DNA of 64,000 nucleotides from Sphingomonas gilva (GTDB lineage: Bacteria > Pseudomonadota > Alphaproteobacteria > Sphingomonadales > Sphingomonadaceae). The DNA is taken from assembly GCF_003515075.1 (NCBI RefSeq), contig NZ_QWLV01000002.1:682001-746000 (forward strand), given 5' to 3'. Of this stretch, positions 1 to 64,000 are shown in pieces. A program made the position numbers and the translations under genes. The stretch's first letter is position 1. Each line of letters begins with the position of its first letter. The notes below the pieces were generated by a model. The model searched no databases, was not told where the DNA came from, and saw only the letters and a list, made by a program, of their open reading frames with translations.

Positions 1-489
1 GCGCCGCATCAGCAGTTCCAGCAGATCGGCCTCGCGCCGGGTCAGCTCGATATCGCGTTCGCCGTTGCGCGCGGTTCGCCCGGCGGTGTCGAACTGCAGA
101 TCGCCGATCCGCATCACCGGCGCGTTGCGATAGCCCGGCCGGCGAAGCAGCGCGCGGAGCCGCGCGGCGAGTTCGGCGATGTCGACCGGCTTGACCAGAT
201 AATCGTCGGCCCCCGCGTCGAGCCCGGCGACGCGATCGCCCAGCGCATCGCGCGCGGTCATGACCAGGATCGGCAGATCGAGCATGTTCGCATTGGCGCG
301 CAGCCACGCCAGCCCGTCGCCGTCGGGCAGGCCGAGATCGAGGATCATCGCGTCGTAGGTCGCGGTCCTGAGCGCCTGTTCGGCATGGGCGAGATTGCCG
401 GCGCGGTCCACGGCGAAGCCCTTTTCGGCGATGCCGCGCGCGAACAGCCCGGCCAGACGGGCGTTGTCCTCTACGATCAGGACACGCAT
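1..489 (-). CDS. OmpR-family response regulator, C-terminus cut by window edge
   Basis: The 163 codons present hold a complete receiver domain and the beginning of a winged-helix output domain. The protein starts MRVLIVEDN. The acidic pocket is in VEDN and the predicted phosphoacceptor is Asp51 in MILDLGLPDGDG. The conserved Lys is in DDYLVKPVD. After the linker, RIGDLQFDTAGR and ELTRREADLLE are typical of the OmpR/PhoB wing-helix start. It is therefore a DNA-binding two-component regulator, but its partner kinase and targets are not visible because the gene runs leftward out of the window. It is transcribed away from the EEP hydrolase gene. The start is the ATG at 489. Confidence 0.93.
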   Translation of the reverse strand, partial: MRVLIVEDNARLAGLFARGIAEKGFAVDRAGNLAHAEQALRTATYDAMILDLGLPDGDGLAWLRANANMLDLPILVMTARDALGDRVAGLDAGADDYLVKPVDIAELAARLRALLRRPGYRNAPVMRIGDLQFDTAGRTARNGERDIELTRREADLLELLMRR

Positions 490-713
490 CGGCCCGCGAT
501 CGCCGAGGTGCGGCCACAGCCGCACAGCTTCAGGAACGCATCCTTCCCCACAGCCCAGCCTCCCCCCTCGACCGACGGACAGATATTATCGCAGATCGGG
601 GACGAAAGCGATGCGCCACATTGACACGGCCCTTGGCCTGGCCCGGACCCGTCTTGTCGCCGGCGCGCACCGAATTCTGGCAATCGGCGGAGCGGCCGGT
701 ATAGCGTGGCGCG

Positions 714-1571
714 ATGAGCAGATTGACATGGATATCGCTGGCCGTCGCGGCCCTGTGCCAGATCATGCTGGGCGCTGGCATCGCGCAGGCGCGCGACGGC
801 ACGATCGAGGTGATGAGCTTCAACGTCCGGCTGCCCATCGACAAGGGGGTCAACAGCTGGGAGCGCCGGCGCGGCCTCGCCGCCGAGATGATCCGCCGGA
901 TCGCGCCCGATGTGATCGGCACGCAGGAGCTGCACAAGCGCCAGGGCGACGATATCGTCCGCCTGCTGCCCGCCTATGGCTGGATCGGCATCGACCGGCG
1001 CGGCGGCCATGACGACGAGCATATGGGGCTGTTCTACCGCCGCGACCGGCTGAACCTGATCGAGTTCGGCAATTTCTGGCTGTCCGACACGCCCGACGTG
1101 CCGGGCAGCATCAGCTGGGGCCATCCGCTGCCGCGCATGACGACCTGGGCGCTGTTCGAGACCAAGGACGACAAGCGCCGCTTCTATGTGCTCAACACCC
1201 ATTTCCCCTATCGGGCGGAGGACGAGGACGCGCGGATGAAGGGCGCGCTGATGCTGCGCCAGCGCATCGACGCGTTGCCCGCGGACATACCGGTCGTGCT
1301 GACCGGCGATTTCAACACGACGCCCGACAGCCAGATCCACGCCGCGCTGACCGAGCGGTTGGCGGACGTGCGCATCGCCGCGCCGTCGCGATCGGGGCCG
1401 GACGACACCTTCCACAACTTCACCGGCAAGGCCGATCGCCGGATCGACTGGATCCTGACCCGCGGCCTCGATGTGCGGAGCACCCAAACGGTGACCGACC
1501 ATCGCGGCGAGATGCAGACCTCCGATCACTTCCCCATAGTCGCGACCCTGGCCTGGCCGACGTCTCGGTAG
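714..1571 (+). CDS. secreted endonuclease/exonuclease/phosphatase-family hydrolase
   Basis: A 285-residue protein with a signal peptide (about residues 1-26, ending GIAQA) followed by a complete EEP (DNase I-like) fold. The family motifs are in order: SFNVRLP near residue 36, TQELHKRQ with the metal-binding Glu, NTHFPY, TGDFNTTPD, and the terminal SDHFPIVA with the catalytic His. EEP proteins include phosphodiesterases, sphingomyelinases and sugar-phosphate phosphatases, and the substrate cannot be read from the sequence. Export to the periplasm argues against a DNA-repair role. The gene stands alone, divergent from the response regulator and convergent with the ndh-like gene. A second EEP gene lies at 18183-19001. 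Confidence 0.88.
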   Translation: MSRLTWISLAVAALCQIMLGAGIAQARDGTIEVMSFNVRLPIDKGVNSWERRRGLAAEMIRRIAPDVIGTQELHKRQGDDIVRLLPAYGWIGIDRRGGHDDEHMGLFYRRDRLNLIEFGNFWLSDTPDVPGSISWGHPLPRMTTWALFETKDDKRRFYVLNTHFPYRAEDEDARMKGALMLRQRIDALPADIPVVLTGDFNTTPDSQIHAALTERLADVRIAAPSRSGPDDTFHNFTGKADRRIDWILTRGLDVRSTQTVTDHRGEMQTSDHFPIVATLAWPTSR

Positions 1572-1588
1572 GATGATCCTCCTTTATG

Positions 1589-1619
1589 GGAGACCTGGGC
1601 GCGTAGCGGCCTGGTCTCC
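1589..1619. terminator. candidate bidirectional terminator hairpin
   Basis: GGAGACC at 1589-1595 pairs with GGTCTCC at 1613-1619, with further partial pairing inside. It lies in the 74-base gap between two convergent genes. There is no clear U-tract, so the call is tentative. Confidence 0.35.
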
Positions 1620-1645
1620 GTTGGAGGGGATGGGGCTCAACCGCT

Positions 1646-2962
1646 CTAATGCAGCTTCAGCCGCGGGCGGATGATGGCGTTGACCTGGCCGATGGCGATC
1701 AGCGCGAGGCCCTTCAGCCAGCCGTGGATGGCGATCAGGTGCATCCGGTAGAGCGAGGTGTAGACGAAGCGCGCCAGCCGGCCCTCGATCGCCATGCGCC
1801 CGCCGACGAGATTGCCCATCAGGCTGCCGACGGTGGAAAAACGGCTGAGCGACACCAGCGAACCGTGATCGTGATAGCGGAACGGGCGCAGCGGCTTGCC
1901 GTCCTGAAGCGCGATCAGGTTGCGATAGGCGGTCGCCGCCATCTGGTGCGCCGATTGCGCGCGCGGCGGCACCGGGCGCTCGTCGCCGGGCAAGTGGCAG
2001 AAGGCGCAGTCGCCGATCGCGAAGATGCGATCGTCGTTGGAGGTCTGCAGCGTCGGGCGGACGACGAACTGGCCGGCGCGGCTGCGCTCCAGCCCGTCAT
2101 CGTCGCCGCCGGCGAGCGGCGCGGCCTTCACCCCCGCCGCCCAGACCTTGAGATTGGCGGGCACGCGCGCGCCCGACTTGAGCAGCACCGCGTCGGCGGT
2201 CACCTCGGTCACCGGCGTATCGGTCAGGACCGTGACGCCGAGCGCCTCCAGCTCGGCCCTGGCCGCCTCGGCCAGCCGCTCGGGCAGCGCCGGCAGGATG
2301 CGCGGGCCGGCCTCGATCAGCGTGACGCCGAGGCGCCCTTCGTCGAACACCTCGAGCCCGTAATGACGGAGCCCGCCCGCGGCGTTGTAGAGCTCGGCGG
2401 CGAGCTCGACCCCGGTCGCGCCGCCGCCGACGATGGCGATGTTGACATGCGCGTCGCTCGCCGGATCGGCGAGCATCTCGTGCGAGACGCGCAGGCAGTG
2501 GTTGAGCAGCCGGTTGCGGAAGCGGTCCGCCTGGGGCCTCTCATCGAGGAAGATGCAATGCTCGCGCGCGCCGGGCGTGCCGAAATCGTTGCCGACCGAT
2601 CCCATCGCCAGCACCAGATAGTCGAAGCGCAGCCGGTGGCGCGCGATCAGCTCGCTGCCGTCCTCGTCATAGAGCGGCGCGATGACGATCTCGCGCGTGT
2701 CGCGGTCGATCGCCTCCAGCGCGCCGAAGAAGAAGCGATAGCCCCAGCGGTGGCAATGGCTGCGATAGCCGACCTCGTCCAGATTGGCGTCGAGCGATCC
2801 GGTCGCGACCTCGTGCAGCAGCGGCTTCCACACATGGGTGTGGTTCTTGTCGACCAGGATGATGTCGTGCCGCTTGCGGCCGTAGCGCGCGCCCAGCCGC
2901 CGGGCGAGCTCCAGCCCGCCCGCGCCGCCGCCGACGATGACGATCTGGGTCTTCTTCGTCAT
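1646..2962 (-). CDS. ndh: NAD(P)/FAD-dependent oxidoreductase, type II NADH dehydrogenase-like
   Basis: A 438-residue flavoprotein with two Rossmann dinucleotide motifs: GGGAGGLELARRLG at the N-terminus for FAD and GGGATGVELAAEL near the middle for NAD(P)H. FAIGDCAF is the late FAD-contact motif and is followed by PPRAQSAHQMA, which is typical of NDH-2 enzymes. NDH-2 oxidises NADH at the inner face of the cytoplasmic membrane and reduces quinone without pumping protons. The C-terminus contains aromatic and hydrophobic stretches suited to peripheral membrane attachment. ATG at 2962 (MTKKTQIVIVG) is chosen over an upstream in-frame start at 2995 because the Rossmann strand begins at once and a GGGG stretch lies about 7 bases upstream. 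It is divergent from the P450 gene. Confidence 0.88.
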   Translation of the reverse strand: MTKKTQIVIVGGGAGGLELARRLGARYGRKRHDIILVDKNHTHVWKPLLHEVATGSLDANLDEVGYRSHCHRWGYRFFFGALEAIDRDTREIVIAPLYDEDGSELIARHRLRFDYLVLAMGSVGNDFGTPGAREHCIFLDERPQADRFRNRLLNHCLRVSHEMLADPASDAHVNIAIVGGGATGVELAAELYNAAGGLRHYGLEVFDEGRLGVTLIEAGPRILPALPERLAEAARAELEALGVTVLTDTPVTEVTADAVLLKSGARVPANLKVWAAGVKAAPLAGGDDDGLERSRAGQFVVRPTLQTSNDDRIFAIGDCAFCHLPGDERPVPPRAQSAHQMAATAYRNLIALQDGKPLRPFRYHDHGSLVSLSRFSTVGSLMGNLVGGRMAIEGRLARFVYTSLYRMHLIAIHGWLKGLALIAIGQVNAIIRPRLKLH

Positions 2963-3045
2963 CGCATCACCCCGCAAATGTCCCCGGACGAACATCGCTG
3001 GCGGTGACGCGATGCATAGCCGGTCCGGCGATCTATATTCGCCGG

Positions 3046-4398
3046 ATGACCGATTCGGCGACCCGTTTCGTTCCAGCCCATCCGCCCCGGCCCGAGACGT
3101 TCGGGCCGTGGTGGTCGGGCTTCTTCGGCGAGCGGGCGCGCAATTCGGTGGCGGGCTGGTCCAAGCTCGCCTTCGAGCAATGGCATGTCAGGCGGCGGAT
3201 GATGCGGCTCGTCATCCATTTCCCGCGGCATCCGGATGCGGTCGAGCGGGTGCTGCTGACCAACGCGGCCAATTACCAGAAGCCGCGGATCATCAAGAAG
3301 CTGCTGATGCCGATGCTGGGGCGCGGGCTGCTGACTGCGGATGGCGAGCTGTGGCGATCACAGAGGAAGGTGGTGGCGCCGAGCTTCGCGCCCGGCGCGG
3401 TCGCGCGGCTGGCGGGGACGATGGCCGGGGCGGCCGAGCGGCAGATGGCGGACTGGCCGACGAGCGGGCGCATCGACATCGCCCATGCGGCGACCGAGAC
3501 GACGATGCGGATCATCGCCGACGCGCTGTTCTCGGACGATGCGCGGCTGACCACGGCGGAGGCCAGCCGCCACATCACCGCCGCGCTGGAGGCGGCGGGG
3601 GCGGCGCGGCTTTCGGCGTTGTTCGGGCTCAACCCGCTGCCGATCACGCGGAGCGTGCGGGTGGGGCAGCGCGGGCGGCGCTATCTGCGCGAGACGCTGA
3701 CCAGCATCGTCCGCGAGCGCGGGCCGGAAGGCGGCGACGACTTCCTGGGCGGGATGATCCGCGATCTCAATGCGCGCTTTCCGCCCGCCGAGGCGACGAT
3801 GCTGGCGATCGACAATGCCGCGACCTTCTATCTCGCCGGGCATGAGACGACCGCCAACGCGCTCGCCTGGGCGATCTACCTGCTGGCGGGCGACCAGAGG
3901 GCGCAGGACCGCGCGCGCAACGAGGCGCTGGCGGCGGTGGCGGGCGATCCGGCGACGCTGGCCGACCGCCTGCCCTATCTGCGCCAGGTGCTCGACGAGA
4001 CGCTGCGGCTTTATCCGCCCGCGCCGCGCTTCGATCGCGAGGCGGTGGCGGCGGACATGCTGCACGGGGAGCCGGTCGGGCCGGGCGATCTCGTCTCGAT
4101 CTGGCCGTGGCTGATCCATCGGCACCGGCAATTGTGGGACGACGCCGACGCGTTCGATCCCGAACGCTTCGCGCCCGGCCGCGAGGCGGCGCGGCATCGG
4201 TTCCAGTACATCCCCTTCGGCGCTGGGCCACGCACCTGCGTCGGCGCGCGCTTCGCCATAGTCGAGGCGCTGGTGATCCTGACGCATTGGCTGTCGGCGC
4301 GGCGGTTCGCGTTGGTCGAAGGCCACACGGTCGAGCTGCACGGCAGCGTGACATTGAGGCCTAAAGGCGGGCTGCCGGTGATGGTGAGCGCCATCTGA
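3046..4398 (+). CDS. cytochrome P450
   Basis: A 450-residue soluble P450 without a membrane anchor, as usual for bacterial class I enzymes. All signatures are present: the I-helix oxygen-activation motif AGHETTANALAW, the K-helix ExxR in LDETLRLYPP, the PERF-type segment FDPERFAPG, and the heme loop FGAGPRTCVGARFA with Cys398 as the predicted thiolate ligand. It would oxygenate an unknown hydrophobic substrate using a separate ferredoxin and reductase, neither of which is in the window. ATG at 3046 is preferred to an in-frame ATG at 3004, which would add a poorly conserved 14-residue leader. The gene is divergent from the ndh-like gene (83-base gap) and is followed by a perfect inverted repeat. 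Confidence 0.93.
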   Translation: MTDSATRFVPAHPPRPETFGPWWSGFFGERARNSVAGWSKLAFEQWHVRRRMMRLVIHFPRHPDAVERVLLTNAANYQKPRIIKKLLMPMLGRGLLTADGELWRSQRKVVAPSFAPGAVARLAGTMAGAAERQMADWPTSGRIDIAHAATETTMRIIADALFSDDARLTTAEASRHITAALEAAGAARLSALFGLNPLPITRSVRVGQRGRRYLRETLTSIVRERGPEGGDDFLGGMIRDLNARFPPAEATMLAIDNAATFYLAGHETTANALAWAIYLLAGDQRAQDRARNEALAAVAGDPATLADRLPYLRQVLDETLRLYPPAPRFDREAVAADMLHGEPVGPGDLVSIWPWLIHRHRQLWDDADAFDPERFAPGREAARHRFQYIPFGAGPRTCVGARFAIVEALVILTHWLSARRFALVEGHTVELHGSVTLRPKGGLPVMVSAI

Positions 4399-4403
4399 TT
4401 CAG

Positions 4404-4494
4404 CGTCGCCCCTGCGAAGGCAGGGGCCGCTGGGTTTGTGGCGCTTCCGACGTCGCGCTTGCCGACTGAGGCCCCTGCCTTCGCAGGGGCGACG
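4404..4494. repeat. perfect 25-bp inverted repeat (sphingomonad intergenic palindrome)
   Basis: The arms at 4404-4428 and 4470-4494 are exact reverse complements over 25 bases, separated by 41 bases. Each arm also contains its own CCCCTGC/GCAGGGG hairpin. Related copies occur at 27792-27816, 36567-36591 and 39686-39711. It may terminate P450 transcription. Confidence 0.85.
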
Positions 4495-4649
4495 CGGTCC
4501 TATGCAGTCAGGCGGGGTTGGTTGACGGCGAGGTTTGCGTTATCCTCGCACCGTCCGCGTGACTGGCGCGAAAGGTGGAGCACCACCGGGGAGCGCGGGC
4601 TTGCTGAGCCGCGGCGCCTGGGCATCCTCTTGCTTGAAGGAGGCCCGTC

Positions 4650-5348
4650 ATGGCCGAACTGTCTCCGATTTCCGTCGCGTTCCTGCTGTTTCCCGGCGTC
4701 ACCCAGCTCGACCTGACCGGGCCGGCGCAGGTGCTGTCGCGGCTGGGCAACGTCACGCTCGACCTGGTGTGGAAGGACAGGGCGCCGGTGATGACCGACG
4801 CCGGGTTCGCGATTGCGCCCACCGCGGCCTTCGCCGACGTGCCGCGCGCCGACATCCTGTGCGTGCCGGGCGGGATCGGCGTCGCCGGGGTGATGGCCGA
4901 CGATGCGGCGATGGCCTGGGTCGAGGGCGTCGGCACCGCCGCGCGCTGGGTGACGAGCGTGTGCACCGGATCGCTGGTGCTGGGCGCGGCTGGGCTGCTC
5001 AAGGGATACAGGGCGACGACGCATTGGGCGTGGCACCATCACCTCGCCCTGTTCGGCGCGGAGCCGGTCAAGGCGCGCCACGTGATCGACCGCAACCGCA
5101 TGACCGGCGGCGGCGTCACCGCCGGGATCGACTTCGCCTTCGCGCTGATGGCAGAGGTGCGCGGGCCGGACCACGCGCGGATGGTCCAGCTCGGCCTGGA
5201 ATATGATCCGCAGCCGCCGTTCGACGCTGGGTCGCCCGAGCGCGCGGGCGAGGCTCTGGTCGCCGCCTATGCGCGGCGGATGGAGGCGCTGGCGCCCGGG
5301 CGCGAGGCGGAGCTGCGCGCGGCGGCGAAGCGGCGGGGGTTTGCTTAA
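4650..5348 (+). CDS. DJ-1/PfpI-family protein, isonitrile hydratase-like
   Basis: A 232-residue cytoplasmic DJ-1/PfpI-fold protein. The nucleophile-elbow segment TSVCTGSLVLGAAGLLKG, with predicted nucleophile Cys105 followed by Thr106, matches bacterial isonitrile hydratases, which hydrate isocyanides to N-formamides. The N-terminal FPGVTQLDLTGP carries the conserved Asp used in that chemistry. After the elbow, ATTHW and the GGGVTAGIDFA segment also fit this subfamily rather than chaperone-type DJ-1 or AraC-fused regulators. A strong ribosome-binding site (AAGGAGG) precedes the ATG. It is a single gene flanked by repeats. The fold is certain; the substrate rests on family similarity. Confidence 0.82.
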   Translation: MAELSPISVAFLLFPGVTQLDLTGPAQVLSRLGNVTLDLVWKDRAPVMTDAGFAIAPTAAFADVPRADILCVPGGIGVAGVMADDAAMAWVEGVGTAARWVTSVCTGSLVLGAAGLLKGYRATTHWAWHHHLALFGAEPVKARHVIDRNRMTGGGVTAGIDFAFALMAEVRGPDHARMVQLGLEYDPQPPFDAGSPERAGEALVAAYARRMEALAPGREAELRAAAKRRGFA

Positions 5349-5349
5349 A

Positions 5350-5484
5350 TCCTCCCCCAGCTTGTCTGGGGGAGGGGGACCGTCCGAAGGACGGTGGAGG
5401 GGGAAGCCACAAGCGGCGCGCTCGCGGCAAGCCCCCTCCACCACGCTGCGCGTGGTCCCCCTCCCCCGCTAACGCGGGGGAGGA
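5350..5484. repeat. REP-like compound palindrome
   Basis: Two units of about 54 bases (5350-5403 and 5432-5484) face each other in inverted orientation. Each unit is two nested hairpins: CCTCCCCC...GGGGGAGG and a second stem whose sequence differs between units while staying paired (GTCCGAAGGAC versus ACGCTGCGCGT). Covariation of the inner stems suggests that structure rather than sequence is conserved. It lies between convergent genes. Confidence 0.8.
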
Positions 5485-5498
5485 ATTGGTTCGGTTTG

Positions 5499-6221
5499 CT
5501 ACTCCCCCATCCGCAGCACCGCCATCGGGGCGGCCTTGGTGAGGGGGGTGGCGCGCCAGGTTATGGACTTGCGCGTCCCTTCCGTCGTGGCGCCGTCCTC
5601 GCTGTTCTGGCTGACGATCTCGGCGTCGGTCGAAAGGGTGAAGCTGCCGTCGAGCTTGGCCGCGGCATCGGGCTGGGCCGGGGCGCCGCCGTCCGACCGG
5701 TTGGCGAAGGCGGGCGCGGTCATGCGGACGGTGCCGTTCTTCTTCAGCTCGATCGCGATGAAGGGGAACATCACCTCGGCCTCGCTATTGAAGGGGTAGA
5801 TGAAATTGTGGGTCAGGCGGCCTTCGATCGCATAGTCGATCAGGAACCTGCCGTCGCCGGCATATTCGACCTTGCGATAGCCCGCCTCCTTTGCGAGCGC
5901 CTCGGCGATGGCGCGGTTCTTGGCTTCGGTTTCGGCCTTCTTCGCGGCCGCCCCATCCTCCTCCTGCTCCTGGGCAATCGGTTCGAACGTCGCGCCGTCC
6001 GAATCGGGATCGTCGGTCATGCCCTCGCTCAGGCCTTCGGCCATGCCTTCTGCAAACGCATTGCCCACATCGATCGCATGGACCTCGCCGACATAGGTGA
6101 AGGCGAAGCTGCGATCGGCGTCGATCCGCAAGGTGGAGACGAACTTGCCCGGCGTGATGACGCAGCTGGCGAGGAGAATCGGCGCTGCGAGCGCGAGCGC
6201 GATGCGGGTGAAATGCAACAT
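5499..6221 (-). CDS. hypothetical lipoprotein
   Basis: 240 residues with a lipoprotein signal, MLHFTRIALALAAPILLASC, so the predicted lipidated residue is Cys20. The mature part has no recognised domain. It includes an acidic, Glu/Asp-rich stretch around residues 60-90, a short helical segment rich in Ala, Glu and Lys (KKAETEAKNRAIAEALAKEA), and a beta-rich C-terminal half. ATG at 6221 is chosen because it starts exactly at the lipoprotein signal and follows a GGGGGG ribosome-binding site; an in-frame start at 6260 would bury the signal. It lies 62 bases downstream of rlmB on the same strand, separated by a strong hairpin. Function unknown. Confidence 0.8.
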   Translation of the reverse strand: MLHFTRIALALAAPILLASCVITPGKFVSTLRIDADRSFAFTYVGEVHAIDVGNAFAEGMAEGLSEGMTDDPDSDGATFEPIAQEQEEDGAAAKKAETEAKNRAIAEALAKEAGYRKVEYAGDGRFLIDYAIEGRLTHNFIYPFNSEAEVMFPFIAIELKKNGTVRMTAPAFANRSDGGAPAQPDAAAKLDGSFTLSTDAEIVSQNSEDGATTEGTRKSITWRATPLTKAAPMAVLRMGE

Positions 6222-6261
6222 GGCTTGCCCCCCGGTTTGTCCTGACAAGCCCCACCCCAAC

Positions 6262-6281
6262 CCCTCCCCTGAAGGGGAGGG
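6262..6281. terminator. hairpin between rlmB and lipoprotein gene
   Basis: CCCTCCCC at 6262-6269 pairs with GGGGAGGG at 6274-6281 around a TGAA loop. It lies just past the rlmB stop. It may be a terminator or a copy of the common sphingomonad CCCTCCCC palindrome, and no U-tract follows. Confidence 0.45.
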
Positions 6282-6283
6282 AC

Positions 6284-7033
6284 TTAAGAAGAGCGCGTGG
6301 CCACTGCGTAGAGCGCGATCGCCGCCGCGTTGGACACGTTCAGGCTTTCCACCTTAGGCGAGATCGGCAGCTTCGCAAGCGCGTCGCAATGCGCCTCCGT
6401 ATTCTGCCGCATCCCTTCGCCCTCGGCGCCGAGCACCAGCGCGACCTTGGGCTGGCCGAGCGCTTCCCCAAGCAGATCGGACGCGTGGCCGGTCAGGCCG
6501 ATGCGCCAGAAATCGGCCTCCGCCATCTCGTCGAGCGCGCGCGACAGGTTGACCACGCGGACCCAGGGCACGGTTTCCAGCGCCCCGCTCGCCGCGCGGG
6601 CGAGCGCGCCCGATTCGGGCGGCGAGTGGCGGTCCTGGGTGACGATGCCGAGCGCGTCGAACGCCGCCGCCGAGCGCAGCACCGCGCCGACATTGTGCGG
6701 ATCGGTCACCTGGTCGAGCACCAGGATCGGACGGGTGTCGTCTCGCCCCGCAGTGAACAGCTCGTCGAGGTACAGGTCCTCCAGCGGATCGACCTCCAGC
6801 ACCAGCCCCTGGTGCGGCGCGTCGCCGGGCACCATCCGGCCGAGATCGGCGACGTCGGCATAGACCACCGGCAGCACCGGCGGCAGATCGAGCCGGCCCA
6901 ACGCCTCGCGCGTGCCCCACAGCTTGCGCGCGGTGCGGTGGGGATTGGCGAGCGCCGCCGTCACCGCGTGCCGCCCCCAGAAGCGGGGGCGGGCGGCGTT
7001 GCCCTGCGGCCTGTGCCCGCGCCGGCCGGCCAT
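6284..7033 (-). CDS. rlmB: 23S rRNA (guanosine-2'-O-)-methyltransferase, TrmH/SpoU family
   Basis: 249 residues with an N-terminal substrate-binding segment (GRHAVTAALANPHR) and a C-terminal SPOUT methyltransferase domain. The knot motifs are clear: LVLDQVTDPHNVGAVLRSA (motif 1), LVLGAEGEGM (motif 2) and SLNVSNAAAIALY (motif 3), which form the AdoMet pocket. This architecture is that of RlmB, which methylates G2251 in the P-loop of 23S rRNA. The start codon at 7033 lies 2 bases after the stop of the upstream peptidase gene, so the two are probably co-transcribed. RlmB and its TrmH-family relatives differ mainly in the N-terminal domain; this one fits RlmB. Confidence 0.9.
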   Translation of the reverse strand: MAGRRGHRPQGNAARPRFWGRHAVTAALANPHRTARKLWGTREALGRLDLPPVLPVVYADVADLGRMVPGDAPHQGLVLEVDPLEDLYLDELFTAGRDDTRPILVLDQVTDPHNVGAVLRSAAAFDALGIVTQDRHSPPESGALARAASGALETVPWVRVVNLSRALDEMAEADFWRIGLTGHASDLLGEALGQPKVALVLGAEGEGMRQNTEAHCDALAKLPISPKVESLNVSNAAAIALYAVATRSS

Positions 7034-7035
7034 GA

Positions 7036-8643
7036 TCAGTCGTCGTCCTTGGGCCAGGCGAAGGGATCGGTCGGCACCGGCCGCTGCGGCAGCGGCGGAC
7101 GCGGCAGCGCCTTGTCGGCATTGGCGGCGTTCAGCAGGAAGCTCGCCATGATGATCGCGTTCTGGCGCATGTCCTCCGCGCGGAGGCGGTCATAGGTGTC
7201 GATCGAGGTGTGGTGCGCGCGCGCGCCGTAATCGAGCGGGTCCTGGATGAACTGATACCCCGGCGCGCCGATCTGCTGCATGAAGACATGATCGGTGCCG
7301 CCGGTCCGCCGGATCGCGACGGTCGAGGCGTCCATCGAGGCGAAGGGCGCCAGCCATTCCTTGAAGATCGGCACCACCGCCGGGTTGTTTTCGGCATAGA
7401 TGCCGCGGATCCGGCCCGATCCGTTGTCGAGGTTGAAATAGGCGGCGAGGTCGTCGAAGCCCGGCTTGGGCGTGATCGGCCAGCGGCTGCCCCAGGTATA
7501 ATATTGGTCGAGCTGGGCCTTCGCCGGATCGGTTTCGGGCGGGCGGCTGGCGAGATATTTGGTGACATAGGCGAAGCTGCCGTGCAGCCCCTGCTCCTCG
7601 CCGTTCCACAGCACGAAGCGGATCGTCCGCTTCGGCCGCGCGCCGATCGCGGTGAGGATGCGCGCCGCCTCCATCACCACCGCCGAGCCCGCGGCGTTGT
7701 CGACCGCGCCGTCGCCGCCGACCCAGCTGTCATAATGCGCGCCGGCCATGACATAGCCGGCATCGGGATCGGTTCCGGGAATGTCGGCGATGATGTTGTA
7801 GGCCATCGGGTCTTCGTCGTGGAAGGTCACGTCGCTGACGATCTCCAGCGTCGGCGCCTTGCCCAGGCGGACGAGGCGGGTCAGGCGGCGATAATCCTCC
7901 TGCGCGATCTCGACCGCGGGGAGCGCGGGCGTGTCCTCGCGCTTGAAGAGATAGCCCTCGCCGTGGAGCAGCCCGCCGTCGCGGCGCGCCATCTGCGCCC
8001 AGGCCACCGCGCCCTCGGCCTTGAGGAAGGCGTCGCGCCGCTTGGCGAAATCGAGCCGCTCGAGCCGGCGGTTGGCGGCCTCCGGATCGTGCGTGGGCTG
8101 CTGGAAATTGTCGAGCTTGGAGAGATCCTCGCCGCTCAGCCGCTTGAAGGCGGGCTCGGTCGGATCGCTCGGCTGGCCGGGATGGGTGACGAGCACGATC
8201 TTGCCGGCGAGTGTCCCGCGATACTTGGCGAAATCCTCCTCCTCGGACATCGGCGCGACGACGATGGGCGCGGTGAGCGCGCCGTTGGTGGCGGGGGTCC
8301 AGGCGATCGGGATCGCGCGCAGCTGGATCGGGCGCGGCGTCGTCATGCGGACGCTGGAGCGCTCGATCGACCAGCCGCGGCCGAAATCGAAGCCCTCGGC
8401 GCGGACATTCTTCAGGCCCATCTCGCGGAACCTGGCCTGCGCCCAGGCCTCCGCCTCGCGCATCTGCGGCGAGTTGGTCAGGCGCGGGCCGATCACGTCG
8501 GTCATGTGCTGCGCCATCTGCATCACCTGGCTCTGGTTGGTGCCCTGGTCGATGATCCTGTTGACCGTCTGGCGATCGACGCTCTGCGCGGCGAGGGGCG
8601 CGGCGGCGATCAGGGCGGTGGCGGCGAGCAGCAGATGGCGCAT
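7036..8643 (-). CDS. secreted M28-family metallopeptidase
   Basis: 535 residues with a signal peptide (MRHLLLAATALIAAAPLAAQ), so a periplasmic or secreted zinc aminopeptidase or carboxypeptidase. The central region carries a protease-associated-like insert. The catalytic region carries the M28 zinc ligands in order: AHYDSWVGGDGAVDNAAGS (His and bridging Asp), RFVLWNGEEQGLHGS (catalytic Glu and ligand Glu), and the distal His in ARAHHTSIDTYDRL. ATG at 8643 is chosen because it opens the signal peptide and follows AGGGGA; an in-frame start at 8736 is rejected. It is first in a likely two-gene operon with rlmB. Substrate preference cannot be read. Confidence 0.9.
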   Translation of the reverse strand: MRHLLLAATALIAAAPLAAQSVDRQTVNRIIDQGTNQSQVMQMAQHMTDVIGPRLTNSPQMREAEAWAQARFREMGLKNVRAEGFDFGRGWSIERSSVRMTTPRPIQLRAIPIAWTPATNGALTAPIVVAPMSEEEDFAKYRGTLAGKIVLVTHPGQPSDPTEPAFKRLSGEDLSKLDNFQQPTHDPEAANRRLERLDFAKRRDAFLKAEGAVAWAQMARRDGGLLHGEGYLFKREDTPALPAVEIAQEDYRRLTRLVRLGKAPTLEIVSDVTFHDEDPMAYNIIADIPGTDPDAGYVMAGAHYDSWVGGDGAVDNAAGSAVVMEAARILTAIGARPKRTIRFVLWNGEEQGLHGSFAYVTKYLASRPPETDPAKAQLDQYYTWGSRWPITPKPGFDDLAAYFNLDNGSGRIRGIYAENNPAVVPIFKEWLAPFASMDASTVAIRRTGGTDHVFMQQIGAPGYQFIQDPLDYGARAHHTSIDTYDRLRAEDMRQNAIIMASFLLNAANADKALPRPPLPQRPVPTDPFAWPKDDD

Positions 8644-8717
8644 GAACGATTCCCCTGTAATTTTATTGCGGTGGCTTAGCATGGCGACCCGCAGGCGCAA
8701 GCGCGCGAATCCAGCCG

Positions 8718-8746
8718 TTGACAGCCGGAGGGGCATTCGCCATGTG
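8718..8746 (+). promoter_or_regulatory. candidate tRNA-Tyr promoter
   Basis: TTGACA at 8718-8723 is followed after 17 bases by CATGTG at 8741-8746. Transcription would begin about 20-25 bases before the tRNA gene. The -35 box is perfect and the -10 is weak. Confidence 0.45.
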
Positions 8747-8775
8747 ACCGCCTCGCTTTTGAAAGCGGCCCCAAC

Positions 8776-8861
8776 GGACAGGTGGCCGAGTGGTTAAAGG
8801 CAGCAGACTGTAAATCTGCCCGCGTGAGCGTACGCTGGTTCGAATCCAGCCCTGTCCACCA
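8776..8861 (+). tRNA. tRNA-Tyr (GTA)
   Basis: 86 nt, class II with a long variable arm. The acceptor stem GGACAGG (8776-8782) pairs with CCTGTCC (8851-8857), and the discriminator A is followed by an encoded CCA. The anticodon loop CTGTAAA gives anticodon GTA. The T-arm is GCTGG-TTCGAAT-CCAGC. Its 3' end is the attachment site of the element to the right. Confidence 0.97.
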
Positions 8862-8862
8862 A
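8837..8862 (+). repeat. attL: 3' end of tRNA-Tyr
   Basis: The 26 bases covering the T-loop, 3' acceptor strand, CCA and one further base are repeated exactly at 11585-11610. Identity stops at once on both sides. Confidence 0.88.
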
Positions 8863-8923
8863 AACTTCGGATATAGCTGGAACACCAATGGCTTAACGAA
8901 GGCACTATCCTGCCTTCGCCGAT

Positions 8924-8945
8924 GCTGGTACATTCGCTTGGTACA
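8924..8945 (+). repeat. candidate integrase arm-type sites, left end
   Basis: GCTGGTACA (8924-8932) and CTTGGTACA (8937-8945) are near-identical 9-mers spaced 13 bases apart. They lie between attL and the integrase start. The same 9-mer recurs in tandem near the right end (11426-11443), as expected of recombinase or excisionase arm sites. Confidence 0.4.
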
Positions 8946-8990
8946 CAAGCCCGGCTGCCGAGGCATCATATCGGCAGGGCTGGCCCAAGC

Positions 8991-10571
8991 ATGGTGGGGC
9001 CTCGGCCGGGGTACGCCGCATTGAGCGGAGTACGCACTCCGCACCTCCAGCGACGTAACGGCATCTACCATCTGCGGGTCCGGGTTCCGGATGACGTTCG
9101 TCACTGCATCGACCGAGCCGAGGTTCGCCGGTCCCTTGGGACCTACGCGCACAAGAAGGCTCGATCATTGGCCGCACTCTATGCGGCGAGAGTGATGGAG
9201 GCGTTCGATATGATTCGTACCGAAACGTTCACGAAGGGCCGCGCGCGTGAGTTGGTACATGCCTGTTTCCACGATCTGGTATCCGAGATCGAGGCGGTCG
9301 GCGGCTACATCCCGCAGACGACGGAACCGGAACTGGAGATCGAGGAACAGCGGACCTTGGCTACGGATCGGATCATCCAGTTGCGCCAACAGCAGCTGAC
9401 CCAAGACTTCGATGGTCAGGTGAAGAGCAGGGCCGATATGGTGCTGGTCGCCAACGGCAGCTCCATGCTCGATCTCGGTGAAGTCGCCCGCCTCGATCTA
9501 TTGAGCGGTGTGGCACGAGCGTTGGTCGAGCAGCAGAACGTTTTCCTGCTTCGCCTTGAGGACAGGTTGGCTCCGATCCGGCCCGTCGACCCGTTATTCG
9601 CCAAGGAGATCGGCCAAGGTGGATCGAATGTCGATGAAGCCGCCGTCCCCCCGATGCTCAGGTCCGTCCCGGAGCCGACCGGACCTCGGCTCGGCCACGC
9701 AATCGCATCGTACCTCGATACGCATCGGAAGGTCTGGCGGCCTCGCACCCACAAGGCTCGGATATGGCAGCTCGGCTATCTGGAGCAATTTCTCGGCGCA
9801 GAGCGAGCCATCGCCAGTATTACGGCACATGACATCCGCGCGTTTCGTAATGGCATCTTGGCCCTGCGGGTAAATCATGGCCGCTCGCCTACCCAGACGT
9901 TCGCGGAGAAACAGACGGCCAGTGAGAAGCACCGGATCGCGATCAAGACCGCAACCATCATCTTCGAACCGACAAAGGCGTTTTTTCGTTGGGGAAAATC
10001 GGTTGAAGGGCTGATCGACACCAACCCGGCTGAAGACATTCGCATTATCGCCGACAAGAAGCCTAAAGGTCAGCGCACCCGCCGCCCGTTCCAGGAGGAC
10101 GAGTTGCGTATGCTATTCCAGAGCCCGCTCTTCACGGGATGCAAGTCGCGGCATCGCCGTTTCGTGCCGGGATCGTCACTGATCCGCGATGCGAAATTCT
10201 GGGTGCCAATTCTGGGTCTGTACACAGGCTGTCGGCTCGGCGAATTGATCCAGCTCCACCTATGCGACATCTCGTTGGCTGGACCCATCCCCTTCATCTC
10301 CATCAATGAGGACAACAACCGCGGGGGCGATCTCAAGCATGTCAAATCGGCCGCTGGTGTTCGCCGAGTTCCCATCCATCCCGATCTCATCAAGCTCGGC
10401 TTCGCCGATTATGTTGCGGGGTATGCCAAGCGGAGGAAGGGCAATCGCCGATTGTTCGATGAAATCCGCTATGGGTGTGACGGCCAAGCTTCGACCGAGT
10501 TTTCCAAGTTCTTCGCGCGGTTCATGAGCTTGGTTGACCGCCTTCGATCGTGCTTGGGCAGCACGAATTGA
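8991..10571 (+). pseudogene. tyrosine-type site-specific integrase, C-terminally truncated
   Basis: 526 residues. The N-terminal part (TPHLQRRNGIYHLRVRVPDDV) resembles the N-terminal domain of tRNA-targeting alphaproteobacterial integrases. It is followed by a core-binding SAM-like domain (about residues 230-330) and the start of the catalytic domain. The first catalytic Arg is present (LYTGCRLGELIQL) and so is the beta-hairpin Lys region (KHVKSAAGVRRVPIHPDL). The reading frame then ends in an unrelated tail (LVDRLRSCLGSTN), with no HxxR box and no tyrosine nucleophile. Neither box appears in the other frames downstream. Loss of these residues should abolish strand cleavage. The start is uncertain (ATG 8991, TTG 9021 or ATG 8922); 8991 leaves the arm-like repeats outside the gene. 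Confidence 0.82.
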
Positions 10572-10613
10572 AGGGAGGAGCGGTGCTGGTTATTGTCGCG
10601 CAAGGGGGTGGGG

Positions 10614-11255
10614 ATGGTACTGTTCACGAAGTACAAGGCGATAGGTGCCCTCGCGCTGACGATCGTACTTGCGGGGCTGCCTGTCATGGCGGAGCACAAG
10701 CCCGACGCGGTGCTTTCCGGCCTCGGAGAGTGGCTGTGGCTGATCTACCCGGTAATCGGCCTCCTCTTGTTGTACGCTGCCACAACACTGGGATACTTCC
10801 TGGGCCAGCGAGACCGACCTCAACCGGAAGTCGTCGCTGCGCCTGCGCCAGAGCCTCCCGCCGATCCTCGCGGGAGGAGCATCAACGACCTCATTTACGC
10901 GGTGCGGACCATCACGAACACTCTGCTTGAAGACGGTGAGCTGCGGGACGAGATTGTGAGGGCGCAAATGCCTCAATTGGAACGTCAACACCGCGCATGG
11001 CACGATCACATGCGGCATCAGGCTCGAGACGATTTCCTTTCAGCGGTACGCCGAGCTAGGCAGGCGCGGCAGCTCAAGGTTTCTTGGATGGCCGGCCCAG
11101 GACCACATTTCGGCACCTTCCCTGCGGAACAACGGGACGGCTTCCACGCAGAGCTGCGAGAACGGCGCGACAACCTCGTGATGGTGCTACAGGCCCTTCA
11201 GGCGCTGGAGGGGATGGAGCATGGCGGCGGCCCGGAGTTGATAGCAGCGGATTGA
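10614..11255 (+). CDS. hypothetical membrane protein in the tRNA-Tyr element
   Basis: About 213 residues, not recognised. Two hydrophobic segments occupy the N-terminus: AIGALALTIVLAGLPVMA and LWLIYPVIGLLLLYAATTLGYFLG. A Pro/Ala-rich linker (residues about 78-95) follows, then a long charged helical cytoplasmic-type domain rich in Arg, Glu and Gln. ATG at 10614 is preceded by AAGGGGG; an in-frame TTG at 10593 is an alternative. Gene position, lower GC and codon use unlike the flanks mark it as cargo of the element. A role in superinfection immunity or a toxin-type system is possible but nothing in the sequence shows it. Confidence 0.65.
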   Translation: MVLFTKYKAIGALALTIVLAGLPVMAEHKPDAVLSGLGEWLWLIYPVIGLLLLYAATTLGYFLGQRDRPQPEVVAAPAPEPPADPRGRSINDLIYAVRTITNTLLEDGELRDEIVRAQMPQLERQHRAWHDHMRHQARDDFLSAVRRARQARQLKVSWMAGPGPHFGTFPAEQRDGFHAELRERRDNLVMVLQALQALEGMEHGGGPELIAAD

Positions 11256-11425
11256 GCCCGGCCGAGCTGAACGAACGTCCGCGTTCAGGCTCGACGGAGT
11301 TCGAAGCGGACGACCGATTTTGGGTGAAATGCACTCGTCATCAAGCAGATTTGGATATGCATGAGAAGGGACGTAACTTCCCCCTTCACCAGACCGTGAT
11401 TAGAGCTACGGTACGCTACATCACG

Positions 11426-11443
11426 CTTGGTACACTTGGTACA
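11426..11443 (+). repeat. tandem CTTGGTACA repeats, right end
   Basis: Two adjacent copies of CTTGGTACA (11426-11434 and 11435-11443) match the pair near the left end. They are candidate arm-binding sites for the element's integrase or excisionase. Confidence 0.4.
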
Positions 11444-11505
11444 CTAGCTGTGATCGGCCAAAACAATATCAACAGCTTGGCAGCAAAATGGAACACAGGC
11501 ACCCC

Positions 11506-11523
11506 TCCAGCCCTGTCCACCAA
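11506..11523 (+). repeat. partial third att copy
   Basis: 18 bases (TCCAGCCCTGTCCACCAA) repeat the last part of the tRNA-Tyr 3' end. This copy lies 62 bases before attR. Confidence 0.7.
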
Positions 11524-11584
11524 TACCTGCATCATCGCGAACCAGCTTTTGTCAGTTGGCCGGATCGTCAAGTCGATCCGGCGC

Positions 11585-11610
11585 GGTTCGAATCCAGCCC
11601 TGTCCACCAA
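11585..11610 (+). repeat. attR: duplicated tRNA-Tyr 3' end
   Basis: Exact 26-base repeat of 8837-8862. Upstream of it a short inverted repeat (GGATCG...CGATCC) replaces the anticodon half, so this copy cannot be a functional tRNA. Confidence 0.88.
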
Positions 11611-11741
11611 TCTTCCAGCATAAGCAGCACTATTCGCCGCCCTCCACGGCGTGCCGGCGATCATTCGGCGGGCGATGTTCGAAGAGGTTGTTAACCACTC
11701 CCCTTTAGGGATCGGCGCACCCAATCGAGGCGCGGCGCCAG

Positions 11742-12731
11742 ATGAAGCTCATCATCCAGATACCCTGCTACAACGAGGCGGAGGCGCTGCCGACCACGCT
11801 GCTGGCCCTGCCGCGCGAGATCGCCGGGATCGACAGCATCGAATTCCTGGTGATCGACGACGGCAGCCGCGACGGCACCAGCGAGGTCGCGCGCCGCTGG
11901 GGCGTGCACCATGTCGTGCGGCATCGCACCAATCGCGGGTTGGCCGCCGCATTCCAGACCGGGATCGACGCCGCGCTCGCCGCGGGCGCGGACATCATCG
12001 TCAACACCGATGCCGACAACCAGTATGACGGACGCGACATCGCCGCCCTGGTCGCGCCGATCGTCGATCGCTGGGCGGATGTCGTGATCGGCGACCGCGG
12101 CGTGCGCGACAACGCGCATTTCGCCCCGGGCAAGCGGCTGCTGCAGCGGCTGGGCAGCGCGGTGGTGCAGCGCTTTTCGGGGACGGAGGTGACCGACGCG
12201 GTCAGCGGCTTCCGCGCGATCAGCCGGGCGGCGGCCGAGCGGATCTACATCGTGTCGCGCTATTCCTACACCACCGAGATGCTGATCCAGGCGGGGCGCA
12301 AGCGGATGGCGGTGACGTCGGTGCCGGTGCGCACCAACGCGGCGATGCGCCCCTCGCGCCTGTTCTCCAGCATCCCGCAGTTCATCGCCAACACCGCGGT
12401 GACGATGGCGCGCGCCTATGCGATGTACAATCCGCTGCGCGTGTTCGTGATGGCCGGGCTGCTGGCGGCGCTGATCGGCTTCGCGCCGATCGCGCGGTTC
12501 CTCTATTATTATGCGATCGGCGAGGGCGACGGGCACGTCCAGTCGCTGGTGCTGGGCGGCGTGCTGCTGATCCTGGGCATCGTCGCGGTGATGTTCGGCA
12601 TCGTCGCCGATCTGGTCGGCCGCAACCGGCAGCTGCTCGAGACCACGCTCGAACGCGTGCGGCGGATCGAGAATGGGATGGGTGACGCACCCCGGCGCGC
12701 CGTTCCGGCATCGCGCGGCAAGGCGGCCTGA
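11742..12731 (+). CDS. GT2 glycosyltransferase, polyprenol-phosphate sugar synthase type
   Basis: 329 residues. The N-terminal GT-A domain has the start motif IPCYNEAEALP, the nucleotide-binding LVIDDGSRDGT and the metal-binding TDADNQYDG, all typical of dolichol-phosphate mannosyltransferase-like enzymes. RYSYTTEMLIQAGRK is in the acceptor region. Two C-terminal membrane helices (about residues 228-255 and 268-292) anchor it in the inner membrane. It would transfer a sugar from a nucleotide donor to undecaprenyl phosphate on the cytoplasmic face. A UPF0104 membrane protein follows after 8 bases, and a GT-C-like protein that could use a polyprenyl-linked donor lies at the end of the cluster. 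The sugar is unknown. Confidence 0.85.
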   Translation: MKLIIQIPCYNEAEALPTTLLALPREIAGIDSIEFLVIDDGSRDGTSEVARRWGVHHVVRHRTNRGLAAAFQTGIDAALAAGADIIVNTDADNQYDGRDIAALVAPIVDRWADVVIGDRGVRDNAHFAPGKRLLQRLGSAVVQRFSGTEVTDAVSGFRAISRAAAERIYIVSRYSYTTEMLIQAGRKRMAVTSVPVRTNAAMRPSRLFSSIPQFIANTAVTMARAYAMYNPLRVFVMAGLLAALIGFAPIARFLYYYAIGEGDGHVQSLVLGGVLLILGIVAVMFGIVADLVGRNRQLLETTLERVRRIENGMGDAPRRAVPASRGKAA

Positions 12732-12739
12732 GCAAGGCG

Positions 12740-13642
12740 ATGGCGGGGTTCGCCATAGCGGCCGACCGGGCGTTCCGCTGGATTTCGGAACGGCGCGACC
12801 GGTTGCGCAAATACGGGCTGGCGCTGGCGCTGCTGATGTTCATCGGCGGACTTGCCTGGGCCATGTCGCGCCTGCCCGATCTGCCTTCCCGCCTGCGGTA
12901 CGAACCCTTGCTGGCGCTGCTGGTCATCGGCGCGCCGGTCGGCGCCTTGCTCAATTCGGTCGAGCTCCATGCGCTCAGCCGGATCGGCGGGGGACGGATG
13001 GCGTGGCGGACGGCCTTCGAGGTCACCGTCTACACCAATGCCGCCAACATGCTGCCGCTGCCGGGCGGGGCGCTCGCCAAGATGGCGGCGATGAAGCTGC
13101 ACGGCGTCGGCTACCGAGCGGGCTCCGCCATGATCGTCCTCTCCTATGCGGTGTGGGGCGGCCTCGCCTTCCTCTATTCCGCCGGCGCGCTGATGTGGCT
13201 CGGGCAGGGGCGGCTTGCCGCGCTGTTCGCGACATTGGGCGCGGCGCTGCTGCTGATCTGCGGCGCGGGTTTCGCCCGCTTCGCGCATTGGCGGATGGTG
13301 GGCATCGTCGCCTTGATGCGGCTGGTCTCGCTCCCGCTCGAAGCCCTGCGCTACGTCCTCGCCATGATGGCGGTGGGGACGGCGATCGGCTTCGGCCAAT
13401 CCTCCGTCTTCGTCGTCGCTTCGTTCGTCGGATCGGCGGCGATGATCGCGCCGTCCGGGCTGGGCGTGGGGGAGACGGTCGTGGCGCTGCTGTCCCCGGC
13501 GGTGGCGGTTCCCGCGGCGGTCGGTTTCGTCGGCGCCGCGATCGGCCGGGTGGTGTGGATGACGGGCCTCGCGCTCACCGCGGGGCTGCTGCTGCTTGCG
13601 CGAGCGCGGCGCGGCGTCCGTCCGGCGCTGGGCGCTTTCTGA
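12740..13642 (+). CDS. UPF0104/lysylphosphatidylglycerol synthase-type membrane protein
   Basis: 300 residues with about eight hydrophobic segments, the first at LALALLMFIGGLAWAMS. The pattern of short charged loops with a central NAANMLPLPGGALAKM segment is characteristic of the UPF0104/YbhN/AglD-type integral domain. The family includes the flippase part of MprF and the C-terminal half of archaeal AglD, where it accompanies a Dol-P-sugar synthase. It is 8 bases downstream of such a synthase here, so a role in moving the lipid-linked sugar across the membrane is a reasonable inference. It ends 6 bases before a convergent gene. Confidence 0.78.
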   Translation: MAGFAIAADRAFRWISERRDRLRKYGLALALLMFIGGLAWAMSRLPDLPSRLRYEPLLALLVIGAPVGALLNSVELHALSRIGGGRMAWRTAFEVTVYTNAANMLPLPGGALAKMAAMKLHGVGYRAGSAMIVLSYAVWGGLAFLYSAGALMWLGQGRLAALFATLGAALLLICGAGFARFAHWRMVGIVALMRLVSLPLEALRYVLAMMAVGTAIGFGQSSVFVVASFVGSAAMIAPSGLGVGETVVALLSPAVAVPAAVGFVGAAIGRVVWMTGLALTAGLLLLARARRGVRPALGAF

Positions 13643-13648
13643 GTGCGG

Positions 13649-14380
13649 TCAGAACGGATCGCCCTGGGCCGAATCCAGATAGCGCCGGCATTGGGCGCGA
13701 TCGAAGTCGCGCCTGCGGCGGAAGGCGATCGTGCCGTCCAGCCGCTGCACGTCCTCGGCGAACTCCAGCACGCGGCCATAGGTCGCCGCGCGGCCTTCGA
13801 AATCGTCGAACATGATCAGGCAATCGGATCCGTCGGGCAGGCGAAGCAAGGATTCGAGCACGCTGGCCAGGCGGAAACGGCCGTCGACGAAGATGAAATC
13901 GGGGACCAGGCCCTCCTTCTCCAGCACCGCCCAGGGCGCGGACGGATAGCGACGCCATCTGGCGAGGCGCGCCGACGAGCGCCGGGTGACGACCGGCTGG
14001 CCCCATTTGGACGTCCAGCCGATATCGACATGAACCGGATGGAAGGCGCCGCGACCGGCAATGCCGGCGACGCGCCGCGCGACTGCGGCAAGATACCGCC
14101 CGTCGGTCTCGACGCTGACGACATGCGCGGCGGACTGGACCGCCTCGACGGTCGATCCGCCGGCGCCATATTCCAGATAGACCTTCGCGTGTGCCATCGC
14201 CTCGCGCCAGCATGCGAGCGCGCGGGGGTTGAGATGCGGCGCGGACCCGATCGCCGGTTCGCCGAGCCATCCGTAGCGGTTCGCCGCGGCCCATCCCAGG
14301 CTGAGCGGAAACAGCGCCGCCTTGATCGGCGTCCGGTATCGTATCCACCAATTGGCGCCGGCGTTCATGCTGGGGTCCAT
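13649..14380 (-). CDS. class I SAM-dependent methyltransferase-like protein
   Basis: 243 residues. KVYLEYGAGGSTVEAVQSA is a glycine-rich AdoMet-type loop. VVSVETDGRYL places an acidic residue at the end of the second strand. FIFVDGRFRLASVLESLLR and CLIMFDDFEGRA form later strands with the DGRFR element seen in a family of uncharacterised methyltransferase-like proteins near polysaccharide genes. No substrate can be assigned, and some relatives may bind rather than methylate. Start candidates are ATG 14380 and ATG 14368. It is the only gene of the cluster on the minus strand, divergent from the second GT2 gene with a 62-base gap. Confidence 0.68.
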   Translation of the reverse strand: MDPSMNAGANWWIRYRTPIKAALFPLSLGWAAANRYGWLGEPAIGSAPHLNPRALACWREAMAHAKVYLEYGAGGSTVEAVQSAAHVVSVETDGRYLAAVARRVAGIAGRGAFHPVHVDIGWTSKWGQPVVTRRSSARLARWRRYPSAPWAVLEKEGLVPDFIFVDGRFRLASVLESLLRLPDGSDCLIMFDDFEGRAATYGRVLEFAEDVQRLDGTIAFRRRRDFDRAQCRRYLDSAQGDPF

Positions 14381-14442
14381 CCTGATAGGTGTCGCGCGCG
14401 ATTCACCGTGTTGCAGGGCGGTGCGTGTAGGATGGTGCTGCC

Positions 14443-15375
14443 ATGAAGCCAATCGTGTACGTCGCGGCGCTGACTTACAAGCGGCCCGAGGACGTGGCCC
14501 AGCTGTTGCGGGGGTGTAGCAGGCTGGCGCTGCCGGAGGATTGGGAGGTCCGTTTCCTGATCGTCGACAACGATCCGCAGGGCAGCGCGCGCGCGCTGGT
14601 CGAACGGGAGGCGCCGGCGTTTGGCTATGTTGTCGAACCGGAGCCGGGCATTCCCGCCGCACGCAACCGCGCGCTTCGCGAGGGGCTTGCGGGCGGCGGC
14701 AGGCTGCTGTGCTTCCTCGACGACGACGAGACGCCGGAGCGCGGCTGGCTGAGGGAGATGATCGCGCATTGGGAGCGGACCGGCGCGGCGCTGATCGGCG
14801 GCCCCCTGCGCCGGACGATGCCGCGCGACGCCTTGCCCGCCTGGCGGCGCCTGTTCGCCCGCAGCCTGATCGCCCGGCGATCGCTGGCCGAGAAGCGGGC
14901 GGAGCGGGACGCGGCCGCCGGCCGGCCGGTTCCGGTCAACACCAGCAACTGGCTGTGCGAGCTCGCCATCGTGCGCGACCATGATCTGTGGTTCGACAGC
15001 GCGATGCGCTATTCGGGGGGATCGGACGCCGCCTTCTACCGCGCGGTGCGCGACGCGGGCCTCGCCGTGTCCTGGTGCCCGACCGCCATCGTTTCCGAGC
15101 CGATCACCGCCGACCGGCTTTCGATCCGCTATCAGTTCGGCCGCAGCCGGGCGCAGGGGATCGTCATGGCCGCCTTGCGCGACCTTCCGGCGGCGCGGGT
15201 CCTGCTCGAGCAGCTTCCGCGCGCGGCGGCGGGATTGGCGCTGATGGTCGTGCCGGTGATCGGGATCGCCTCCTTCGCCGCCGGGCTCCATCTGCTCGGC
15301 GCCGCGGCGGGGCATGTCGCCCATCTGCGCGGACGAACCTCCGCGCTCTACGCACGCCGCGAGGCCGCGGCATGA
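14443..15375 (+). CDS. GT2-family glycosyltransferase
   Basis: 310 residues with a GT-A fold: YVAALTYKRPEDV at the start, FLIVDNDPQG for nucleotide binding, the EPGIPAARNRAL segment, and LCFLDDDETPERGW as the metal-binding DxD region. A long C-terminal hydrophobic stretch (about residues 262-295) suggests membrane association. It would add a sugar to a growing glycan at the cytoplasmic face. Its stop overlaps the ATG of the DUF354 gene by 4 bases (ATGA), so the two are translationally coupled. Confidence 0.85.
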   Translation: MKPIVYVAALTYKRPEDVAQLLRGCSRLALPEDWEVRFLIVDNDPQGSARALVEREAPAFGYVVEPEPGIPAARNRALREGLAGGGRLLCFLDDDETPERGWLREMIAHWERTGAALIGGPLRRTMPRDALPAWRRLFARSLIARRSLAEKRAERDAAAGRPVPVNTSNWLCELAIVRDHDLWFDSAMRYSGGSDAAFYRAVRDAGLAVSWCPTAIVSEPITADRLSIRYQFGRSRAQGIVMAALRDLPAARVLLEQLPRAAAGLALMVVPVIGIASFAAGLHLLGAAAGHVAHLRGRTSALYARREAAA

Positions 15376-16442
15376 AGGTCCTGTTCGATCTGGTCCACCC
15401 GGCGGACGCGCTGTTCTTTCGCCACGCGATCGAGGCGCTGCGGCGCAACGGGATCGACGTGCGCATCGCAAGCCGTGACAAGGATGTCCTGATCCCGTTG
15501 CTCGACGATCTCGGCCTCGCGCATGTGCCGCTCGGCCGCGCCGGCAGGGGACGCGCCGGTCTTGCGATCGAGCTGCTGCGGCGCGACTGGCGGCTGTGGC
15601 GGCTCGTGCGGCGGTTCCGGCCCGATGTGATGGTCGGCTTCGGCGGCGTCGCGATCGCGCATGTCGGCGCGCTGACCGGCATTCCGAGCCTGTCCTTCTA
15701 CGATACCGAGCATGCGGACCTTCAGATTCGGCTGGCGTTGCCCTTCATCAGCGAATGGCATGTTCCCGAAAGCTGGCGCGGCGCTGAGGCCGGGGGCCGC
15801 ACCTTCCGCTTCGCGGGCGGCAAGCAGTTCGCCTATCTGCACCCCGGCCATTTCTTTCCCTCGCCGAAGATCGCCCGCGCGACCGGATGGGATCCCGCCC
15901 GCGACAATTTCCTTGTCCGCACGGTCGCGTGGCAGGCGAATCACGATCATGGCCGGTCCGGTCTCTCGACCGCCCGGCTGCGCGAGCTGGTCCGTGTTCT
16001 CGGCGCGCGCGGCAAGGTTCACATCTCGGCCGAAGGCGCGCTGCCAGGCGATCTCGAACCCTTGCGCTATCGCGGCGGAGTCGCCGACTTCCACCACCTG
16101 CTGGCGCATTGCCGATTGTGCTGCGGGGAGAGCATCACCGTCGCCAGCGAGGCGGTGACGCTGGGGGTTCCGGCGCTGCTCCAAATCGACAAGGACTATG
16201 GCTATGTCGCCGAGCAGGAAGCGGCGGGGCTGATCAGCCGCCTTCATGCGGCCGACGACCTTGGACAGGCGGTGGAGCGCGCATTGGCCGAAGACCGGCA
16301 GGCGTTCCGCGCCCGGTCGCGCGCATTCACCGAGAGAATGGGCGATGTGAACTGCTATATCGTGAGCCAGATCGAACGGCTGCTGGAGACCAGGCGCCGT
16401 CCCACGCGCATCCCGGCCGGTTCGCGATCGGCGAGCGCCTGA
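15372..16442 (+). CDS. DUF354-family glycosyltransferase
   Basis: 356 residues of the DUF354 family, a GT-B-like fold related to UDP-GlcNAc 2-epimerase and MurG. The N-terminus MKVLFDLVHPADALFF and the following segment, with RIASRDKD and the LGGFGG-like turn MVGFGGVAIAHVG, are characteristic. SFYDTEHADLQIRL and the C-terminal GESITVASEAVTLGVPAL provide the predicted nucleotide-sugar site. Family members are found in archaeal and bacterial surface-glycan clusters and are mostly uncharacterised. It is coupled to the preceding GT2 and is separated from the next gene by 2 bases. Confidence 0.78.
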   Translation: MKVLFDLVHPADALFFRHAIEALRRNGIDVRIASRDKDVLIPLLDDLGLAHVPLGRAGRGRAGLAIELLRRDWRLWRLVRRFRPDVMVGFGGVAIAHVGALTGIPSLSFYDTEHADLQIRLALPFISEWHVPESWRGAEAGGRTFRFAGGKQFAYLHPGHFFPSPKIARATGWDPARDNFLVRTVAWQANHDHGRSGLSTARLRELVRVLGARGKVHISAEGALPGDLEPLRYRGGVADFHHLLAHCRLCCGESITVASEAVTLGVPALLQIDKDYGYVAEQEAAGLISRLHAADDLGQAVERALAEDRQAFRARSRAFTERMGDVNCYIVSQIERLLETRRRPTRIPAGSRSASA

Positions 16443-16444
16443 CG

Positions 16445-18124
16445 ATGACCGAAGGGAATGCCGGCACGGACCGGACGCCGGATCCGGCGCGGCCATGGAT
16501 AGCTGCCCTGCTGCTGTTCGGCATCGGCCTGTGCCTCGCCCTGCAGCTCCATCTCGTCTTCGTGCAGGAGATCAACTGGGACGAGTATTTCTTCCTGTCG
16601 CACGTCCACGCGTTCGATCGCGGGACTTTGGCGCGGGCGCTGCAGAGCTTCCATGTCCATCTGTTCGGCTGGTTGCCCGCTGTCCCCGGCGGCGAGATCG
16701 CGCAGATCGAGGCGGCGCGGCTGGCGATGCTTGCCTGCGAGGCCGGCACGATGGCCTGCATCTACGCCGTCGGACGCCGCTTCCTCGATCGGGAGGAGGC
16801 GCTTGCCGCGGTGCTGGCCTATATCGCCGCGGGCGTGGTCATGCTCCACGGCGCCAGCTTTCGCGCGGACCCGATCGCGACCGTCCTGATGATGCTGTGC
16901 TGCGCGCTGCTCGCCCGCTCGACGCTGCGCGCGCCGGCGCTCGCACTGCTCGCCGTGGCGGGCGCGCTGGCGATGCTGATCACGGTCAAGGCGATCTTCT
17001 ACGCGCCGCTGATCGCAGCGCTGGCGGCGTGGCGTCTATGGCGCGCGGCCCAGCCGCGCGCGCTGGCCCTGCGCCTGGCCGTGACGGGCGTCGCGGCCGG
17101 CGCCGTCTTCGCCGGGCTCTATCTGTGGCATCAGTCGCTGATGTCCGCCGATCTGGATGGATCGCGCGCGCTGTTGGCCAACGCCTATGAGAAGACGATC
17201 CTCGAAGCGGGCCTGTTCCCGCGTGCGGACGTGCTGCTCTCCGTCGTCCTGAACTCTCCCGTCCAGGCGGCGCTCGCCGTCACGGGCGTTGGAATGGCTG
17301 GCGCCGCGCTGGTGCGCCGCAGCGCGTATGAGCGCCCGCTGATGCTGCTCGCGTTGGCCACGCCACTGCTGACCTTGATCTTCTACCGCAACGCCTTTCC
17401 CTATTTCTTCGCCTTCATCCTGCCCCCCGTGGCGGTGGTGGCGGGCTATGCGACCGAGCGGCTGGGGCGGCGCTGGCTGATCCCGCTAGCACTGGCGATG
17501 ACGATCGGCAGCGTGGTGAGCCACAGCCGGGGCTTGGCCAAGCCGCAGGACGCGCAGGCCGAATTGATCGCCGCGGTGCACGCGGTATTTCCTGAGCCCG
17601 TGCCCTATATCGACCGCTGCTCGATGATCGCGCGCTTCCCGAAGACGGGCTTCTTCATGTCGAGCTGGGGCGTCGAAAGCTACCGCGCGGCCGATCGTGA
17701 GGTGTTCAGGGCGATTGCGAGGGATCGCGCCCCGCCGCTGCTGATCGCCAACGGCCCGGCGCTGGAGGCAGCGATGGCGGGCGCGGATTCCGCCGACGGC
17801 AATCGGTTGCTGCCCGGCGACGCGGCCTTCTTGCGCGACAATTATGTCCATCATTGGGGCGCGATCTGGGTCGCCGGGAAAACGCTGCGGCTGGTTGGCG
17901 GCAAGGCCGATTTCGAGATCGTCATCGGCGGGCGGTACACGGTCGAGGCCGATGCCCCGGTGACGATCGACGGCCGCCGATATACGCCGAAAACGGTCGT
18001 CGCGCTTGCTCCGGGTTTCCACGGAATCGCCGGCGGTGTCGACAGGGCGGTGTTGCGTTGGGGCGACAATTTGCATGTCCCCACCGCGAAGCCGTCGACG
18101 GAGCCGCTGTTCCGCGGCTTCTGA
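16445..18124 (+). CDS. GT-C-like polytopic glycosyltransferase
   Basis: 559 residues. The N-terminal two-thirds contains about ten membrane helices. The first extracytoplasmic loop has INWDEYFFLSH, matching the acidic DE motif that binds the metal/acceptor in ArnT/PMT-type GT-C enzymes using polyprenyl-phosphate sugars. Residues from about 380 on form a soluble periplasmic domain ending in a beta-rich module (GGRYTVEADAPVTIDG). It most likely transfers the sugar made by the first GT2 of the cluster onto a lipid or polymer outside the membrane. It closes the gene row 14443-18124, in which genes overlap or nearly touch. The exact family (PMT_2 or a related DUF) cannot be settled here. Confidence 0.75.
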   Translation: MTEGNAGTDRTPDPARPWIAALLLFGIGLCLALQLHLVFVQEINWDEYFFLSHVHAFDRGTLARALQSFHVHLFGWLPAVPGGEIAQIEAARLAMLACEAGTMACIYAVGRRFLDREEALAAVLAYIAAGVVMLHGASFRADPIATVLMMLCCALLARSTLRAPALALLAVAGALAMLITVKAIFYAPLIAALAAWRLWRAAQPRALALRLAVTGVAAGAVFAGLYLWHQSLMSADLDGSRALLANAYEKTILEAGLFPRADVLLSVVLNSPVQAALAVTGVGMAGAALVRRSAYERPLMLLALATPLLTLIFYRNAFPYFFAFILPPVAVVAGYATERLGRRWLIPLALAMTIGSVVSHSRGLAKPQDAQAELIAAVHAVFPEPVPYIDRCSMIARFPKTGFFMSSWGVESYRAADREVFRAIARDRAPPLLIANGPALEAAMAGADSADGNRLLPGDAAFLRDNYVHHWGAIWVAGKTLRLVGGKADFEIVIGGRYTVEADAPVTIDGRRYTPKTVVALAPGFHGIAGGVDRAVLRWGDNLHVPTAKPSTEPLFRGF

Positions 18125-18182
18125 CCAGTGCGATGGTTCGTGTTCGCGGCCTCGCTTGAGGCCGGGGACCGCGCGTCGCCCC

Positions 18183-19001
18183 TCAGTTGAATTGAAGGGT
18201 CGCCGCCACGCCGAAATGGTCGGATGGATATTCGCCCGCCACCGGCCGGTCGCCGATCCGCCTTGCGTGGGAGGCGCCGAACCAGCGCCGTTCGGCGAAG
18301 ATATGGTCGATGACGCGCGGCTTGTGCCCCTTCGCGGGGTTCAGCGTCGTATCGGTCGCGCCGGGCGGCAGGGCGCTTTCGAAGCGCGGCGATGTCAGGG
18401 CGGCGAGGCCCGAATCCGAGAGCGGAGCGTTGAAGTCACCCATGACGACCAGCGGCACGCCGTCCCTGGGCAACCACGACATGAGATCGGCGACCTGCCG
18501 CGCGCGCACCGCGCCGGCCTCTGGCTGCCACGCCAGATGGGTGACGACGATGTCGACCGGCCGGCCATCGGCGGACACGCGCACACGCAGGGCCGTCCGA
18601 TAGTCGTTCAAGGGCTCCAGCTTCCTCGACGCCTCGGCGATGACGGGAAGGCGCGTCAGGATCGCGTTGCCGTATCGCTTGGGCGAGCCGGGGGGCTCGG
18701 TCGCGAAGAAGTGGACGGAATAGCCGCCAAGCGCGCGCGCGATCGTGTCCGCCTGGTTGGGCAGCCCCTTGCCGGCATCCTCCAGCACCTCCTGGAGCGC
18801 GATGACGTCCGCATCCGCCTCGCGCAGCGCCTGGAGCAGCAGCGGCAGCCGAGCCTCCCAGTTGCCGGCATTGTGCCAGATGTTGAAGGTGGCGACGCGA
18901 ATCGCCGGACGCTTCGACGCCGCACCTGTCGCACAAGCGGACAGTGGAAGAGCCGCCGCGGCGAGCAGAAGGGTGCGGCGGTCCAGCATCGGCCCCCGCA
19001 T
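18183..19001 (-). CDS. EEP-family hydrolase of the glucan locus
   Basis: 272 residues with a lipoprotein-like or twin-Arg-like leader (MLDRRTLLLAAAALPLSACA). It therefore acts outside the cytoplasm. The EEP motifs are complete: VATFNIWHNAGNWEAR, ALQEVLEDAG, THLAWQP, VMGDFNAPLSD, VIDHIFAE and SDHFGVAA. The family cleaves phosphodiesters or phosphomonoesters. The ATG at 19001 overlaps the stop of the GH144-like gene by 4 bases, so the two are made together. That context suggests removal of a phosphate-containing decoration from the glucan substrate rather than nuclease activity, which is inference. A second in-frame ATG at 18989 would start directly at the signal. Confidence 0.87.
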   Translation of the reverse strand: MRGPMLDRRTLLLAAAALPLSACATGAASKRPAIRVATFNIWHNAGNWEARLPLLLQALREADADVIALQEVLEDAGKGLPNQADTIARALGGYSVHFFATEPPGSPKRYGNAILTRLPVIAEASRKLEPLNDYRTALRVRVSADGRPVDIVVTHLAWQPEAGAVRARQVADLMSWLPRDGVPLVVMGDFNAPLSDSGLAALTSPRFESALPPGATDTTLNPAKGHKPRVIDHIFAERRWFGASHARRIGDRPVAGEYPSDHFGVAATLQFN

Positions 19002-20476
19002 CAGCGCGCCGCCTCGTCCAGCCAGCCGCCGCTGAAGCCCAGCCGCCTGAGGCCGCGGACGATGTGCGGGCTCTTGCGCATCGTCTTCCAGATCAGGTCG
19101 CTGCGGTGATTCTCCAGCATCAGCAGGATCGGGCCCTGATCGATGCCGAGATGGTCGCGCGCGATCCAGCCGGCCTGGGCGTCGACCGTTCCGCTCCTGC
19201 TGCCTGCGTCGGTGAAGGTGAAGCTGGGGTTGAACGCGTCCTTGAAGCCGTAGCGTGTGTAGAGCCGCTCGCCATATCGCGCCTTCATCGCCATCAGCGC
19301 GGGGATGGTGATCTCGGGCGCGAAGGGGATCGATCCGCCCGCCGCGGTCGGCACCACGGTGCCGTCGTCGACAATGCGGTCGGGGCTGACGCCGCGCGCG
19401 GCATAGCCCATGAACTGGCGTTCCTTGCCGCCGACCATGCGCTTGAACCCGCCGGGGCCGTCGCTCGCCGTCCATCCCCAGATGTCGCTCGAATAGCCGG
19501 CCCAGCCATTGGGGTTGTCGATGCCGTACGCGCGCTGCGACAGCGTGGCGCGGCGGCTGTTCTCGAAATAATCGATGCCCTTGCCGCGCATGAACTCGTC
19601 CTGGATCCCGCGGAAATCGACCCAGACGTGCGAATATTGATGCCCGAACAGCGGCTCGAAGGTCAGGTGCTCCTGCCCGTAATAGCTGCCCCAGTCCTTT
19701 TCGAGATTGGCCGCCCAGCCGGTCTCCCACGCCTCCTTCGAAATCGGATGCGTCGGCGAGCCCGCCGCCAGGATATAGACGAGCATTCCCTCATTGTAGC
19801 CGACCCAGTCGTGCGTGCCGAAGTCGCCGCCCTGCCCGCGCTCCGGATACCAGCCCATCGCGATCGCCTTGCCGCTGCCGCCGTTGGCGGAGGGGATGCC
19901 GCTGTTCTCGCGCTGGACGAAGGTCCAGTCGACACGGGCGTAGATCGCCTCGGCGAGCTCGCGGATGCGGCGTTCGGTGGGGTCGTCTCGGTCGAAATAG
20001 GCCTGGGCGAAGAGGATGCCGCCGAGCAGCAGCGTGGTGTCGACGGTCGAAAGCTCGGTCTTGCCGTGGCGCGTGCCGTCGTCGTTCCTGAGGAAGTGAT
20101 AGAAGAAGCCCTTGTGGCCCGAAACGCCGCTGGTCTGAGGGCCCTGGGGCGCGTCGTGGTAGAACTCGACGCATCTGAGCGTGCGCTGAGCCGCCTCGGC
20201 GCGGCTGACATAGCCGCGCTCGACGCCCACGGCATAGGCGCTCATCGCGAAGCCGGTGGCGGCGATGCTGGAGAAGGGATTGGACGGCCAGCGATCGGGC
20301 GCGAGGCACTTCTCCGGATCGGTGGTCTGCCAGAAATAATCGAAGGTGCGCCGCGAGAGATCCTCGACGAAGGCGGCCTGAGCACTGGCCTGCGGCGGCG
20401 GGGGAGGCATGTCGCCGGCAGGCGCCATGCACCCGGCCAGCGTGGCGGCGGCGAGCAGGGCGAATGGAAGGCGCAT
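19001..20476 (-). CDS. GH144-like glucanase (glycoamylase-type domain) lipoprotein
   Basis: 491 residues beginning MRLPFALLAAATLAGC, a lipoprotein signal with Cys16. The rest is one (alpha/alpha)6-type domain of the bacterial glycoamylase family, CAZy GH144, whose characterised members cleave beta-1,2-glucans. Supporting segments are RTFDYFWQTTDPE, SIAATGFAMSAYAVGVERGY, GKTELSTVDTTLLLGG, GWYPERGQGGDFGTHDWVGYNEGML and DQGPILLMLENHRSDLIW. Acidic residues of the active site are expected in the TVDT and YNEG regions. ATG at 20476 follows AGGGGAT. It is coupled to the EEP gene and lies downstream of the TonB receptor, separated by a strong terminator. Family placement is from memory. Confidence 0.8.
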   Translation of the reverse strand: MRLPFALLAAATLAGCMAPAGDMPPPPPQASAQAAFVEDLSRRTFDYFWQTTDPEKCLAPDRWPSNPFSSIAATGFAMSAYAVGVERGYVSRAEAAQRTLRCVEFYHDAPQGPQTSGVSGHKGFFYHFLRNDDGTRHGKTELSTVDTTLLLGGILFAQAYFDRDDPTERRIRELAEAIYARVDWTFVQRENSGIPSANGGSGKAIAMGWYPERGQGGDFGTHDWVGYNEGMLVYILAAGSPTHPISKEAWETGWAANLEKDWGSYYGQEHLTFEPLFGHQYSHVWVDFRGIQDEFMRGKGIDYFENSRRATLSQRAYGIDNPNGWAGYSSDIWGWTASDGPGGFKRMVGGKERQFMGYAARGVSPDRIVDDGTVVPTAAGGSIPFAPEITIPALMAMKARYGERLYTRYGFKDAFNPSFTFTDAGSRSGTVDAQAGWIARDHLGIDQGPILLMLENHRSDLIWKTMRKSPHIVRGLRRLGFSGGWLDEAAR

Positions 20477-20499
20477 CGGTGATCCCCTGGATTGCGGGC

Positions 20500-20540
20500 A
20501 AAAGAAAAGGCCGCCGCGCGGAGACTTCCGCGCGGCGGCC
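20500..20540 (-). terminator. rho-independent terminator of the TonB receptor gene
   Basis: A perfect 14-bp stem (20509-20522 with 20527-20540, loop of 4) is followed on the minus strand by TTTTCTTTT. It lies 10 bases past the receptor stop. Readthrough would be needed to reach the GH144 gene from the receptor promoter, or that gene has its own promoter. Confidence 0.9.
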
Positions 20541-20550
20541 CGAAGCGGCT

Positions 20551-23500
20551 TCAGAAGCTGAAGCCAGCGGAGAATTTGAAGGTCCGCGTTGGATTGCCGC
20601 CGATGCTGAGACCGCTGATCTCGCGATAGACCGAGGGCGAGTTGGCCGGCCGCGTAGTGTCGTCCGGGTTGCTGTTGTAGGTCGTGAAATTTTCCTCGTT
20701 GAGCACGTTGAGCACATCCACGCGCAGCCTGATGCGTGCGCCATCCTTGAAGAAGTCCATCGGGACGTATTTGGTCAGCGCAACGTCGATCTGACGCTTG
20801 GCCCAAAGATCGCCTATGATGAACGGGTTCTTGTTGAGGCCCTCGGCCACCACCGGCCGGTTGTCCGCGTTGGAATCGCCCTTGATCCCGTAGAGGAAGG
20901 GTGGCGACGAAAGCTCCAGCTTGCTCGAGAAGGTGAAACCGAACGGCAGATCGACCGTGCCGGCGGCGACAAAGCGATGCCGGACCGACCCGGTTGCGGG
21001 AAGCACCGGATAGTCGGCCAGCGACGGGTAGTCGAACGAGAAATACTCGCCATAGACGCGGTTCTCCTCCGCCTCGGTAAAGGTGTAGGTCGCGTTCAGG
21101 CTCCACGGGGAGGACGGCGTGTAGGTCTTGGTCAGCTTGACATAGGCCGAATCCGAACTCGTCTCGAGCCCGTTGGTGCCGAGCGTGATGTTGCCCCCGC
21201 CCGGAACGGCGCCGGCTGTGAAGGGGGCGCCCCAGATCGTGCCCGGCGCGAAGAAGTCCCCGTTGGGCAAGCGATTGCCGAGCAGATAGGCGAACCCGTC
21301 ACGGCTTTCGATGTGGGTATAGCCCACCTCCGCCTCGAAATTGCTGCCGAAGCGGCGACGCACGCCCAGGCTGAACTGGTCCGAATAGGGCACCTTCAAA
21401 TCGTTGGTGATGAAGCGCAGGCCGCGTCCGCTCGTACCGAGATCGGCTGCGATCTGATCGCGGCCTTCCTGAGTCAGATAGATCGGATCCCAAGGCAAGC
21501 AGACATTGTTCCCGCTCGGACAAGGGTGTTCGTCATCGCCCGTGTCGAAATAGATCGTGCGCGATGCGAACGAGCCAATCGAGATTTCCTGCTGAAGGAA
21601 GTCGAACTGGTTACGATCGTACGACCGTCCATAGCCGCCGAAGATGGTCGTCGTGCGCGCCTCGTCAACGACATAGCTGAACCCTATGCGCGGCTGGAAC
21701 GCGCCCATGAAGGTCTTGCGCTCATTACCGGTCGAGAAATAGTCGGTGATATCGTAATCGGCGTCGTTGAGGTTGGGATAGTTTTCCGGAGAGACCAGAT
21801 CGATCGAGTCCTGCGGCGTCACGAAGTCGAGATATGCAGGCGTACGGTCCATGTCCCAACGTATGCCGAGATTGAGCGTCAGCCGGTCGGTAACGTCCCA
21901 ATCGTCCTGGATGTATAGACCGAACTGGAAATTCTCCGATTCGACGATCGGATCGCCGACGCCGTCATCATAGCCGAATACCAGCCGCCACGGAATCTCC
22001 GTATTGAAGTTTCCGCCGTTCGGATTGAATTCCGTATTGAACGAATAAACGGGATTGAAGGCGTTCAGGGTCAATGCATTGAGCTTGACCCACTTCGCCT
22101 TCACGCCGGCCTTGATGGTGTGGTTCTCAATTCCGGTATAGGTGAAGTCGTTCTGGACGCTGTAGCCGGTCTGGCCCTTGTCCTGATAGTTGCTGCCGGC
22201 GCCCGAACGAAAGATCTGGCCGCCGTTCGCCGCCTGGAAGACGTAGGCGTTGGCGAAGTTGACCGGCGTCGGCGCCCAAGACGCGTCCTCATAGGTGAGC
22301 TTGAAGTCGTTGACCCAGGTTTCGCCCGTGCGTTCGTAGCGGAACAGGCCGCGCACCTCGTCATTCTTGGTATCGGTCGCCGCTTCGCGCAGCGTCGATC
22401 CGGAGCCGATGCCTTCGCCCGTTTCCTTGCGAACCTTGACCGAAAGCTCGAACAGGTCGCGGGCGCTTGGCGAGAAGCTGAGCTTGCCGAAATACAGGTC
22501 TTCGTTGAAGACGCGGTTGAATCGGCCGAAACTGCCCAGATATTCGGCCGGGATATTCTGCGTATTGTCCGTCTCGGCGGGGAAGATATCAACCGGAATC
22601 TGCTGGCGCTTGCCTTCGTAGCTGGCGAAGAAGTGCAGCAGGTCCTTGACGATCGGGCCGCCCAGCGCGCCGCCGAACTGGAAGTCGCGCGTCTCGGTCT
22701 TCTCGTCCCCGTCGGCCACCTCGGTCGGCGTGCGCGCGCGCAGGTTCTGATCGGTATAGTCTACGAAGAAATCGCCCTCGAACTCGTTGGTGCCCGATTT
22801 GGTCACCGCGGTAATCGCGACCGAGCTGACCTGATCGAACTCCGCCTTGTAGTTGGAACTGATCACGCGGTACTCGCCGATCGCCAGCTGCGGGAACGGG
22901 TTGCCCTGCGATGAATCCTGGCCGGTGATGCCGTTCTTCAGGACATAGTCCTTCTGGCCGACGCCATCGATGAACACGTTGACAGTACGGCTGTTCTGCG
23001 CGCCGCCGCGGATCGCGACGTTGCCGTTGGTGCCGGTGATAAGCTGCACGCCTGGCGCCAGATCGGCGAAGGCGAGGAAATTGCGGTTGTTCTGCGGCAA
23101 CTGTTCGATCAGGCGCTGCGGAATGGTGACGCCGACCTCCCCGCCTTCCATTTGGCGGATGCGCGCGGCGGTGACGACGATATCGCCGCCCGACGCGGCC
23201 GCCCCGGCGTCGATTCCGCCCGTCGAAAAATCAAAGTCGAGCTGTGAACTTTGCGCGACGTTGAGCGTGAACGCGTCGGTAGTGCGCGGACCGGCGGAGG
23301 TGACGATCTCCAGTCGGTATTCACCGGGGCGCAAAGACGGAAGATTGTAGCCGCCGTCTTCCGTGACCGTGGCTGGGCGGCGATAGTTGGTGTCGACCTC
23401 GATGGCGGTGACGCTGGTGACGGTCACTCCTTCGTCGGTCGTGATGTCGCCGCGCAAGGAAGCGTTGGATTGCTGCGCAACGGCAGGGGTCGACATCAGC

Positions 23501-23592
23501 GCGCTGGCGGCGGTGCCCAGGCACAGGGCGGCGGCGATTCGCAGCGACGCCCCACGACGCGTGCGCGGTGATACAAAATTCTGAAATGACAC
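20551..23592 (-). CDS. TonB-dependent receptor with N-terminal carboxypeptidase-like domain
   Basis: 1013 residues. A signal peptide ends at STPAVAQ. A regulatory-like beta-sandwich domain (about residues 45-115, SLRPGEYRLEI) precedes the plug (GGDIVVTAARIRQ, VAIRGGAQNSRTVNVFIDGV). A 22-strand barrel ends in FKFSAGFSF with the terminal Phe recognised by the BAM complex. This Oar-like layout is typical of sphingomonad receptors for large glycans. The start is a GTG at 23592 with GGGGAG 8 bases upstream. It is divergent from the GH3 gene, and the gap between them holds a LacI-type operator. Import of a beta-glucan oligomer is inferred from the neighbours. Confidence 0.92.
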   Translation of the reverse strand: MSFQNFVSPRTRRGASLRIAAALCLGTAASALMSTPAVAQQSNASLRGDITTDEGVTVTSVTAIEVDTNYRRPATVTEDGGYNLPSLRPGEYRLEIVTSAGPRTTDAFTLNVAQSSQLDFDFSTGGIDAGAAASGGDIVVTAARIRQMEGGEVGVTIPQRLIEQLPQNNRNFLAFADLAPGVQLITGTNGNVAIRGGAQNSRTVNVFIDGVGQKDYVLKNGITGQDSSQGNPFPQLAIGEYRVISSNYKAEFDQVSSVAITAVTKSGTNEFEGDFFVDYTDQNLRARTPTEVADGDEKTETRDFQFGGALGGPIVKDLLHFFASYEGKRQQIPVDIFPAETDNTQNIPAEYLGSFGRFNRVFNEDLYFGKLSFSPSARDLFELSVKVRKETGEGIGSGSTLREAATDTKNDEVRGLFRYERTGETWVNDFKLTYEDASWAPTPVNFANAYVFQAANGGQIFRSGAGSNYQDKGQTGYSVQNDFTYTGIENHTIKAGVKAKWVKLNALTLNAFNPVYSFNTEFNPNGGNFNTEIPWRLVFGYDDGVGDPIVESENFQFGLYIQDDWDVTDRLTLNLGIRWDMDRTPAYLDFVTPQDSIDLVSPENYPNLNDADYDITDYFSTGNERKTFMGAFQPRIGFSYVVDEARTTTIFGGYGRSYDRNQFDFLQQEISIGSFASRTIYFDTGDDEHPCPSGNNVCLPWDPIYLTQEGRDQIAADLGTSGRGLRFITNDLKVPYSDQFSLGVRRRFGSNFEAEVGYTHIESRDGFAYLLGNRLPNGDFFAPGTIWGAPFTAGAVPGGGNITLGTNGLETSSDSAYVKLTKTYTPSSPWSLNATYTFTEAEENRVYGEYFSFDYPSLADYPVLPATGSVRHRFVAAGTVDLPFGFTFSSKLELSSPPFLYGIKGDSNADNRPVVAEGLNKNPFIIGDLWAKRQIDVALTKYVPMDFFKDGARIRLRVDVLNVLNEENFTTYNSNPDDTTRPANSPSVYREISGLSIGGNPTRTFKFSAGFSF

Positions 23593-23660
23593 GATAAATT
23601 CTCCCCTCGACGGACCGCCGTGCGTCTTCTGATCCGGCTTTCGGGCGATTGCCGCACGGA

Positions 23661-23676
23661 ATGAAACCGGTTACAT
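23661..23676. promoter_or_regulatory. LacI-family operator candidate
   Basis: ATGAAACCGGTTACAT is a near-perfect palindrome centred on CCGG, one mismatch pair from full symmetry, and fits the AANCGNTT-type core of LacI/GalR operators. It lies 69 bases before the receptor start and 176 before the GH3 start, so it could control both. No lacI gene is in the window. Confidence 0.6.
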
Positions 23677-23851
23677 GGAAAATCGTCGCACAGGGTGGCC
23701 GTCGTCAAGAGAAATCGGACACGGCCGGCGCGGGGCCCGATTTTTCGGGCGCATCGTGCTCTGGCGGCAACGTTGCAGGGCCGCCGAATCGGGCTGGCCA
23801 TAGGGATTTTCCGGCAGGCAATGTGCGCCGCGCCGGGCATGGGAGGATGCA

Positions 23852-26161
23852 TTGACCAAGTGGAACCGGGGCGCGGCGGCACGCGCGATCTGTCTGGCGG
23901 CGCTGGCGGGCGCGTGCTGGCCGCAGGCGCTGGCGGCGCAGGATGCGGCGCGCACCGAGGCGGCCGCTGAGGCGGCGCCTTCGCCCTGGCGCGACCCGCC
24001 GGAGATGCGCGCCTTCATCGATTCGCTGATGGCGAAGATGACGCTGAAGGAGAAGATCGGCCAGCTGACCCAGCTCACCAGCAGCTGGGAATCGACCGGC
24101 CCGACGATGCGCGACAGCTATATGCAGGATATCGCCGCGGGGAACGTCGGATCGATCTTCAACGCCTTCACCGCAAAATATACGCGCGAGCTGCAGCAGA
24201 TCGCGGTCGAGAAGACCCGGCTGGGGATTCCGCTGCTGTTCGGCTACGACGTGATCCACGGCCATCGCACGATCTTCCCGATCTCGCTGGGAGAGGCGGC
24301 GTCGTGGGACCTGAAGGCGATCGAGCATGCGGCGCGCATCTCCGCGGTCGAGGCGTCGGCCGAGGGCATCCACTGGACCTTCGCGCCGATGGTCGACATC
24401 GCGCGCGATCCGCGCTGGGGGCGCATCTCCGAAGGATCGGGCGAGGACGTCTATCTCGGCAGCCTGATCGCCAAGGCGCGCGTGCGCGGCTACCAGGGCG
24501 ACGACCTCAAGCGGACCGACACGGTCCTCGCCACCGCCAAGCATTACGCCGCATACGGCGCGGCGCAGGCGGGGCGTGACTATCACACCGTCGACATGTC
24601 CGAACGCGTGCTGCGCGACACCTATCTGCCGCCGTTCAAGGCCGCGCTCGACGCCGGCGCCGCGACCTTCATGACCGCCTTCAACGAGCTGGACGGCGTA
24701 CCCGCGACGGGGAGCAAATATCTGCTGACCGACGTGCTGCGCGGGGAATGGGGCTTCAAGGGCTTCGTCGTCACCGACTATACCGCGATCAACGAGATGG
24801 TGCCGCACGGCTATGCCCGCGACGAGGCGCATGCCGGCGAGCTGTCGATCAACGCCGGGGTCGACATGGACATGCAGGGCGCGGTGTTCATGACGCATCT
24901 GGAAAAATCGGTGAAGGAAGGGCGGGTGAGCCCGGCGCGGGTCGATGCGGCGGTGCGCGCGATCCTGGAGATGAAGTACCGGCTGGGCCTGTTCGAGGAC
25001 CCCTATCGCTACAGCGACGAGGCGCGCGAGAAGCGCGAGATCTACAAGCCCGCGCATCTGGAGGCGGCGCGCGACATGGCGCGCAAGTCGATGGTGCTGC
25101 TGAAGAACGAGGGCGATGTGCTGCCGCTCGCCGCGTCCGCCAGGCGGATCGCGCTGATCGGCCCGCTGGGCGACAGCAAGGAGGACATGATCGGCAGCTG
25201 GGCGGCGGCGGGCGACCGCAAGACGCGGCCGGTGACGATCCTCGAAGGGCTGAAGGCGCGGGCCAAGGGCGCGACGGTCACCTATGCCAAGGGCGCCGCC
25301 TATGAGCTCGGCAGCACCGACAGCTCGGGCTTCGCAGCGGCGATGGCGGCGGCGCGAGATGCCGACGTGATCGTCGCCGCGATGGGCGAGAAATGGGACA
25401 TGACCGGCGAGGCGGCGAGCCGCACCTCGCTCGACCTGCCGGGCACGCAGCAGGCGCTGCTCGAGCAGCTAAAGACGCTGGGCAAGCCGATCGTGCTGGT
25501 GCTGATGTCGGGCCGGCCCAACGCGATCGGCTGGGCGGCGGAGAATGTCGACGCCATCCTCCACGCCTGGTATCCGGGCACGATGGGCGGACACGCGGTC
25601 GCCGACGTGCTGTTCGGCGATTACAACCCGTCGGGCAAGCTGCCGGTGACCTTTCCGCGCAATGTCGGGCAGGTGCCGATCCATTACGACATGAAGAACA
25701 CCGGGCGGCCCTACACGCCGGAGAAGCAGGGGCAGAAATATCTGTCGCGCTATCTGAACACGCCCAATTCGCCGCTCTACCCGTTCGGATACGGCCTCTC
25801 CTACACCAGCTTCGCCTATTCGCCGGTCACGCTCGACCGCGCGACGATCCGTCCCGGCCAGGCGCTGACCGCGTCGGTGACCGTGTCCAACACCGGCAAG
25901 CGCGCAGGCGAGGAGGTGGTGCAGCTCTATGTCCACGATCTGGTCGGATCGGTCACGCGGCCGGTGCGCGAGCTGAAGGGCTTCCGTAAGATCAGCCTGA
26001 AGCCGGGCGAGCGGCGCAAGGTGTCGTTCACGCTAAGCGACAGGGACCTCGCCTTCCACCGGGCGGACATGAGCTACGGGGCGGAGCCGGGGGCGTTCAA
26101 GCTGTTCATCGGCGGATCGTCCGACGCGACCGCGTCCGCCGATTTCACGCTGACCGAATAG
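23852..26161 (+). CDS. bglX: GH3 beta-glucosidase, periplasmic
   Basis: 769 residues with a signal peptide ending LAAQD. The GH3 N-terminal barrel includes EKIGQLTQL, GYDVIHGHRTIFPISLGEAASWD and FAPMVDIARDPRWGR. The nucleophile Asp is in KGFVVTDYTAI. The alpha/beta sandwich domain has SMVLLKNEGDVLPL and VIVAAMGEKWDMTGEAASR, and a C-terminal FnIII-like domain ends the protein (PVRELKGFRKISLKPGE). This is the full BglX architecture. It releases glucose from beta-glucooligosaccharides. The start is a TTG at 23852, supported by GGGAGG 7 bases upstream and by the in-frame signal peptide. A sulfatase gene follows after 13 bases. Confidence 0.93.
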   Translation: MTKWNRGAAARAICLAALAGACWPQALAAQDAARTEAAAEAAPSPWRDPPEMRAFIDSLMAKMTLKEKIGQLTQLTSSWESTGPTMRDSYMQDIAAGNVGSIFNAFTAKYTRELQQIAVEKTRLGIPLLFGYDVIHGHRTIFPISLGEAASWDLKAIEHAARISAVEASAEGIHWTFAPMVDIARDPRWGRISEGSGEDVYLGSLIAKARVRGYQGDDLKRTDTVLATAKHYAAYGAAQAGRDYHTVDMSERVLRDTYLPPFKAALDAGAATFMTAFNELDGVPATGSKYLLTDVLRGEWGFKGFVVTDYTAINEMVPHGYARDEAHAGELSINAGVDMDMQGAVFMTHLEKSVKEGRVSPARVDAAVRAILEMKYRLGLFEDPYRYSDEAREKREIYKPAHLEAARDMARKSMVLLKNEGDVLPLAASARRIALIGPLGDSKEDMIGSWAAAGDRKTRPVTILEGLKARAKGATVTYAKGAAYELGSTDSSGFAAAMAAARDADVIVAAMGEKWDMTGEAASRTSLDLPGTQQALLEQLKTLGKPIVLVLMSGRPNAIGWAAENVDAILHAWYPGTMGGHAVADVLFGDYNPSGKLPVTFPRNVGQVPIHYDMKNTGRPYTPEKQGQKYLSRYLNTPNSPLYPFGYGLSYTSFAYSPVTLDRATIRPGQALTASVTVSNTGKRAGEEVVQLYVHDLVGSVTRPVRELKGFRKISLKPGERRKVSFTLSDRDLAFHRADMSYGAEPGAFKLFIGGSSDATASADFTLTE

Positions 26162-26174
26162 GAGGGTGAGGGCA

Positions 26175-27782
26175 ATGTGGCTCAAGCGGTTCACCACCAT
26201 ATTGATGGGATCGTCGCTCGCGGCCTGTGCGACGCAAGGGATGGACGCGCCTTCGCGCGCGGCGTCGGCCGAGCCACGTGGCACGCGGCCCAACATCGTC
26301 TTCATCATGTCCGACGATCACGCGGTGCAGGCGATCTCGGCCTATGGCCATCCGGTGTCGAAGCTCGCGCCGACGCCGAATATCGACAGGATCGCGCAGA
26401 ACGGCGTGGTGTTCCGCAACAGCTTCGTGACCAATTCGCTGTGCGGGCCGAGCCGCGCCGCCATGCTGACCGGCAAGTTCGGCCATGTGAACGGCTTCAA
26501 CAAGAATGGCGAGACCTTCGACGCCAGCCAATGGACCTGGCCGCGCGCGCTGAAGGAGGCCGGCTACCAGACCGCGGTGATCGGCAAATGGCATATCGGG
26601 CCGACGCCCGAGGGGATCGATTTCGATTACTGGAAGATCCTCGACGACCAGGGGAAATACTATAATCCCGATTTCATAACCGCCGGCGGCAGGACCAGGG
26701 TCGAAGGCTACGCCACCGATCTGATCACCCGGTACAGCCTCGACTGGCTGAAGACGCGGCGCGACCCGGACAAGCCGTTCATGCTGATGGTGCATCACAA
26801 GGCGCCGCATCGCAACTTCATGCCGGCGCTGCGCCATGTGCAGAAGTACCAGGGCGTCGAGTTCCCGGTGCCGCCGACCTATTTCGACGATTACAAGAGC
26901 CGCCCCGCCGCCGCGAGGCAGGAGATGAACATCTATCGCGACGCGCAGGAAGGGCACGATCTCAAGATGACGGTCGCGGTCGGCTCGACCAGGCTGCGCG
27001 AGAATATCTGGCCCGACGATTTCGACCGGATGACCCCGGCCCAGCGCGCCGAATGGGACCGGCTGCACCAGGCGGGCAACGACGCGATGAACGCCGCCGG
27101 CCTTGAGGGCCGCGACATGGCGCTGTGGAAATACCAGCGCTACATGCAGGAATATCTCGGCACGGTCGCCGCGGTCGACGAGGGGGTGGGCGAGCTGCTC
27201 GACTATCTGGAGGAAAGCGGCCTCGCGGAGAACACCATCGTCGTCTACACCTCCGACCAGGGCTTCTATCTCGGCGAGCACGGCTGGTTCGACAAGCGCT
27301 GGATCTACGAGGAGTCGATGCGCACGCCGCTGCTCGTCCAGTATCCCGGCCATATCCGCGGCGGGACGACGGTGGATGCGCTGGTGCAGAATATCGACTA
27401 CGCGCCGACCCTGCTCGAATGTGCCGGGGTGCCGGCGCCGGGCGGCATCCAGGGGCGGTCGCTCGCGCCGCTCGTAGAGGGCAAGCCGCCCGCCGATTGG
27501 CGCCGCAGCCTCTATTATCATTATTACGAATTTCCCGGCTTCCATTCGGTGCGCGCGCATTACGGCGTGCGGAGCGACCGCTACAAGCTGGCGCGCTTCT
27601 ACGGCGATATCGACGCCTGGGAGTTCTACGACCTGAAGGCCGATCCCACCGAGATGCACAACCGCATCGACGATCCGGCCTACCGCGAGGAGATCGCCAC
27701 GATGAAGGCCGAGCTGGCGCGGCTGCGCGAATATTACGGCGACGAGACGCCGCATAGCGGGCGTGCGAACGCGCCGCGCTGA
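26175..27782 (+). CDS. type I sulfatase, lipoprotein
   Basis: 535 residues, lipoprotein signal with LAAC (Cys18). The alkaline-phosphatase superfamily core starts RPNIVFIMSDDHAVQ with the metal-binding Asp pair. The maturation motif CGPSRAAMLTGK gives Cys90 in C-x-P-S-R, so it needs oxidation to formylglycine by an FGE that is not encoded here. Later metal ligands lie in TSDQGFYLGEHGWFDKRW. The C-terminal domain (GIQGRSLAPLVEGK to ENDLKADPTE-type FYDLKADPTEM) is standard. It is 13 bases downstream of bglX and shares its ribosome-binding region, so they form an operon. The same fold also covers phosphonate and phosphodiester hydrolases, so the substrate could be a sulfate or another anionic group on the glycan. 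Confidence 0.9.
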   Translation: MWLKRFTTILMGSSLAACATQGMDAPSRAASAEPRGTRPNIVFIMSDDHAVQAISAYGHPVSKLAPTPNIDRIAQNGVVFRNSFVTNSLCGPSRAAMLTGKFGHVNGFNKNGETFDASQWTWPRALKEAGYQTAVIGKWHIGPTPEGIDFDYWKILDDQGKYYNPDFITAGGRTRVEGYATDLITRYSLDWLKTRRDPDKPFMLMVHHKAPHRNFMPALRHVQKYQGVEFPVPPTYFDDYKSRPAAARQEMNIYRDAQEGHDLKMTVAVGSTRLRENIWPDDFDRMTPAQRAEWDRLHQAGNDAMNAAGLEGRDMALWKYQRYMQEYLGTVAAVDEGVGELLDYLEESGLAENTIVVYTSDQGFYLGEHGWFDKRWIYEESMRTPLLVQYPGHIRGGTTVDALVQNIDYAPTLLECAGVPAPGGIQGRSLAPLVEGKPPADWRRSLYYHYYEFPGFHSVRAHYGVRSDRYKLARFYGDIDAWEFYDLKADPTEMHNRIDDPAYREEIATMKAELARLREYYGDETPHSGRANAPR

Positions 27783-27791
27783 ATATGTCCC

Positions 27792-27816
27792 TGTCGCCCT
27801 TGCGAAAGCAGGGGGC
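27792..27816. repeat. degenerate copy of the 25-bp palindrome
   Basis: Matches the left arm at 4404-4428 with a few changes. It lies between the convergent sulfatase and smc genes and can form a GC-rich hairpin. Confidence 0.6.
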
Positions 27817-27895
27817 CATGCAACGCCAGCTACAGGCGTGAGTCCGAAACCCTGCGAGGTTGCCGGTCAGGGGGAGTCGAGGGGCCTGAGGCGCC

Positions 27896-30800
27896 CTACT
27901 CGGCCGCCAGCAGCTGCTCCGCCCCGCCTAGATCGACCGACACCAGCCGGCTGACGCCCTTCTCGATCATCGTCACGCCGAACAGCCGGTGCATCCGGCT
28001 CATCGTCACGGCGTTGTGGGTGACGATCAGGTAGCGCGTGTCGGTCTCCGCCGCCATGCGATCGAGCAGGTCGCAGAAACGCTCGATATTGGCGTCGTCC
28101 AGCGGCGCATCGACCTCGTCCAGCACGCAGATCGGCGCGGGGTTGGTCAGGAACAGGCCGAAGATCAGGGCGACGGCGGTCAGCGCCTGCTCGCCGCCCG
28201 ACAGCAGCGTCAGCGATTGCAGCCTTTTGCCCGGCGGCTGGGCCATGATCTCCAGCCCCGCCTCCAGCGGATCGTCCGAATCGATCAGCGCAAGATGCGC
28301 CTGCCCGCCGTTGAACAGCGTGGTGAACAGCCGCCGGAAATGCCCGTCGACCGCCTCGAACGCGGCGAGCAGCCGCTGGCGGCCCTCCCTGTTCAGGCTG
28401 CCGATCGACCCGCGCAGCCGGTTGACCGCCTGGCCCAGCTCGTCGCGCTCGGCCGCCAGCGTGACATGCTCGGCCTCCAGCGCGGCAAGCTCGCTCTCGG
28501 CGACGAGGTTGACCGGCCCGATCCGCTCGCGCTCGGCCGACAGCCGTTCGTGCCGCGCCGATTCCTCCGCCGCGCCGCGCACCTCGGCGCTTGAAAAGCC
28601 AAGCTTCTCGGGCAGCACCGGCGGCGGGCATTCGAAGCGCTCGCCCGACACGCGCCCCATCTCGACGCGGCGCAGCTCCTGGTTCTCGGCGCGCGCCAAG
28701 GCCCCGGCGCGCACCTCGCGCGCGCTGGACAGCGCCTCGTTCGCCGCCGCCGCCTTCGCCTCGTTGGCCCTGAGCGCGGCCTCCGCCTCGCTTTCGCGCG
28801 CGGCCAGCGCCGCCGCCGCGTCGCGCGCGGCGCTCGCCGCATCCTCGACCTCGGCGATCCGCGCGGCGAGCGCGTCGGGCTTCCCGGCCAGCGTCTCGCT
28901 CTCGTTCAGCGCGGCGGCCTCGCGCCTGGCCATGTCGGCGATGCGCCGCGCCGCCTCGCCGGCGCGCGCGCGCCATCCCTTGATCTCGCCGGCGCCCGCG
29001 CCCAGCCGCTCGCGGTCGGCGGCGAGCGCGCGGTCGAGCGTCGCGGACGCCGCGCGCGCCTCGGCCACCTCCGCCCGGCGCGCCTCGGCGGTGGCCGAGA
29101 GCGCCGCCACCCGCGCCGCAGAGCCGGCCGGATCGGGCAGGTCGGCAAGCGCGGCGGCGGTCGCATCGGCTTCGCGCCCGGCCGCCGCCGCATCTTCGGC
29201 CGCGCGCGCGATGCGCTGATCGAGATCGGCGCGACGCCCCGCGAGCCGCTCGATCGCCGATGCGACCCGCTCGCCCTCGCGCAGCGCCTCGCGCTCGGCG
29301 GCTTCGGCCCGCGCGCGCGCGCCACGCGCCGCCTCGCCCGCCTCGCCCGCCGCGCGCAGCCGCGTCTCGGCGTCGCCCAGCGCGCCCGCCGCCGCCGCTT
29401 CGGCGTCGCGCGCCGCGGGCAAGACCCGTTCGATCTCGGCGAGGCGGTTGGCGCGTTCGAGCCGTTCCGCCGCCGCCGCGCCGTCGCCCGACGCAACGAA
29501 GCCGTCCCACCGCCGCAGCCGCCCCTCGCGCGTCACCAGCCGCTGGCCGACCGCGAGCGCTTGGCCGGCGTCCTCGCCCACCCCCACCTGCGCCAACCGC
29601 CGCGCGAGCGCGGCCGGCGCGCGGACATGGTCCGCCAGCGGCTCTAATCCCGCGGGCAGCGCCGGATCGCCGGCTCCCTCGGCGCCCGCCCACCAGCGCG
29701 GCCCCTCGCTCAGCCCGGCCTCGATATCGTCGCCCAGCGCCGCCGCGAGAGCGCGCTCATAGCCCGGCTCGGCAAGCATCGCGTCGATCGCGCGGCCGCC
29801 CTTCGCGCCTTCCAGGCCCCGCGCCAGCGCCTTCGCCTCGCCCTCCAGCGCGGAACGCTCGGCGCGCGCCGAGGCGAGCGCCCCCTGCGCCGTCTCGCGC
29901 GCGGCCAACGCCGCCGTTCGCGCCGCGTCCGCCGCGCTCAGCGCCGCCTCCGCCGCGATCACCTCGTCGCGCGCGTTCCGCGCCTTGCCCGCCAGCGCAT
30001 CGCGCTCGACTTCCAGCGGAGCCGCGTCGCCCAGCCCATCGGCTTCGCGCCGCAACCGCGCACCTTCCGCTTCGCTGCGCTCCAGCCGGGCCTTCGCGGC
30101 AGCCTCGGCCGCCCGGCGCACGCGCGTCTCGGCCTGTTCGGACGCCTGTTCGGCCAGCGCCTGCGCCAGCTCGATCTCCGCGTCGCGCACCGCGCGTTCG
30201 GCGTGAACTACCCGTTCCGTCAGCGCGGGACGGCCGCCCTCGCCTTCGGCAAGCCGCGCCTCGATTTGCTTCGCCTCGGCCGTCAGCCGGTCGATCGCCC
30301 CGGCGGCGTCGTTGGCGAGCGCGCCCTCCCGCTCCCGGTCGGCGGCGATCGCGTCGCGCGCCCGCGCCAGCTCGCCGATCCGCGCCTCGACCGTTCGCCG
30401 CTCGATCCTGAGCGCCTCCAGCTTGTGCCCCGCGTCGCGTTCGGCGTCGCGCGCGTCCTGCGCCGCGCGCCGCGCGGTGGCGAGCGTAGCCGCCGCATCG
30501 GCGACATAGGCGGCCGCGCCGCGCTGCGCCTCCGCCGCCGCCTGCACCGCGGCCTCGGCCGCCCCGGCCTCGGCCTTCGCCGCATCCGCCGCCGCCGCCG
30601 CCTCGCGCCAGCGGACGAAGATCATCCGCGCCTCGGCCACGCGGATCTCGTCGGAAAGCTTGCGATAGCGCTCCGCCTGGCGCGCCTGACGCTTGAGCGC
30701 CCCCGCGCGCCCTTCCATGTCGCCCAGCAGCTCGTCGAGCCGCGAGAGATTGGCCTCGGTCGCACGCAGTTTCTGCTCGGCGTCGCGGCGGCGTACATGC

Positions 30801-31288
30801 AGCCCGGCGATCCCCGCCGCCTCCTCCAGCATCGCGCGGCGGTCGGCGGGCTTGGCCGCGATCACCGCGCCGATCCGTCCCTGGCTGACCAATGCGGGCG
30901 AATGCGCGCCGGTGGCGGCGTCGGCGAACAGCAGCGCGACGTCCTTCGCGCGCACGTCGCGCCCGTTGATGCGATAGGCCGATCCAGCCCCCCGCTCGAT
31001 CCGGCGGACGATCTCGATCTCCTCCCCCGCCCCTTCGGCCAAGATCGAGACCTCGGCGAAATCGCGCGGCGGCCGCGTCGCGGTGCCGGCGAAGATCACG
31101 TCCTCCATGCCGGCGCCGCGCATCGACTTGGGCGAGTTCTCGCCCATCGTCCACCTGAGCGCCTCGAGCAGGTTGGACTTGCCGCAGCCATTGGGGCCGA
31201 CGACGCCCGTCAGGCCATGTTCGATCCGCAGGTCGGCGGGATCGACGAAGCTCTTGAAACCGGTGAGGCGAAGCCGCCGGATCTGCAA
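27896..31288 (-). CDS. smc: chromosome segregation ATPase SMC
   Basis: 1130 residues, usual length. The N-terminal head has Walker A (VVGPNGCGKSNLLEALRW) preceded by LTGFKSFVDP. Two long Ala/Arg/Glu-rich coiled coils flank a hinge near residues 500-600. The C-terminal head has the signature LLSGGEQALTAVALIF and Walker B (ICVLDEVDAPLDDANIERF). SMC with ScpA/ScpB compacts and separates replicated chromosomes. It follows two dsbA-like genes and a DUF721 gene on the same strand, a gene order known from other alphaproteobacteria. Extreme GC and low-complexity coiled coil produce long spurious frames on the opposite strand here. Confidence 0.97.
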   Translation of the reverse strand: MQIRRLRLTGFKSFVDPADLRIEHGLTGVVGPNGCGKSNLLEALRWTMGENSPKSMRGAGMEDVIFAGTATRPPRDFAEVSILAEGAGEEIEIVRRIERGAGSAYRINGRDVRAKDVALLFADAATGAHSPALVSQGRIGAVIAAKPADRRAMLEEAAGIAGLHVRRRDAEQKLRATEANLSRLDELLGDMEGRAGALKRQARQAERYRKLSDEIRVAEARMIFVRWREAAAAADAAKAEAGAAEAAVQAAAEAQRGAAAYVADAAATLATARRAAQDARDAERDAGHKLEALRIERRTVEARIGELARARDAIAADREREGALANDAAGAIDRLTAEAKQIEARLAEGEGGRPALTERVVHAERAVRDAEIELAQALAEQASEQAETRVRRAAEAAAKARLERSEAEGARLRREADGLGDAAPLEVERDALAGKARNARDEVIAAEAALSAADAARTAALAARETAQGALASARAERSALEGEAKALARGLEGAKGGRAIDAMLAEPGYERALAAALGDDIEAGLSEGPRWWAGAEGAGDPALPAGLEPLADHVRAPAALARRLAQVGVGEDAGQALAVGQRLVTREGRLRRWDGFVASGDGAAAAERLERANRLAEIERVLPAARDAEAAAAGALGDAETRLRAAGEAGEAARGARARAEAAEREALREGERVASAIERLAGRRADLDQRIARAAEDAAAAGREADATAAALADLPDPAGSAARVAALSATAEARRAEVAEARAASATLDRALAADRERLGAGAGEIKGWRARAGEAARRIADMARREAAALNESETLAGKPDALAARIAEVEDAASAARDAAAALAARESEAEAALRANEAKAAAANEALSSAREVRAGALARAENQELRRVEMGRVSGERFECPPPVLPEKLGFSSAEVRGAAEESARHERLSAERERIGPVNLVAESELAALEAEHVTLAAERDELGQAVNRLRGSIGSLNREGRQRLLAAFEAVDGHFRRLFTTLFNGGQAHLALIDSDDPLEAGLEIMAQPPGKRLQSLTLLSGGEQALTAVALIFGLFLTNPAPICVLDEVDAPLDDANIERFCDLLDRMAAETDTRYLIVTHNAVTMSRMHRLFGVTMIEKGVSRLVSVDLGGAEQLLAAE

Positions 31289-31310
31289 ATGTCGGCCCCC
31301 CTTCCGCGCG

Positions 31311-32042
31311 TCAGCCGCCGGCCGCCTTCAGCTGCGGCTCGATCTGCGCCCAGCTCGTGCCGTCCACCTTGCGGCCGTTGATCAGGAAGGTCGGCGTGCC
31401 CTGGATCTCGAATTCCTCGCTCGCCTTGGTGGTGGCGGCGACCAGCGCATCGGCCTTGGCGGTGTCCGCCAGGCACTGGCGCAGCTTGGGCTCGGCGACG
31501 CCGCGCTGCTTGGCCCAGTCGATCAGGCCGACCGCCTCGGCATAGGCGGTGAACTGCTGCGCCGGCGGCAGCACGGCGATGCGCTGCGACGCGGCCTGGT
31601 CCAGCGTCTGCGCCTTGGCCAGGATCTCCTCCTGCCCCTTCATCATCTGCTCGGTCAGCGGGAAGAAGGGCGCGGTGCCGTTGCACGATGCGATCAGCGC
31701 GCCGGCGATGTCGATCGGGTTGCGCAGGAAGTCGCGGAACTCGTAGCTCAACTTGCCGGTCGAGATGTATTTCTCCTTGAGCGGAGCGACGCCTTCCTCT
31801 TCGAAGGCGGCGCAGACATGGCAGGTGCGCGATCCGAATTCGACCAGCTTGATCGGCGCATTGGGGTTGCCCATCACATAGCCGCCCTCGGGCGAGACGT
31901 TGACCGTCTCGACCCAGTTCGTGCCGGCGGGCGCCGCGACATTGGCGACGGGCGCGGCGGTGGTCCCATTGCCCGCACCGTCGCCGCAGCCGGCGATCAT
32001 CAGCGCGGGGATGGCGGCGGCGAGAAGGGGAAGTCTGGTCAA
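31311..32042 (-). CDS. DsbA-family thioredoxin-fold lipoprotein
   Basis: 243 residues starting at a TTG (32042) with AGGAG 8 bases upstream. LLAAAIPALMIAGC is a lipoprotein signal. The thioredoxin fold begins GNPNAPIKLVEFGSRTC and the redox motif is CHVC. The cis-Pro loop is in EIQGTPTFLINGRKVDG. Such periplasmic proteins oxidise or isomerise disulfides in exported proteins. It lies 23 bases downstream of a second DsbA-family gene and 22 bases upstream of smc. No in-frame ATG occurs near the signal, which makes the TTG start convincing. Confidence 0.88.
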   Translation of the reverse strand: MTRLPLLAAAIPALMIAGCGDGAGNGTTAAPVANVAAPAGTNWVETVNVSPEGGYVMGNPNAPIKLVEFGSRTCHVCAAFEEEGVAPLKEKYISTGKLSYEFRDFLRNPIDIAGALIASCNGTAPFFPLTEQMMKGQEEILAKAQTLDQAASQRIAVLPPAQQFTAYAEAVGLIDWAKQRGVAEPKLRQCLADTAKADALVAATTKASEEFEIQGTPTFLINGRKVDGTSWAQIEPQLKAAGG

Positions 32043-32065
32043 GTGCGATACTCCTGAGGAAAAAC

Positions 32066-32740
32066 TCAAAGCGATCCGGCCGCGACAAGCCTGGGCTGCA
32101 ATCCGCTCCAGTCGTGGACGCCCGTCACCACCTCGCCGTTGATCGTGAAGGATGGCGTGCCGCGGATCACTGCGAAGGCCGCCTTGGCCTGTTCGGTCAG
32201 CGTCTTCAGCTCCGCCGGATTGGCGAGGCAGGCCTTGGCCTTCGCCTCGGGCAGCCCGCGCGCCTTCATCAGCGCCAGCAGGCCCGATCCGCCGGCATAG
32301 CCCTGCAGCCGCGCGCTGATGCTCATCGTCTTCAGCGCTTCGGCATTGGCCGCCTGCCACGCCGCGCCCTTCTCCAGCCATTGCGGCTGGGCGGCCATGA
32401 TCGCGCGGGTATGGCCGTGGAACGCGCGCGGCCCGGCGCACCGCGCGAGGATGGACGCCGTCAGGTCCAGCGGATCGCGCACCGCATGACGCAGCTCGAC
32501 GCTGGTCGTGCCCGATTTCACCCGCGCGTCGAGCGCGGCCGAGGCCTCGCCGACGAAATGCGCGCAATGGCCGCAGGTGAAGCTGATATATTCGACCAGC
32601 TTGACCTTGGCGGCCGGATTGCCGTGGACATAGCTGCCCGTCGGGGTCGGCGTGATCGTCCGGCTCCAGTCCTGCGCGGCGGCGAGGATCGAAAGCGGCG
32701 TGGCGATCACCGCCGCGGCCGCCATCAGCGAATAGCGCAT
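32066..32740 (-). CDS. DsbA-family thioredoxin-fold protein, secreted
   Basis: 224 residues with a signal peptide (MRYSLMAAAAVIATPLSILAAA). The fold opens GNPAAKVKLVEYISFTC with the redox motif CGHC, and the cis-Pro loop is VIRGTPSFTINGEVV. It is a paralogue of the next gene (31311-32042) but with a different active-site dipeptide, GH versus HV, so the two may have different redox potentials or partners. ATG at 32740 overlaps the stop of the DUF721 gene (ATGA); a GTG one codon earlier is also possible. Confidence 0.88.
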   Translation of the reverse strand: MRYSLMAAAAVIATPLSILAAAQDWSRTITPTPTGSYVHGNPAAKVKLVEYISFTCGHCAHFVGEASAALDARVKSGTTSVELRHAVRDPLDLTASILARCAGPRAFHGHTRAIMAAQPQWLEKGAAWQAANAEALKTMSISARLQGYAGGSGLLALMKARGLPEAKAKACLANPAELKTLTEQAKAAFAVIRGTPSFTINGEVVTGVHDWSGLQPRLVAAGSL

Positions 32741-33282
32741 CACTTCACCTTTCCTAGCACGGGGATCGGCCGCGCCTCCGCCGCCGCGACGCTTGAGGCG
32801 AGCGCGGACAGCACCGCCTTCAGTTCGGGATCGGCGATGTCGCGCAGTGATTCGCCCAGTTCGACCGGTATGGGCGCGGGCGCGGGACGCGGGACGGGCT
32901 TCGCGCGCCGCTCCACCTGGCCCTGGCGGATCGCGACGCGCGCAACCGCGGGATAGCCGAAGAAGCGGTTGGTCCGCTCCATGATCTCGGGCGCGACATG
33001 CTGCATGATCGCGGCGTGCGCGCCGGAGACGACCACCGACAGCACGCCCTCGCCCTTCCTGCCGTGCGGGAAGCGAAGCGATTCGGGTTGAGAGATCGCG
33101 GCATAGCGCTCGCCGACGATCTCGCCCCAGCGGCTGACGATCGCCGACTGGACGAAGCCGAACTTGCGGAACGCGGCGCCGCCGATCGCCGGCACCAGCT
33201 CGGCGACGCTCTTGGCGGGTCCGCCGCGCGGGCGGTCTTGGGGCTTTGCGGGGCGACGCCGTTCACTCATCCGCCTACCCAT
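32740..33282 (-). CDS. DUF721 / DciA-like protein
   Basis: About 180 residues. The N-terminal two-thirds is the DUF721 domain: SVAELVPAIGGAAFRKFGF, VSRWGEIVGERYAAIS, SLRFPHG, and LSVVVSGAHAAIMQHVAPEIMERTNRF written here in parts (GEGVLSVVVSGAHAAIM; QHVAPEIMERTNRFFG). The rest is a Pro/Ala-rich tail. DUF721 proteins include DciA, the ancestral loader of the DnaB replicative helicase, which would suit its position beside smc and mutY. ATG 33282 has GGGGAG 8 bases upstream; ATG 33270 is the alternative. It is divergent from mutY with only 14 bases between starts. Confidence 0.75.
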   Translation of the reverse strand: MGRRMSERRRPAKPQDRPRGGPAKSVAELVPAIGGAAFRKFGFVQSAIVSRWGEIVGERYAAISQPESLRFPHGRKGEGVLSVVVSGAHAAIMQHVAPEIMERTNRFFGYPAVARVAIRQGQVERRAKPVPRPAPAPIPVELGESLRDIADPELKAVLSALASSVAAAEARPIPVLGKVK

Positions 33283-33296
33283 GCCATAGGCTCCCC

Positions 33297-34334
33297 GTGC
33301 CCGTCGAGAACCAGATCGCGAACAAACTGCTGGCGCATTACGACGCGCAGGCCCGCAGCCTCCCTTGGCGCAGCCCGCCTGGCGCTCCACCGGCCGATCC
33401 CTATCGCGTCTGGCTGTCGGAGATCATGCTTCAGCAGACCACGGTTGCGGCCGCCGCGCCCTATTTCGAGCGATTCACGAAGCGCTGGCCGACGGTCGAG
33501 GCGCTGGCGGCCGCCGAGGATGCCGATCTGATGGCCGCCTGGGCCGGCCTCGGCTATTACGCCCGCGCGCGCAATCTGCTCGCCACCGCGCGTGCCGTGG
33601 CGGGCAAGGGCTTTCCGGATACCGAGGCCGGACTGCGCGAGCTTCCCGGCATCGGCGGCTACACCGCCGCCGCGATCGCCGCGATCGCCTTCGGGCACCG
33701 CGCGGTAGTGGTCGACGCCAATGTCGAGCGCGTCGTCGCGCGGCTGTTCGCGATTGCCGATCCCTTGCCCGGTGCGAAGCCCGCCATCCGCGCCGCCGCC
33801 GATTCGATCACGCCGGACGGCCGCGCGGGTGATTTCGCGCAGGCGATGATGGACCTTGGCGCGACGATCTGTACCGTCCGCGCCCCGGCCTGCCTCGCCT
33901 GCCCGATCCACGAACATTGCGCGGGTTACGTCAGCGGCGATCCAACCGCCTTTCCAGTCAAAGCCGCGAAAAAGGCCCGCCCCGTTCGCCACGGCACCAT
34001 CTTCTGGCTGGAGCGCGGTAAGGACGTGCTGCTGGTCCGCCGTCCGGACAAGGGCCTGCTCGGCGGCATGCGCGCCTTGCCCACCGGATCGTGGGGCGAT
34101 TCTCCGCCGGGCCTCGCCGGCGCGCCTTGCGATGTTGGCTGGCACGCGGTCGAGCCGGTCGTCACCCACGTCTTCACCCATTTCGAGCTGCGCCTCGCGC
34201 TCGTCGCCGGCACTTCGGAAAAGCATTGCAAGATGCAACCGGGTTGGGAATGGTGGCCCAAGGACCGCATCGGCCAGGCGGGGCTGCCGACGGTGTTCGC
34301 CAAGGCCGCCAGCATTTTCGGGAGAGACGGATGA
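33297..34334 (+). CDS. mutY: A/G-specific adenine glycosylase
   Basis: 345 residues. MutY removes adenine mispaired with 8-oxoguanine. The helix-hairpin-helix glycosylase core has catalytic Glu42 (SEIMLQQTTV), HhH LPGIGGYTAAAIAAI and catalytic Asp140 (VVVDANVER). The [4Fe-4S] cluster ligands are Cys192, Cys199, Cys202 and Cys208 with exact C-x6-C-x2-C-x5-C spacing. The C-terminal Nudix-like 8-oxoG recognition domain includes RRPDKGLLGGMRALPTG and HVFTHFELRL. The start is taken as GTG 33297 because the family N-terminus begins there; 33246 would overlap the divergent gene. The stop overlaps the next ATG by 4 bases. Confidence 0.95.
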   Translation: MPVENQIANKLLAHYDAQARSLPWRSPPGAPPADPYRVWLSEIMLQQTTVAAAAPYFERFTKRWPTVEALAAAEDADLMAAWAGLGYYARARNLLATARAVAGKGFPDTEAGLRELPGIGGYTAAAIAAIAFGHRAVVVDANVERVVARLFAIADPLPGAKPAIRAAADSITPDGRAGDFAQAMMDLGATICTVRAPACLACPIHEHCAGYVSGDPTAFPVKAAKKARPVRHGTIFWLERGKDVLLVRRPDKGLLGGMRALPTGSWGDSPPGLAGAPCDVGWHAVEPVVTHVFTHFELRLALVAGTSEKHCKMQPGWEWWPKDRIGQAGLPTVFAKAASIFGRDG

Positions 34335-35662
34335 CATTGGGTTGGACGATTCGCGGCGCTGCGCTCGCCATGTTGCTCGCAGGCACCGCGCTCCACGCGC
34401 AGGCCGCGCCGCAACCCCAGACCCGCCCCGCCGCCACGGCAGCCGCGCTCCCCAACACACAGGCGCTGTTCGATGGCTATGTCGCGGCAAAGAAGATGCC
34501 CGGTATCGTCGGCGCGTTCGGCGTCGGCGACGGCCCGACCCACTTCGTCTCCGCCGGTCATATTTCAACCGATCCCGGCGCGCCGCCCGCCGGCCACGAT
34601 TCGCTGTGGCGCATCTATTCGATGACCAAGCCGATCACCGCGATGGCGGCGATGATCCTGGTCGAAGAGGGCAAGTTGAAGCTCGACCAGCCGATCAGCG
34701 ACTTCTTCCCCGGCTTCAAGTCGATGAAGGTGCTGACCAGCCCCGACACCTCGCTCGACAGCGTGCCGGCGAAGACTCAGATCACCGTCCGCCACCTGCT
34801 GACCCACACCGCCGGCCTGACCTATTCGATCGGCGCCAAGGGGCCGCTGCTCAAGGAGGTCGAGCGGCTCGGCCTGACGCCGGGCGCGGTCAACGCGCAG
34901 GCGGAGGCGGTAGCGCGCCCCGCCCGCCCCAAGACGCTCGCCGAGTTCGCCGAGCGCGCCGCGACGCTGCCGCTGATCGCCGAGCCGGGGACCAAATGGA
35001 GCTATTCGATGGGGCTCGACGTGCTCGCCGCCGTCGTCGAAAAGGCGGCGGGCCAGCCGTTCGAGAGCTTCGTCCAGACGCGTTTGTTCACCCCGCTCAA
35101 GATGACCTCCACCTATTGGACGGTGCCCGCCGGCGAGGTCGGCCGCTTCGCCACCAACTACGTCTTCATGGGCGATGCGATGGTGCCGTTCGATCCGGCG
35201 GCGACCTCGGTCTATCTCCAGCCGCCGAGCTTTCCCTATGGCGGCGCGGGCCTCGTCTCCTCGGCGCGCGATTACGACCGGTTCCTGCACATGCTGCAGA
35301 ATGGCGGCGAGCTGGACGGCGTCCGCGTGATGAAGACGGAGACGGCGGCGCTCGCCATGTCCAACCTGCTGCCCCCCGGCGTCACCTTCGAAGGCATCGG
35401 CGACGGCACCGGCGGTACGCAGGCGCCGGTTGCGATGGGTTATGGCGCGGGCGGCTCGGTCTATCTGGCCGATAATCCGACGGGCGCGTCGAAGGGCACC
35501 TATGGCTGGGGCGGCGCCGCGGGCACGATCGCCTGGGTCGATCCGGCGCGGAAGATGCGCGGCACGATCATGGTCAATTATTTCCCTGCCGAGAAATGGC
35601 CGCTGCGCCAGGAAGTGCCGGCCGCGCTCGTCAAGGACGCGGCGCGGCTGGCGGCGCGGTGA
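34331..35662 (+). CDS. beta-lactamase/serine hydrolase (class C fold), secreted
   Basis: 443 residues with a signal peptide ending LHAQA. The penicillin-binding-like fold has the SxxK motif in RIYSMTKPITAMA, the Tyr motif in GTKWSYSMGLDVL and, in place of the KTG triad, the YGWGGAAGTIAW segment seen in EstB-type esterases. HTAGLTY is the usual loop of this family. It is more likely an esterase or peptidase-type hydrolase than a resistance beta-lactamase. It is coupled to mutY (ATGA overlap) and to nudC (GTGA overlap), so the three form one operon. Confidence 0.88.
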   Translation: MTLGWTIRGAALAMLLAGTALHAQAAPQPQTRPAATAAALPNTQALFDGYVAAKKMPGIVGAFGVGDGPTHFVSAGHISTDPGAPPAGHDSLWRIYSMTKPITAMAAMILVEEGKLKLDQPISDFFPGFKSMKVLTSPDTSLDSVPAKTQITVRHLLTHTAGLTYSIGAKGPLLKEVERLGLTPGAVNAQAEAVARPARPKTLAEFAERAATLPLIAEPGTKWSYSMGLDVLAAVVEKAAGQPFESFVQTRLFTPLKMTSTYWTVPAGEVGRFATNYVFMGDAMVPFDPAATSVYLQPPSFPYGGAGLVSSARDYDRFLHMLQNGGELDGVRVMKTETAALAMSNLLPPGVTFEGIGDGTGGTQAPVAMGYGAGGSVYLADNPTGASKGTYGWGGAAGTIAWVDPARKMRGTIMVNYFPAEKWPLRQEVPAALVKDAARLAAR

Positions 35663-36525
35663 GGCCGGGCCTCACCGGCAGCCCGCTCGACCGCGCCGAC
35701 AAGCTGCGCGGCGACCCCGAAGCGTTCGCCGCCCTGCTCGGCGATGTCCGCGCGCGCGTGCTCGACCTCACCTCGCTCGATCCGGTGGTGACCGCGGAGG
35801 GAATGATCGGCTGGAAAAGCCTGGCCGAAGCACACGACCAAGCCGAACTCATCCTCCTCGGCCTCGACGGCGGCGTGCCGCACCTCGTCGAATGGCGCAT
35901 GGGCCAGCCCGATCCGATCCCGCGCAGCCCCGCCGTGTTCCGCGCGCTCGCGACGCTGTCGCCCGATCAGGCGCAGATCTACGCCTCGGCGCGGAGCCTG
36001 CTCGAATATCACCGTCGCCACGGCTTCTGCGCCAATTGCGGCGCCGTAACGCGCATCTTTCGCGCCGGCTGGGGCCGCCGTTGCGACGCTTGCGGCACCG
36101 AGCATTTCCCACGCGTCGATCCGGTCGTCATCATGCTTGCCGAACATGATGATCGCGTCCTTATCGGGCGCAGCGCGGGCTATCCGCCGGGACGCTATTC
36201 GGCGCTCGCCGGCTTCGTCGAGCCAGCCGAATCGATCGAGGAAGCCGTCGCGCGCGAACTCCACGAGGAGGCGGGCATCCGTGTTTCCGACGTCCGCTAC
36301 GTCGCCAGCCAGCCCTGGCCCTTCGCCCATTCGCTGATGATGGGCTGCATGGCGGCGGCGGCGGACGACGCGCTGACGATCGACGCCACCGAGCTAGAGG
36401 ACGCGATCTGGGTCAGCCGCGACGCCGTCCGCGCCGCGATGGCCGGCGATCCGGACGCGCCGTTCCTCGCCCCGCCGCCCTACGCGATCGCGCACACCCT
36501 GTTCGCGCGGTGGATCGACGAATAA
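35659..36525 (+). CDS. nudC: NADH pyrophosphatase / NAD-cap decapping hydrolase
   Basis: 288 residues. A zinc ribbon (CANCG...CDACG) is followed by the Nudix box GFVEPAESIEEAVARELHEE and AGI, matching Gx5Ex7REUxEExGU. SQPWPFAHSLMMG, just downstream, is the SQPWPFPxS motif that separates NudC from other Nudix enzymes. NudC splits NAD(H) to NMN(H) and AMP and removes NAD caps from RNA. The GTG start at 35659 overlaps the preceding stop; an in-frame start at 35596 would lie inside that gene. Confidence 0.93.
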   Translation: MRPGLTGSPLDRADKLRGDPEAFAALLGDVRARVLDLTSLDPVVTAEGMIGWKSLAEAHDQAELILLGLDGGVPHLVEWRMGQPDPIPRSPAVFRALATLSPDQAQIYASARSLLEYHRRHGFCANCGAVTRIFRAGWGRRCDACGTEHFPRVDPVVIMLAEHDDRVLIGRSAGYPPGRYSALAGFVEPAESIEEAVARELHEEAGIRVSDVRYVASQPWPFAHSLMMGCMAAAADDALTIDATELEDAIWVSRDAVRAAMAGDPDAPFLAPPPYAIAHTLFARWIDE

Positions 36526-36566
36526 CCGTCGGCAAGTGCGATGTTCGGATGTGCCACAAACAGAGC

Positions 36567-36591
36567 GGCCCCTGCCTGCACAGGGGCGAGG
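36567..36591. repeat. copy of the 25-bp palindrome between convergent genes
   Basis: Closely matches the right arm at 4470-4494, with changes in the loop only (CTGCA instead of CTTCG-type). It is positioned as a shared terminator of nudC and the SnoaL-like gene, although no U-tract is present. Confidence 0.6.
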
Positions 36592-36592
36592 A

Positions 36593-37042
36593 TTATTTGT
36601 TCGCCGGCACCCGCGTCACCTGGATATGTGTCGCCTGCCATGTCCCGTTCTTCAGCCGGAAGGTATCGGCGAAGCGGATATGGCTGGCGAAGGGGGCGCC
36701 ATTCGCACGCCCGCGCAGCACCACCTCGCCCCCGACGATCCCGGCATCCGGCCCCAATGGAACGAACACGCGGTCCTCGATCGCGATCGGCTCGAAACTG
36801 AGCGCCGGATCGGTCCAGCCGTCGATGAACGCCTTCTTGCCCGATCGCGTGCCGTCGCCTTCGATGAAGATCAGGTCGTCCGCGACCAGCGTCTGCAGCA
36901 CCGCGCCGTCCTTGGCGATCTGCGCCTGGTCGAATCGGTCGCCGACCTCGCGCAGCGTCTCCACGCTCACATCGGCGCGAGCGACGGGCTCTCCGGCACA
37001 GGCGGAGAGCATCGCCACGGCCACCAGCATCGCCATCCGCAT
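36593..37042 (-). CDS. SnoaL/NTF2-like (DUF4440-type) lipoprotein
   Basis: 149 residues. MRMAMLVAVAMLSAC gives a lipoprotein signal with Cys15. The remainder is a single alpha+beta NTF2-like cone domain: REVGDRFDQAQIAKDGAVLQ, VADDLIFIEGDGTRSGKKAF, and FADTFRLKNGTWQATHIQ. Such domains can bind small molecules or serve as simple enzymes, and this one has no assignable substrate. ATG at 37042 has GGGAGAG upstream. It lies 14 bases downstream of pheA on the same strand. Confidence 0.82.
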   Translation of the reverse strand: MRMAMLVAVAMLSACAGEPVARADVSVETLREVGDRFDQAQIAKDGAVLQTLVADDLIFIEGDGTRSGKKAFIDGWTDPALSFEPIAIEDRVFVPLGPDAGIVGGEVVLRGRANGAPFASHIRFADTFRLKNGTWQATHIQVTRVPANK

Positions 37043-37056
37043 ACCGACTCTCCCGT

Positions 37057-37953
37057 TCAGTCGCCGCCGCGCGGACGCGCCTGCGGATAGGTGCCGAGCA
37101 CCCGCACCCACTTGCTGTGATAGGCGAGCTCGTCGAGCGCACGATCGACCGCGGGGTCGCCCGGTGCGCCTTCGATGTCGGCGTAGAACTCCGTCGCGGC
37201 GAAGGTCGCGCCGCGCTGATAGCTTTCCAGCTTGGTCATGTTGACGCCGTTGGTCGCGAAGCCGCCCATCGCCTTGTAGAGCGCGGCGGGCACGTTCTTC
37301 ACCTCGAAGATGAAGGTCGTCATCAGCTTGCCGGTGGCGACGGGCGCCGCCGCCTCGCGCGCCAGCACGACGAAGCGGGTCATGTTGTGATCCGCATCCT
37401 CGATCCCCTGCTGGAAGATGGTGAGGCCGTAAATCTCCGCCGCCCCCGCCGGCGCCAGCGCCGCCACCGCGGGATCGGCCAGCTCGGCCACGCGCGCCGC
37501 CGCACCCGCGGTATCGGGATAGGCCACCGGGTTCAGGCTCTTGCCGCGCAGCCAGTGGCGGCATTGGCCCAGCGCCTGCGGATGGCTCATCACGTCCCTG
37601 AGGCCCGATCCGTCTCCCAGCCCCATCAGCGCATAGCGGATCGGGAGGAAATGCTCGCCGGTGATCACCAGCCCGGATTCGGGCAGCAGATAATGGATGT
37701 CGGCGACGCGCCCGTGCAGCGAGTTCTCGATCGGAATCATCGCGCGATCGGCATGGAAATCGCGGACCGCGTCGATCGCATCGGCGAAGCTGAAGCAGGG
37801 CAGCGGTAAGCCGTCGGCAAACGCCTCGCGCGCGGCGATGTGCGAATTCGCCCCTGGGGCGCCCTGAAAGGCGACCGCGCGCGCGGGCTCGGCGGCGGCG
37901 GCGGCGACCATCTCGGTCACGATCGGACGGGCGGGTGCGGGGAAATTCTCCAT
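37057..37953 (-). CDS. pheA: prephenate dehydratase
   Basis: 298 residues. A catalytic domain (VAFQGAPGANSHIAARE, PIENSLHGRVADIHYLL, SHPQALGQC, DTAGAAARVAEL) ends in the NMTRFVVLAR motif, whose Thr is catalytic. A C-terminal ACT domain (TTFIFEVKNVPAALYKAMG, ESYQRG) gives allosteric control by phenylalanine. It converts prephenate to phenylpyruvate. No chorismate mutase domain is fused, as in most alphaproteobacteria. It is divergent from the cytochrome c gene. Confidence 0.95.
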   Translation of the reverse strand: MENFPAPARPIVTEMVAAAAAEPARAVAFQGAPGANSHIAAREAFADGLPLPCFSFADAIDAVRDFHADRAMIPIENSLHGRVADIHYLLPESGLVITGEHFLPIRYALMGLGDGSGLRDVMSHPQALGQCRHWLRGKSLNPVAYPDTAGAAARVAELADPAVAALAPAGAAEIYGLTIFQQGIEDADHNMTRFVVLAREAAAPVATGKLMTTFIFEVKNVPAALYKAMGGFATNGVNMTKLESYQRGATFAATEFYADIEGAPGDPAVDRALDELAYHSKWVRVLGTYPQARPRGGD

Positions 37954-38091
37954 ATCGCTCGCGCGCCTAAAGATGCGCGCGCGCGCAAGCAAGCGCGCTT
38001 GCGATCCCCTCCCCCCGCCGATAAGGGGGGCGGGATTTTCTGCCGGGCGTGATCGACACGCCACCTTCAAGAGGCGTTGAGAAAGCACGAG

Positions 38092-38775
38092 ATGGACGAC
38101 CGGACCAACACGATCGCGGGCTGGGTGCTCGCCGGCTGCGCCACCGCCCTGGCGGCGTCGATCGGCGCGGGCATGTATTTCCATGCAGAGCGCCCCGAGA
38201 AGATGGGCTACCCGATCGAGGGCGTCGAGGAAGAGGGCGCGGGCGGCGCCGCCGCCGCGGTCGATATCGCCACGCTGCTGCCCACCGCCGACGCGGCCAA
38301 GGGCGCCGAGGTGTTCAAGAAGTGTGCCGCCTGCCACACGATCAACCAGGGCGGCGCCAACGGCATCGGACCCAATCTCTGGGCCGCGATGGGCAAGCCG
38401 CACGGCCATGTTCCCGGCTTCGCCTATTCGGACGCGCTGAAGAGCGTTCCGGGCGTCTGGGATTTCAAGTCTATGGACGCGTGGCTCACGTCCCCGCGCA
38501 AGTACGCGCCCGGCACCAAGATGACCTTCGCCGGCCTGGGGAACGCCCAGGACCGCGCCGACCTGCTGGTCTATCTCAACAGCCAGGGCTCCAACCTGCC
38601 GCTGCCCGCCGCTCCGGCGGCTGCGCCCGAGACCACGGCCGAGGCGAACGTCACTGAGGGCGGCGACATCGCCAACACAGCGGAGCTCGCCAACAACGCG
38701 ACGCCGGCCACAGGCGCGCCGTCCGTCGATCCAGCAGCCGCGCAGGGCTCGGCCGCCGAAGCGGTGGTGAAGTAG
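38092..38775 (+). CDS. cycM: membrane-anchored class I cytochrome c (CycM type)
   Basis: 227 residues. One N-terminal helix (IAGWVLAGCATALAASIGAG) stays as an anchor. A short acidic linker follows, then a class I cytochrome c domain with heme motif CAACH and the sixth ligand Met in PGTKMTFAG. The C-terminal 55 residues are a low-complexity Ala/Glu/Pro/Thr tail not seen in all relatives. CycM-type proteins pass electrons from the bc1 complex to terminal oxidase. ATG at 38092 is chosen so that the anchor is near the N-terminus; an in-frame TTG at 38077 is possible. Confidence 0.88.
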   Translation: MDDRTNTIAGWVLAGCATALAASIGAGMYFHAERPEKMGYPIEGVEEEGAGGAAAAVDIATLLPTADAAKGAEVFKKCAACHTINQGGANGIGPNLWAAMGKPHGHVPGFAYSDALKSVPGVWDFKSMDAWLTSPRKYAPGTKMTFAGLGNAQDRADLLVYLNSQGSNLPLPAAPAAAPETTAEANVTEGGDIANTAELANNATPATGAPSVDPAAAQGSAAEAVVK

Positions 38776-38840
38776 CGCGAATCCTCGACAGCCCGCGCCC
38801 CGCGGCCTAATCTGGCCGGAATTCAGACAGGGAGCGGGTG

Positions 38841-39680
38841 ATGCTGGGGCTGCGTATCGCGATCACGTTGGCGGCATTGTCCGCCACACCGGCAATCGCC
38901 CAGGTCGCTCGGCCCGACACCGTCGAGGAGTTCGTCCGCCTCTATGGCGGCGCAGCCGCGGCGCGCAGCTACGCCGCCGCGGAGAAGCTCGCAGCCTTTG
39001 AGAACAACATTGCCCTGGCCGAGGGCTGCGGCGCCAACTGCGCCGTGCGCGCCCTGATCGTCGATGCGCGCCCGCGCAGCGACAGCGCCAGCCGCCAGCT
39101 CTGCTTCGAGAATCCCATTCCTCTTGCCGCGCGCATCGGCGACGATCCTGCCTATGGCTTCGTCACCCATGCCGAAGCCACGGTGACGACGCGAGAGGGC
39201 GCCGCCGTCCTTGCCTATCGCCTGTTCGCGCGGATGGACACGCGCACCGCCTCGCGCGCCAAGCCCAACCTCACCGGCGACTGGTGCGCGCAGCTTCCCG
39301 TCGCCCTGCGTGAGGCGGCGGCAGCAGGAGACTGGTCGATCGCGCTCCGGGCGATACCGCCGCGCGATGCGCGCTACGCCTATGCCGATCTCGCCTCGGC
39401 CAGGCTCGCGCCACGCACGGCCGCGGGCGTGATGCCGGTCCAATTCGATCCCGCCGGCATGGGCTTCGCCGAAATACTGGTGCGCTCGGCCAAGCCCGGT
39501 GCGCGGATCAGCGTCTCGGGCACCCGCAGCAAGCTGCGCACGCCCGCGACGATCTCGCTCACCGAGGCCGCCGCCGGCCGCGTCGAGCTGCAGCAAGGCA
39601 AGCTCCGCGCGCAACTCGACAAATGCGCCAGCCAATGGGCGGCGGACCGCAACGCATTCGTCTTCGATTGCCCGATCTGA
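38841..39680 (+). CDS. secreted protein of unknown function
   Basis: 279 residues with a signal peptide (LRIAITLAALSATPAIAQ). Not recognised. The mature part has paired cysteines (CGANC near residue 63; further Cys at about 93, 150, 259 and 277), a predicted mixed alpha/beta profile, and no repeats or membrane helix. ATG at 38841 follows GGGAG; a GTG one codon upstream is the alternative. It is a single gene, convergent with the LOG-family gene through a hairpin. Confidence 0.8.
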   Translation: MLGLRIAITLAALSATPAIAQVARPDTVEEFVRLYGGAAAARSYAAAEKLAAFENNIALAEGCGANCAVRALIVDARPRSDSASRQLCFENPIPLAARIGDDPAYGFVTHAEATVTTREGAAVLAYRLFARMDTRTASRAKPNLTGDWCAQLPVALREAAAAGDWSIALRAIPPRDARYAYADLASARLAPRTAAGVMPVQFDPAGMGFAEILVRSAKPGARISVSGTRSKLRTPATISLTEAAAGRVELQQGKLRAQLDKCASQWAADRNAFVFDCPI

Positions 39681-39685
39681 ATTGT

Positions 39686-39711
39686 GCGTCGCCCCGGCGC
39701 AGGGGCGACGC
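39686..39711. terminator. bidirectional hairpin between convergent genes
   Basis: GCGTCGCCCC (39686-39695) pairs with GGGGCGACGC (39702-39711), a perfect 10-bp stem with a 6-base loop. It sits exactly between two stop codons and is related to the dispersed palindrome family. Confidence 0.6.
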
Positions 39712-39712
39712 C

Positions 39713-40624
39713 TTATCCGACGCTGGGGTCGTCGCGCTCCGCCCGATTCTCGGTGCGTCCGCTGTAGAATGCCTGGACGATCTCCCACGCCTCCTCGGCC
39801 GTTTCGGCATAGTGAAACAGGTTGAGATCCTGCCGGCCGATCACGCCTTCCTCGACCAGCGCTTCGAAATTGACCACCCGATCCCAGAATTCCCGGCCGA
39901 AGAAGATCACCGGCATCGGATCGATCTTGCCCGTCTGGATCAGCGTCAGCAGCTCGAAGGTTTCGTCAAAGGTGCCGAATCCGCCCGGGAACACCGCGAC
40001 AGCACGCGCGCGCAGCAGGAAATGCATCTTCCTGAGCGCGAAATAGTGGAACTGGAACGATAATGACGGGGTGACATAGGGGTTCGGCGCCTGTTCGTGC
40101 GGCAGCACGATATTCAGGCCCACCGTCTCCGCGCCGGCATCCTGCGCGCCGCGATTGGCCGCTTCCATGATCGACGGCCCGCCGCCCGAGCACACCACGA
40201 AATGCCGCTTGCCCTCATTGTCGCGCGGGAAATCGCTCGCCAGCCGGGCGAGCTCGCGGGCCACATCATAATATTTGCTCTTGGCGACCAGCCGTTCAGC
40301 GATCGCCCTGCCCTCGTCGTCGGTGGCGAGATCGAGCAGCGCCTGCGCCTTGGCCGGCTCGGGAATCCGCGCGGAGCCGTAGAACACCATCATCGAACCG
40401 ATCTGCGCCTCGTCGAGCAGCAATTCGGGCTTGAGCAGCTCAAGCTGGAAACGCACCGGACGCAGATCCTCGCGCAGCAAGAATTCCATGTCCTGAAAGG
40501 CCAGGCGATAGGCGGGATGCTCGGTCTGCGGCGTGCGCACCGCAGAGGCCTTGGCGGTCTCGGCCTCGGTCCGCGCGTTGGCGAAGACGCGCGCCGGGAC
40601 GCGGGTTTCTTTCTGTTCTGTCAT
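39713..40624 (-). CDS. LOG-family (TIGR00730-type) nucleotide hydrolase
   Basis: 303 residues. The core is the LOG/lysine-decarboxylase-like Rossmann domain. It carries CSGGGPSIMEAANRGA and the hallmark FPGGFGTFDETFELLT (PGGxGTxxE). Proteins with this motif are phosphoribohydrolases that release cytokinin-type bases or act on nucleoside monophosphates. This member has an extra N-terminal region of about 100 residues (FQDMEFLLREDLRPVRFQLE) typical of the longer proteobacterial subgroup, whose role is unclear. ATG at 40624; no operon partner. Confidence 0.85.
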   Translation of the reverse strand: MTEQKETRVPARVFANARTEAETAKASAVRTPQTEHPAYRLAFQDMEFLLREDLRPVRFQLELLKPELLLDEAQIGSMMVFYGSARIPEPAKAQALLDLATDDEGRAIAERLVAKSKYYDVARELARLASDFPRDNEGKRHFVVCSGGGPSIMEAANRGAQDAGAETVGLNIVLPHEQAPNPYVTPSLSFQFHYFALRKMHFLLRARAVAVFPGGFGTFDETFELLTLIQTGKIDPMPVIFFGREFWDRVVNFEALVEEGVIGRQDLNLFHYAETAEEAWEIVQAFYSGRTENRAERDDPSVG

Positions 40625-40662
40625 CGCTGCGCCGTTAGCGCAGGCGCATGGCCAAGCCAATC

Positions 40663-41316
40663 CTATCGGCAGAAGTCCTTGCCGCTCATATCGAGGTGGA
40701 AATGGTCGTGGTGCGCGGCGTTGTAGTCGGGGCTTAGCACGGTCGGGAAGCGCCGGCAGGCGGAGGCGCGGATGCGGCGGAGGAAATCGCGCGACGCCTC
40801 GTCGCCATTCCACCCGTCCTTCACCGATATCCGCCGCCCGTCGGCGAGCACGAAGGCGCTGACGTCGACCGCGTTGGACCGCGCATGTTCGGACAACCGG
40901 CTGCTTCCGGCGATCGGACGGCACGAATAGGTGCCCATCGTCTCGATCCTGACCAGCTCGGTATCGAAATAGACGCGTGCGGCAGGCATCGCAGCGTGGC
41001 GCGCCCAGGCGGCGAAATTCGCCGCGAGCGGACAGGTCATCGCGCCGAGATTGGTCACCGGCACGCCGACGTCGAGCAGCTTGATCGATCCGAACGCCGA
41101 GCAGCCGCCGCCGAAGTCGCGATCGGGCAACGACGAGAACTCGAAACCGCGCGCGAGCATCCGCGACTTGCATTGGCGGATCGCGGCGGTGTCCGCGCGC
41201 GGCGTCGGCGGCTTGGCGGGTTTGGCGGCCGCGCGCGACGGACGCCGATCCCGGTCGTCCCCGCCCGAACAGGCGGAAACCATGAACGCGACCATCAATA
41301 CCCCGCCCCAACGCAT
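40663..41316 (-). CDS. extensin-like C-terminal domain lipoprotein
   Basis: 217 residues. MVSAC gives a lipoprotein signal (Cys16). After a basic Pro/Ala linker, the domain of the bacterial extensin_like_C family follows: SSLPDRDFGGGCS, SEHARSNAVDVSAFVL and NAAHHDHFHLDM. The last two carry the His/Asp/His zinc pattern of D-Ala-D-Ala-type peptidases (M15/LAS fold), so cell-wall peptide cleavage is plausible although the family is not well studied. Eight or so Cys residues suggest disulfides. It is divergent from thiL. Confidence 0.85.
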   Translation of the reverse strand: MRWGGVLMVAFMVSACSGGDDRDRRPSRAAAKPAKPPTPRADTAAIRQCKSRMLARGFEFSSLPDRDFGGGCSAFGSIKLLDVGVPVTNLGAMTCPLAANFAAWARHAAMPAARVYFDTELVRIETMGTYSCRPIAGSSRLSEHARSNAVDVSAFVLADGRRISVKDGWNGDEASRDFLRRIRASACRRFPTVLSPDYNAAHHDHFHLDMSGKDFCR

Positions 41317-41419
41317 GGCCGAATGGTTAACGTCCTCATGGTTAACGAAAAGCTACCGGCGGCTCGGCTCGTCCCGCCAGAGGTTCCGCTCGACTCGTTT
41401 TGACCGCTATAGCGGCCCG

Positions 41420-42349
41420 ATGAACGAGGCCGATTTGCTCGCGCGACTGCGCTCGCTTCCGCTGCATGAGGCGGCGCGCGGGCTGGCGGACGACGCCGCG
41501 GTGCTGGGATCGGCCGAGGGCGCGCTGGTCCTGACCCACGACATGATCGCCGAAGGCGTCCATTTCCTCTCCGCCGATCCGCCGGAATCGGTCGCGTGGA
41601 AGCTGCTCGCGGTCAATCTGTCGGACCTCGCCGCCAAGGGCGCGTCGCCGATCGGCGTATTGGTGGGACAGGCGCTGTCGGGCGACGCCGCATGGGACGC
41701 CGCGTTCACCGACGAGCTCGGCCGCGCGCTCGCCCAGCTCGATTGCACGTTGCTCGGCGGCGACACGGTTACGCTGCCAGGCGGCGCGCCGCGCATGTTC
41801 GGCCTGACCGCGATCGGCCGCGCCGGGCCGGCGGGCGCGCCGAGCCGGGCGGGCGCCCGTTCGGGCGACGCGCTCTACGTCACCGGCACGATCGGCGACG
41901 CGGGCGCAGGCCTCGAGTTGCTGCGTGAGGGGCGCGACGGACCGCCCCGCCTGATCGCCGCCTATCGCCGGCCGATGCCGCTAATCGCCGACGGCCGTGC
42001 GCTCGCCCCGCTCGTCACCGCGATGATGGACGTATCGGACGGCCTGCTGATCGACGCGGGCCGCATGGCCGCGGCCTCGGGCCTCGCCATCGGCATCGAT
42101 CTCGACCGCATCCCCCTGAGCCACGATTTCGTCGCCCATGCCGGCGACGACCGCCCCGCGCGCCTGTCCGCCGCGACCGCCGGGGACGACTATCAGCTGC
42201 TGTTCGCCGCGCCCGAGGACGAGGAATGGCCCGTTCCCGTCACTCGCATCGGCCGCTTCCACGACGGCGCAGGGCTGATGCTGGAAGACCGCATGGGCCA
42301 CGTCCCGCTGCCCGAAAGGCTCGGCTGGGAGCATGCCGGCGCGACCTAG
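41420..42349 (+). CDS. thiL: thiamine-monophosphate kinase
   Basis: 309 residues. ThiL makes thiamine diphosphate from the monophosphate. GLADDAAVL and the MIAEGVHFL segment are metal/phosphate sites. WKLLAVNLSDLAAKGASP is the family signature, and LLGGDTV, SGDALYVTGTIGDAGAG, MDVSDGLLIDAGRM and ATAGDDYQLLFA complete the PurM-like fold. The ATG at 41420 gives the usual N-terminus (NEADLLARL). The gene is followed by hppA after 116 bases. Confidence 0.94.
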   Translation: MNEADLLARLRSLPLHEAARGLADDAAVLGSAEGALVLTHDMIAEGVHFLSADPPESVAWKLLAVNLSDLAAKGASPIGVLVGQALSGDAAWDAAFTDELGRALAQLDCTLLGGDTVTLPGGAPRMFGLTAIGRAGPAGAPSRAGARSGDALYVTGTIGDAGAGLELLREGRDGPPRLIAAYRRPMPLIADGRALAPLVTAMMDVSDGLLIDAGRMAAASGLAIGIDLDRIPLSHDFVAHAGDDRPARLSAATAGDDYQLLFAAPEDEEWPVPVTRIGRFHDGAGLMLEDRMGHVPLPERLGWEHAGAT

Positions 42350-42465
42350 CCCGCAAAGGCTTGCCACGCCTTGCCCCGCCCTTTACGCCTTCGCCCCGCG
42401 CCCTCGACCGGCATCAAGACCGGCGGCGCGACCCGGGATAAACAGGGGGAAGGATACCGCATCCC

Positions 42466-44631
42466 ATGACAGTCATCTACGTCGCGATCGCGTGCGGATT
42501 GATCGCCGTGCTCTACGGTTTCGTCACCGGCCGGCAGGTATTGTCGGCCAGCGCGGGCAATGCGCGCATGCAGGATATCGCCGCCGCCGTGCAGGAAGGC
42601 GCGCGCGCCTATCTCGGCCGGCAATACCGCACCATCGCCATCGTCGGCGCGGTGGTCGCGATTCTCGTCTGGGTCTTCCTCGATCGGATGGGCGCGCCGA
42701 TCTCGGCTGTCGGCTTCCTCCTGGGCGCGGTGCTTTCGGGCGCGACCGGCTTCATCGGCATGAACGTGTCGGTCAAGGCGAACGTCCGCACCGCTGAGGC
42801 CGCGCGCACCTCTCTGCAGGGCGGCCTCACCATGGCGTTCCGCGCGGGCGCGATCACCGGCATGCTGGTGGCGGGCCTCGGCCTGCTCTCGATCGCCTTG
42901 TTCTTCTGGTATCTGATCGGTCCGGCAGGCCACCTGCCCGATGATCGCATCGTCATCGACGCGCTCGTCGCGCTCGCCTTCGGCGCCTCGCTGATCTCGA
43001 TCTTCGCCCGCCTCGGCGGCGGCATCTTCACCAAGGCGGCCGATGTCGGCGCCGATCTGGTCGGCAAGGTCGAGGCGGGCATTCCCGAGGACGATCCCCG
43101 CAACCCCGCGACGATCGCCGACAATGTCGGCGACAATGTCGGCGATTGCGCCGGCATGGCGGCCGACCTGTTCGAAACCTATGTCGTGACCCTGGGCGTG
43201 ACGATGGTGTCGATCGCGCTGCTCGTCACCACCTCTTCCGAACAGCTGCTTGCGCTGATGGGCCTGCCGCTGATCGTCGGCGGCGTGTGCATCATCACCT
43301 CGATCATCGGCACCTATATGGTCCGGCTGGGCAAGGGTCAGTCGATCATGGGCGCGCTCTACAAGGGCTTCTGGACCTCGGTCGTGCTCGCCATTCCCGC
43401 CATCTACTTCGCCACCGCCTGGACGCTCGGCGACATGAACGCGGTGATCGGCGGAGAGGCTTTCCTCGATGCCCCGCTCGACGGTTTCGCCGCCGAACCG
43501 GTCGCTGAGGCGGCCGGGTTCACCGGCATGGGCCTGTTCTGGTGCATGATGATCGGCCTTGCGCTCACCGGCGCGCTGGTGTGGATCACCGAATATTACA
43601 CCGGCACCAACTACCGCCCGGTCAAGAGCATCGCGCGCGCGTCGGAGACCGGCCACGGCACCAACGTCATCCAGGGCCTTGCCGTCAGCCTCGAAAGTCC
43701 GGCGCTGCCGACCATCGTCATCTCCGTGGCGGTGATCGCGGCATACCAGATCGCAGGCGTCATCGGCGTCGCTTTCGGCGCAACCGCTATGCTCGCCTTG
43801 GCGGGCATGGTCGTCGCGCTCGACGCCTATGGTCCGGTCACCGACAATGCCGGCGGCATCGCCGAGATGGCCGATCTCGATCCCGAGGTGCGCGCCCGCA
43901 CCGACGCCTTGGACGCGGTCGGCAACACCACCAAGGCGGTGACCAAGGGCTATGCGATCGGCTCGGCGGCGCTCGCCGCGCTCGTGCTGTTCGGCGCCTA
44001 CACCACCGATCTCACCGAGTTCTTCCCCGATCTCGCGGTCGATTTCAGCCTTAGCAACCCGTACGTCATCGTCGGGCTGCTGCTCGGCGCGCTGCTGCCG
44101 TTCAGCTTCGGCGCGTTCGGCATGACCGCGGTGGGCCGCGCGGCGGGCTCGGTGGTTGAGGACGTCCGCGCCCAGTTCCGCGACAATCCGGGGATCATGG
44201 AGGGAACCAGCCGTCCCAACTATGCCCGCACGGTCGATCTGGTGACGCGCGCGGCGATCAAGGAGATGATCGTCCCCTCGCTGCTGCCGGTGCTCGCGCC
44301 GATCCTGGTCTATTTCGTCATCACCGCAGTCGCGGGCCAGGCGGAGGGCTTCGCCGCATTGGGCGCGCTGCTCCTCGGCGTGATCGTCTCCGGGCTGTTC
44401 GTCGCCATCTCGATGACCTCGGGTGGCGGCGCGTGGGACAATGCCAAGAAGTACATCGAAGACGGCAACCACGGCGGCAAGGGCAGCGAAGCCCACAAGG
44501 CCGCGGTGACCGGCGACACGGTGGGGGATCCCTACAAGGACACCGCCGGCCCCGCGGTCAACCCGATGATCAAGATCACCAATATCGTGGCGCTGCTGCT
44601 GCTCGCTGCACTGGCGCACGGCGCCGCCTAG
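42466..44631 (+). CDS. hppA: membrane-bound proton-pumping pyrophosphatase
   Basis: 721 residues with about 16 helices. Pyrophosphate-binding motifs are intact: [38 protein letters not shown] and the C-terminal [26 protein letters not shown] has Lys at the position where potassium-dependent enzymes have Ala, so this should be the K+-independent H+-pumping type. The protein couples PPi hydrolysis to proton export or vacuole-like energisation. GGGGGAAGG upstream of the ATG and a strong terminator downstream define a single-gene unit. Confidence 0.96.
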
Positions 44632-44669
44632 AACGCTCGCCCCGCGTTCAGGCGCGCTCTTGATCTCGA

Positions 44670-44700
44670 CCCCGCCGGGCTATCCCGGCGGGGTTTCCTT
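44670..44700 (+). terminator. rho-independent terminator of hppA
   Basis: CCCCGCCGGG (44670-44679) pairs with CCCGGCGGGG (44684-44693) around CTAT and is followed by TTTCCTTT. Confidence 0.88.
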
Positions 44701-44711
44701 TCCACCACGGA

Positions 44712-44999
44712 TCAGTCTGCCGAAGCGACTTGCTGCGCGCTCTCGCCGCGCCGCACCAGCGTCAGCCCTTGGCGCGCCCATCCGTCCTTCGTCCGGCACT
44801 CCTTGGCATGCACCCGCAGATTGAATCGGTCGGCAGCCTCGCCGCTATGCGTGCTGATGCAATAACGCTCGGACTCCGCCCGATAGGTGACGTTGATCCC
44901 GTCCTCGTTATTGAGCCGCTTCACCTCGCCCGCCATCGCCGGCACATTGACCGTGAGCGCAAGTCCAGCAGCCACGATCGCTCGCATACCCGTTTTCAT
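44712..44999 (-). CDS. small secreted protein
   Basis: 95 residues with a signal peptide (MRAIVAAGLALTVNVPAMA). The mature protein has about 70 residues with two cysteines (YCISTH, KECRTKDG) that probably form a disulfide, and no known domain. ATG at 44999 is fixed by a perfect AAGGAGG ribosome-binding site 7 bases upstream. The strong site suggests high expression. Stands alone, convergent with hppA. Confidence 0.78.
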   Translation of the reverse strand: MKTGMRAIVAAGLALTVNVPAMAGEVKRLNNEDGINVTYRAESERYCISTHSGEAADRFNLRVHAKECRTKDGWARQGLTLVRRGESAQQVASAD

Positions 45000-45164
45000 G
45001 TCAATCCTCCTTGAACGGCGGCCGATCCGCCGCTCATCGCTCAGCAAGAGGTGTGCCATATGCATAATACACCATGAATTCGGGCCATCTCGGCGATATC
45101 CGCCCGGCCGACGCCAACGAGCATGGCGACATATGCCAAGGGTTGGGCAATTCCACCTGTTCGA

Positions 45165-45186
45165 TAGCGGACAGGAATGTCCGCTA
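45165..45186. promoter_or_regulatory. 22-bp palindrome of unknown role
   Basis: TAGCGGACA (45165-45173) and TGTCCGCTA (45178-45186) are perfect reverse complements around GGAA. It lies between the divergent small secreted protein gene and a 51-codon gene, 46 bases before the latter. It could be an operator or a hairpin. Confidence 0.45.
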
Positions 45187-45231
45187 ACGGATAGTCCGGA
45201 CGCATGTCGCCCGATGCATTATAGTGGTGCC

Positions 45232-45387
45232 ATGCCCGATTCGATCGACGACACCATCATCGACACGCCCGAAGGGCCGATGACCTTCGCCGAGTGGAAG
45301 AAGAAGAACCCCGTCCAGCTGCCATCGCGGCGGACCAAGGGGAAGGATCTGCCAAACCGGGTGAAACGCTTCAGCGACCAATCCTGA
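45232..45387 (+). CDS. small hypothetical protein, 51 residues
   Basis: Not recognised. An acidic N-terminus (MPDSIDDTIIDTPEG) is followed by a basic half (FAEWKKKNP, RRTKGKDLPNRVKRF). Length and charge layout suggest a small nucleic-acid- or protein-binding factor. The stop is 6 bases from the stop of the convergent GH43 gene. The only alternative upstream start in frame is one with no ribosome-binding site. Confidence 0.55.
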   Translation: MPDSIDDTIIDTPEGPMTFAEWKKKNPVQLPSRRTKGKDLPNRVKRFSDQS

Positions 45388-45393
45388 GACGGG

Positions 45394-46992
45394 TCAATCG
45401 CGGAGGCGGTAATCGAACCAGGCGAAGTCCGCCGGGCATGCCGTGCCGGCCATGTCCTGACAGGCGACGCCGACGAACCCCCCGGTAAAGTTGGGCTGCC
45501 CGGGCGCGGTCGCCTCGTCGGACAGGATGCTCGCGTCGAACTCCTTTGCCAGCCAGCGCCATTCGTCGTCGCCTTCCATCCGCCAGGCAAAGCGCAGCCG
45601 GTCGAAATCGACGTCGACGCGCAGTTCGATCTCGCCATCGGGCAACGCGACGGGCTGTGTCCAGACATCGCCCTGGGGCGAATCGGGAAGCACCGACGCC
45701 ACCGCCAGGCAGCGACCCAGCGCCTCATCGTAGGTCACGTGCAGATAGTGGAACTTGCTGCTGTTGTAATAGCAGACCAGCCCCGCCGCCTGCTGGTAGT
45801 GCGCCGGCATGAACGCCATCCGCGTCGTCGCGGTATAGCGGAACCCGGTCTGCCGGCGCGCGACCAGCGCCTGTTCGAACAGGCTGCCGATGCTTTCGCG
45901 GCCGAACAGCCGCAGCCGGCCGGGCCGCTTGGTCAGGCTGAACAGCCGTTCGGGACAGGGCGTGCGCAGCCACTGGAAGGCGTCGGGCAGCCGGTCGCCA
46001 TCGAAGCATGTCCGCGCCGTTTCTTCCGGCCAGGGCGCGGCCGGCAGGCCCGTGTCGGCCGTCTCCATCGGCGCGCCGTCGCCCGCCTCGGTGCGCAGCC
46101 AGCCATCCTCGCCCCAGCGTACCGGCTGGATCGCAGTCTCGCGTCCCATCACGCACCGTCCGCGCGCGGGCAAGGGCCGTCCGCACAGATAGGTCATCCA
46201 GGTGCGGCCGTCGGGCGTCTCGACCAGATCGGCATGGCCGGCGCGCTGCAACGTCGCATGCTGTCGCCCGCGCGAGGTCAGCACCGGTCCGTCGGGATGC
46301 AGCTCATAGGGCCCGGACAAGGATCGCGAGCGCGCCATCGTCACCGCGTGATCCCAACCGGTGCCGCCCTCCGCGACGATCAGATGATACCAGCCGTCGC
46401 GGCGGTAGAGATGCGGCGCCTCGGTCAGCCCGAGCGCGGTCCCTTCGAAGATCACCCGGCTTTCGCCGATCAGCCGGCGCTCCGCGGGCGCATATTCCTG
46501 CGCGACGATCCCGGCGAAACGATTCCGGGCCGGACGGTGGTCCCACAGCATGTTGAGCAGGTATTTGCGCCCGTCATCGTCGTGGAACAGCGATGGATCG
46601 AACCCGCTGCTGTTGAGGTGAACCGGGGCCGACCACGGCCCCTCCACGCTTGGGCTCGTCACCAGATAATTGTGGAAGTCGCGCAGCGAAGCGCCAGCGG
46701 CCCCGCCCACGGTGGTGCGGCCATAACGCCGGACATCGGTATACACCAAATGGAACAGCCCATCGGCATGGGTGAGGCACGGCGCCCACACGCCGCACCC
46801 GTCGGGCCGGCCAGTAAGGTCGATCCGGTCGAGTGGACGCGCCGCCAGCCGCCAGTTGGCAAGGTCGCGCGAATGGTGGATCTGCACGCCCGGCATCCAT
46901 TCGAAGGTCGAGGTGGCGATATAATAATCGTCCCCGACCCGCACGATCGAAGGATCGGGGTTGAAGCCGCGCAGGATCGGATTGCGGATCAT
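45394..46992 (-). CDS. GH43-family glycosidase, beta-xylosidase type
   Basis: 532 residues, no signal peptide, so cytoplasmic. The five-bladed propeller starts with NPILRGFNPDPSIVRVGDDY, where the Asp of NPDPS is the general base. The transition-state Asp is expected in SSGFDPSLFHDDDG and the general acid Glu in ALGLTEAPHLYRR. A C-terminal beta-sandwich of about 200 residues (RQTGFRYTATTRMAF, DFAWFDYRL) matches GH43 xylosidases such as XynB. It would release xylose or arabinose from imported oligosaccharides. The ATG at 46992 overlaps the stop of the MFS gene by 4 bases. Confidence 0.9.
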   Translation of the reverse strand: MIRNPILRGFNPDPSIVRVGDDYYIATSTFEWMPGVQIHHSRDLANWRLAARPLDRIDLTGRPDGCGVWAPCLTHADGLFHLVYTDVRRYGRTTVGGAAGASLRDFHNYLVTSPSVEGPWSAPVHLNSSGFDPSLFHDDDGRKYLLNMLWDHRPARNRFAGIVAQEYAPAERRLIGESRVIFEGTALGLTEAPHLYRRDGWYHLIVAEGGTGWDHAVTMARSRSLSGPYELHPDGPVLTSRGRQHATLQRAGHADLVETPDGRTWMTYLCGRPLPARGRCVMGRETAIQPVRWGEDGWLRTEAGDGAPMETADTGLPAAPWPEETARTCFDGDRLPDAFQWLRTPCPERLFSLTKRPGRLRLFGRESIGSLFEQALVARRQTGFRYTATTRMAFMPAHYQQAAGLVCYYNSSKFHYLHVTYDEALGRCLAVASVLPDSPQGDVWTQPVALPDGEIELRVDVDFDRLRFAWRMEGDDEWRWLAKEFDASILSDEATAPGQPNFTGGFVGVACQDMAGTACPADFAWFDYRLRD

Positions 46993-48254
46993 GCCGCCAC
47001 CGCCTTCTTCGCCGGATCGCGCACCAGGCCCCACAGCAGCGCCGCGGCGACCAGGTCGAACACGCCCAGCGCGACGAAGAAGGGGGCGTAGCCGATCGTC
47101 GTCACCAGCCCGCCGATCGCCAGGGAGAACAGCAGCACGCCCAGATTGGCGAAGGTCCCGCCAAGTCCCGCGACCGTCCCCACCTCATGCCGCTTGAACA
47201 GATCGGGCGCCATGGTGAGGACGGTGATCGACAGCGTCTGGTGCGCGAAACCGCCGAGGCAAAGCAGCGCCAGCGCCGCATAGGGACTCTCTACCTGACC
47301 GACGAACATCATCCCCGTCATCAGCACCGCGCCGACCGTGAACGCCCCGCGCCGTGCGTTGATCAGGCTGACGCCGCGCCGCTGCAGCCACAGGCTCACC
47401 GCCGGGCCGAACAGGCAGCCCAGATCCGCCGCGACGAAGGGCAGCCAGGCGAACAGCGCGATCTGCGTGAGATCGAAGCCGCGCACGTTCATCAGGTAGA
47501 GCGGCATCCAGAAGGTGAGCGTGCCCCAGGTCGGGTCCGCCAGGAAACGCGGCAGCGCGATTCCCCAGAAGTTGCGCTGCCGGAGGATCGAGCCGATGGA
47601 CGGCCGGGCGCGGTCGGCGAGCAGATGCTCCTCCTGCCCCGCTTCGATATAGCTCGCCTCCGCGGGCGTGATCGCCGGATGCTCCCTGGGCGCGCGATAG
47701 TAGCGCAGCCACAGCACCACCCATATCAGCGCCAGCGCCCCCGATATGACGAACGCCGCCTGCCAGCTATGGACGAGGATGGCCCAGGCGACGAGCGGCG
47801 GCGCCAGCACCGATCCCATCGACGCGCCGATATTGTAGATCCCGCCGGCGAAGCCGCGCTCGCGCGCCGGGAACCACTCCGCGACAGCCTTCAGCCCCGC
47901 CGGCTGCGCCGCCCCTTCCGCGAAGCCGAGCGCGCCGCGCAAGGCCGCCAGGCTCACCCAACCGGCGGCGAACCCATGCGCCATGGTGATGAGGCCCCAG
48001 GAGACCGCGAACACCGCGAATCCCATACGCAGGCCGATCACGTCAAGCAGGTAGCCGGCCACCGGCTGGAGCATGATACCCAGCTGGAACGCGGCGGTGA
48101 CCCAGGCATATTGCAGCTCGTCGATGCCGAGGTCCGCCATCAAGGTCGGCGCGGCGACGCCCAGCACGCTGCGCGTCAGATAGTTGATGATCATCCCGAT
48201 CATCACCAGCGCGATGATCCACCAGCGCAATCCGCGCCGCCTCCGCCCCGCCAT
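46989..48254 (-). CDS. MFS transporter, hexuronate (ACS family) type
   Basis: 421 residues with 12 predicted helices. WWIIALVMIGMIINYLTRSVLGVAAP is the first helix, read here as ALVMIGMIINYLTRS and continuing. GFAEGAAQPAGLKAVAEWFP and NIGASMGSVLAPPLVAW match the anion:cation symporter family containing ExuT and glucarate transporters. With a coupled cytoplasmic GH43 enzyme it probably imports a xylo-oligosaccharide or an aldouronate. It is first in the two-gene operon, and a perfect LacI-type palindrome lies 20 bases upstream of its start. Confidence 0.9.
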   Translation of the reverse strand: MAGRRRRGLRWWIIALVMIGMIINYLTRSVLGVAAPTLMADLGIDELQYAWVTAAFQLGIMLQPVAGYLLDVIGLRMGFAVFAVSWGLITMAHGFAAGWVSLAALRGALGFAEGAAQPAGLKAVAEWFPARERGFAGGIYNIGASMGSVLAPPLVAWAILVHSWQAAFVISGALALIWVVLWLRYYRAPREHPAITPAEASYIEAGQEEHLLADRARPSIGSILRQRNFWGIALPRFLADPTWGTLTFWMPLYLMNVRGFDLTQIALFAWLPFVAADLGCLFGPAVSLWLQRRGVSLINARRGAFTVGAVLMTGMMFVGQVESPYAALALLCLGGFAHQTLSITVLTMAPDLFKRHEVGTVAGLGGTFANLGVLLFSLAIGGLVTTIGYAPFFVALGVFDLVAAALLWGLVRDPAKKAVAA

Positions 48255-48272
48255 CCGCCTCTCCACGATTCT

Positions 48273-48286
48273 TGTTAGCGCTAACC
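48273..48286. promoter_or_regulatory. xyl-box-like LacI-family operator
   Basis: GTTAGCGCTAAC (48274-48285) is a perfect 12-bp palindrome. The core TAGCGCTAAC equals that of the Xanthomonas xyl-box, a site in promoters of xylan-induced genes. It lies just upstream of the MFS-GH43 operon. Confidence 0.7.
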
Positions 48287-48398
48287 TGCTGTCTTGGAGC
48301 GCCGCTGTCCACCCCTTGCGGCGGGACGCTTCCCTTTTTGCATCGGCTTCGCTAAGGCGGCGCGTCTCGTTTTCAGCACCATTTGCAGGCGGTATTGT

Positions 48399-48617
48399 TT
48401 GGCCAAGGAAGAACTTCTCGAAATGCGCGGCCAAGTGGTCGAGCTTCTCCCCAACGCGATGTTCCGCGTGAAGCTGGAGAATGACCACGAAATCCTCGGC
48501 CATACCGCGGGCAAGATGCGCAAGAACCGCATCCGCGTGCTGGTGGGCGACGAGGTGCTGGTCGAGCTGACTCCTTATGACCTGACCAAGGGCCGGATCA
48601 CCTACCGGTTCAAGTAA
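48399..48617 (+). CDS. infA: translation initiation factor IF-1
   Basis: 72 residues, the exact family length, when started at the TTG at 48399. The protein is a single S1-like OB fold: [57 protein letters not shown] and the end [10 protein letters not shown]-1 occupies the ribosomal A site with IF-2 and IF-3. AGGCGG lies 6 bases before the TTG and no in-frame ATG is suitably placed, so the rare start is well supported. It heads the conserved infA-maf-RNase-yacG run. Confidence 0.95.
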
Positions 48618-48632
48618 GCGGCCGCGCTTTCG

Positions 48633-49205
48633 ATGGCCGCGCCGCTGATTCTCGCATCCTCCAGCCCCCGCCGACGCGATCTGCTCGCGCGGCTCGGCGT
48701 CATGCCCCTGCGCTGCGAATCGCCCGATATCGATGAAACCCCGCTGAAGGGCGAACTGCCCCGCGCGTATGCGCTCCGCCTGGCGGAGGAGAAGGCGCGC
48801 GCCGTCGTCCGCGCGGACGACGAGGCGGTGATCGCCGGCGACACCACCATCGCGCTCGGCCGCCGCATCCTGCCGCCCGCGGCGGACGCCGATGTCCAGC
48901 GCGACCTGCTCCAGCGCCTCTCCGGCCGCCGCCACCATTGCCTGTCCGCCGTGACCGTGATCGCGCCCGACGGCCGGCTGCGCACGAAGCTCGCCGACAC
49001 CATCGTCGCGTTCAAACCGCTGACGACGGCCGAAATCGAAGGCTATATCGCCACCGGTGAGGGTCTGGGAAAGGCCGGCGGCTACGCCATCCAGGGCCGC
49101 GCCGAGGCGTTCGTCCGCTTCCTCCACGGCAGCCATTCGGGCGTGATCGGCCTTCCCCTCTTTGAGACGCGCGCGCTGTTGGCCTGGGCTGGCGTGATCG
49201 CGTGA
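48633..49205 (+). CDS. maf: Maf-family nucleoside triphosphate pyrophosphatase
   Basis: 190 residues. LILASSSPRRRDLLARLG is the family start. EKARAV, VIAGDTTIALGRRIL (catalytic Asp) and GKAGGYAIQGRAEAFV are further signatures, with the last reading G-K-A-G-G-Y-x-I-Q-G. Maf proteins hydrolyse non-canonical or modified NTPs such as m5UTP and slow septation when overproduced. It starts 15 bases after infA and its stop overlaps the next GTG. Confidence 0.93.
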   Translation: MAAPLILASSSPRRRDLLARLGVMPLRCESPDIDETPLKGELPRAYALRLAEEKARAVVRADDEAVIAGDTTIALGRRILPPAADADVQRDLLQRLSGRRHHCLSAVTVIAPDGRLRTKLADTIVAFKPLTTAEIEGYIATGEGLGKAGGYAIQGRAEAFVRFLHGSHSGVIGLPLFETRALLAWAGVIA

Positions 49206-50137
49206 GCGAATGGCTCTACGAAGCGGGCATCGGAGAAGATCGCGCCGCGCTGATCGAGCATGGCGAGATCGCGGTCGCGCGCATCGCCGTCCATGACCCC
49301 GGCCTGCGGCTCGGCGCGGTGCTCGGCGCGACGCTGGTTGAAGGCGGCCGCCTCGCCCGCGTCGCGCTCGACTGCGGCGGCGAGGCCATGCTCTCCCCTA
49401 TCCCGCCGGGCCTGACCGTCGGCCGGCACCTCACTGTCGAGATCGTCCGCGAGGCCATTCCCGAGCATCGCCGCCCCAAGCTGCCCAAGGCCGTCCCGAC
49501 CGATGCGCCAGCAAAGCCCGGCCCCGATCTGCTCGCCGAGATCACCGCGACGGGCGTCCCCGTCCGCCGCATCCGCCCGCATGAACCTGACGCGCTCGAG
49601 AGCGCAGGCTGGTCCGAGCTGCTCGAAGAGTCCGCGACCGGCGAGATCGCCTTTCCCGGCGGCGCGCTGCGCATGGCGGTCACCCCGGCAATGACGCTGT
49701 TCGACGTCGATGGTGACGGCGATCCTGCCAGGCTCGCCATCGCAGCCGCCGGCGCGGTCGCGCGCGCGATCCGGCGGATGGGCATCGGCGGCTCGATCGG
49801 CGTCGATTTTCCCACCCTCGCCAACAAGGCCGAACGGGGCGCGGTCGCCGAAGCATTCGACGCCGCGATGATCGCGCCGTTCGAGCGCACTGCGGTCAAC
49901 GGTTACGGCTTCCTCCAGGTCATCCGCCCGCGCGCCCGCGCCTCCCTTCCCGAATTGCTCGCCTCCGATCCCGCCGCGGCGGAGGCGCGCGCACTGCTCA
50001 GGCGCATCGAGCGAACCCCGCCGCCGGGCGTAGCGGTCGAACGCGTGTCCCTTTCGGCGCTCGCCGCGCTCAAACCCGAATGGATCGCCGAGCTCCACCG
50101 CCGCACCGGAACCGCCACCCGCTTCGAGGCGTCATAG
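49202..50137 (+). CDS. minimal RNase E/G-family protein
   Basis: 311 residues from a GTG that overlaps the maf stop. It resembles the catalytic core of RNase G. The N-terminus (MSEWLYEAGIGEDRAALIE) replaces the usual start. VTPAMTLFDVDGDGDPA and IGGSIGVDFPTL supply the two Asp magnesium ligands expected of RNase E/G. The S1-domain part is short, and the zinc-link cysteines (CPxC) and the C-terminal scaffold of RNase E are absent, so it is about two-thirds of the length of RNase G. It may act on a few RNAs or have lost tetramer assembly. The position between maf and yacG is conserved in relatives. Confidence 0.78.
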   Translation: MSEWLYEAGIGEDRAALIEHGEIAVARIAVHDPGLRLGAVLGATLVEGGRLARVALDCGGEAMLSPIPPGLTVGRHLTVEIVREAIPEHRRPKLPKAVPTDAPAKPGPDLLAEITATGVPVRRIRPHEPDALESAGWSELLEESATGEIAFPGGALRMAVTPAMTLFDVDGDGDPARLAIAAAGAVARAIRRMGIGGSIGVDFPTLANKAERGAVAEAFDAAMIAPFERTAVNGYGFLQVIRPRARASLPELLASDPAAAEARALLRRIERTPPPGVAVERVSLSALAALKPEWIAELHRRTGTATRFEAS

Positions 50138-50141
50138 CGTC

Positions 50142-50318
50142 ATGGCCAAATCAGAAACCTGCCCCCTCTGCGGCAAGCCCGCAAGCAAGGACGACATGCC
50201 GTTCTGCAGCCGCGGATGCCGCGATCGCGATCTGCTGCAATGGCTCGGCGAAGGATATCGCATCCCCGGCCGCACGGTTGATCCGGATGGGCTGGACAGC
50301 CCGCCCGAGCCCCATTAA
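50142..50318 (+). CDS. yacG: zinc-binding DNA gyrase inhibitor YacG
   Basis: 58 residues. Four zinc ligands: Cys7 and Cys10 (CPLC), Cys22 and Cys26 (FCSRGCRDRDLLQWL). The signature matches YacG, which binds GyrB and blocks DNA binding by gyrase. An acidic C-terminal tail follows. It begins 4 bases after the RNase stop and is followed after 28 bases by tRNA-Phe, so the tRNA may be transcribed from the same operon. Confidence 0.93.
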   Translation: MAKSETCPLCGKPASKDDMPFCSRGCRDRDLLQWLGEGYRIPGRTVDPDGLDSPPEPH

Positions 50319-50346
50319 GGGCGCTGCTTCCGGTCTTCTCCGGCAT

Positions 50347-50422
50347 GCCCAGGTAGCTCAGTTGGTAGAGCATGCGACTGAAAATCGCAGTGTCGGCGGT
50401 TCGATCCCGTCCCTGGGCACCA
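50347..50422 (+). tRNA. tRNA-Phe (GAA)
   Basis: 76 nt. Acceptor stem GCCCAGG/CCTGGGC, D-arm AGCTCAGTTGGTAGAGC, anticodon loop CTGAAAA (anticodon GAA), T-loop TTCGATC, and encoded CCA (50420-50422). Confidence 0.97.
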
Positions 50423-50526
50423 TCCCTCGCCTGACGATGCGATGCCGGTCCCTCTGAAGGGGCGACTTTTTCCAGAAGCTCGCTGTCCATTTGCGCGGCT
50501 TGCACGTCTATCCCTAAAGTGAGCCC

Positions 50527-51045
50527 ATGGGGGATGCGTTGCGCGGGAAGCGAGGACGTTCGACTGAGCAGTTGAGCTATCGGTGGCGGCCGGCGCTGAT
50601 GGCGTTCTTCCTGCGCCGCGTCGACAGCCGCGCGGAGGCGGAGGACCTGACGCAGGAGGTGCTGCTGCGCATGCTCGACTGCGACCTGCCGGCGGGCGAG
50701 CCGGACAGCTACATCTTCAGGATCGCGCAGAACCTGCTTATCGACCGCGCCCGCAAGACGATGGTGCGCGACCGTTACCGGCAGCGTGTCGCACATGAGC
50801 CGGAGCGGATGCTCGACCCGCTCGATCCGCACCGCATCGCCGCCAGCCGCGAGCAACTGGCCGCCTTCGCCGCAGCGCTCGCCGAGCTGCCCGAGCGGAC
50901 GCGGACGATGTTCATCCTGTTCCGCCTCGAAAATCTCAGCCAGGAGACGATCGGCGCCGCATACGGCATCTCGGCCAGCGCGGTGAAGCAACAGATCGGC
51001 AAGGCGATGGCGACGCTCTCCGGCAAGATGCGGGACCTACGATGA
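50527..51045 (+). CDS. ECF sigma factor, FecI-like
   Basis: 172 residues with sigma region 2 (FFLRRVDSRAEAEDLTQEVLLRML, in parts RAEAEDLTQEVLLRML, and SYIFRIAQNLLIDRAR) and region 4 (LPERTRTMFILFRLENLSQE, AAYGISASAVKQQIGKAMA). It lacks regions 1 and 3. This is the FecI subtype that is switched on by an outer-membrane receptor through FecR. Its stop overlaps the start of the FecR gene by 4 bases. It probably drives the receptor gene 52152-55514. Confidence 0.92.
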   Translation: MGDALRGKRGRSTEQLSYRWRPALMAFFLRRVDSRAEAEDLTQEVLLRMLDCDLPAGEPDSYIFRIAQNLLIDRARKTMVRDRYRQRVAHEPERMLDPLDPHRIAASREQLAAFAAALAELPERTRTMFILFRLENLSQETIGAAYGISASAVKQQIGKAMATLSGKMRDLR

Positions 51046-52052
51046 CCGGCGCGGCGAACGACCAGCAGGACGAACGGGATACCGAGGCCGCCCTGTGGTG
51101 CCTGAGCCTCGCGGAGGGCGAGCTGCCGCCGGGCGAGCGCGAGGCGTTCGACCGCTGGTTCGCCGATCCGGCCAATGCGAGCGCCTTCGAGGACGCGGCG
51201 CGCGTCTGGAACGCCGCCGGGGGGGCCGCCGACATGCCGGAGCTGATCGGCATGCGCGGCGCGGCGCTCGCCTCCTATCGCCGCGCGAGCGGGCGGCGAT
51301 GGACGGTGCAGTCCGGTGGCCCGTGGCGCTGGGCGCTCGCGGTGGCGGCGGTGCTCGTCCTCGCCATCGTCTCGTTCACGCTGCTCCATGATCCGCGCCG
51401 GCATTATGAAACCAGGGTGGGCGAACGCCGCGTCGCGATCCTCGACGACCGCTCCCGCCTCACGCTCGACGCCGACAGCCGCGTCGATGTCGGGCTGGGC
51501 GAGGATCGCCGGGAGCTCGTGCTGGTGCGCGGCCGCGCACGGTTCGACGTCGCGAAGGATCCGCTCAGGCCCTTCACCGTCGCCGCGGGGGACAAGCTCG
51601 TCGTGGCGACCGGCACCTCGTTCAGCGTGGAGATGGTCGGCCGCGAGGTTCGCGTCCTGCTCTATGAAGGCCATGTGTCGGTCATCGACCGCGATCCGCC
51701 GGCCCCGGCGAAGGCGGCGGCCGAGGCGCGCCCGCTCCTCGCCGGGCAGGAGATGATCGCGACAATCGATGCCCCCGCCGCGGCGACCGTGGTCAAGGCC
51801 GTTTCCGCCCAATCCTCTTCCTGGCAGAACGGCCAGCTGAGCTTCGACGAGGAACCGATCGCGCTCGCCATCGCCCGGATGAACCGCCATTCCGAGGTCA
51901 AGCTCGTGCTCGGCGACGCGGGGGCGGCGCGCACCCGCGTCAACGGCGTGTTCACCGCGGGCGACGTCGAGGCCTTCGTCGAGGGCGTGACCATGCTCGG
52001 CGGCCTTCATGCCGAGCGCACGCCCGGGCGGGTGACGCTGACGAGCGGCTGA
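51042..52052 (+). CDS. FecR-family anti-sigma / signal transducer
   Basis: 336 residues. A cytoplasmic N-terminal domain (DUF4880-like: ALWCLSLAEGELPPGEREAF, RWFADPANASAFEDA) binds the sigma factor. One membrane helix (WALAVAAVLVLAIVSFTLL, about residues 104-122) leads to the periplasmic FecR domain (YETRVGERRVAILDDRS, FDVAKDPLRPFTVAAGD, EVRVLLYEGHVSV). A C-terminal STN-like segment (ALAIARMNRHSEVKLVLGD) contacts the receptor's signalling domain. It relays substrate binding from the receptor to the ECF sigma factor. Confidence 0.92.
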   Translation: MTGAANDQQDERDTEAALWCLSLAEGELPPGEREAFDRWFADPANASAFEDAARVWNAAGGAADMPELIGMRGAALASYRRASGRRWTVQSGGPWRWALAVAAVLVLAIVSFTLLHDPRRHYETRVGERRVAILDDRSRLTLDADSRVDVGLGEDRRELVLVRGRARFDVAKDPLRPFTVAAGDKLVVATGTSFSVEMVGREVRVLLYEGHVSVIDRDPPAPAKAAAEARPLLAGQEMIATIDAPAAATVVKAVSAQSSSWQNGQLSFDEEPIALAIARMNRHSEVKLVLGDAGAARTRVNGVFTAGDVEAFVEGVTMLGGLHAERTPGRVTLTSG

Positions 52053-52151
52053 CGAAACGGGGGACGTGCCGGTCATCGCTGTCCCTACGCCTTCGTCGCA
52101 CGTCTTACCCTGTGACGGCACAAAACATGCCGCGCTGAGGAGGGGGACATC

Positions 52152-55100
52152 ATGATCGCGAAGGCACGTTTCGCATATTCGCTTGCCGCATGGACGCTCG
52201 CGGCGTCGCTGGCCGCAGGGAGCGCTGCCGCGCCGGCCCACGCGCAGGACCAGGCCTACAGCTTCGATATCCCGTCGCAGGATCTGGGCGGCGCGCTGAA
52301 GGCGTTCGCGCAGGTCACGCGCGAACAGATCACCTTCAACGCGGCGGACATGCGCGGCAAGCGCGCACCCGCGCTCAAGGGCAGCTATCCGGCGGCGACG
52401 GCGCTTGACCTGCTGCTGCGCGGCTCGGGCATGGTGGCGGAACGCGGGCGCACGGGCCTCATCATGGTGCGGCCGGAGATGGGCCTGCATGGCAAGGACA
52501 CCAGCGGACCCGTGCAGGAAGCGACCGACGCCGAGGTTGCCCAGGCGCAAGCGGAGCCGGTGGGGCCGGACATCATCGTGACGGCGCAGAAGCGCGAGGA
52601 ATCGATCCAGGACGTGCCGATCGCGGTCAGCGCGTTCTCGGGGGAGTCGCTCGAAGATCTGAAGATCGAGGGCGGGTCCGAACTGCTGCGCGCGGTGCCC
52701 AACGTGACCTTCTCGAAGGCCAACTTCTCGGGCTACAACTTCTCGATCCGCGGCATCGGCACCAAGGCGGTGTCGTCGAGCACCGATCCTGCCGTGGCGG
52801 TCAGCTTCAACAACACGCCGCTCATCCGGAACCGGCTGTTCGAGCAGGAATTCTTCGATATCGAGCGGGTCGAGGTGCTGCGCGGGCCGCAGGGCACGCT
52901 CTACGGCCGCAACGCGACCGGCGGCGTGGTCAACGTGCTGCCGGCGCTGCCCGTCTACAGCTTCGAAGGCATGGCCAAGGTCGAGGTGGGCAATTACGAC
53001 ACCCGCCGCGCCAGCGGGATGATCAACGTGCCGTTGACCGACAATTTCGCGGTGCGCGCAGCGGGCGCCTACACCAAGCGCGAGGGGTTCGATTACAACA
53101 GCTTCAACGACACCCGCGTCAACGGCCGGGACCTGTGGTCGACGCGCTTGTCCGCCCAATGGGAGCCGTTCGACGGCTTCCGCGCCAACTTCATCTGGCA
53201 GCATTTCGAGGAGGACGACAACCGCTCACGCACCGGCAAGCAGCTGTGCACGCGCGACGAGGGACCGACGATGATCGGCGATACCGCCGTCAACGAAAAT
53301 ATACGCGCCCGGCTCAGCCAGGGCTGCAAGCCCGGATCGCTGTTCGACGAAGCGGCCTATGGCGTGGTCAACGCCGGGAGCTTTCCGCATGTATTCATCC
53401 CCAGCAACATCACTTACGGATTCGAATCCAACCCGAATGGCTCGGCCAATTTCAACGCTCCGATCAGGGCCGTTCCTCCCAATGTCGATCCCTATGCGGG
53501 GCGCGTGCAATCGCGCAACCTGCGCGAGATCGAAACCAGCTACGATCCCGTATTCCGCGCCAAGAACGACTTGTTTCAGTTCAATCTCGAATTCGGGCTG
53601 ACCGACGGGCTGCAACTGATCACCCAGACGGCATATGCGCGCGATCGCTATTACTCGTCGCAGGATTACAACCGCTTCGTCTCCAACCCCATCTTCGGAG
53701 ATTCGACCGACCCCGGCCTCGTCAACGTCTCGAGCACACCTGTGCTCTGGCCTAACGCAACGCCCGGGGGCATATACACTGATCCGCAACTCGGCCCGTC
53801 AAGCCGCATGCTCTCGGTCGATCTCAGCCAGTCGGCTAGCGAACAATGGAGCCAGGAACTACGGCTTCAATCCTCATGGGACGGACCGTTCAACTTCAGC
53901 GTTGGGGCTAATTATCTCGATTTTAGCGCCGAAGATGATTATTATGTATTCAACAATTTTTTCTCTTTGATTGCGGAATATTTTTATAATAGGGAAACAA
54001 TACGTCAACCTGATCTTATAATTGAGACGACACAGGACTGTCAGCCAACGGGTCCGTTCGATGCCGGCCCGGACTGCATCTATATCGATCGCAATCCACT
54101 GGAATCCATCAATGGTGACGGCCATAATTACTTTCGCAGCAAGAATGTCGTTCGTACCGAATCCTGGGCGCTGTTCGGCGAGGCGTATGTCAACGTCACG
54201 GATAACTTCAAGCTGACCGGCGGCTTGCGCTATACGGACGATAACAAGACCAGCACGCCCTATCCCAGCCAGCTGCTGCTGGGCCTGGGAACGGGGATGT
54301 CGGGGTCGACAGGCGGCAAGGTGGCGCGCGGTTTCGTGGCGCAACCGGATATCGATCAGCGATGGACGCGCTTCAGTGGCCGGGCGGTCGCCGACTGGAC
54401 CCCGCGATTGTCCTTCACCGACGATACGCTGATCTACGCGTCCTTCGCGCATGGCTACAAGGGTGGCGGCTCCAATCCCCCGCGCGTCGATTTCGACCCG
54501 AACATCGTTCGTTTCCAGCCGCTCGCCCAGACATTCGAACCGGAATATGTCAACGCGTTCGAGATCGGCACCAAGAATGTGCTGATGGATGGCCGGCTGA
54601 CGCTCAACCTCACCGGCTTCTATTACGACTACACCAACTATCAGGTGTCGCAGATCGTCGATCGCATCTCCCTGAACGAGAATTTCGACGCACGCAGCAT
54701 GGGGCTGGAATTCGAGATGGCCTGGCGACCCTCGCGCAGCTTCCGGCTCGACGCCAATCTCGGCTATCTCGACACCCGCATCGCGGATGGCGAGCAGTCG
54801 ATCGACGTCATGGACCGGACCCAGGGCAATGAGGATTGGGTCGTGGTGCGGCCCTGGGTGCAGGTTCCATCCAACTGCATCGCGCCGCGCGAAGCGGTCG
54901 AGACCATCGTCGGTTCGTTCCTTGGCCCAGACATTGGCACCTTCGGCCTGGCGGGGCTGTGCAGCGCTTCGAACCGCATCGGCGATTACATTACTGAAAC
55001 AGTCGGCGGCGGTGGTCTTCCGTTCGATGCGCTGTATCGGTTCGTCTACGATCCGCTGCTGCCGTACGACCCGAACCTGAGCCCGATCGACGTGCTGGGC

Positions 55101-55514
55101 GGCACCGCGCCACGCAGCGGCGCGCCGAACGGCGGCCAGGGCTTCTACGCCGATCTTGGCGGCAACGAGCTGCCCAATTCGCCGCACCTGACCTTCAACG
55201 TCGGCGCGCAATACACCTTCTTCCTCGACGCGTTCGAACTGACCTTCCGCGGCGACTATTACCGCCAATCGGAAAGCTTCGCCCGTGTCTACAACACCGA
55301 ATATGACCGGCTGCGCGGATGGGACAACGCCAATCTGGCGGTGACGCTGGAGAACCGCGACTGGGATTTGGTGCTGCAGGCCTATGTGAAGAACGTGTTC
55401 GACAACACGCCGATCACCGACGCCTTCACCAATTCGGACGACACCGGCCTCACCACCAACGTCTTCACGCTCGATCCGCGCATCATCGGGTTCAGCGTCA
55501 TGAAACGCTTCTAG
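52152..55514 (+). CDS. TonB-dependent transducer/receptor with STN domain
   Basis: 1120 residues. A signal peptide ends APAHAQ. An STN signalling domain (about residues 35-110: YSFDIPSQDLGGALKAFAQV, ALDLLLRGSGM) is followed by a TonB-box region (DIIVTAQKREE), the plug (SIRGIGTKAVSSSTDPAVAV, EVLRGPQGTLYGRNATGGVV) and a large barrel ending FSVMKRF. The STN domain plus upstream sigma/FecR pair make it a FecA-type transducer. The ligand is unknown; the sequence is not close to known siderophore receptors by eye. A region around codons 595-630 is strikingly AT-rich (see findings). GGAGGGGG precedes the ATG. Confidence 0.93.
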   Translation: MIAKARFAYSLAAWTLAASLAAGSAAAPAHAQDQAYSFDIPSQDLGGALKAFAQVTREQITFNAADMRGKRAPALKGSYPAATALDLLLRGSGMVAERGRTGLIMVRPEMGLHGKDTSGPVQEATDAEVAQAQAEPVGPDIIVTAQKREESIQDVPIAVSAFSGESLEDLKIEGGSELLRAVPNVTFSKANFSGYNFSIRGIGTKAVSSSTDPAVAVSFNNTPLIRNRLFEQEFFDIERVEVLRGPQGTLYGRNATGGVVNVLPALPVYSFEGMAKVEVGNYDTRRASGMINVPLTDNFAVRAAGAYTKREGFDYNSFNDTRVNGRDLWSTRLSAQWEPFDGFRANFIWQHFEEDDNRSRTGKQLCTRDEGPTMIGDTAVNENIRARLSQGCKPGSLFDEAAYGVVNAGSFPHVFIPSNITYGFESNPNGSANFNAPIRAVPPNVDPYAGRVQSRNLREIETSYDPVFRAKNDLFQFNLEFGLTDGLQLITQTAYARDRYYSSQDYNRFVSNPIFGDSTDPGLVNVSSTPVLWPNATPGGIYTDPQLGPSSRMLSVDLSQSASEQWSQELRLQSSWDGPFNFSVGANYLDFSAEDDYYVFNNFFSLIAEYFYNRETIRQPDLIIETTQDCQPTGPFDAGPDCIYIDRNPLESINGDGHNYFRSKNVVRTESWALFGEAYVNVTDNFKLTGGLRYTDDNKTSTPYPSQLLLGLGTGMSGSTGGKVARGFVAQPDIDQRWTRFSGRAVADWTPRLSFTDDTLIYASFAHGYKGGGSNPPRVDFDPNIVRFQPLAQTFEPEYVNAFEIGTKNVLMDGRLTLNLTGFYYDYTNYQVSQIVDRISLNENFDARSMGLEFEMAWRPSRSFRLDANLGYLDTRIADGEQSIDVMDRTQGNEDWVVVRPWVQVPSNCIAPREAVETIVGSFLGPDIGTFGLAGLCSASNRIGDYITETVGGGGLPFDALYRFVYDPLLPYDPNLSPIDVLGGTAPRSGAPNGGQGFYADLGGNELPNSPHLTFNVGAQYTFFLDAFELTFRGDYYRQSESFARVYNTEYDRLRGWDNANLAVTLENRDWDLVLQAYVKNVFDNTPITDAFTNSDDTGLTTNVFTLDPRIIGFSVMKRF

Positions 55515-55544
55515 CTTCCGCCACCTCTCTCAGGGGCGACCTCT

Positions 55545-55578
55545 CGGCGGGCGGCGTCATGCGCCGTCCGCCGTTTTT
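55545..55578 (+). terminator. rho-independent terminator of the STN-TonB receptor gene
   Basis: A 12-bp stem with one G-U pair (55545-55556 with 55562-55573, loop TCATG) is followed by TTTTT at 55574-55578. Confidence 0.88.
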
Positions 55579-55588
55579 CCGGGCGGCC

Positions 55589-56338
55589 TCAGCCCAGCTG
55601 CGTCGTCATCAGGAAGCGCGCGCGGCTCTCCGCCGCCTTTCTCTGCAGCTCGCGCATCTCGCGCTCCTCGGCCGCGTCGAGCATCGATTCGAGCAGGCGG
55701 TTGAAGTGTCGCCGCATGGCGAGCCGGGCGCCCTGCGGGTCGCGGCGGCGCAGTGCGTCGACGATCGCGCCGTGCTCGGCCTGGCGGGTCTTGCCGTCGT
55801 GCTGGCAGACCGAGGCGTGGGTCGCGCGCACCTCGGGCAATTCGGTGCGCAGCCGCCACAGCGTGCGGATAACATGGATGATCGCGCCGTTGCCCGACGC
55901 GGCGGCGATGGTGGTGTGGAACTCGCGGTCGGCGGCGTTGATGCTGTCCTCGTCGGCCTCGTCGTTCGCCATCACCTCGAGCAGACCATCCAGCTTCTCG
56001 ATGTCGCCTTCCGAAATGATCGGCGCGGCAAGCGCGGCGGCCTCGGCCTCGAACAGCGATCTTGCCTCGGTCAATTCGAAGGCGCTCACCTTCGGCAGCC
56101 GCTCGCCGCCGGTCGTGGCGCCATCGGGCGAGACATAGACGCCGGAGCCTGTCTTGATCGCGACGCGCCCCGTCGCCTGCAGCGCGATCTCCGCCTCGCG
56201 GATGGTGACTCGGCTGACGCCGAAGCGCTCGGACAGTTCACGCTCTCCGGGCAGGCGCGATCCAGGCGGGAACACCCCTTCCTCGATCAGCGCGATGATC
56301 TGGTCGGCGATATCCTGGAAGAGCCGTCGATCAGCCAT
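55589..56338 (-). CDS. GntR-family regulator, FadR/FCD subfamily
   Basis: 249 residues. The N-terminal winged helix (FQDIADQIIALIEEGVFPPG, RLPGERELSERFGVSR, TIREAEIALQATGRVAI, GSGVYVSP) is classic GntR. The C-terminal FCD domain (ARSLFEAEAAALAAP, REFHTTIAAASGNGAI, HGAIVDALRRRDP, RRHFNRLLESML) binds a small organic acid through a metal with conserved Asp/His residues. Subfamily members such as UxuR and ExuR respond to hexuronates. Lying directly downstream of the alginate receptor gene, it is the likely repressor of the alginate cluster, sensing DEH or a derivative. Confidence 0.9.
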   Translation of the reverse strand: MADRRLFQDIADQIIALIEEGVFPPGSRLPGERELSERFGVSRVTIREAEIALQATGRVAIKTGSGVYVSPDGATTGGERLPKVSAFELTEARSLFEAEAAALAAPIISEGDIEKLDGLLEVMANDEADEDSINAADREFHTTIAAASGNGAIIHVIRTLWRLRTELPEVRATHASVCQHDGKTRQAEHGAIVDALRRRDPQGARLAMRRHFNRLLESMLDAAEEREMRELQRKAAESRARFLMTTQLG

Positions 56339-56402
56339 GTTCAGTCCAATTCCCCGCGATAGGCATGGAGAATGTCATAGTCGCTGCACCGGCGCAGGCA
56401 AG

Positions 56403-56426
56403 CGCCGCCGGGAATGCCCGGCGGCG
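56403..56426 (-). terminator. hairpin after the alginate TonB receptor gene
   Basis: CGCCGCCGGG (56403-56412) pairs with CCCGGCGGCG (56417-56426). It is placed right after the receptor stop; no U-tract follows on the minus strand. Confidence 0.5.
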
Positions 56427-56432
56427 AAGCCG

Positions 56433-59303
56433 TCAGATGCGGACGCGGACGCTGAGGAAGTATTTCGAGCCATAATAATGGTATTGGCGAATGCTGCCCT
56501 TGACCGGCATGTCGGTGATCTTGGGCTCGTTGAAGATGTTGAGCGCCTCGGCGCGGAGCGAGATGTTGCGGTTGACCTGGTAGGTCGCGCGCAGATCGAA
56601 CGTCTCGTTGTCACGCACATAGCGCAGCTGGTTGTTGCCGCCGACAAAGTCCTGATAATAGCCAGAGCGGTAGTTGAAGATGCCCTGCAGCGAGACCGGT
56701 CCCGCATCGTAATAGGCCTGCGCCGACAGCACGTGCTTCGAATAGCCAGAGATGTTGGCCGGCGGGATCAGCCCCTGCGTCACTTCTCCGGTATCGAGAT
56801 CGACGACGTCGCCAAGGTCGATGTCCTGCGTCTCGAAATCGGAGTCGGCATAATTGTAGCTGACCTTGCCGCCCAACCCGTCGAACGGCGCGGGCAGCCA
56901 GGTGAAGCGGTTGGCCAGCGTCAATTCGAACCCGTAGATGCGGCTCTGATCGTCGCTGTTCCGCGTCTGGGTGACGGGGATCGTCACCGTCTCGCCGCCG
57001 ATGACGAAATCCTCGTCGATCCGCACCGGGATGAAGCCGCCGGTGAACTTCTTGTAATAGACCGTGCCGGAAAGGATCGTGTCCGGATTGGGATAATATT
57101 CGAGCGCGGCGTCGGCGTTCCACGACATCAGCGGCTCCAGCCGTGGGCTGCCATTGGCGTCGATCCCGTCGATCGCCTCCTCGATAGTGGTGAAGGCCTC
57201 GCCGTCATCCAGCCGGATGGTGCGGCCAGCGCCCAGGCTGCTCGGCGCGGGACGCGACATCGCGCGATAACCGGCGAGGCGCAGAAGCAGGTTCCGGTCG
57301 AGCTCGAAGATCGCATTGATGCTGGGCAGGAACCTGGTCGTCTCGTTCTCGATCGTCACCCCCACGAACGAATCGTCGACCGGTTCCAGGGTGATGGCGC
57401 CGGTGTCCGGATCGACATCCACCTCAAGATCGGCGCGCAACCCGCGCGAGGTGACATGGGTGTTGACCACGCGCACGCCGAAATTGCCGCGAACCGGCAT
57501 GTCGCCCAGCGTCGAATCGTACGACGCCATGACATAGCCCGCCCAGGTGTTTTCCTCGACGTCGCGATTGGCGGGATCGCGGACGTCCTCGTTGCCGCCG
57601 GGATCCTCGGTGCCGAGATAGCCGCGGAACAGGCAGATCGGATCGAACGTCGCCCAGCTGCTGATCGAGTTGCCCGGCGCGTCCGACAGGAAGTCGCGCT
57701 GCGGGAACACCGTGCGGCAGGCGAGGTTCACGTCGCGATCGACGTTGCGATCGTTCTGGGTGATCTCAACCCGATCGTCGAAATCCTCGTAGGTGAGCTT
57801 CGTGTAACGCGCGCCGGCGTCGATCTGGCTGAGGAAGCCGCCATCGAGCTGATAGTTGACGTCGAACCGCCCCGCCCAGATCTCGTTCTCGCGCTGTGTC
57901 TGGTCGCGGCGGATGCGCGCGTCGTCGCTGAACAGGTCGTGGTTGGTGATGTCGAAGCGCGGATCGAAGGTGATCGTCGGCGCGTAGCCGTTCTCGATCG
58001 TGTAGGTATAGGGCACGCGCTGGTTGTTGAGCGGCGTGCGGTTGCCGTAGATGTCGAGCGGATCGGAACGCAGGCGGGTGGAGCGTTCGATCTCGACGCG
58101 CTTGGTGCCCGAATAGGAGGCGTCGGCGGAGAGCGTCAGCCGATCGGTCGCCTCCCATGCGATGTCGATGCCGCCACCCAGATATTCCTCGCCGCGCTCG
58201 AGCAGGGTCGAGGTCGATTCGAGCGAGGAGACGCCGCTGTAGGATTCGAGGAAGCGCCCCTCCTCGTTGATCACGCGGTTGGAGATGCTGTACCGGCCCT
58301 CGGACAGGTTGAGGTCGTGCCGCTCCTCGGAAAAGTCGCGGTTCGAATATTGCGCGTCGATATTGATGTCGAGCGTGTCGCTCGGCTGCCACTGGATCGC
58401 GCCGAACAGCGCATCGCGGCGATCATGCTCGACGATCTGGCGGAAGGTGATCGCATTGGGCGCGAGGTAGAAGGGCGTGTCCTCGCCGCGGTCCACCTCG
58501 GGGCAGTTGCCGGTGACGGTCTGCGTCGCGTCGCACGCCACCCAGGTCGTGCTCGCCGCCAGCGTCTCTTCGGGGTTGCTCGTCTCGTTGCGCTGCGCGC
58601 CCAGCGAGATGCCGATGCGCCCCAGCCCGGTTTCGAACTGGTCGACATAGGAAAGGGTGGCGCGATAGCCGAAGGGATCGTCCGTGCCGATCCGCTCGCC
58701 ATAGGGATTGTAGTTGCCCTTGAGCTCCGCCTGGATGCGGGTGCGATTGAAGTCGAGCGGGCGGAGCGTCTCCAGCTCGATCGTGCCGGCGACGCCGCCT
58801 TCGACCAGATTGGCTTGCTGCGTCTTGTAGATCTTGATGTTGTTGATCAGCTCGGAGGGGAACTGGTTGAAGTTCACCGCGCGGTCGCCGGAGCCGTTGG
58901 AGGCATCGCGGCCATTGAATGTGGCGTTGGAAAGGAAGGGCCCCAGGCCCCGGATCGCGATCTCCGACGCATCGCCCTTTTCGCGATGCGTGGTCGCGCC
59001 GGTGATGGTCTGGATCGCCTGGCCGACCGACAGCGCCGGCAGATCGCCGATATCGTCGGACGAGAGTGCATCGACGATGGCGGTCTCGCGCCGCTTGGTC
59101 TCGATCGAGGTCTGGATCGTTTCGCGGATGCCGGTGACGATGATCTCATCGCCCTCGGAGGCTCCCTCTTCAGCGACCGGCGCGTCCTGCGCGTCCTGCG
59201 CGGCCGCCATTGCCGGCAGGGCGAGCGCGGCGGTCGCGCAGCCCAGCAGCAGAGCCATCCGGCGTCCCGCGAAACCATTGGCGTTGTCTTGCGCGCTGCG
59301 CAT
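56433..59303 (-). CDS. TonB-dependent receptor (TIGR01782-type), probably for alginate oligomers
   Basis: 956 residues. A signal peptide ends AMAAAQD. The TonB-box DEIIVTGIRET is followed by a plug with SSDDIGDLPALSVGQAIQTI, EIAIRGLGPFLSNATFNGR and VEGGVAGTIELETLRPLDF, the pattern of the Xanthomonas/Caulobacter glycan receptor family. A large barrel ends FLSVRVRI. ATG at 59303 has GGAGG 8 bases upstream and gives a proper signal peptide. It lies downstream of the PL17-MFS-SDR-esterase operon but is separated by a terminator and has its own upstream region with an operator-like palindrome. The ligand is inferred from the neighbours. Confidence 0.92.
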   Translation of the reverse strand: MRSAQDNANGFAGRRMALLLGCATAALALPAMAAAQDAQDAPVAEEGASEGDEIIVTGIRETIQTSIETKRRETAIVDALSSDDIGDLPALSVGQAIQTITGATTHREKGDASEIAIRGLGPFLSNATFNGRDASNGSGDRAVNFNQFPSELINNIKIYKTQQANLVEGGVAGTIELETLRPLDFNRTRIQAELKGNYNPYGERIGTDDPFGYRATLSYVDQFETGLGRIGISLGAQRNETSNPEETLAASTTWVACDATQTVTGNCPEVDRGEDTPFYLAPNAITFRQIVEHDRRDALFGAIQWQPSDTLDINIDAQYSNRDFSEERHDLNLSEGRYSISNRVINEEGRFLESYSGVSSLESTSTLLERGEEYLGGGIDIAWEATDRLTLSADASYSGTKRVEIERSTRLRSDPLDIYGNRTPLNNQRVPYTYTIENGYAPTITFDPRFDITNHDLFSDDARIRRDQTQRENEIWAGRFDVNYQLDGGFLSQIDAGARYTKLTYEDFDDRVEITQNDRNVDRDVNLACRTVFPQRDFLSDAPGNSISSWATFDPICLFRGYLGTEDPGGNEDVRDPANRDVEENTWAGYVMASYDSTLGDMPVRGNFGVRVVNTHVTSRGLRADLEVDVDPDTGAITLEPVDDSFVGVTIENETTRFLPSINAIFELDRNLLLRLAGYRAMSRPAPSSLGAGRTIRLDDGEAFTTIEEAIDGIDANGSPRLEPLMSWNADAALEYYPNPDTILSGTVYYKKFTGGFIPVRIDEDFVIGGETVTIPVTQTRNSDDQSRIYGFELTLANRFTWLPAPFDGLGGKVSYNYADSDFETQDIDLGDVVDLDTGEVTQGLIPPANISGYSKHVLSAQAYYDAGPVSLQGIFNYRSGYYQDFVGGNNQLRYVRDNETFDLRATYQVNRNISLRAEALNIFNEPKITDMPVKGSIRQYHYYGSKYFLSVRVRI

Positions 59304-59358
59304 CAGCTTTCCTCCCAACTTATCTTTATACCGGCTTGCTGAACCCAATACCGGAAAT

Positions 59359-59364
59359 TGTCAA
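59359..59364 (-). promoter_or_regulatory. -35-like TTGACA upstream of the alginate receptor gene
   Basis: A perfect TTGACA on the minus strand in an AT-rich 110-base leader. No convincing -10 lies at standard spacing, so only part of a promoter is supported. Confidence 0.3.
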
Positions 59365-59408
59365 CGGATTTATACATACCTTTAATGTCTCATTTCTCCG
59401 ATTAATGT

Positions 59409-59426
59409 CTATACCAATTGGTAGAG
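59409..59426. promoter_or_regulatory. 18-bp palindrome, candidate FCD-regulator operator
   Basis: CTATACCAATTGGTAGAG is symmetric at 16 of 18 positions with a perfect core TACCAATTGGTA. The TTGGT/ACCAA half-sites resemble those of FadR-family hexuronate regulators, here in inverted order. It lies between the terminator of the esterase gene and the receptor gene. Confidence 0.55.
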
Positions 59427-59427
59427 T

Positions 59428-59462
59428 ACAAAAATTCCCCCGGCGACGACAGCCGCCGGGGG
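59428..59462 (-). terminator. rho-independent terminator of the alginate enzyme operon
   Basis: CCCCCGGCG (59437-59445) pairs with CGCCGGGGG (59454-59462). On the minus strand the stem is followed by AATTTTTG. It sits just after the esterase stop. Confidence 0.88.
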
Positions 59463-59475
59463 CAGGGAGAGAGAT

Positions 59476-60345
59476 TTACGGCAGCAGCTGGCTGCGCAGA
59501 TTGGGGGCTACGCCTGCGAGATCGCGCGCGACGAGCCTGGCGAAGACGTTGGCGCCGACATCGCCGACATGGGTGTAGTCGAACTTGCGCGTCACCCGCC
59601 CGCGCGGCGCCTTGGCGTTTGCCGGAGGCGCATCCGCGGTTTCAGGCGCCGGACGCGGCTTGAGCGTCGTCCCGGCGACCGCCGCCGCGCGCTCCTCCGC
59701 CGTCGGCGGCTCCTGCGCGAGCTCGAGCGAGGTCTCCGGCCCCATCCGCGTCACCGCTGCGGCGCTGGTCCGGTTGAGATCGACCAGAGCCGCCCCCGTC
59801 GCCGCCGCGACCTTGCGCACCTCTTCGGACCAGGGCTCCAGCGTATTCCTGAGCTTGCCGTCCCGGAACTCGCGCCGGGTGAGCGGCGTCAGCAACACGG
59901 GAATTGCGCCGGCCGCGCGCACCTCCGCCACCATCTTCGTCAGATTGGCCGGAAATTCGGTGGTCATGTCGGTCCAGCGCTCGGGCCTGGAGGACTGGTC
60001 GTTATGGCCGAACTGGATCAGCACATAGGTTTCGCGATAGCCGGGCACCCTCGCCTCGGCGAGCGCGATGTCCCATGATCCTTCGGCGCGATAGCTGCGC
60101 GTGCTGCGCCCGCCGCGCCCCGCATTGAGGCACGCGACCGACGATTTCACATGCCGCGCGCAAAAGGCGGAGGCCCAGCCCGAATGCGGCGCCATGGTCG
60201 AATCGCCGACCAGGATGATCTTGTAGGGCTTGAGCGGCGGCGCGTCGGTCCGCTCCCTGGGTACGGGATCGCCCGCCTCGCGCGGCGGCGAGGGCGCGGC
60301 CTGCACCGGTGCGGCAGCGAGCAACGCAAGCGCCGTCAGCATCAT
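59476..60345 (-). CDS. CE12-like SGNH/GDSL esterase, secreted
   Basis: 289 residues with a signal peptide (MLTALALLAAAPVQA). The SGNH blocks are intact: IILVGDSTMAPHSG (nucleophile Ser), NAGRGGRSTRSYRAEG (Gly of block II), LIQFGHNDQSS (Asn of block III) and KFDYTHVGDVGA (catalytic Asp/His). The GRGGRSTRSY element is characteristic of rhamnogalacturonan acetylesterases (CE12). A Pro/Ala/Glu-rich insertion (about residues 205-245) separates the last block. Its ATG overlaps the stop of the SDR gene, tying it to the alginate operon. No pectin gene is nearby, so O-acetyl groups on alginate are the likeliest target. That is inference. Confidence 0.85.
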   Translation of the reverse strand: MMLTALALLAAAPVQAAPSPPREAGDPVPRERTDAPPLKPYKIILVGDSTMAPHSGWASAFCARHVKSSVACLNAGRGGRSTRSYRAEGSWDIALAEARVPGYRETYVLIQFGHNDQSSRPERWTDMTTEFPANLTKMVAEVRAAGAIPVLLTPLTRREFRDGKLRNTLEPWSEEVRKVAAATGAALVDLNRTSAAAVTRMGPETSLELAQEPPTAEERAAAVAGTTLKPRPAPETADAPPANAKAPRGRVTRKFDYTHVGDVGANVFARLVARDLAGVAPNLRSQLLP

Positions 60346-61094
60346 GAGAAGCCCAGCCCGCCGTTGATGTCCATGTTGACGCCGGTCAGGAAGGCCGATG
60401 CATCGGAGGCGAGGAAGGCGATCGCCTCGGCCACCTCCTCGGGCTTCCCTTCGCGCCGGAGCGGCGTGTTGCCCGCGGTCGCCAGTCGCCCTTCGGGCTT
60501 GGAGAAGATGTCGTGGAAGCTGGTGCCGATCAGGCCGGGGCACACCGCGTTCACCCGGATGCCCTGCGGCCCCATCTCCTTCGCCCAAGCGCGGGTCAGC
60601 GTCATCAGCGCGCCCTTGGCGGTGGCGTAGATCGATGCGCCCGGCCCGCCGCCGTCGCGCCCGGCGAGCGAGGAGACGTTGACGATCGCGCTGCCTTCAC
60701 CCAGCAGCGGCTTGGCCGCCTTGGTGACGAGGAAGGCGCTTTTGAGGTTGAGCGTCATCACCTCGTCGAAGAAGCCCTCGTCCATGTCGTCGAGCGTCTT
60801 CCGGGCGACCATGCCGCCCGCGCAGTTGACCAGGATGTCGATCCGCCCGCCAAAGGCCCCGCGCGTCTCCTCGATCAGCCGGGCGACATCGTCCGCCTTG
60901 GTGACATCGGCCCGCACCACCAGCGCGCGGCCGCCCGCGTCCTTGATCGCCTGCGCGGTCGCCTCGGCCGCCGCGCTGTCGCTCTTGTAGTTGATCGCGA
61001 CGGCGGCGCCCGCCCGCGCCAGCCGCAAGGACACCGCGCGGCCAATATCGCGGCCGCCGCCGGTGACGAGCGCGACCTTGTTGGTGAGATCCAT
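60342..61094 (-). CDS. SDR-family oxidoreductase, probable DEH reductase
   Basis: 250 residues, classical short-chain dehydrogenase. The cofactor loop is LVTGGGRDIGRAVS. The segment INYKSDSAA after the second strand lacks the acidic residue of NADH enzymes and suggests NADPH. NCAGGM, the catalytic Ser in NVSSLAG and YATAKGAL (YxxxK) are present, and the C-terminus (FLTGVNMDINGGLGF) is typical. In an operon with PL17 and an ExuT-like transporter it fits the enzyme that reduces 4-deoxy-L-erythro-5-hexoseulose uronate (DEH) to 2-keto-3-deoxygluconate. It starts 5 bases after the MFS stop. Confidence 0.85.
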   Translation of the reverse strand: MDLTNKVALVTGGGRDIGRAVSLRLARAGAAVAINYKSDSAAAEATAQAIKDAGGRALVVRADVTKADDVARLIEETRGAFGGRIDILVNCAGGMVARKTLDDMDEGFFDEVMTLNLKSAFLVTKAAKPLLGEGSAIVNVSSLAGRDGGGPGASIYATAKGALMTLTRAWAKEMGPQGIRVNAVCPGLIGTSFHDIFSKPEGRLATAGNTPLRREGKPEEVAEAIAFLASDASAFLTGVNMDINGGLGFS

Positions 61095-61099
61095 GAAAG

Positions 61100-62398
61100 T
61101 CAGTCCTTCTTTTCTTCGATGGGGGCGATCCGGCCGCCGAGCAGCCAGACCGAAATGAGCGAGAGGGGAACGATGGCGGCGCCCAGGATGAAGATCGGCG
61201 CGTAGCTGACCTCGGTCATCGCCGGCACCAGCCAGGTGGTGATGAGCGTGCCGGCCACCGCCGCGGTGCCGCTGACGCCGGCAAGCGTGCCGACCGCGCC
61301 GCCGCCGAAATAGTCGGACGGCAGCGTCTGGATGTTGCCGATCGCCATCTGGAAGCCGAACAGGATCGCGGCGATCAGCAGCACCGCGGTCAGCGGATCG
61401 GCCGCGCGCGCGGTCAGCAGCAGCGCGGGCAGCATGATCAGGCAGCCGATCGTGATCGCCGCCTTCCGCGCGAAGTTCACCGACTTGCCCGAAGCGATCA
61501 GCCGTCCGGCGAACCAGCCGCCGAACAGGCTGCCCAGCATCGCGCCGACATAGGGCACCCAGGCGAAATAGCCGATCTGCTTGACGTCGAAGCCGAAGGT
61601 CTCGGCGAGGTAGAGCGGCAGCCAGGACACGAACAGCCACCAGACGGGGTCGAGGAAGAAACGGCCGAGGATCACCGCCCAGCTTTCACGCCGCTTGAGC
61701 AGCTCGCCGAGCGGCGGGGCATAGCCGCTGCGCCTGGCGGCGTCCTCGGCGCTTTCGTCGTCGCCCATGATATGGCGCCGCTCGGCTTCGCTCAGCCAGG
61801 GATGCGCATCGGGATCGGACTTGTAGAACCACAGCCAGGGCAGCAGCCACAGGAAGCCGAGTATGCCGACGACGAGGAAGGTCGTCCGCCAGCCGAAGCC
61901 GACGAACAGCAGCGCCACCAAAGGCGCCGAGACGATCGCGCCGAGCGATGCGCCGGCGTTGAATATCCCTTGAGCGAACGCACGCTCGCGTGAGGGGAAC
62001 CACAGCGCATTGGCCTTGGCCGCACCGGGCCAGTTGCCCGCCTCGCTGACACCCAGCGTCACGCGCAGCAGCGCCAGCAGACCCAGGCCGCGCACCAGCG
62101 CGTGCGCGGCGATCGACAGCGACCACACGACGATCGAAAGCGCGAAGCCCATCCGCGTGCCGACCACGTCGAAGATCTTGCCGAACAGCGACTGGCCGAA
62201 GGCGTAGGCCAGCATGAATACGGTGACGAGGAGCGCGTAATCCTCCTTCGACGCGCCGATGTCCTCGGACACCGCCGGCCACATCACCGCGAGCGCGTTG
62301 CGGTCGATATAGTTGATGACCGTCGCCACCGCGATCATCCCGATCACGACCCAGCGCAGGCCGCCCTTCCTGGTGCTTGTCATGGCAGCCTCCGTCAT
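61100..62398 (-). CDS. MFS transporter, ExuT/hexuronate type
   Basis: 432 residues with 12 helices. GMIAVATVINYIDRNALAVM begins the first helix (NYIDR is the family motif). VSEAGNWPGAAKANALWFP and NAGASLGAIVSAPLVAL match the hexuronate/ACS family. It is a paralogue of the transporter at 46989-48254 but belongs to the alginate operon, where it would import the monomer DEH made in the periplasm. ATG at 62398 overlaps the stop of the PL17 gene by 4 bases; ATG 62383 is an alternative. Confidence 0.9.
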   Translation of the reverse strand: MTEAAMTSTRKGGLRWVVIGMIAVATVINYIDRNALAVMWPAVSEDIGASKEDYALLVTVFMLAYAFGQSLFGKIFDVVGTRMGFALSIVVWSLSIAAHALVRGLGLLALLRVTLGVSEAGNWPGAAKANALWFPSRERAFAQGIFNAGASLGAIVSAPLVALLFVGFGWRTTFLVVGILGFLWLLPWLWFYKSDPDAHPWLSEAERRHIMGDDESAEDAARRSGYAPPLGELLKRRESWAVILGRFFLDPVWWLFVSWLPLYLAETFGFDVKQIGYFAWVPYVGAMLGSLFGGWFAGRLIASGKSVNFARKAAITIGCLIMLPALLLTARAADPLTAVLLIAAILFGFQMAIGNIQTLPSDYFGGGAVGTLAGVSGTAAVAGTLITTWLVPAMTEVSYAPIFILGAAIVPLSLISVWLLGGRIAPIEEKKD

Positions 62399-64000
62399 TG
62401 GTCGAAGCGGCCCACCGGGCCAGTCCATTCGAGGGTTCGTCCGCCGACCTGGGCGTTGTGCGCCACGCCCGCGGCGGTGTTGTCGGCGAAGGCGAGGACG
62501 ACGGTGCGCCCCGCCTTGGTGCGGATCGTCACGATATCGGCCGCGCCCGCGCGTGCATGGCTCAGGCCGGCGATGCCGCTCTTGCTGCCGACCGTCGTCT
62601 CGGCAGCCGCGTCGTAACGGCCGTGCGGCTCGAGCAGGCTGACGAAGGTGGCGTCGCGCGCGCCGTCGACCCGCTGGATCACCACCGGCTCGCGCCTGAG
62701 GTTGAAGCGCGGATCGTTCGCTCCGCTCTCCGCCAGGATCACCTCGGCGCCCTTCGGCGGCAGCATCCGATAGGTGTAGAAGCGCCCGTGATTGAGCCAG
62801 GTGACCGTGCCTTCATCCACCGCCGGCCGCCCGGTCGCATCGACCCACAGGTGCTGATAGCCATTGGCCTTGCCCAGCACCGGCCGCGTCGTGACGTTCG
62901 ATTGCAGATCGAACCCGGTCTCGATCAGATGCCCGGCATAGTGCAGCGGCAGATCGTAGCGATGCGCGGCGTCGCTCGACGCCTTCATCACATCGACCAC
63001 CAACGGCTGCGCCAGCCCCTCGACATCGACCTGGGCCAGCGCGCGGCGCATGCGCACGCCCTTGTACGCGCCCGCCACCTCGGCGACCGACCAGCGCGTC
63101 GGCCCCTCGCCGTTGAAGGCGAGCTGGGTCGGCGCGACCTTCTCCGCCGTCTTCAGCTTGGCGTCGAAATGGCTGGTTTCGTCCACCACCAGCGTGTTGT
63201 GCGCGATGGTCTGCTGCGCCCAACTGTCGTTTTCGGGCAGATAGCGCCCGCCGTCCTTCGCCTCGATATTGAGGAAGCGCGCGGCGCCGTAATCGGTGAC
63301 GATCGGCTGGCCCTGGTCGTAGAGCAGCCAGTGGAGCTTGTCGAAATGGCCGTGGCCCATGCCCTGCGAGGTGTTCTTGGCGACCAGCACCTGATCGTCC
63401 GCGTCCAGCCCGGCGCGCAGGATGGCGAGCGCGCCCTGGTCGCCTTCGGGTCCGTCGCGGAACAGCTTGGAGGCGAAGGGAAACGGCTTGGCCTTGCCGG
63501 CGGCGAGATCGCGCGCCACGGCGAGCCCGTCGGGCGTCAGCACCGTCCGCCCCTGCCACTGCGCGATCGACAGCAGCCCCGGATCGCGCGTCGCGCCATA
63601 GGCCACCGCGACGCCGTAGTAGAGCTCCTCGGTCTTCAGGCTCTTGTCGGGCATGGCGTCGTTGATCGGGAAGAAATAGCCGCCATGCGTCATCTGGATC
63701 GCGGTGGTGACCGCCTTCAGCACGATGCCGTCGCGATATTCGAAGATCTTGCGCCCCGGATCGTTCGCCTGGATCGCGCTGGCGAACACCACGAAGGGCT
63801 GAAGCGCGTAACGCTGGTAATAGGGGCCTTCGGCATAATAACCGTCGGGCGAGAACAGCAGATCGAGCTGGCGGAGGAATCCCGCCTTGCCGCTCTTGTC
63901 GAGCCCGAGCAGCGCCTTTTCGACCAGATCCTTGTCGCCAAGCACATAGCCGGTCATGCCGACCCCGGCATTGGCCCAGGTCGCATGGTTGTGGATGCGG
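62395..64000 (-). CDS. PL17-family oligoalginate lyase, N-terminus cut by window edge
   Basis: At least 535 codons, continuing past the right edge. An alginate-lyase helical domain (NHATWANAGVGMTGYVLGD, SPDGYYAEGPYYQRYALQP) is followed by a heparinase II/III-type beta-sandwich domain. NTSQGMGHGHFDKLHWLLYD and VTDYGAARFLNIEAKDGG carry the conserved Tyr/His region, and GRYLPENDSWAQQTIAHNTL is highly typical of Alg17C-type exolyases. These cut alginate oligomers to the unsaturated monouronate. The gene is first in the visible operon. The start codon and any signal peptide are outside the window; an internal ATG at 63957 is not the true start because the family fold continues upstream. Confidence 0.9.
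   Translation of the reverse strand, partial: RIHNHATWANAGVGMTGYVLGDKDLVEKALLGLDKSGKAGFLRQLDLLFSPDGYYAEGPYYQRYALQPFVVFASAIQANDPGRKIFEYRDGIVLKAVTTAIQMTHGGYFFPINDAMPDKSLKTEELYYGVAVAYGATRDPGLLSIAQWQGRTVLTPDGLAVARDLAAGKAKPFPFASKLFRDGPEGDQGALAILRAGLDADDQVLVAKNTSQGMGHGHFDKLHWLLYDQGQPIVTDYGAARFLNIEAKDGGRYLPENDSWAQQTIAHNTLVVDETSHFDAKLKTAEKVAPTQLAFNGEGPTRWSVAEVAGAYKGVRMRRALAQVDVEGLAQPLVVDVMKASSDAAHRYDLPLHYAGHLIETGFDLQSNVTTRPVLGKANGYQHLWVDATGRPAVDEGTVTWLNHGRFYTYRMLPPKGAEVILAESGANDPRFNLRREPVVIQRVDGARDATFVSLLEPHGRYDAAAETTVGSKSGIAGLSHARAGAADIVTIRTKAGRTVVLAFADNTAAGVAHNAQVGGRTLEWTGPVGRFDQ

Follow-up and report, generated by a model that had tools for sequence, protein, structure and literature searches.

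A sphingomonad alginate operon with a CE12-lineage esterase that is a putative periplasmic alginate O-acetylesterase

Introduction

Bacterial alginate carries acetyl groups at O-2/O-3 of its mannuronate residues, and the available part of PMC4444821 describes acetylation as a shield against most lyases. As a counterpoint, the available part of PMC11784403 reports that the Smlt1473 lyase cuts acetylated alginate unaided. The N-module of PsmE from Pseudomonas syringae, compared here by its description in the former source, removes acetyl groups from alginate and is a predicted SGNH enzyme, traits that it would share with the esterase of this study. That module is part of an epimerase in an alginate producer, whereas the esterase examined here is encoded in a catabolic operon.

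By both fold and sequence, the nearest solved structures are rhamnogalacturonan acetylesterase (RGAE) of Aspergillus aculeatus (1DEO) and YxiM of B. subtilis (2O14), which share the SGNH blocks and are 27-28% identical to our esterase over the structural alignment. Unlike these two proteins, it lies in an alginate operon and forms its own group in the tree, and it departs from its relatives at residues close to blocks II, III and V.

Results

In the 64,000-nucleotide stretch of Sphingomonas gilva DNA that we analyzed (the window), the minus strand carries an operon encoding a PL17 oligoalginate lyase (62395..64000; 726 aa; full gene at L003:8395-10575, with the 5' end 575 bases past the window), an MFS transporter (61100..62398; MFS_1), an SDR oxidoreductase (60342..61094; 250 aa; adh_short_C2) and a CE12-lineage SGNH esterase (59476..60345; 289 aa; Lipase_GDSL_2). 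The successive junctions are -4, +5 and -4 bp: PL17 and MFS overlap by 4 bp, a 5-base gap separates MFS from SDR, and SDR and esterase again overlap by 4 bp. The operon starts outside the window, 5' of PL17, with a PL6 lyase gene (L003:10572-12719; 715 aa) that overlaps PL17 by 4 bp. Among NCBIfam models, the MFS protein best matches the D-galactonate transporter subfamily (2A0114), with a score under the cut-off of that model, and we take the SDR to be the DEH reductase of the pathway.

Directly 3' of the esterase stop lies a terminator-like hairpin with a T tail (59437..59462, minus strand), a weak signal by our hairpin scan (one found against a mean of 0.6, sd 0.8, in shuffles). It is followed on the same strand by genes for a TonB-dependent receptor of the TonB-Xanth-Caul type (56433..59348; 971 aa) and a GntR/FCD regulator (55589..56338), for which ExuR is the best NCBIfam match, under the ExuR cut-off. 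The gene set, the order, the 4-bp overlaps and the 5-base gap were all found as the original prediction had described them. Its further claim, that the esterase is co-expressed with the alginate genes, is supported by the hairpin after the esterase and by the junctions, which suggest that PL17, MFS, SDR and esterase form one expression unit.

The PL17 protein contains the Pfam domains Hepar_II_III_C and Alginate_lyase and matches the alginate lyase 4NEI over its full length (5.9e-243, residues 28-719); all seven of its listed best PDB matches at 1e-10 are alginate lyases. It scores 1041 bits over residues 21-726 against the NCBIfam oligoalginate lyase model NF042990, short of the cut-off of 1400 bits, which was reached in none of the 249 family genomes; we therefore do not claim equivalog identity. 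PL6 matches the PL6 alginate lyases 8BWK (5.9e-177) and AlyGC (5GKD; 4.2e-176), also over its full length, and its best PDB matches comprise lyases for alginate or poly-mannuronate along with unnamed PL6 enzymes; chondroitinase B comes far lower, at 5.3e-30. These matches argue against the idea that the esterase acts on some other acyl group, or on another uronate polymer of the same pathway, with alginate as one substrate among several. The specificity of both lyases is assigned by homology, and SGNH esterases are often broad, both points in favor of that idea, which we nevertheless consider unlikely.

Searches for PL7 (PF08787) and AlgX (PF16822) gave no match in the carrier genomes, nor in any control genome. 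The lack of a PL7 match had raised the idea of a cluster specialized on G-block-free bacterial alginate; we dropped it because PL6 is close to the AlyGC type and two more PF05426 proteins are encoded on contig C9. AlyGC has a preference for G.

The catalytic blocks of the esterase comprise GDS (Ser49), Gly79, GHND (Asn115) and DxxH (Asp256 and His259), and these five residues are invariant across 52 aligned relatives. Gly113 of block III is replaced by Ala in some members, for example in L083. The N-terminus carries a Sec-type signal, as judged by eye, which points to a periplasmic location. Sequence searches of the PDB matched YxiM (1.9e-9) and RGAE (4.1e-5), and comparison of a structure model (pLDDT 91.4) returned YxiM (Z 25.4) and RGAE (24.5 and 24.4) ahead of the next fold at 19.1. 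The score against the NCBIfam PaeY model was 31 bits, with a cut-off of 1000 bits. Taken together, primary sequence and modeled fold place the esterase closest to YxiM and to the CE12 enzyme rhamnogalacturonan acetylesterase, in agreement with its earlier description as CE12-like.

We then compared 18 loci of the esterase subfamily (at least 14 from a genome-contig scan and four from a family sample) with 76 distant loci (66 listed from the scan and ten from the family sample, L074 and L117 being the same sequence). The scan yielded at least 80 loci, 14 close and 66 distant, and 13 of these 66 were shorter than 18 kb owing to contig ends. The same-strand colinear block PL17-MFS-SDR-esterase-receptor-GntR was present in all 18 listed loci, the window's own included, and PL6 lay 5' of it in all except L082. 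Such recurrence goes beyond a chance arrangement. By source, the full block was found in 14 of 14 listed genome-contig loci with esterase identity of at least 63%, and in all four esterase loci of the family sample, the window's own included. By contrast, in the 76 listed loci whose esterase is at most 56% identical, neither PL17 nor PL6 was detected at E 1e-10. Across the other 17 clusters that carry the esterase, the TonB-dependent receptor shares 55-67% identity with that of the window.

The family sample contained 28 PL17 genomes, of which four carry the esterase and 24 do not (23 of the latter loci were read; G082, a fragment, was left out), and none of the 20 PL17 clusters retrieved beyond the family, which include L226 with 4.3 kb and L213 with 14 kb, had this esterase type. 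The survey of sphingomonad PL17 operons proposed with the original prediction did find the pairing; its absence from related genomes, named there as evidence to the contrary, was not observed. The PL17-esterase pairing is conserved but confined to one lineage, as a minority trait.

The half-site ATTGGTA/C occurs upstream of PL6/PL17 in 11 of the 18 listed loci (missing in seven) and upstream of the receptor gene in 15 (missing in three). In 36 upstream stretches, ATTGGTA was counted 18 times; 209 permutations of its letters averaged 1.0, and the only one above it, AATTGGT (27), is this motif displaced by a single base. For ATTGGTC the count was 17 (permutation mean 0.9, maximum 10). Coding DNA held eight sites in 127 kb, a contrast that is overstated because upstream DNA differs in composition. 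Together with the palindrome TACCAATTGGTA (59412..59423), 5' of the receptor gene, the half-site is suggestive of a candidate GntR operator.

Several residues distinguish the 18 listed alginate-locus esterases from 74 relatives. Glu122 is present in all 18, versus Gly in 65 of 74; Trp124 in 17, versus Ser in all 74; and Arg83 and Lys254 in all 18, neither being fixed in the relatives. Measured by linear distance, the clade-specific residues are not clearly enriched around the catalytic blocks, which counts against an alginate role.

In a quick tree, a branch with SH-aLRT 99 separates the 18 esterases from the rest. Their PL17 partners share a branch (100/100, tree without outgroup) with a single esterase-less member, L159; 8% of PL17 bootstrap trees grouped the esterase-bearing PL17s without it. 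The esterase was apparently recruited once, from a pectin-type ancestor, and probably lost once, in L159. Because of this apparent single origin, the 18 loci do not represent 18 independent events. Such a history would also suit a neutral passenger that takes no part in alginate use. We regard this as very improbable, since the slot has been kept in 18 listed loci whose PL17 identity to the window's falls to 63%, the catalytic residues are invariant in the 11 of 18 alginate-locus esterases included in alignment A2, and a different SGNH hydrolase occupies the same slot elsewhere.

That other hydrolase follows the SDR directly in four of the 20 PL17 clusters from outside the family (L209-L212), which belong to two other lineages and have the same operon core as the window. 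It has a long N-terminal part, is related to PbeAcXE (7TOG) and polyvinyl alcohol esterase, and gave no significant BLASTP match to the window esterase. A strict SGNH pattern recovered eight of 18 known positives, because some members have Ala in place of the block III Gly, and a relaxed pattern recovered all 18. Beyond L209-L212, the relaxed pattern also matched one protein of 583 aa in L213 as well as some of the PL6 and PL17 proteins.

Pectin markers (CE8, PL10 or RpiB-like) were found in 39 of the 76 listed distant loci, which include L069 and L075, the sources of the marker queries, and in none of the 18 listed alginate loci. Among 73 neighbor ORFs of distant esterases, hand-picked from 251 listed, the scan found CE8 (six), GH28 (six) and PL10 (three), as well as non-pectin GH95, GH43 and elongation factor/BipA. 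The frequent pectin neighbors of its next relatives fit an esterase that is still a pectin/rhamnogalacturonan acetylesterase, co-expressed by chance with alginate genes for use on mixed plant material. The nearest characterized relatives act on rhamnogalacturonan, a point against an alginate role, and rhamnogalacturonan acetylesterase is the CE12 activity known so far, according to the available part of PMC9487903. On the other side stand the marker-free alginate loci and the separate grouping of the subfamily with its changed residues. Moreover, the window's genome has two further CE12-like paralogs on another contig, one of them directly 3' of a PL11-type rhamnogalacturonan lyase gene, which weakens the case for pectin. 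Retention of the pectin-type role is thus distinctly unlikely.

Discussion

We propose that this alginate operon includes a CE12-lineage esterase that has probably become a dedicated periplasmic alginate O-acetylesterase, an activity deduced from genomic evidence. In this scheme, whose substrate and enzymatic steps are all inferred, the TonB-dependent receptor would bring acetylated alginate fragments into the periplasm, where the esterase, with the usual Ser-Asp-His mechanism, would strip mannuronate residues of their O-2/O-3 acetyls. The chain would then be cleaved to unsaturated monouronate by PL6 and PL17, and the MFS carrier would move this product into the cytoplasm, where the SDR would reduce DEH towards KDG. 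As the esterase would clear acetylated mannuronate ahead of PL17, acetylated alginate of Pseudomonas or Azotobacter could become usable by the cell. The deacetylation of alginate in the original prediction gains from the strict association, the clade residues, the genome's own CE12 paralogs, the apparent single origin and the second SGNH type; it is tempered by the minority status of the trait, and the activity stays putative.

Alginate clusters of other sphingomonads encode GntR, PL6, PL17, often a KdgF-like cupin, MFS and SDR. All 23 esterase-less clusters fetched have the PL6-PL17-MFS-SDR core, and none matched the esterase profile. The KdgF-like cupin is present in 15 of these 23, versus none of the 18 listed esterase-bearing clusters; a whole-genome search with one KdgF query in 11 genomes found it in two, and the esterase-less G023 and G186 were also without a match. 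Among the literature matches listed, drawn from a library with few subscription papers, no title or abstract described an esterase encoded within an operon for alginate catabolism. On balance, we lean towards a dedicated alginate-specific subfamily of the CE12 lineage, which would give the first example of an alginate O-acetylesterase encoded in a catabolic operon. Within that reading, alginate operons would have captured SGNH esterases at least twice, of different types, and de-esterification would therefore be a recurrent, overlooked step. If true, this would account for the ability of some bacteria to feed on alginate that others produce, and the esterase would lend itself to combination with lyases against alginate biofilms. 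Some Sphingomonas relatives carry alginate genes that come with their own enzyme, one that probably removes the protective acetyls from the alginate slime of other bacteria.

The esterase appears to close a lyase operon

Extending the reading past the end of the window (G000:C10:682001-746000 of the 3.54-Mb genome), we found a single minus-strand operon in the order PL6 (715 aa), PL17 (726 aa), MFS, SDR and SGNH esterase (289 aa; window 59476-60345). The successive junctions measure -4, -4, +5 and -4 bp, the last three bearing out the earlier observation that the PL17, MFS, SDR and esterase genes overlap or nearly touch. Just 3' of the esterase lies a hairpin, rich in GC and with a tail of T (one found versus 0.6 expected in shuffles), followed by the genes for a TonB-dependent receptor and for a GntR/FCD regulator with ExuR as its top NCBIfam match, an arrangement in which the esterase looks like the final gene of the lyase operon.

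PL17 aligned with alginate lyases of solved structure along almost all of its length (4NEI, 5.9e-243), and the matches of PL6 to alginate lyases were far stronger than that to chondroitinase B. Against the NCBIfam oligoalginate lyase model, PL17 scored 1041 bits, below the equivalog cut-off of 1400, a score seen in no genome among the 249 of the family. N-terminal signals were judged by eye to be present in both lyases, as well as in the esterase and its orthologues. From established pathway knowledge, we take the SDR to be the DEH reductase and the MFS protein to be the uptake carrier.

Other loci were also noted. This genome encodes two further PF05426 (alginate lyase) proteins: one (locus L234:9714-10961), closest to 3NFV/8BDQ, has receptor-like genes and a GH88 enzyme as neighbours, and the other (C9:148645-149463, locus L235) overlaps the region of an aldose epimerase gene. 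Judged by translation, window 45394-48300 (minus strand) holds a GH43-like gene together with another MFS gene, perhaps a small separate sugar cluster, and window 50527-55514 (plus strand) carries consecutive genes for an ECF-type sigma factor, a FecR-like protein and a TonB-dependent receptor.

The esterase resembles rhamnogalacturonan acetylesterase

The esterase matched Pfam Lipase_GDSL_2, and its closest PDB sequences were YxiM and rhamnogalacturonan acetylesterase (RGAE). Both also ranked at the top when an AlphaFold model (built from 52 sequences; mean pLDDT 91.4) was searched with Foldseek. VIA-align 2 gave Z 25.4 for YxiM (195 residues, 2.0 A) and Z 24.5 and 24.4 for RGAE (198 residues, 2.0 A), the next structure reaching only Z 19.1. 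Ser49, Asn115, Asp256 and His259 were invariant in the alignment of 52 sequences.

One esterase lineage is paired with the alginate cluster

An esterase match was present in 19 of the 249 family genomes (own included), the four best (70-100% identity) all lying within the same alginate cluster. PL17 was present in 28; in 24 of these, searching the whole genome at E 1e-10 gave no match to the esterase. Scanning genome_contigs with the esterase yielded at least 80 loci. Among the matches listed, the order PL17-MFS-SDR-esterase-receptor-GntR was complete in all 14 loci with identity of at least 63%, 13 of which also had PL6; they were carried by Sphingopyxis, Sphingomonas, Novosphingobium, Hephaestia, Caulobacter and two less well placed organisms. 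At E 1e-10, neither PL17 nor PL6 was matched in the other 66 listed, some of which are truncated by contig ends, or in 10 mid-identity family-sample loci. Elsewhere in the phylum, 20 more PL17 clusters were compared with the esterase profile, and none matched.

In a quick tree, the 18 alginate-cluster esterases formed one side of a branch separating them from the 76 more distant relatives (SH-aLRT 99). CE8, PL10 or RpiB-like pectin markers occurred in 39 of these 76 loci versus none of the 18. In the PL17 tree, a branch with support 100/100 united the 18 clusters that bear the esterase with one that lacks it (L159). Most simply read, these trees suggest that the esterase was gained once, from a CE12 source of the pectin type, and lost once. 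The cluster in Caulobacter sp. D5 (L082), which lacks PL6 and adjoins cytochrome oxidase-like genes (judged from translations), looks like a transfer between families.

A KdgF-like cupin was seen in 15 of 23 esterase-less family clusters (L159-L181) versus none of the 18; one-query searches of four esterase-bearing genomes found none. In Xanthomonas prunicola CFBP 8353, an esterase relative (L129:10001-10747) has two stop codons inside the matched stretch and thus may be a pseudogene or contain a sequence error.

Substrate of the esterase

Residue differences hint at a changed substrate. Positions near-fixed across 74 relatives differ in the 18 esterases: P118 to S, G122 (G in 65 of 74) to E and A76 to G in all 18, and S124 to W in 17. 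R83 and K254 are fixed across the 18 and rare in relatives. In linear sequence, all these positions are close to blocks II, III and V. By hand count, 10 of 24 clade-specific positions fall within 9 residues of a catalytic block; since such stretches make up about 30% of the protein, this is no clear excess.

Activity on pectic acetyl groups is one, less likely, alternative. CE12 enzymes are described as rhamnogalacturonan acetylesterases (PMC9487903). This genome has two more CE12-like paralogs on contig C12 (36-40% identity to the esterase), one directly after a PL11-type rhamnogalacturonan lyase with PcRGLX-type and GH35 enzymes close by, the other about 22 kb further on, so pectic acetyl groups seem to be served by their own enzymes.

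According to PMC4444821, the mannuronate of bacterial alginate carries acetyl groups at O-2/O-3 that shield the polymer from most lyases, and the N-module of the epimerase PsmE, a predicted SGNH domain, deacetylates alginate. According to PMC11784403, all five P. aeruginosa samples in one study had acetylated alginate; certain lyases prefer the non-acetylated form, while Smlt1473 takes the acetylated one. Among the titles and abstracts listed, none concerned an esterase within a catabolic alginate operon. The original prediction of a system for O-acetylated alginate remains the best available interpretation on genomic evidence, narrowed to the variant of one lineage.

A second SGNH type occupies the same slot in some other clusters

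At 4 of the 20 loci outside the family, the gene after the SDR of the PL6-PL17-MFS-SDR cluster encodes an SGNH hydrolase of another type, which has a long N-terminal region (L209:13094-14281, L210:5759-6946, L211:12881-14068 and L212:13162-14373, the last with a GTGA overlap with the SDR); the other 16 had neither type. The four are from other Pseudomonadota, three sharing one genus code and one from the window's class. BLASTP gave no significant match to the window's esterase. At E 1e-60, a relative was found in 23 of 398 genomes, with identity of at least 49% in the four and at most 44% in the other 19. The presence of two distinct SGNH types at the same position of a shared operon core offers the strongest hint that de-esterification is part of the alginate pathway, and the second may be another type of alginate esterase. 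Its closest solved relatives are polyvinyl alcohol esterase and PbeAcXE, which deacetylates xylose adjoining methylglucuronate (PMC9105624).
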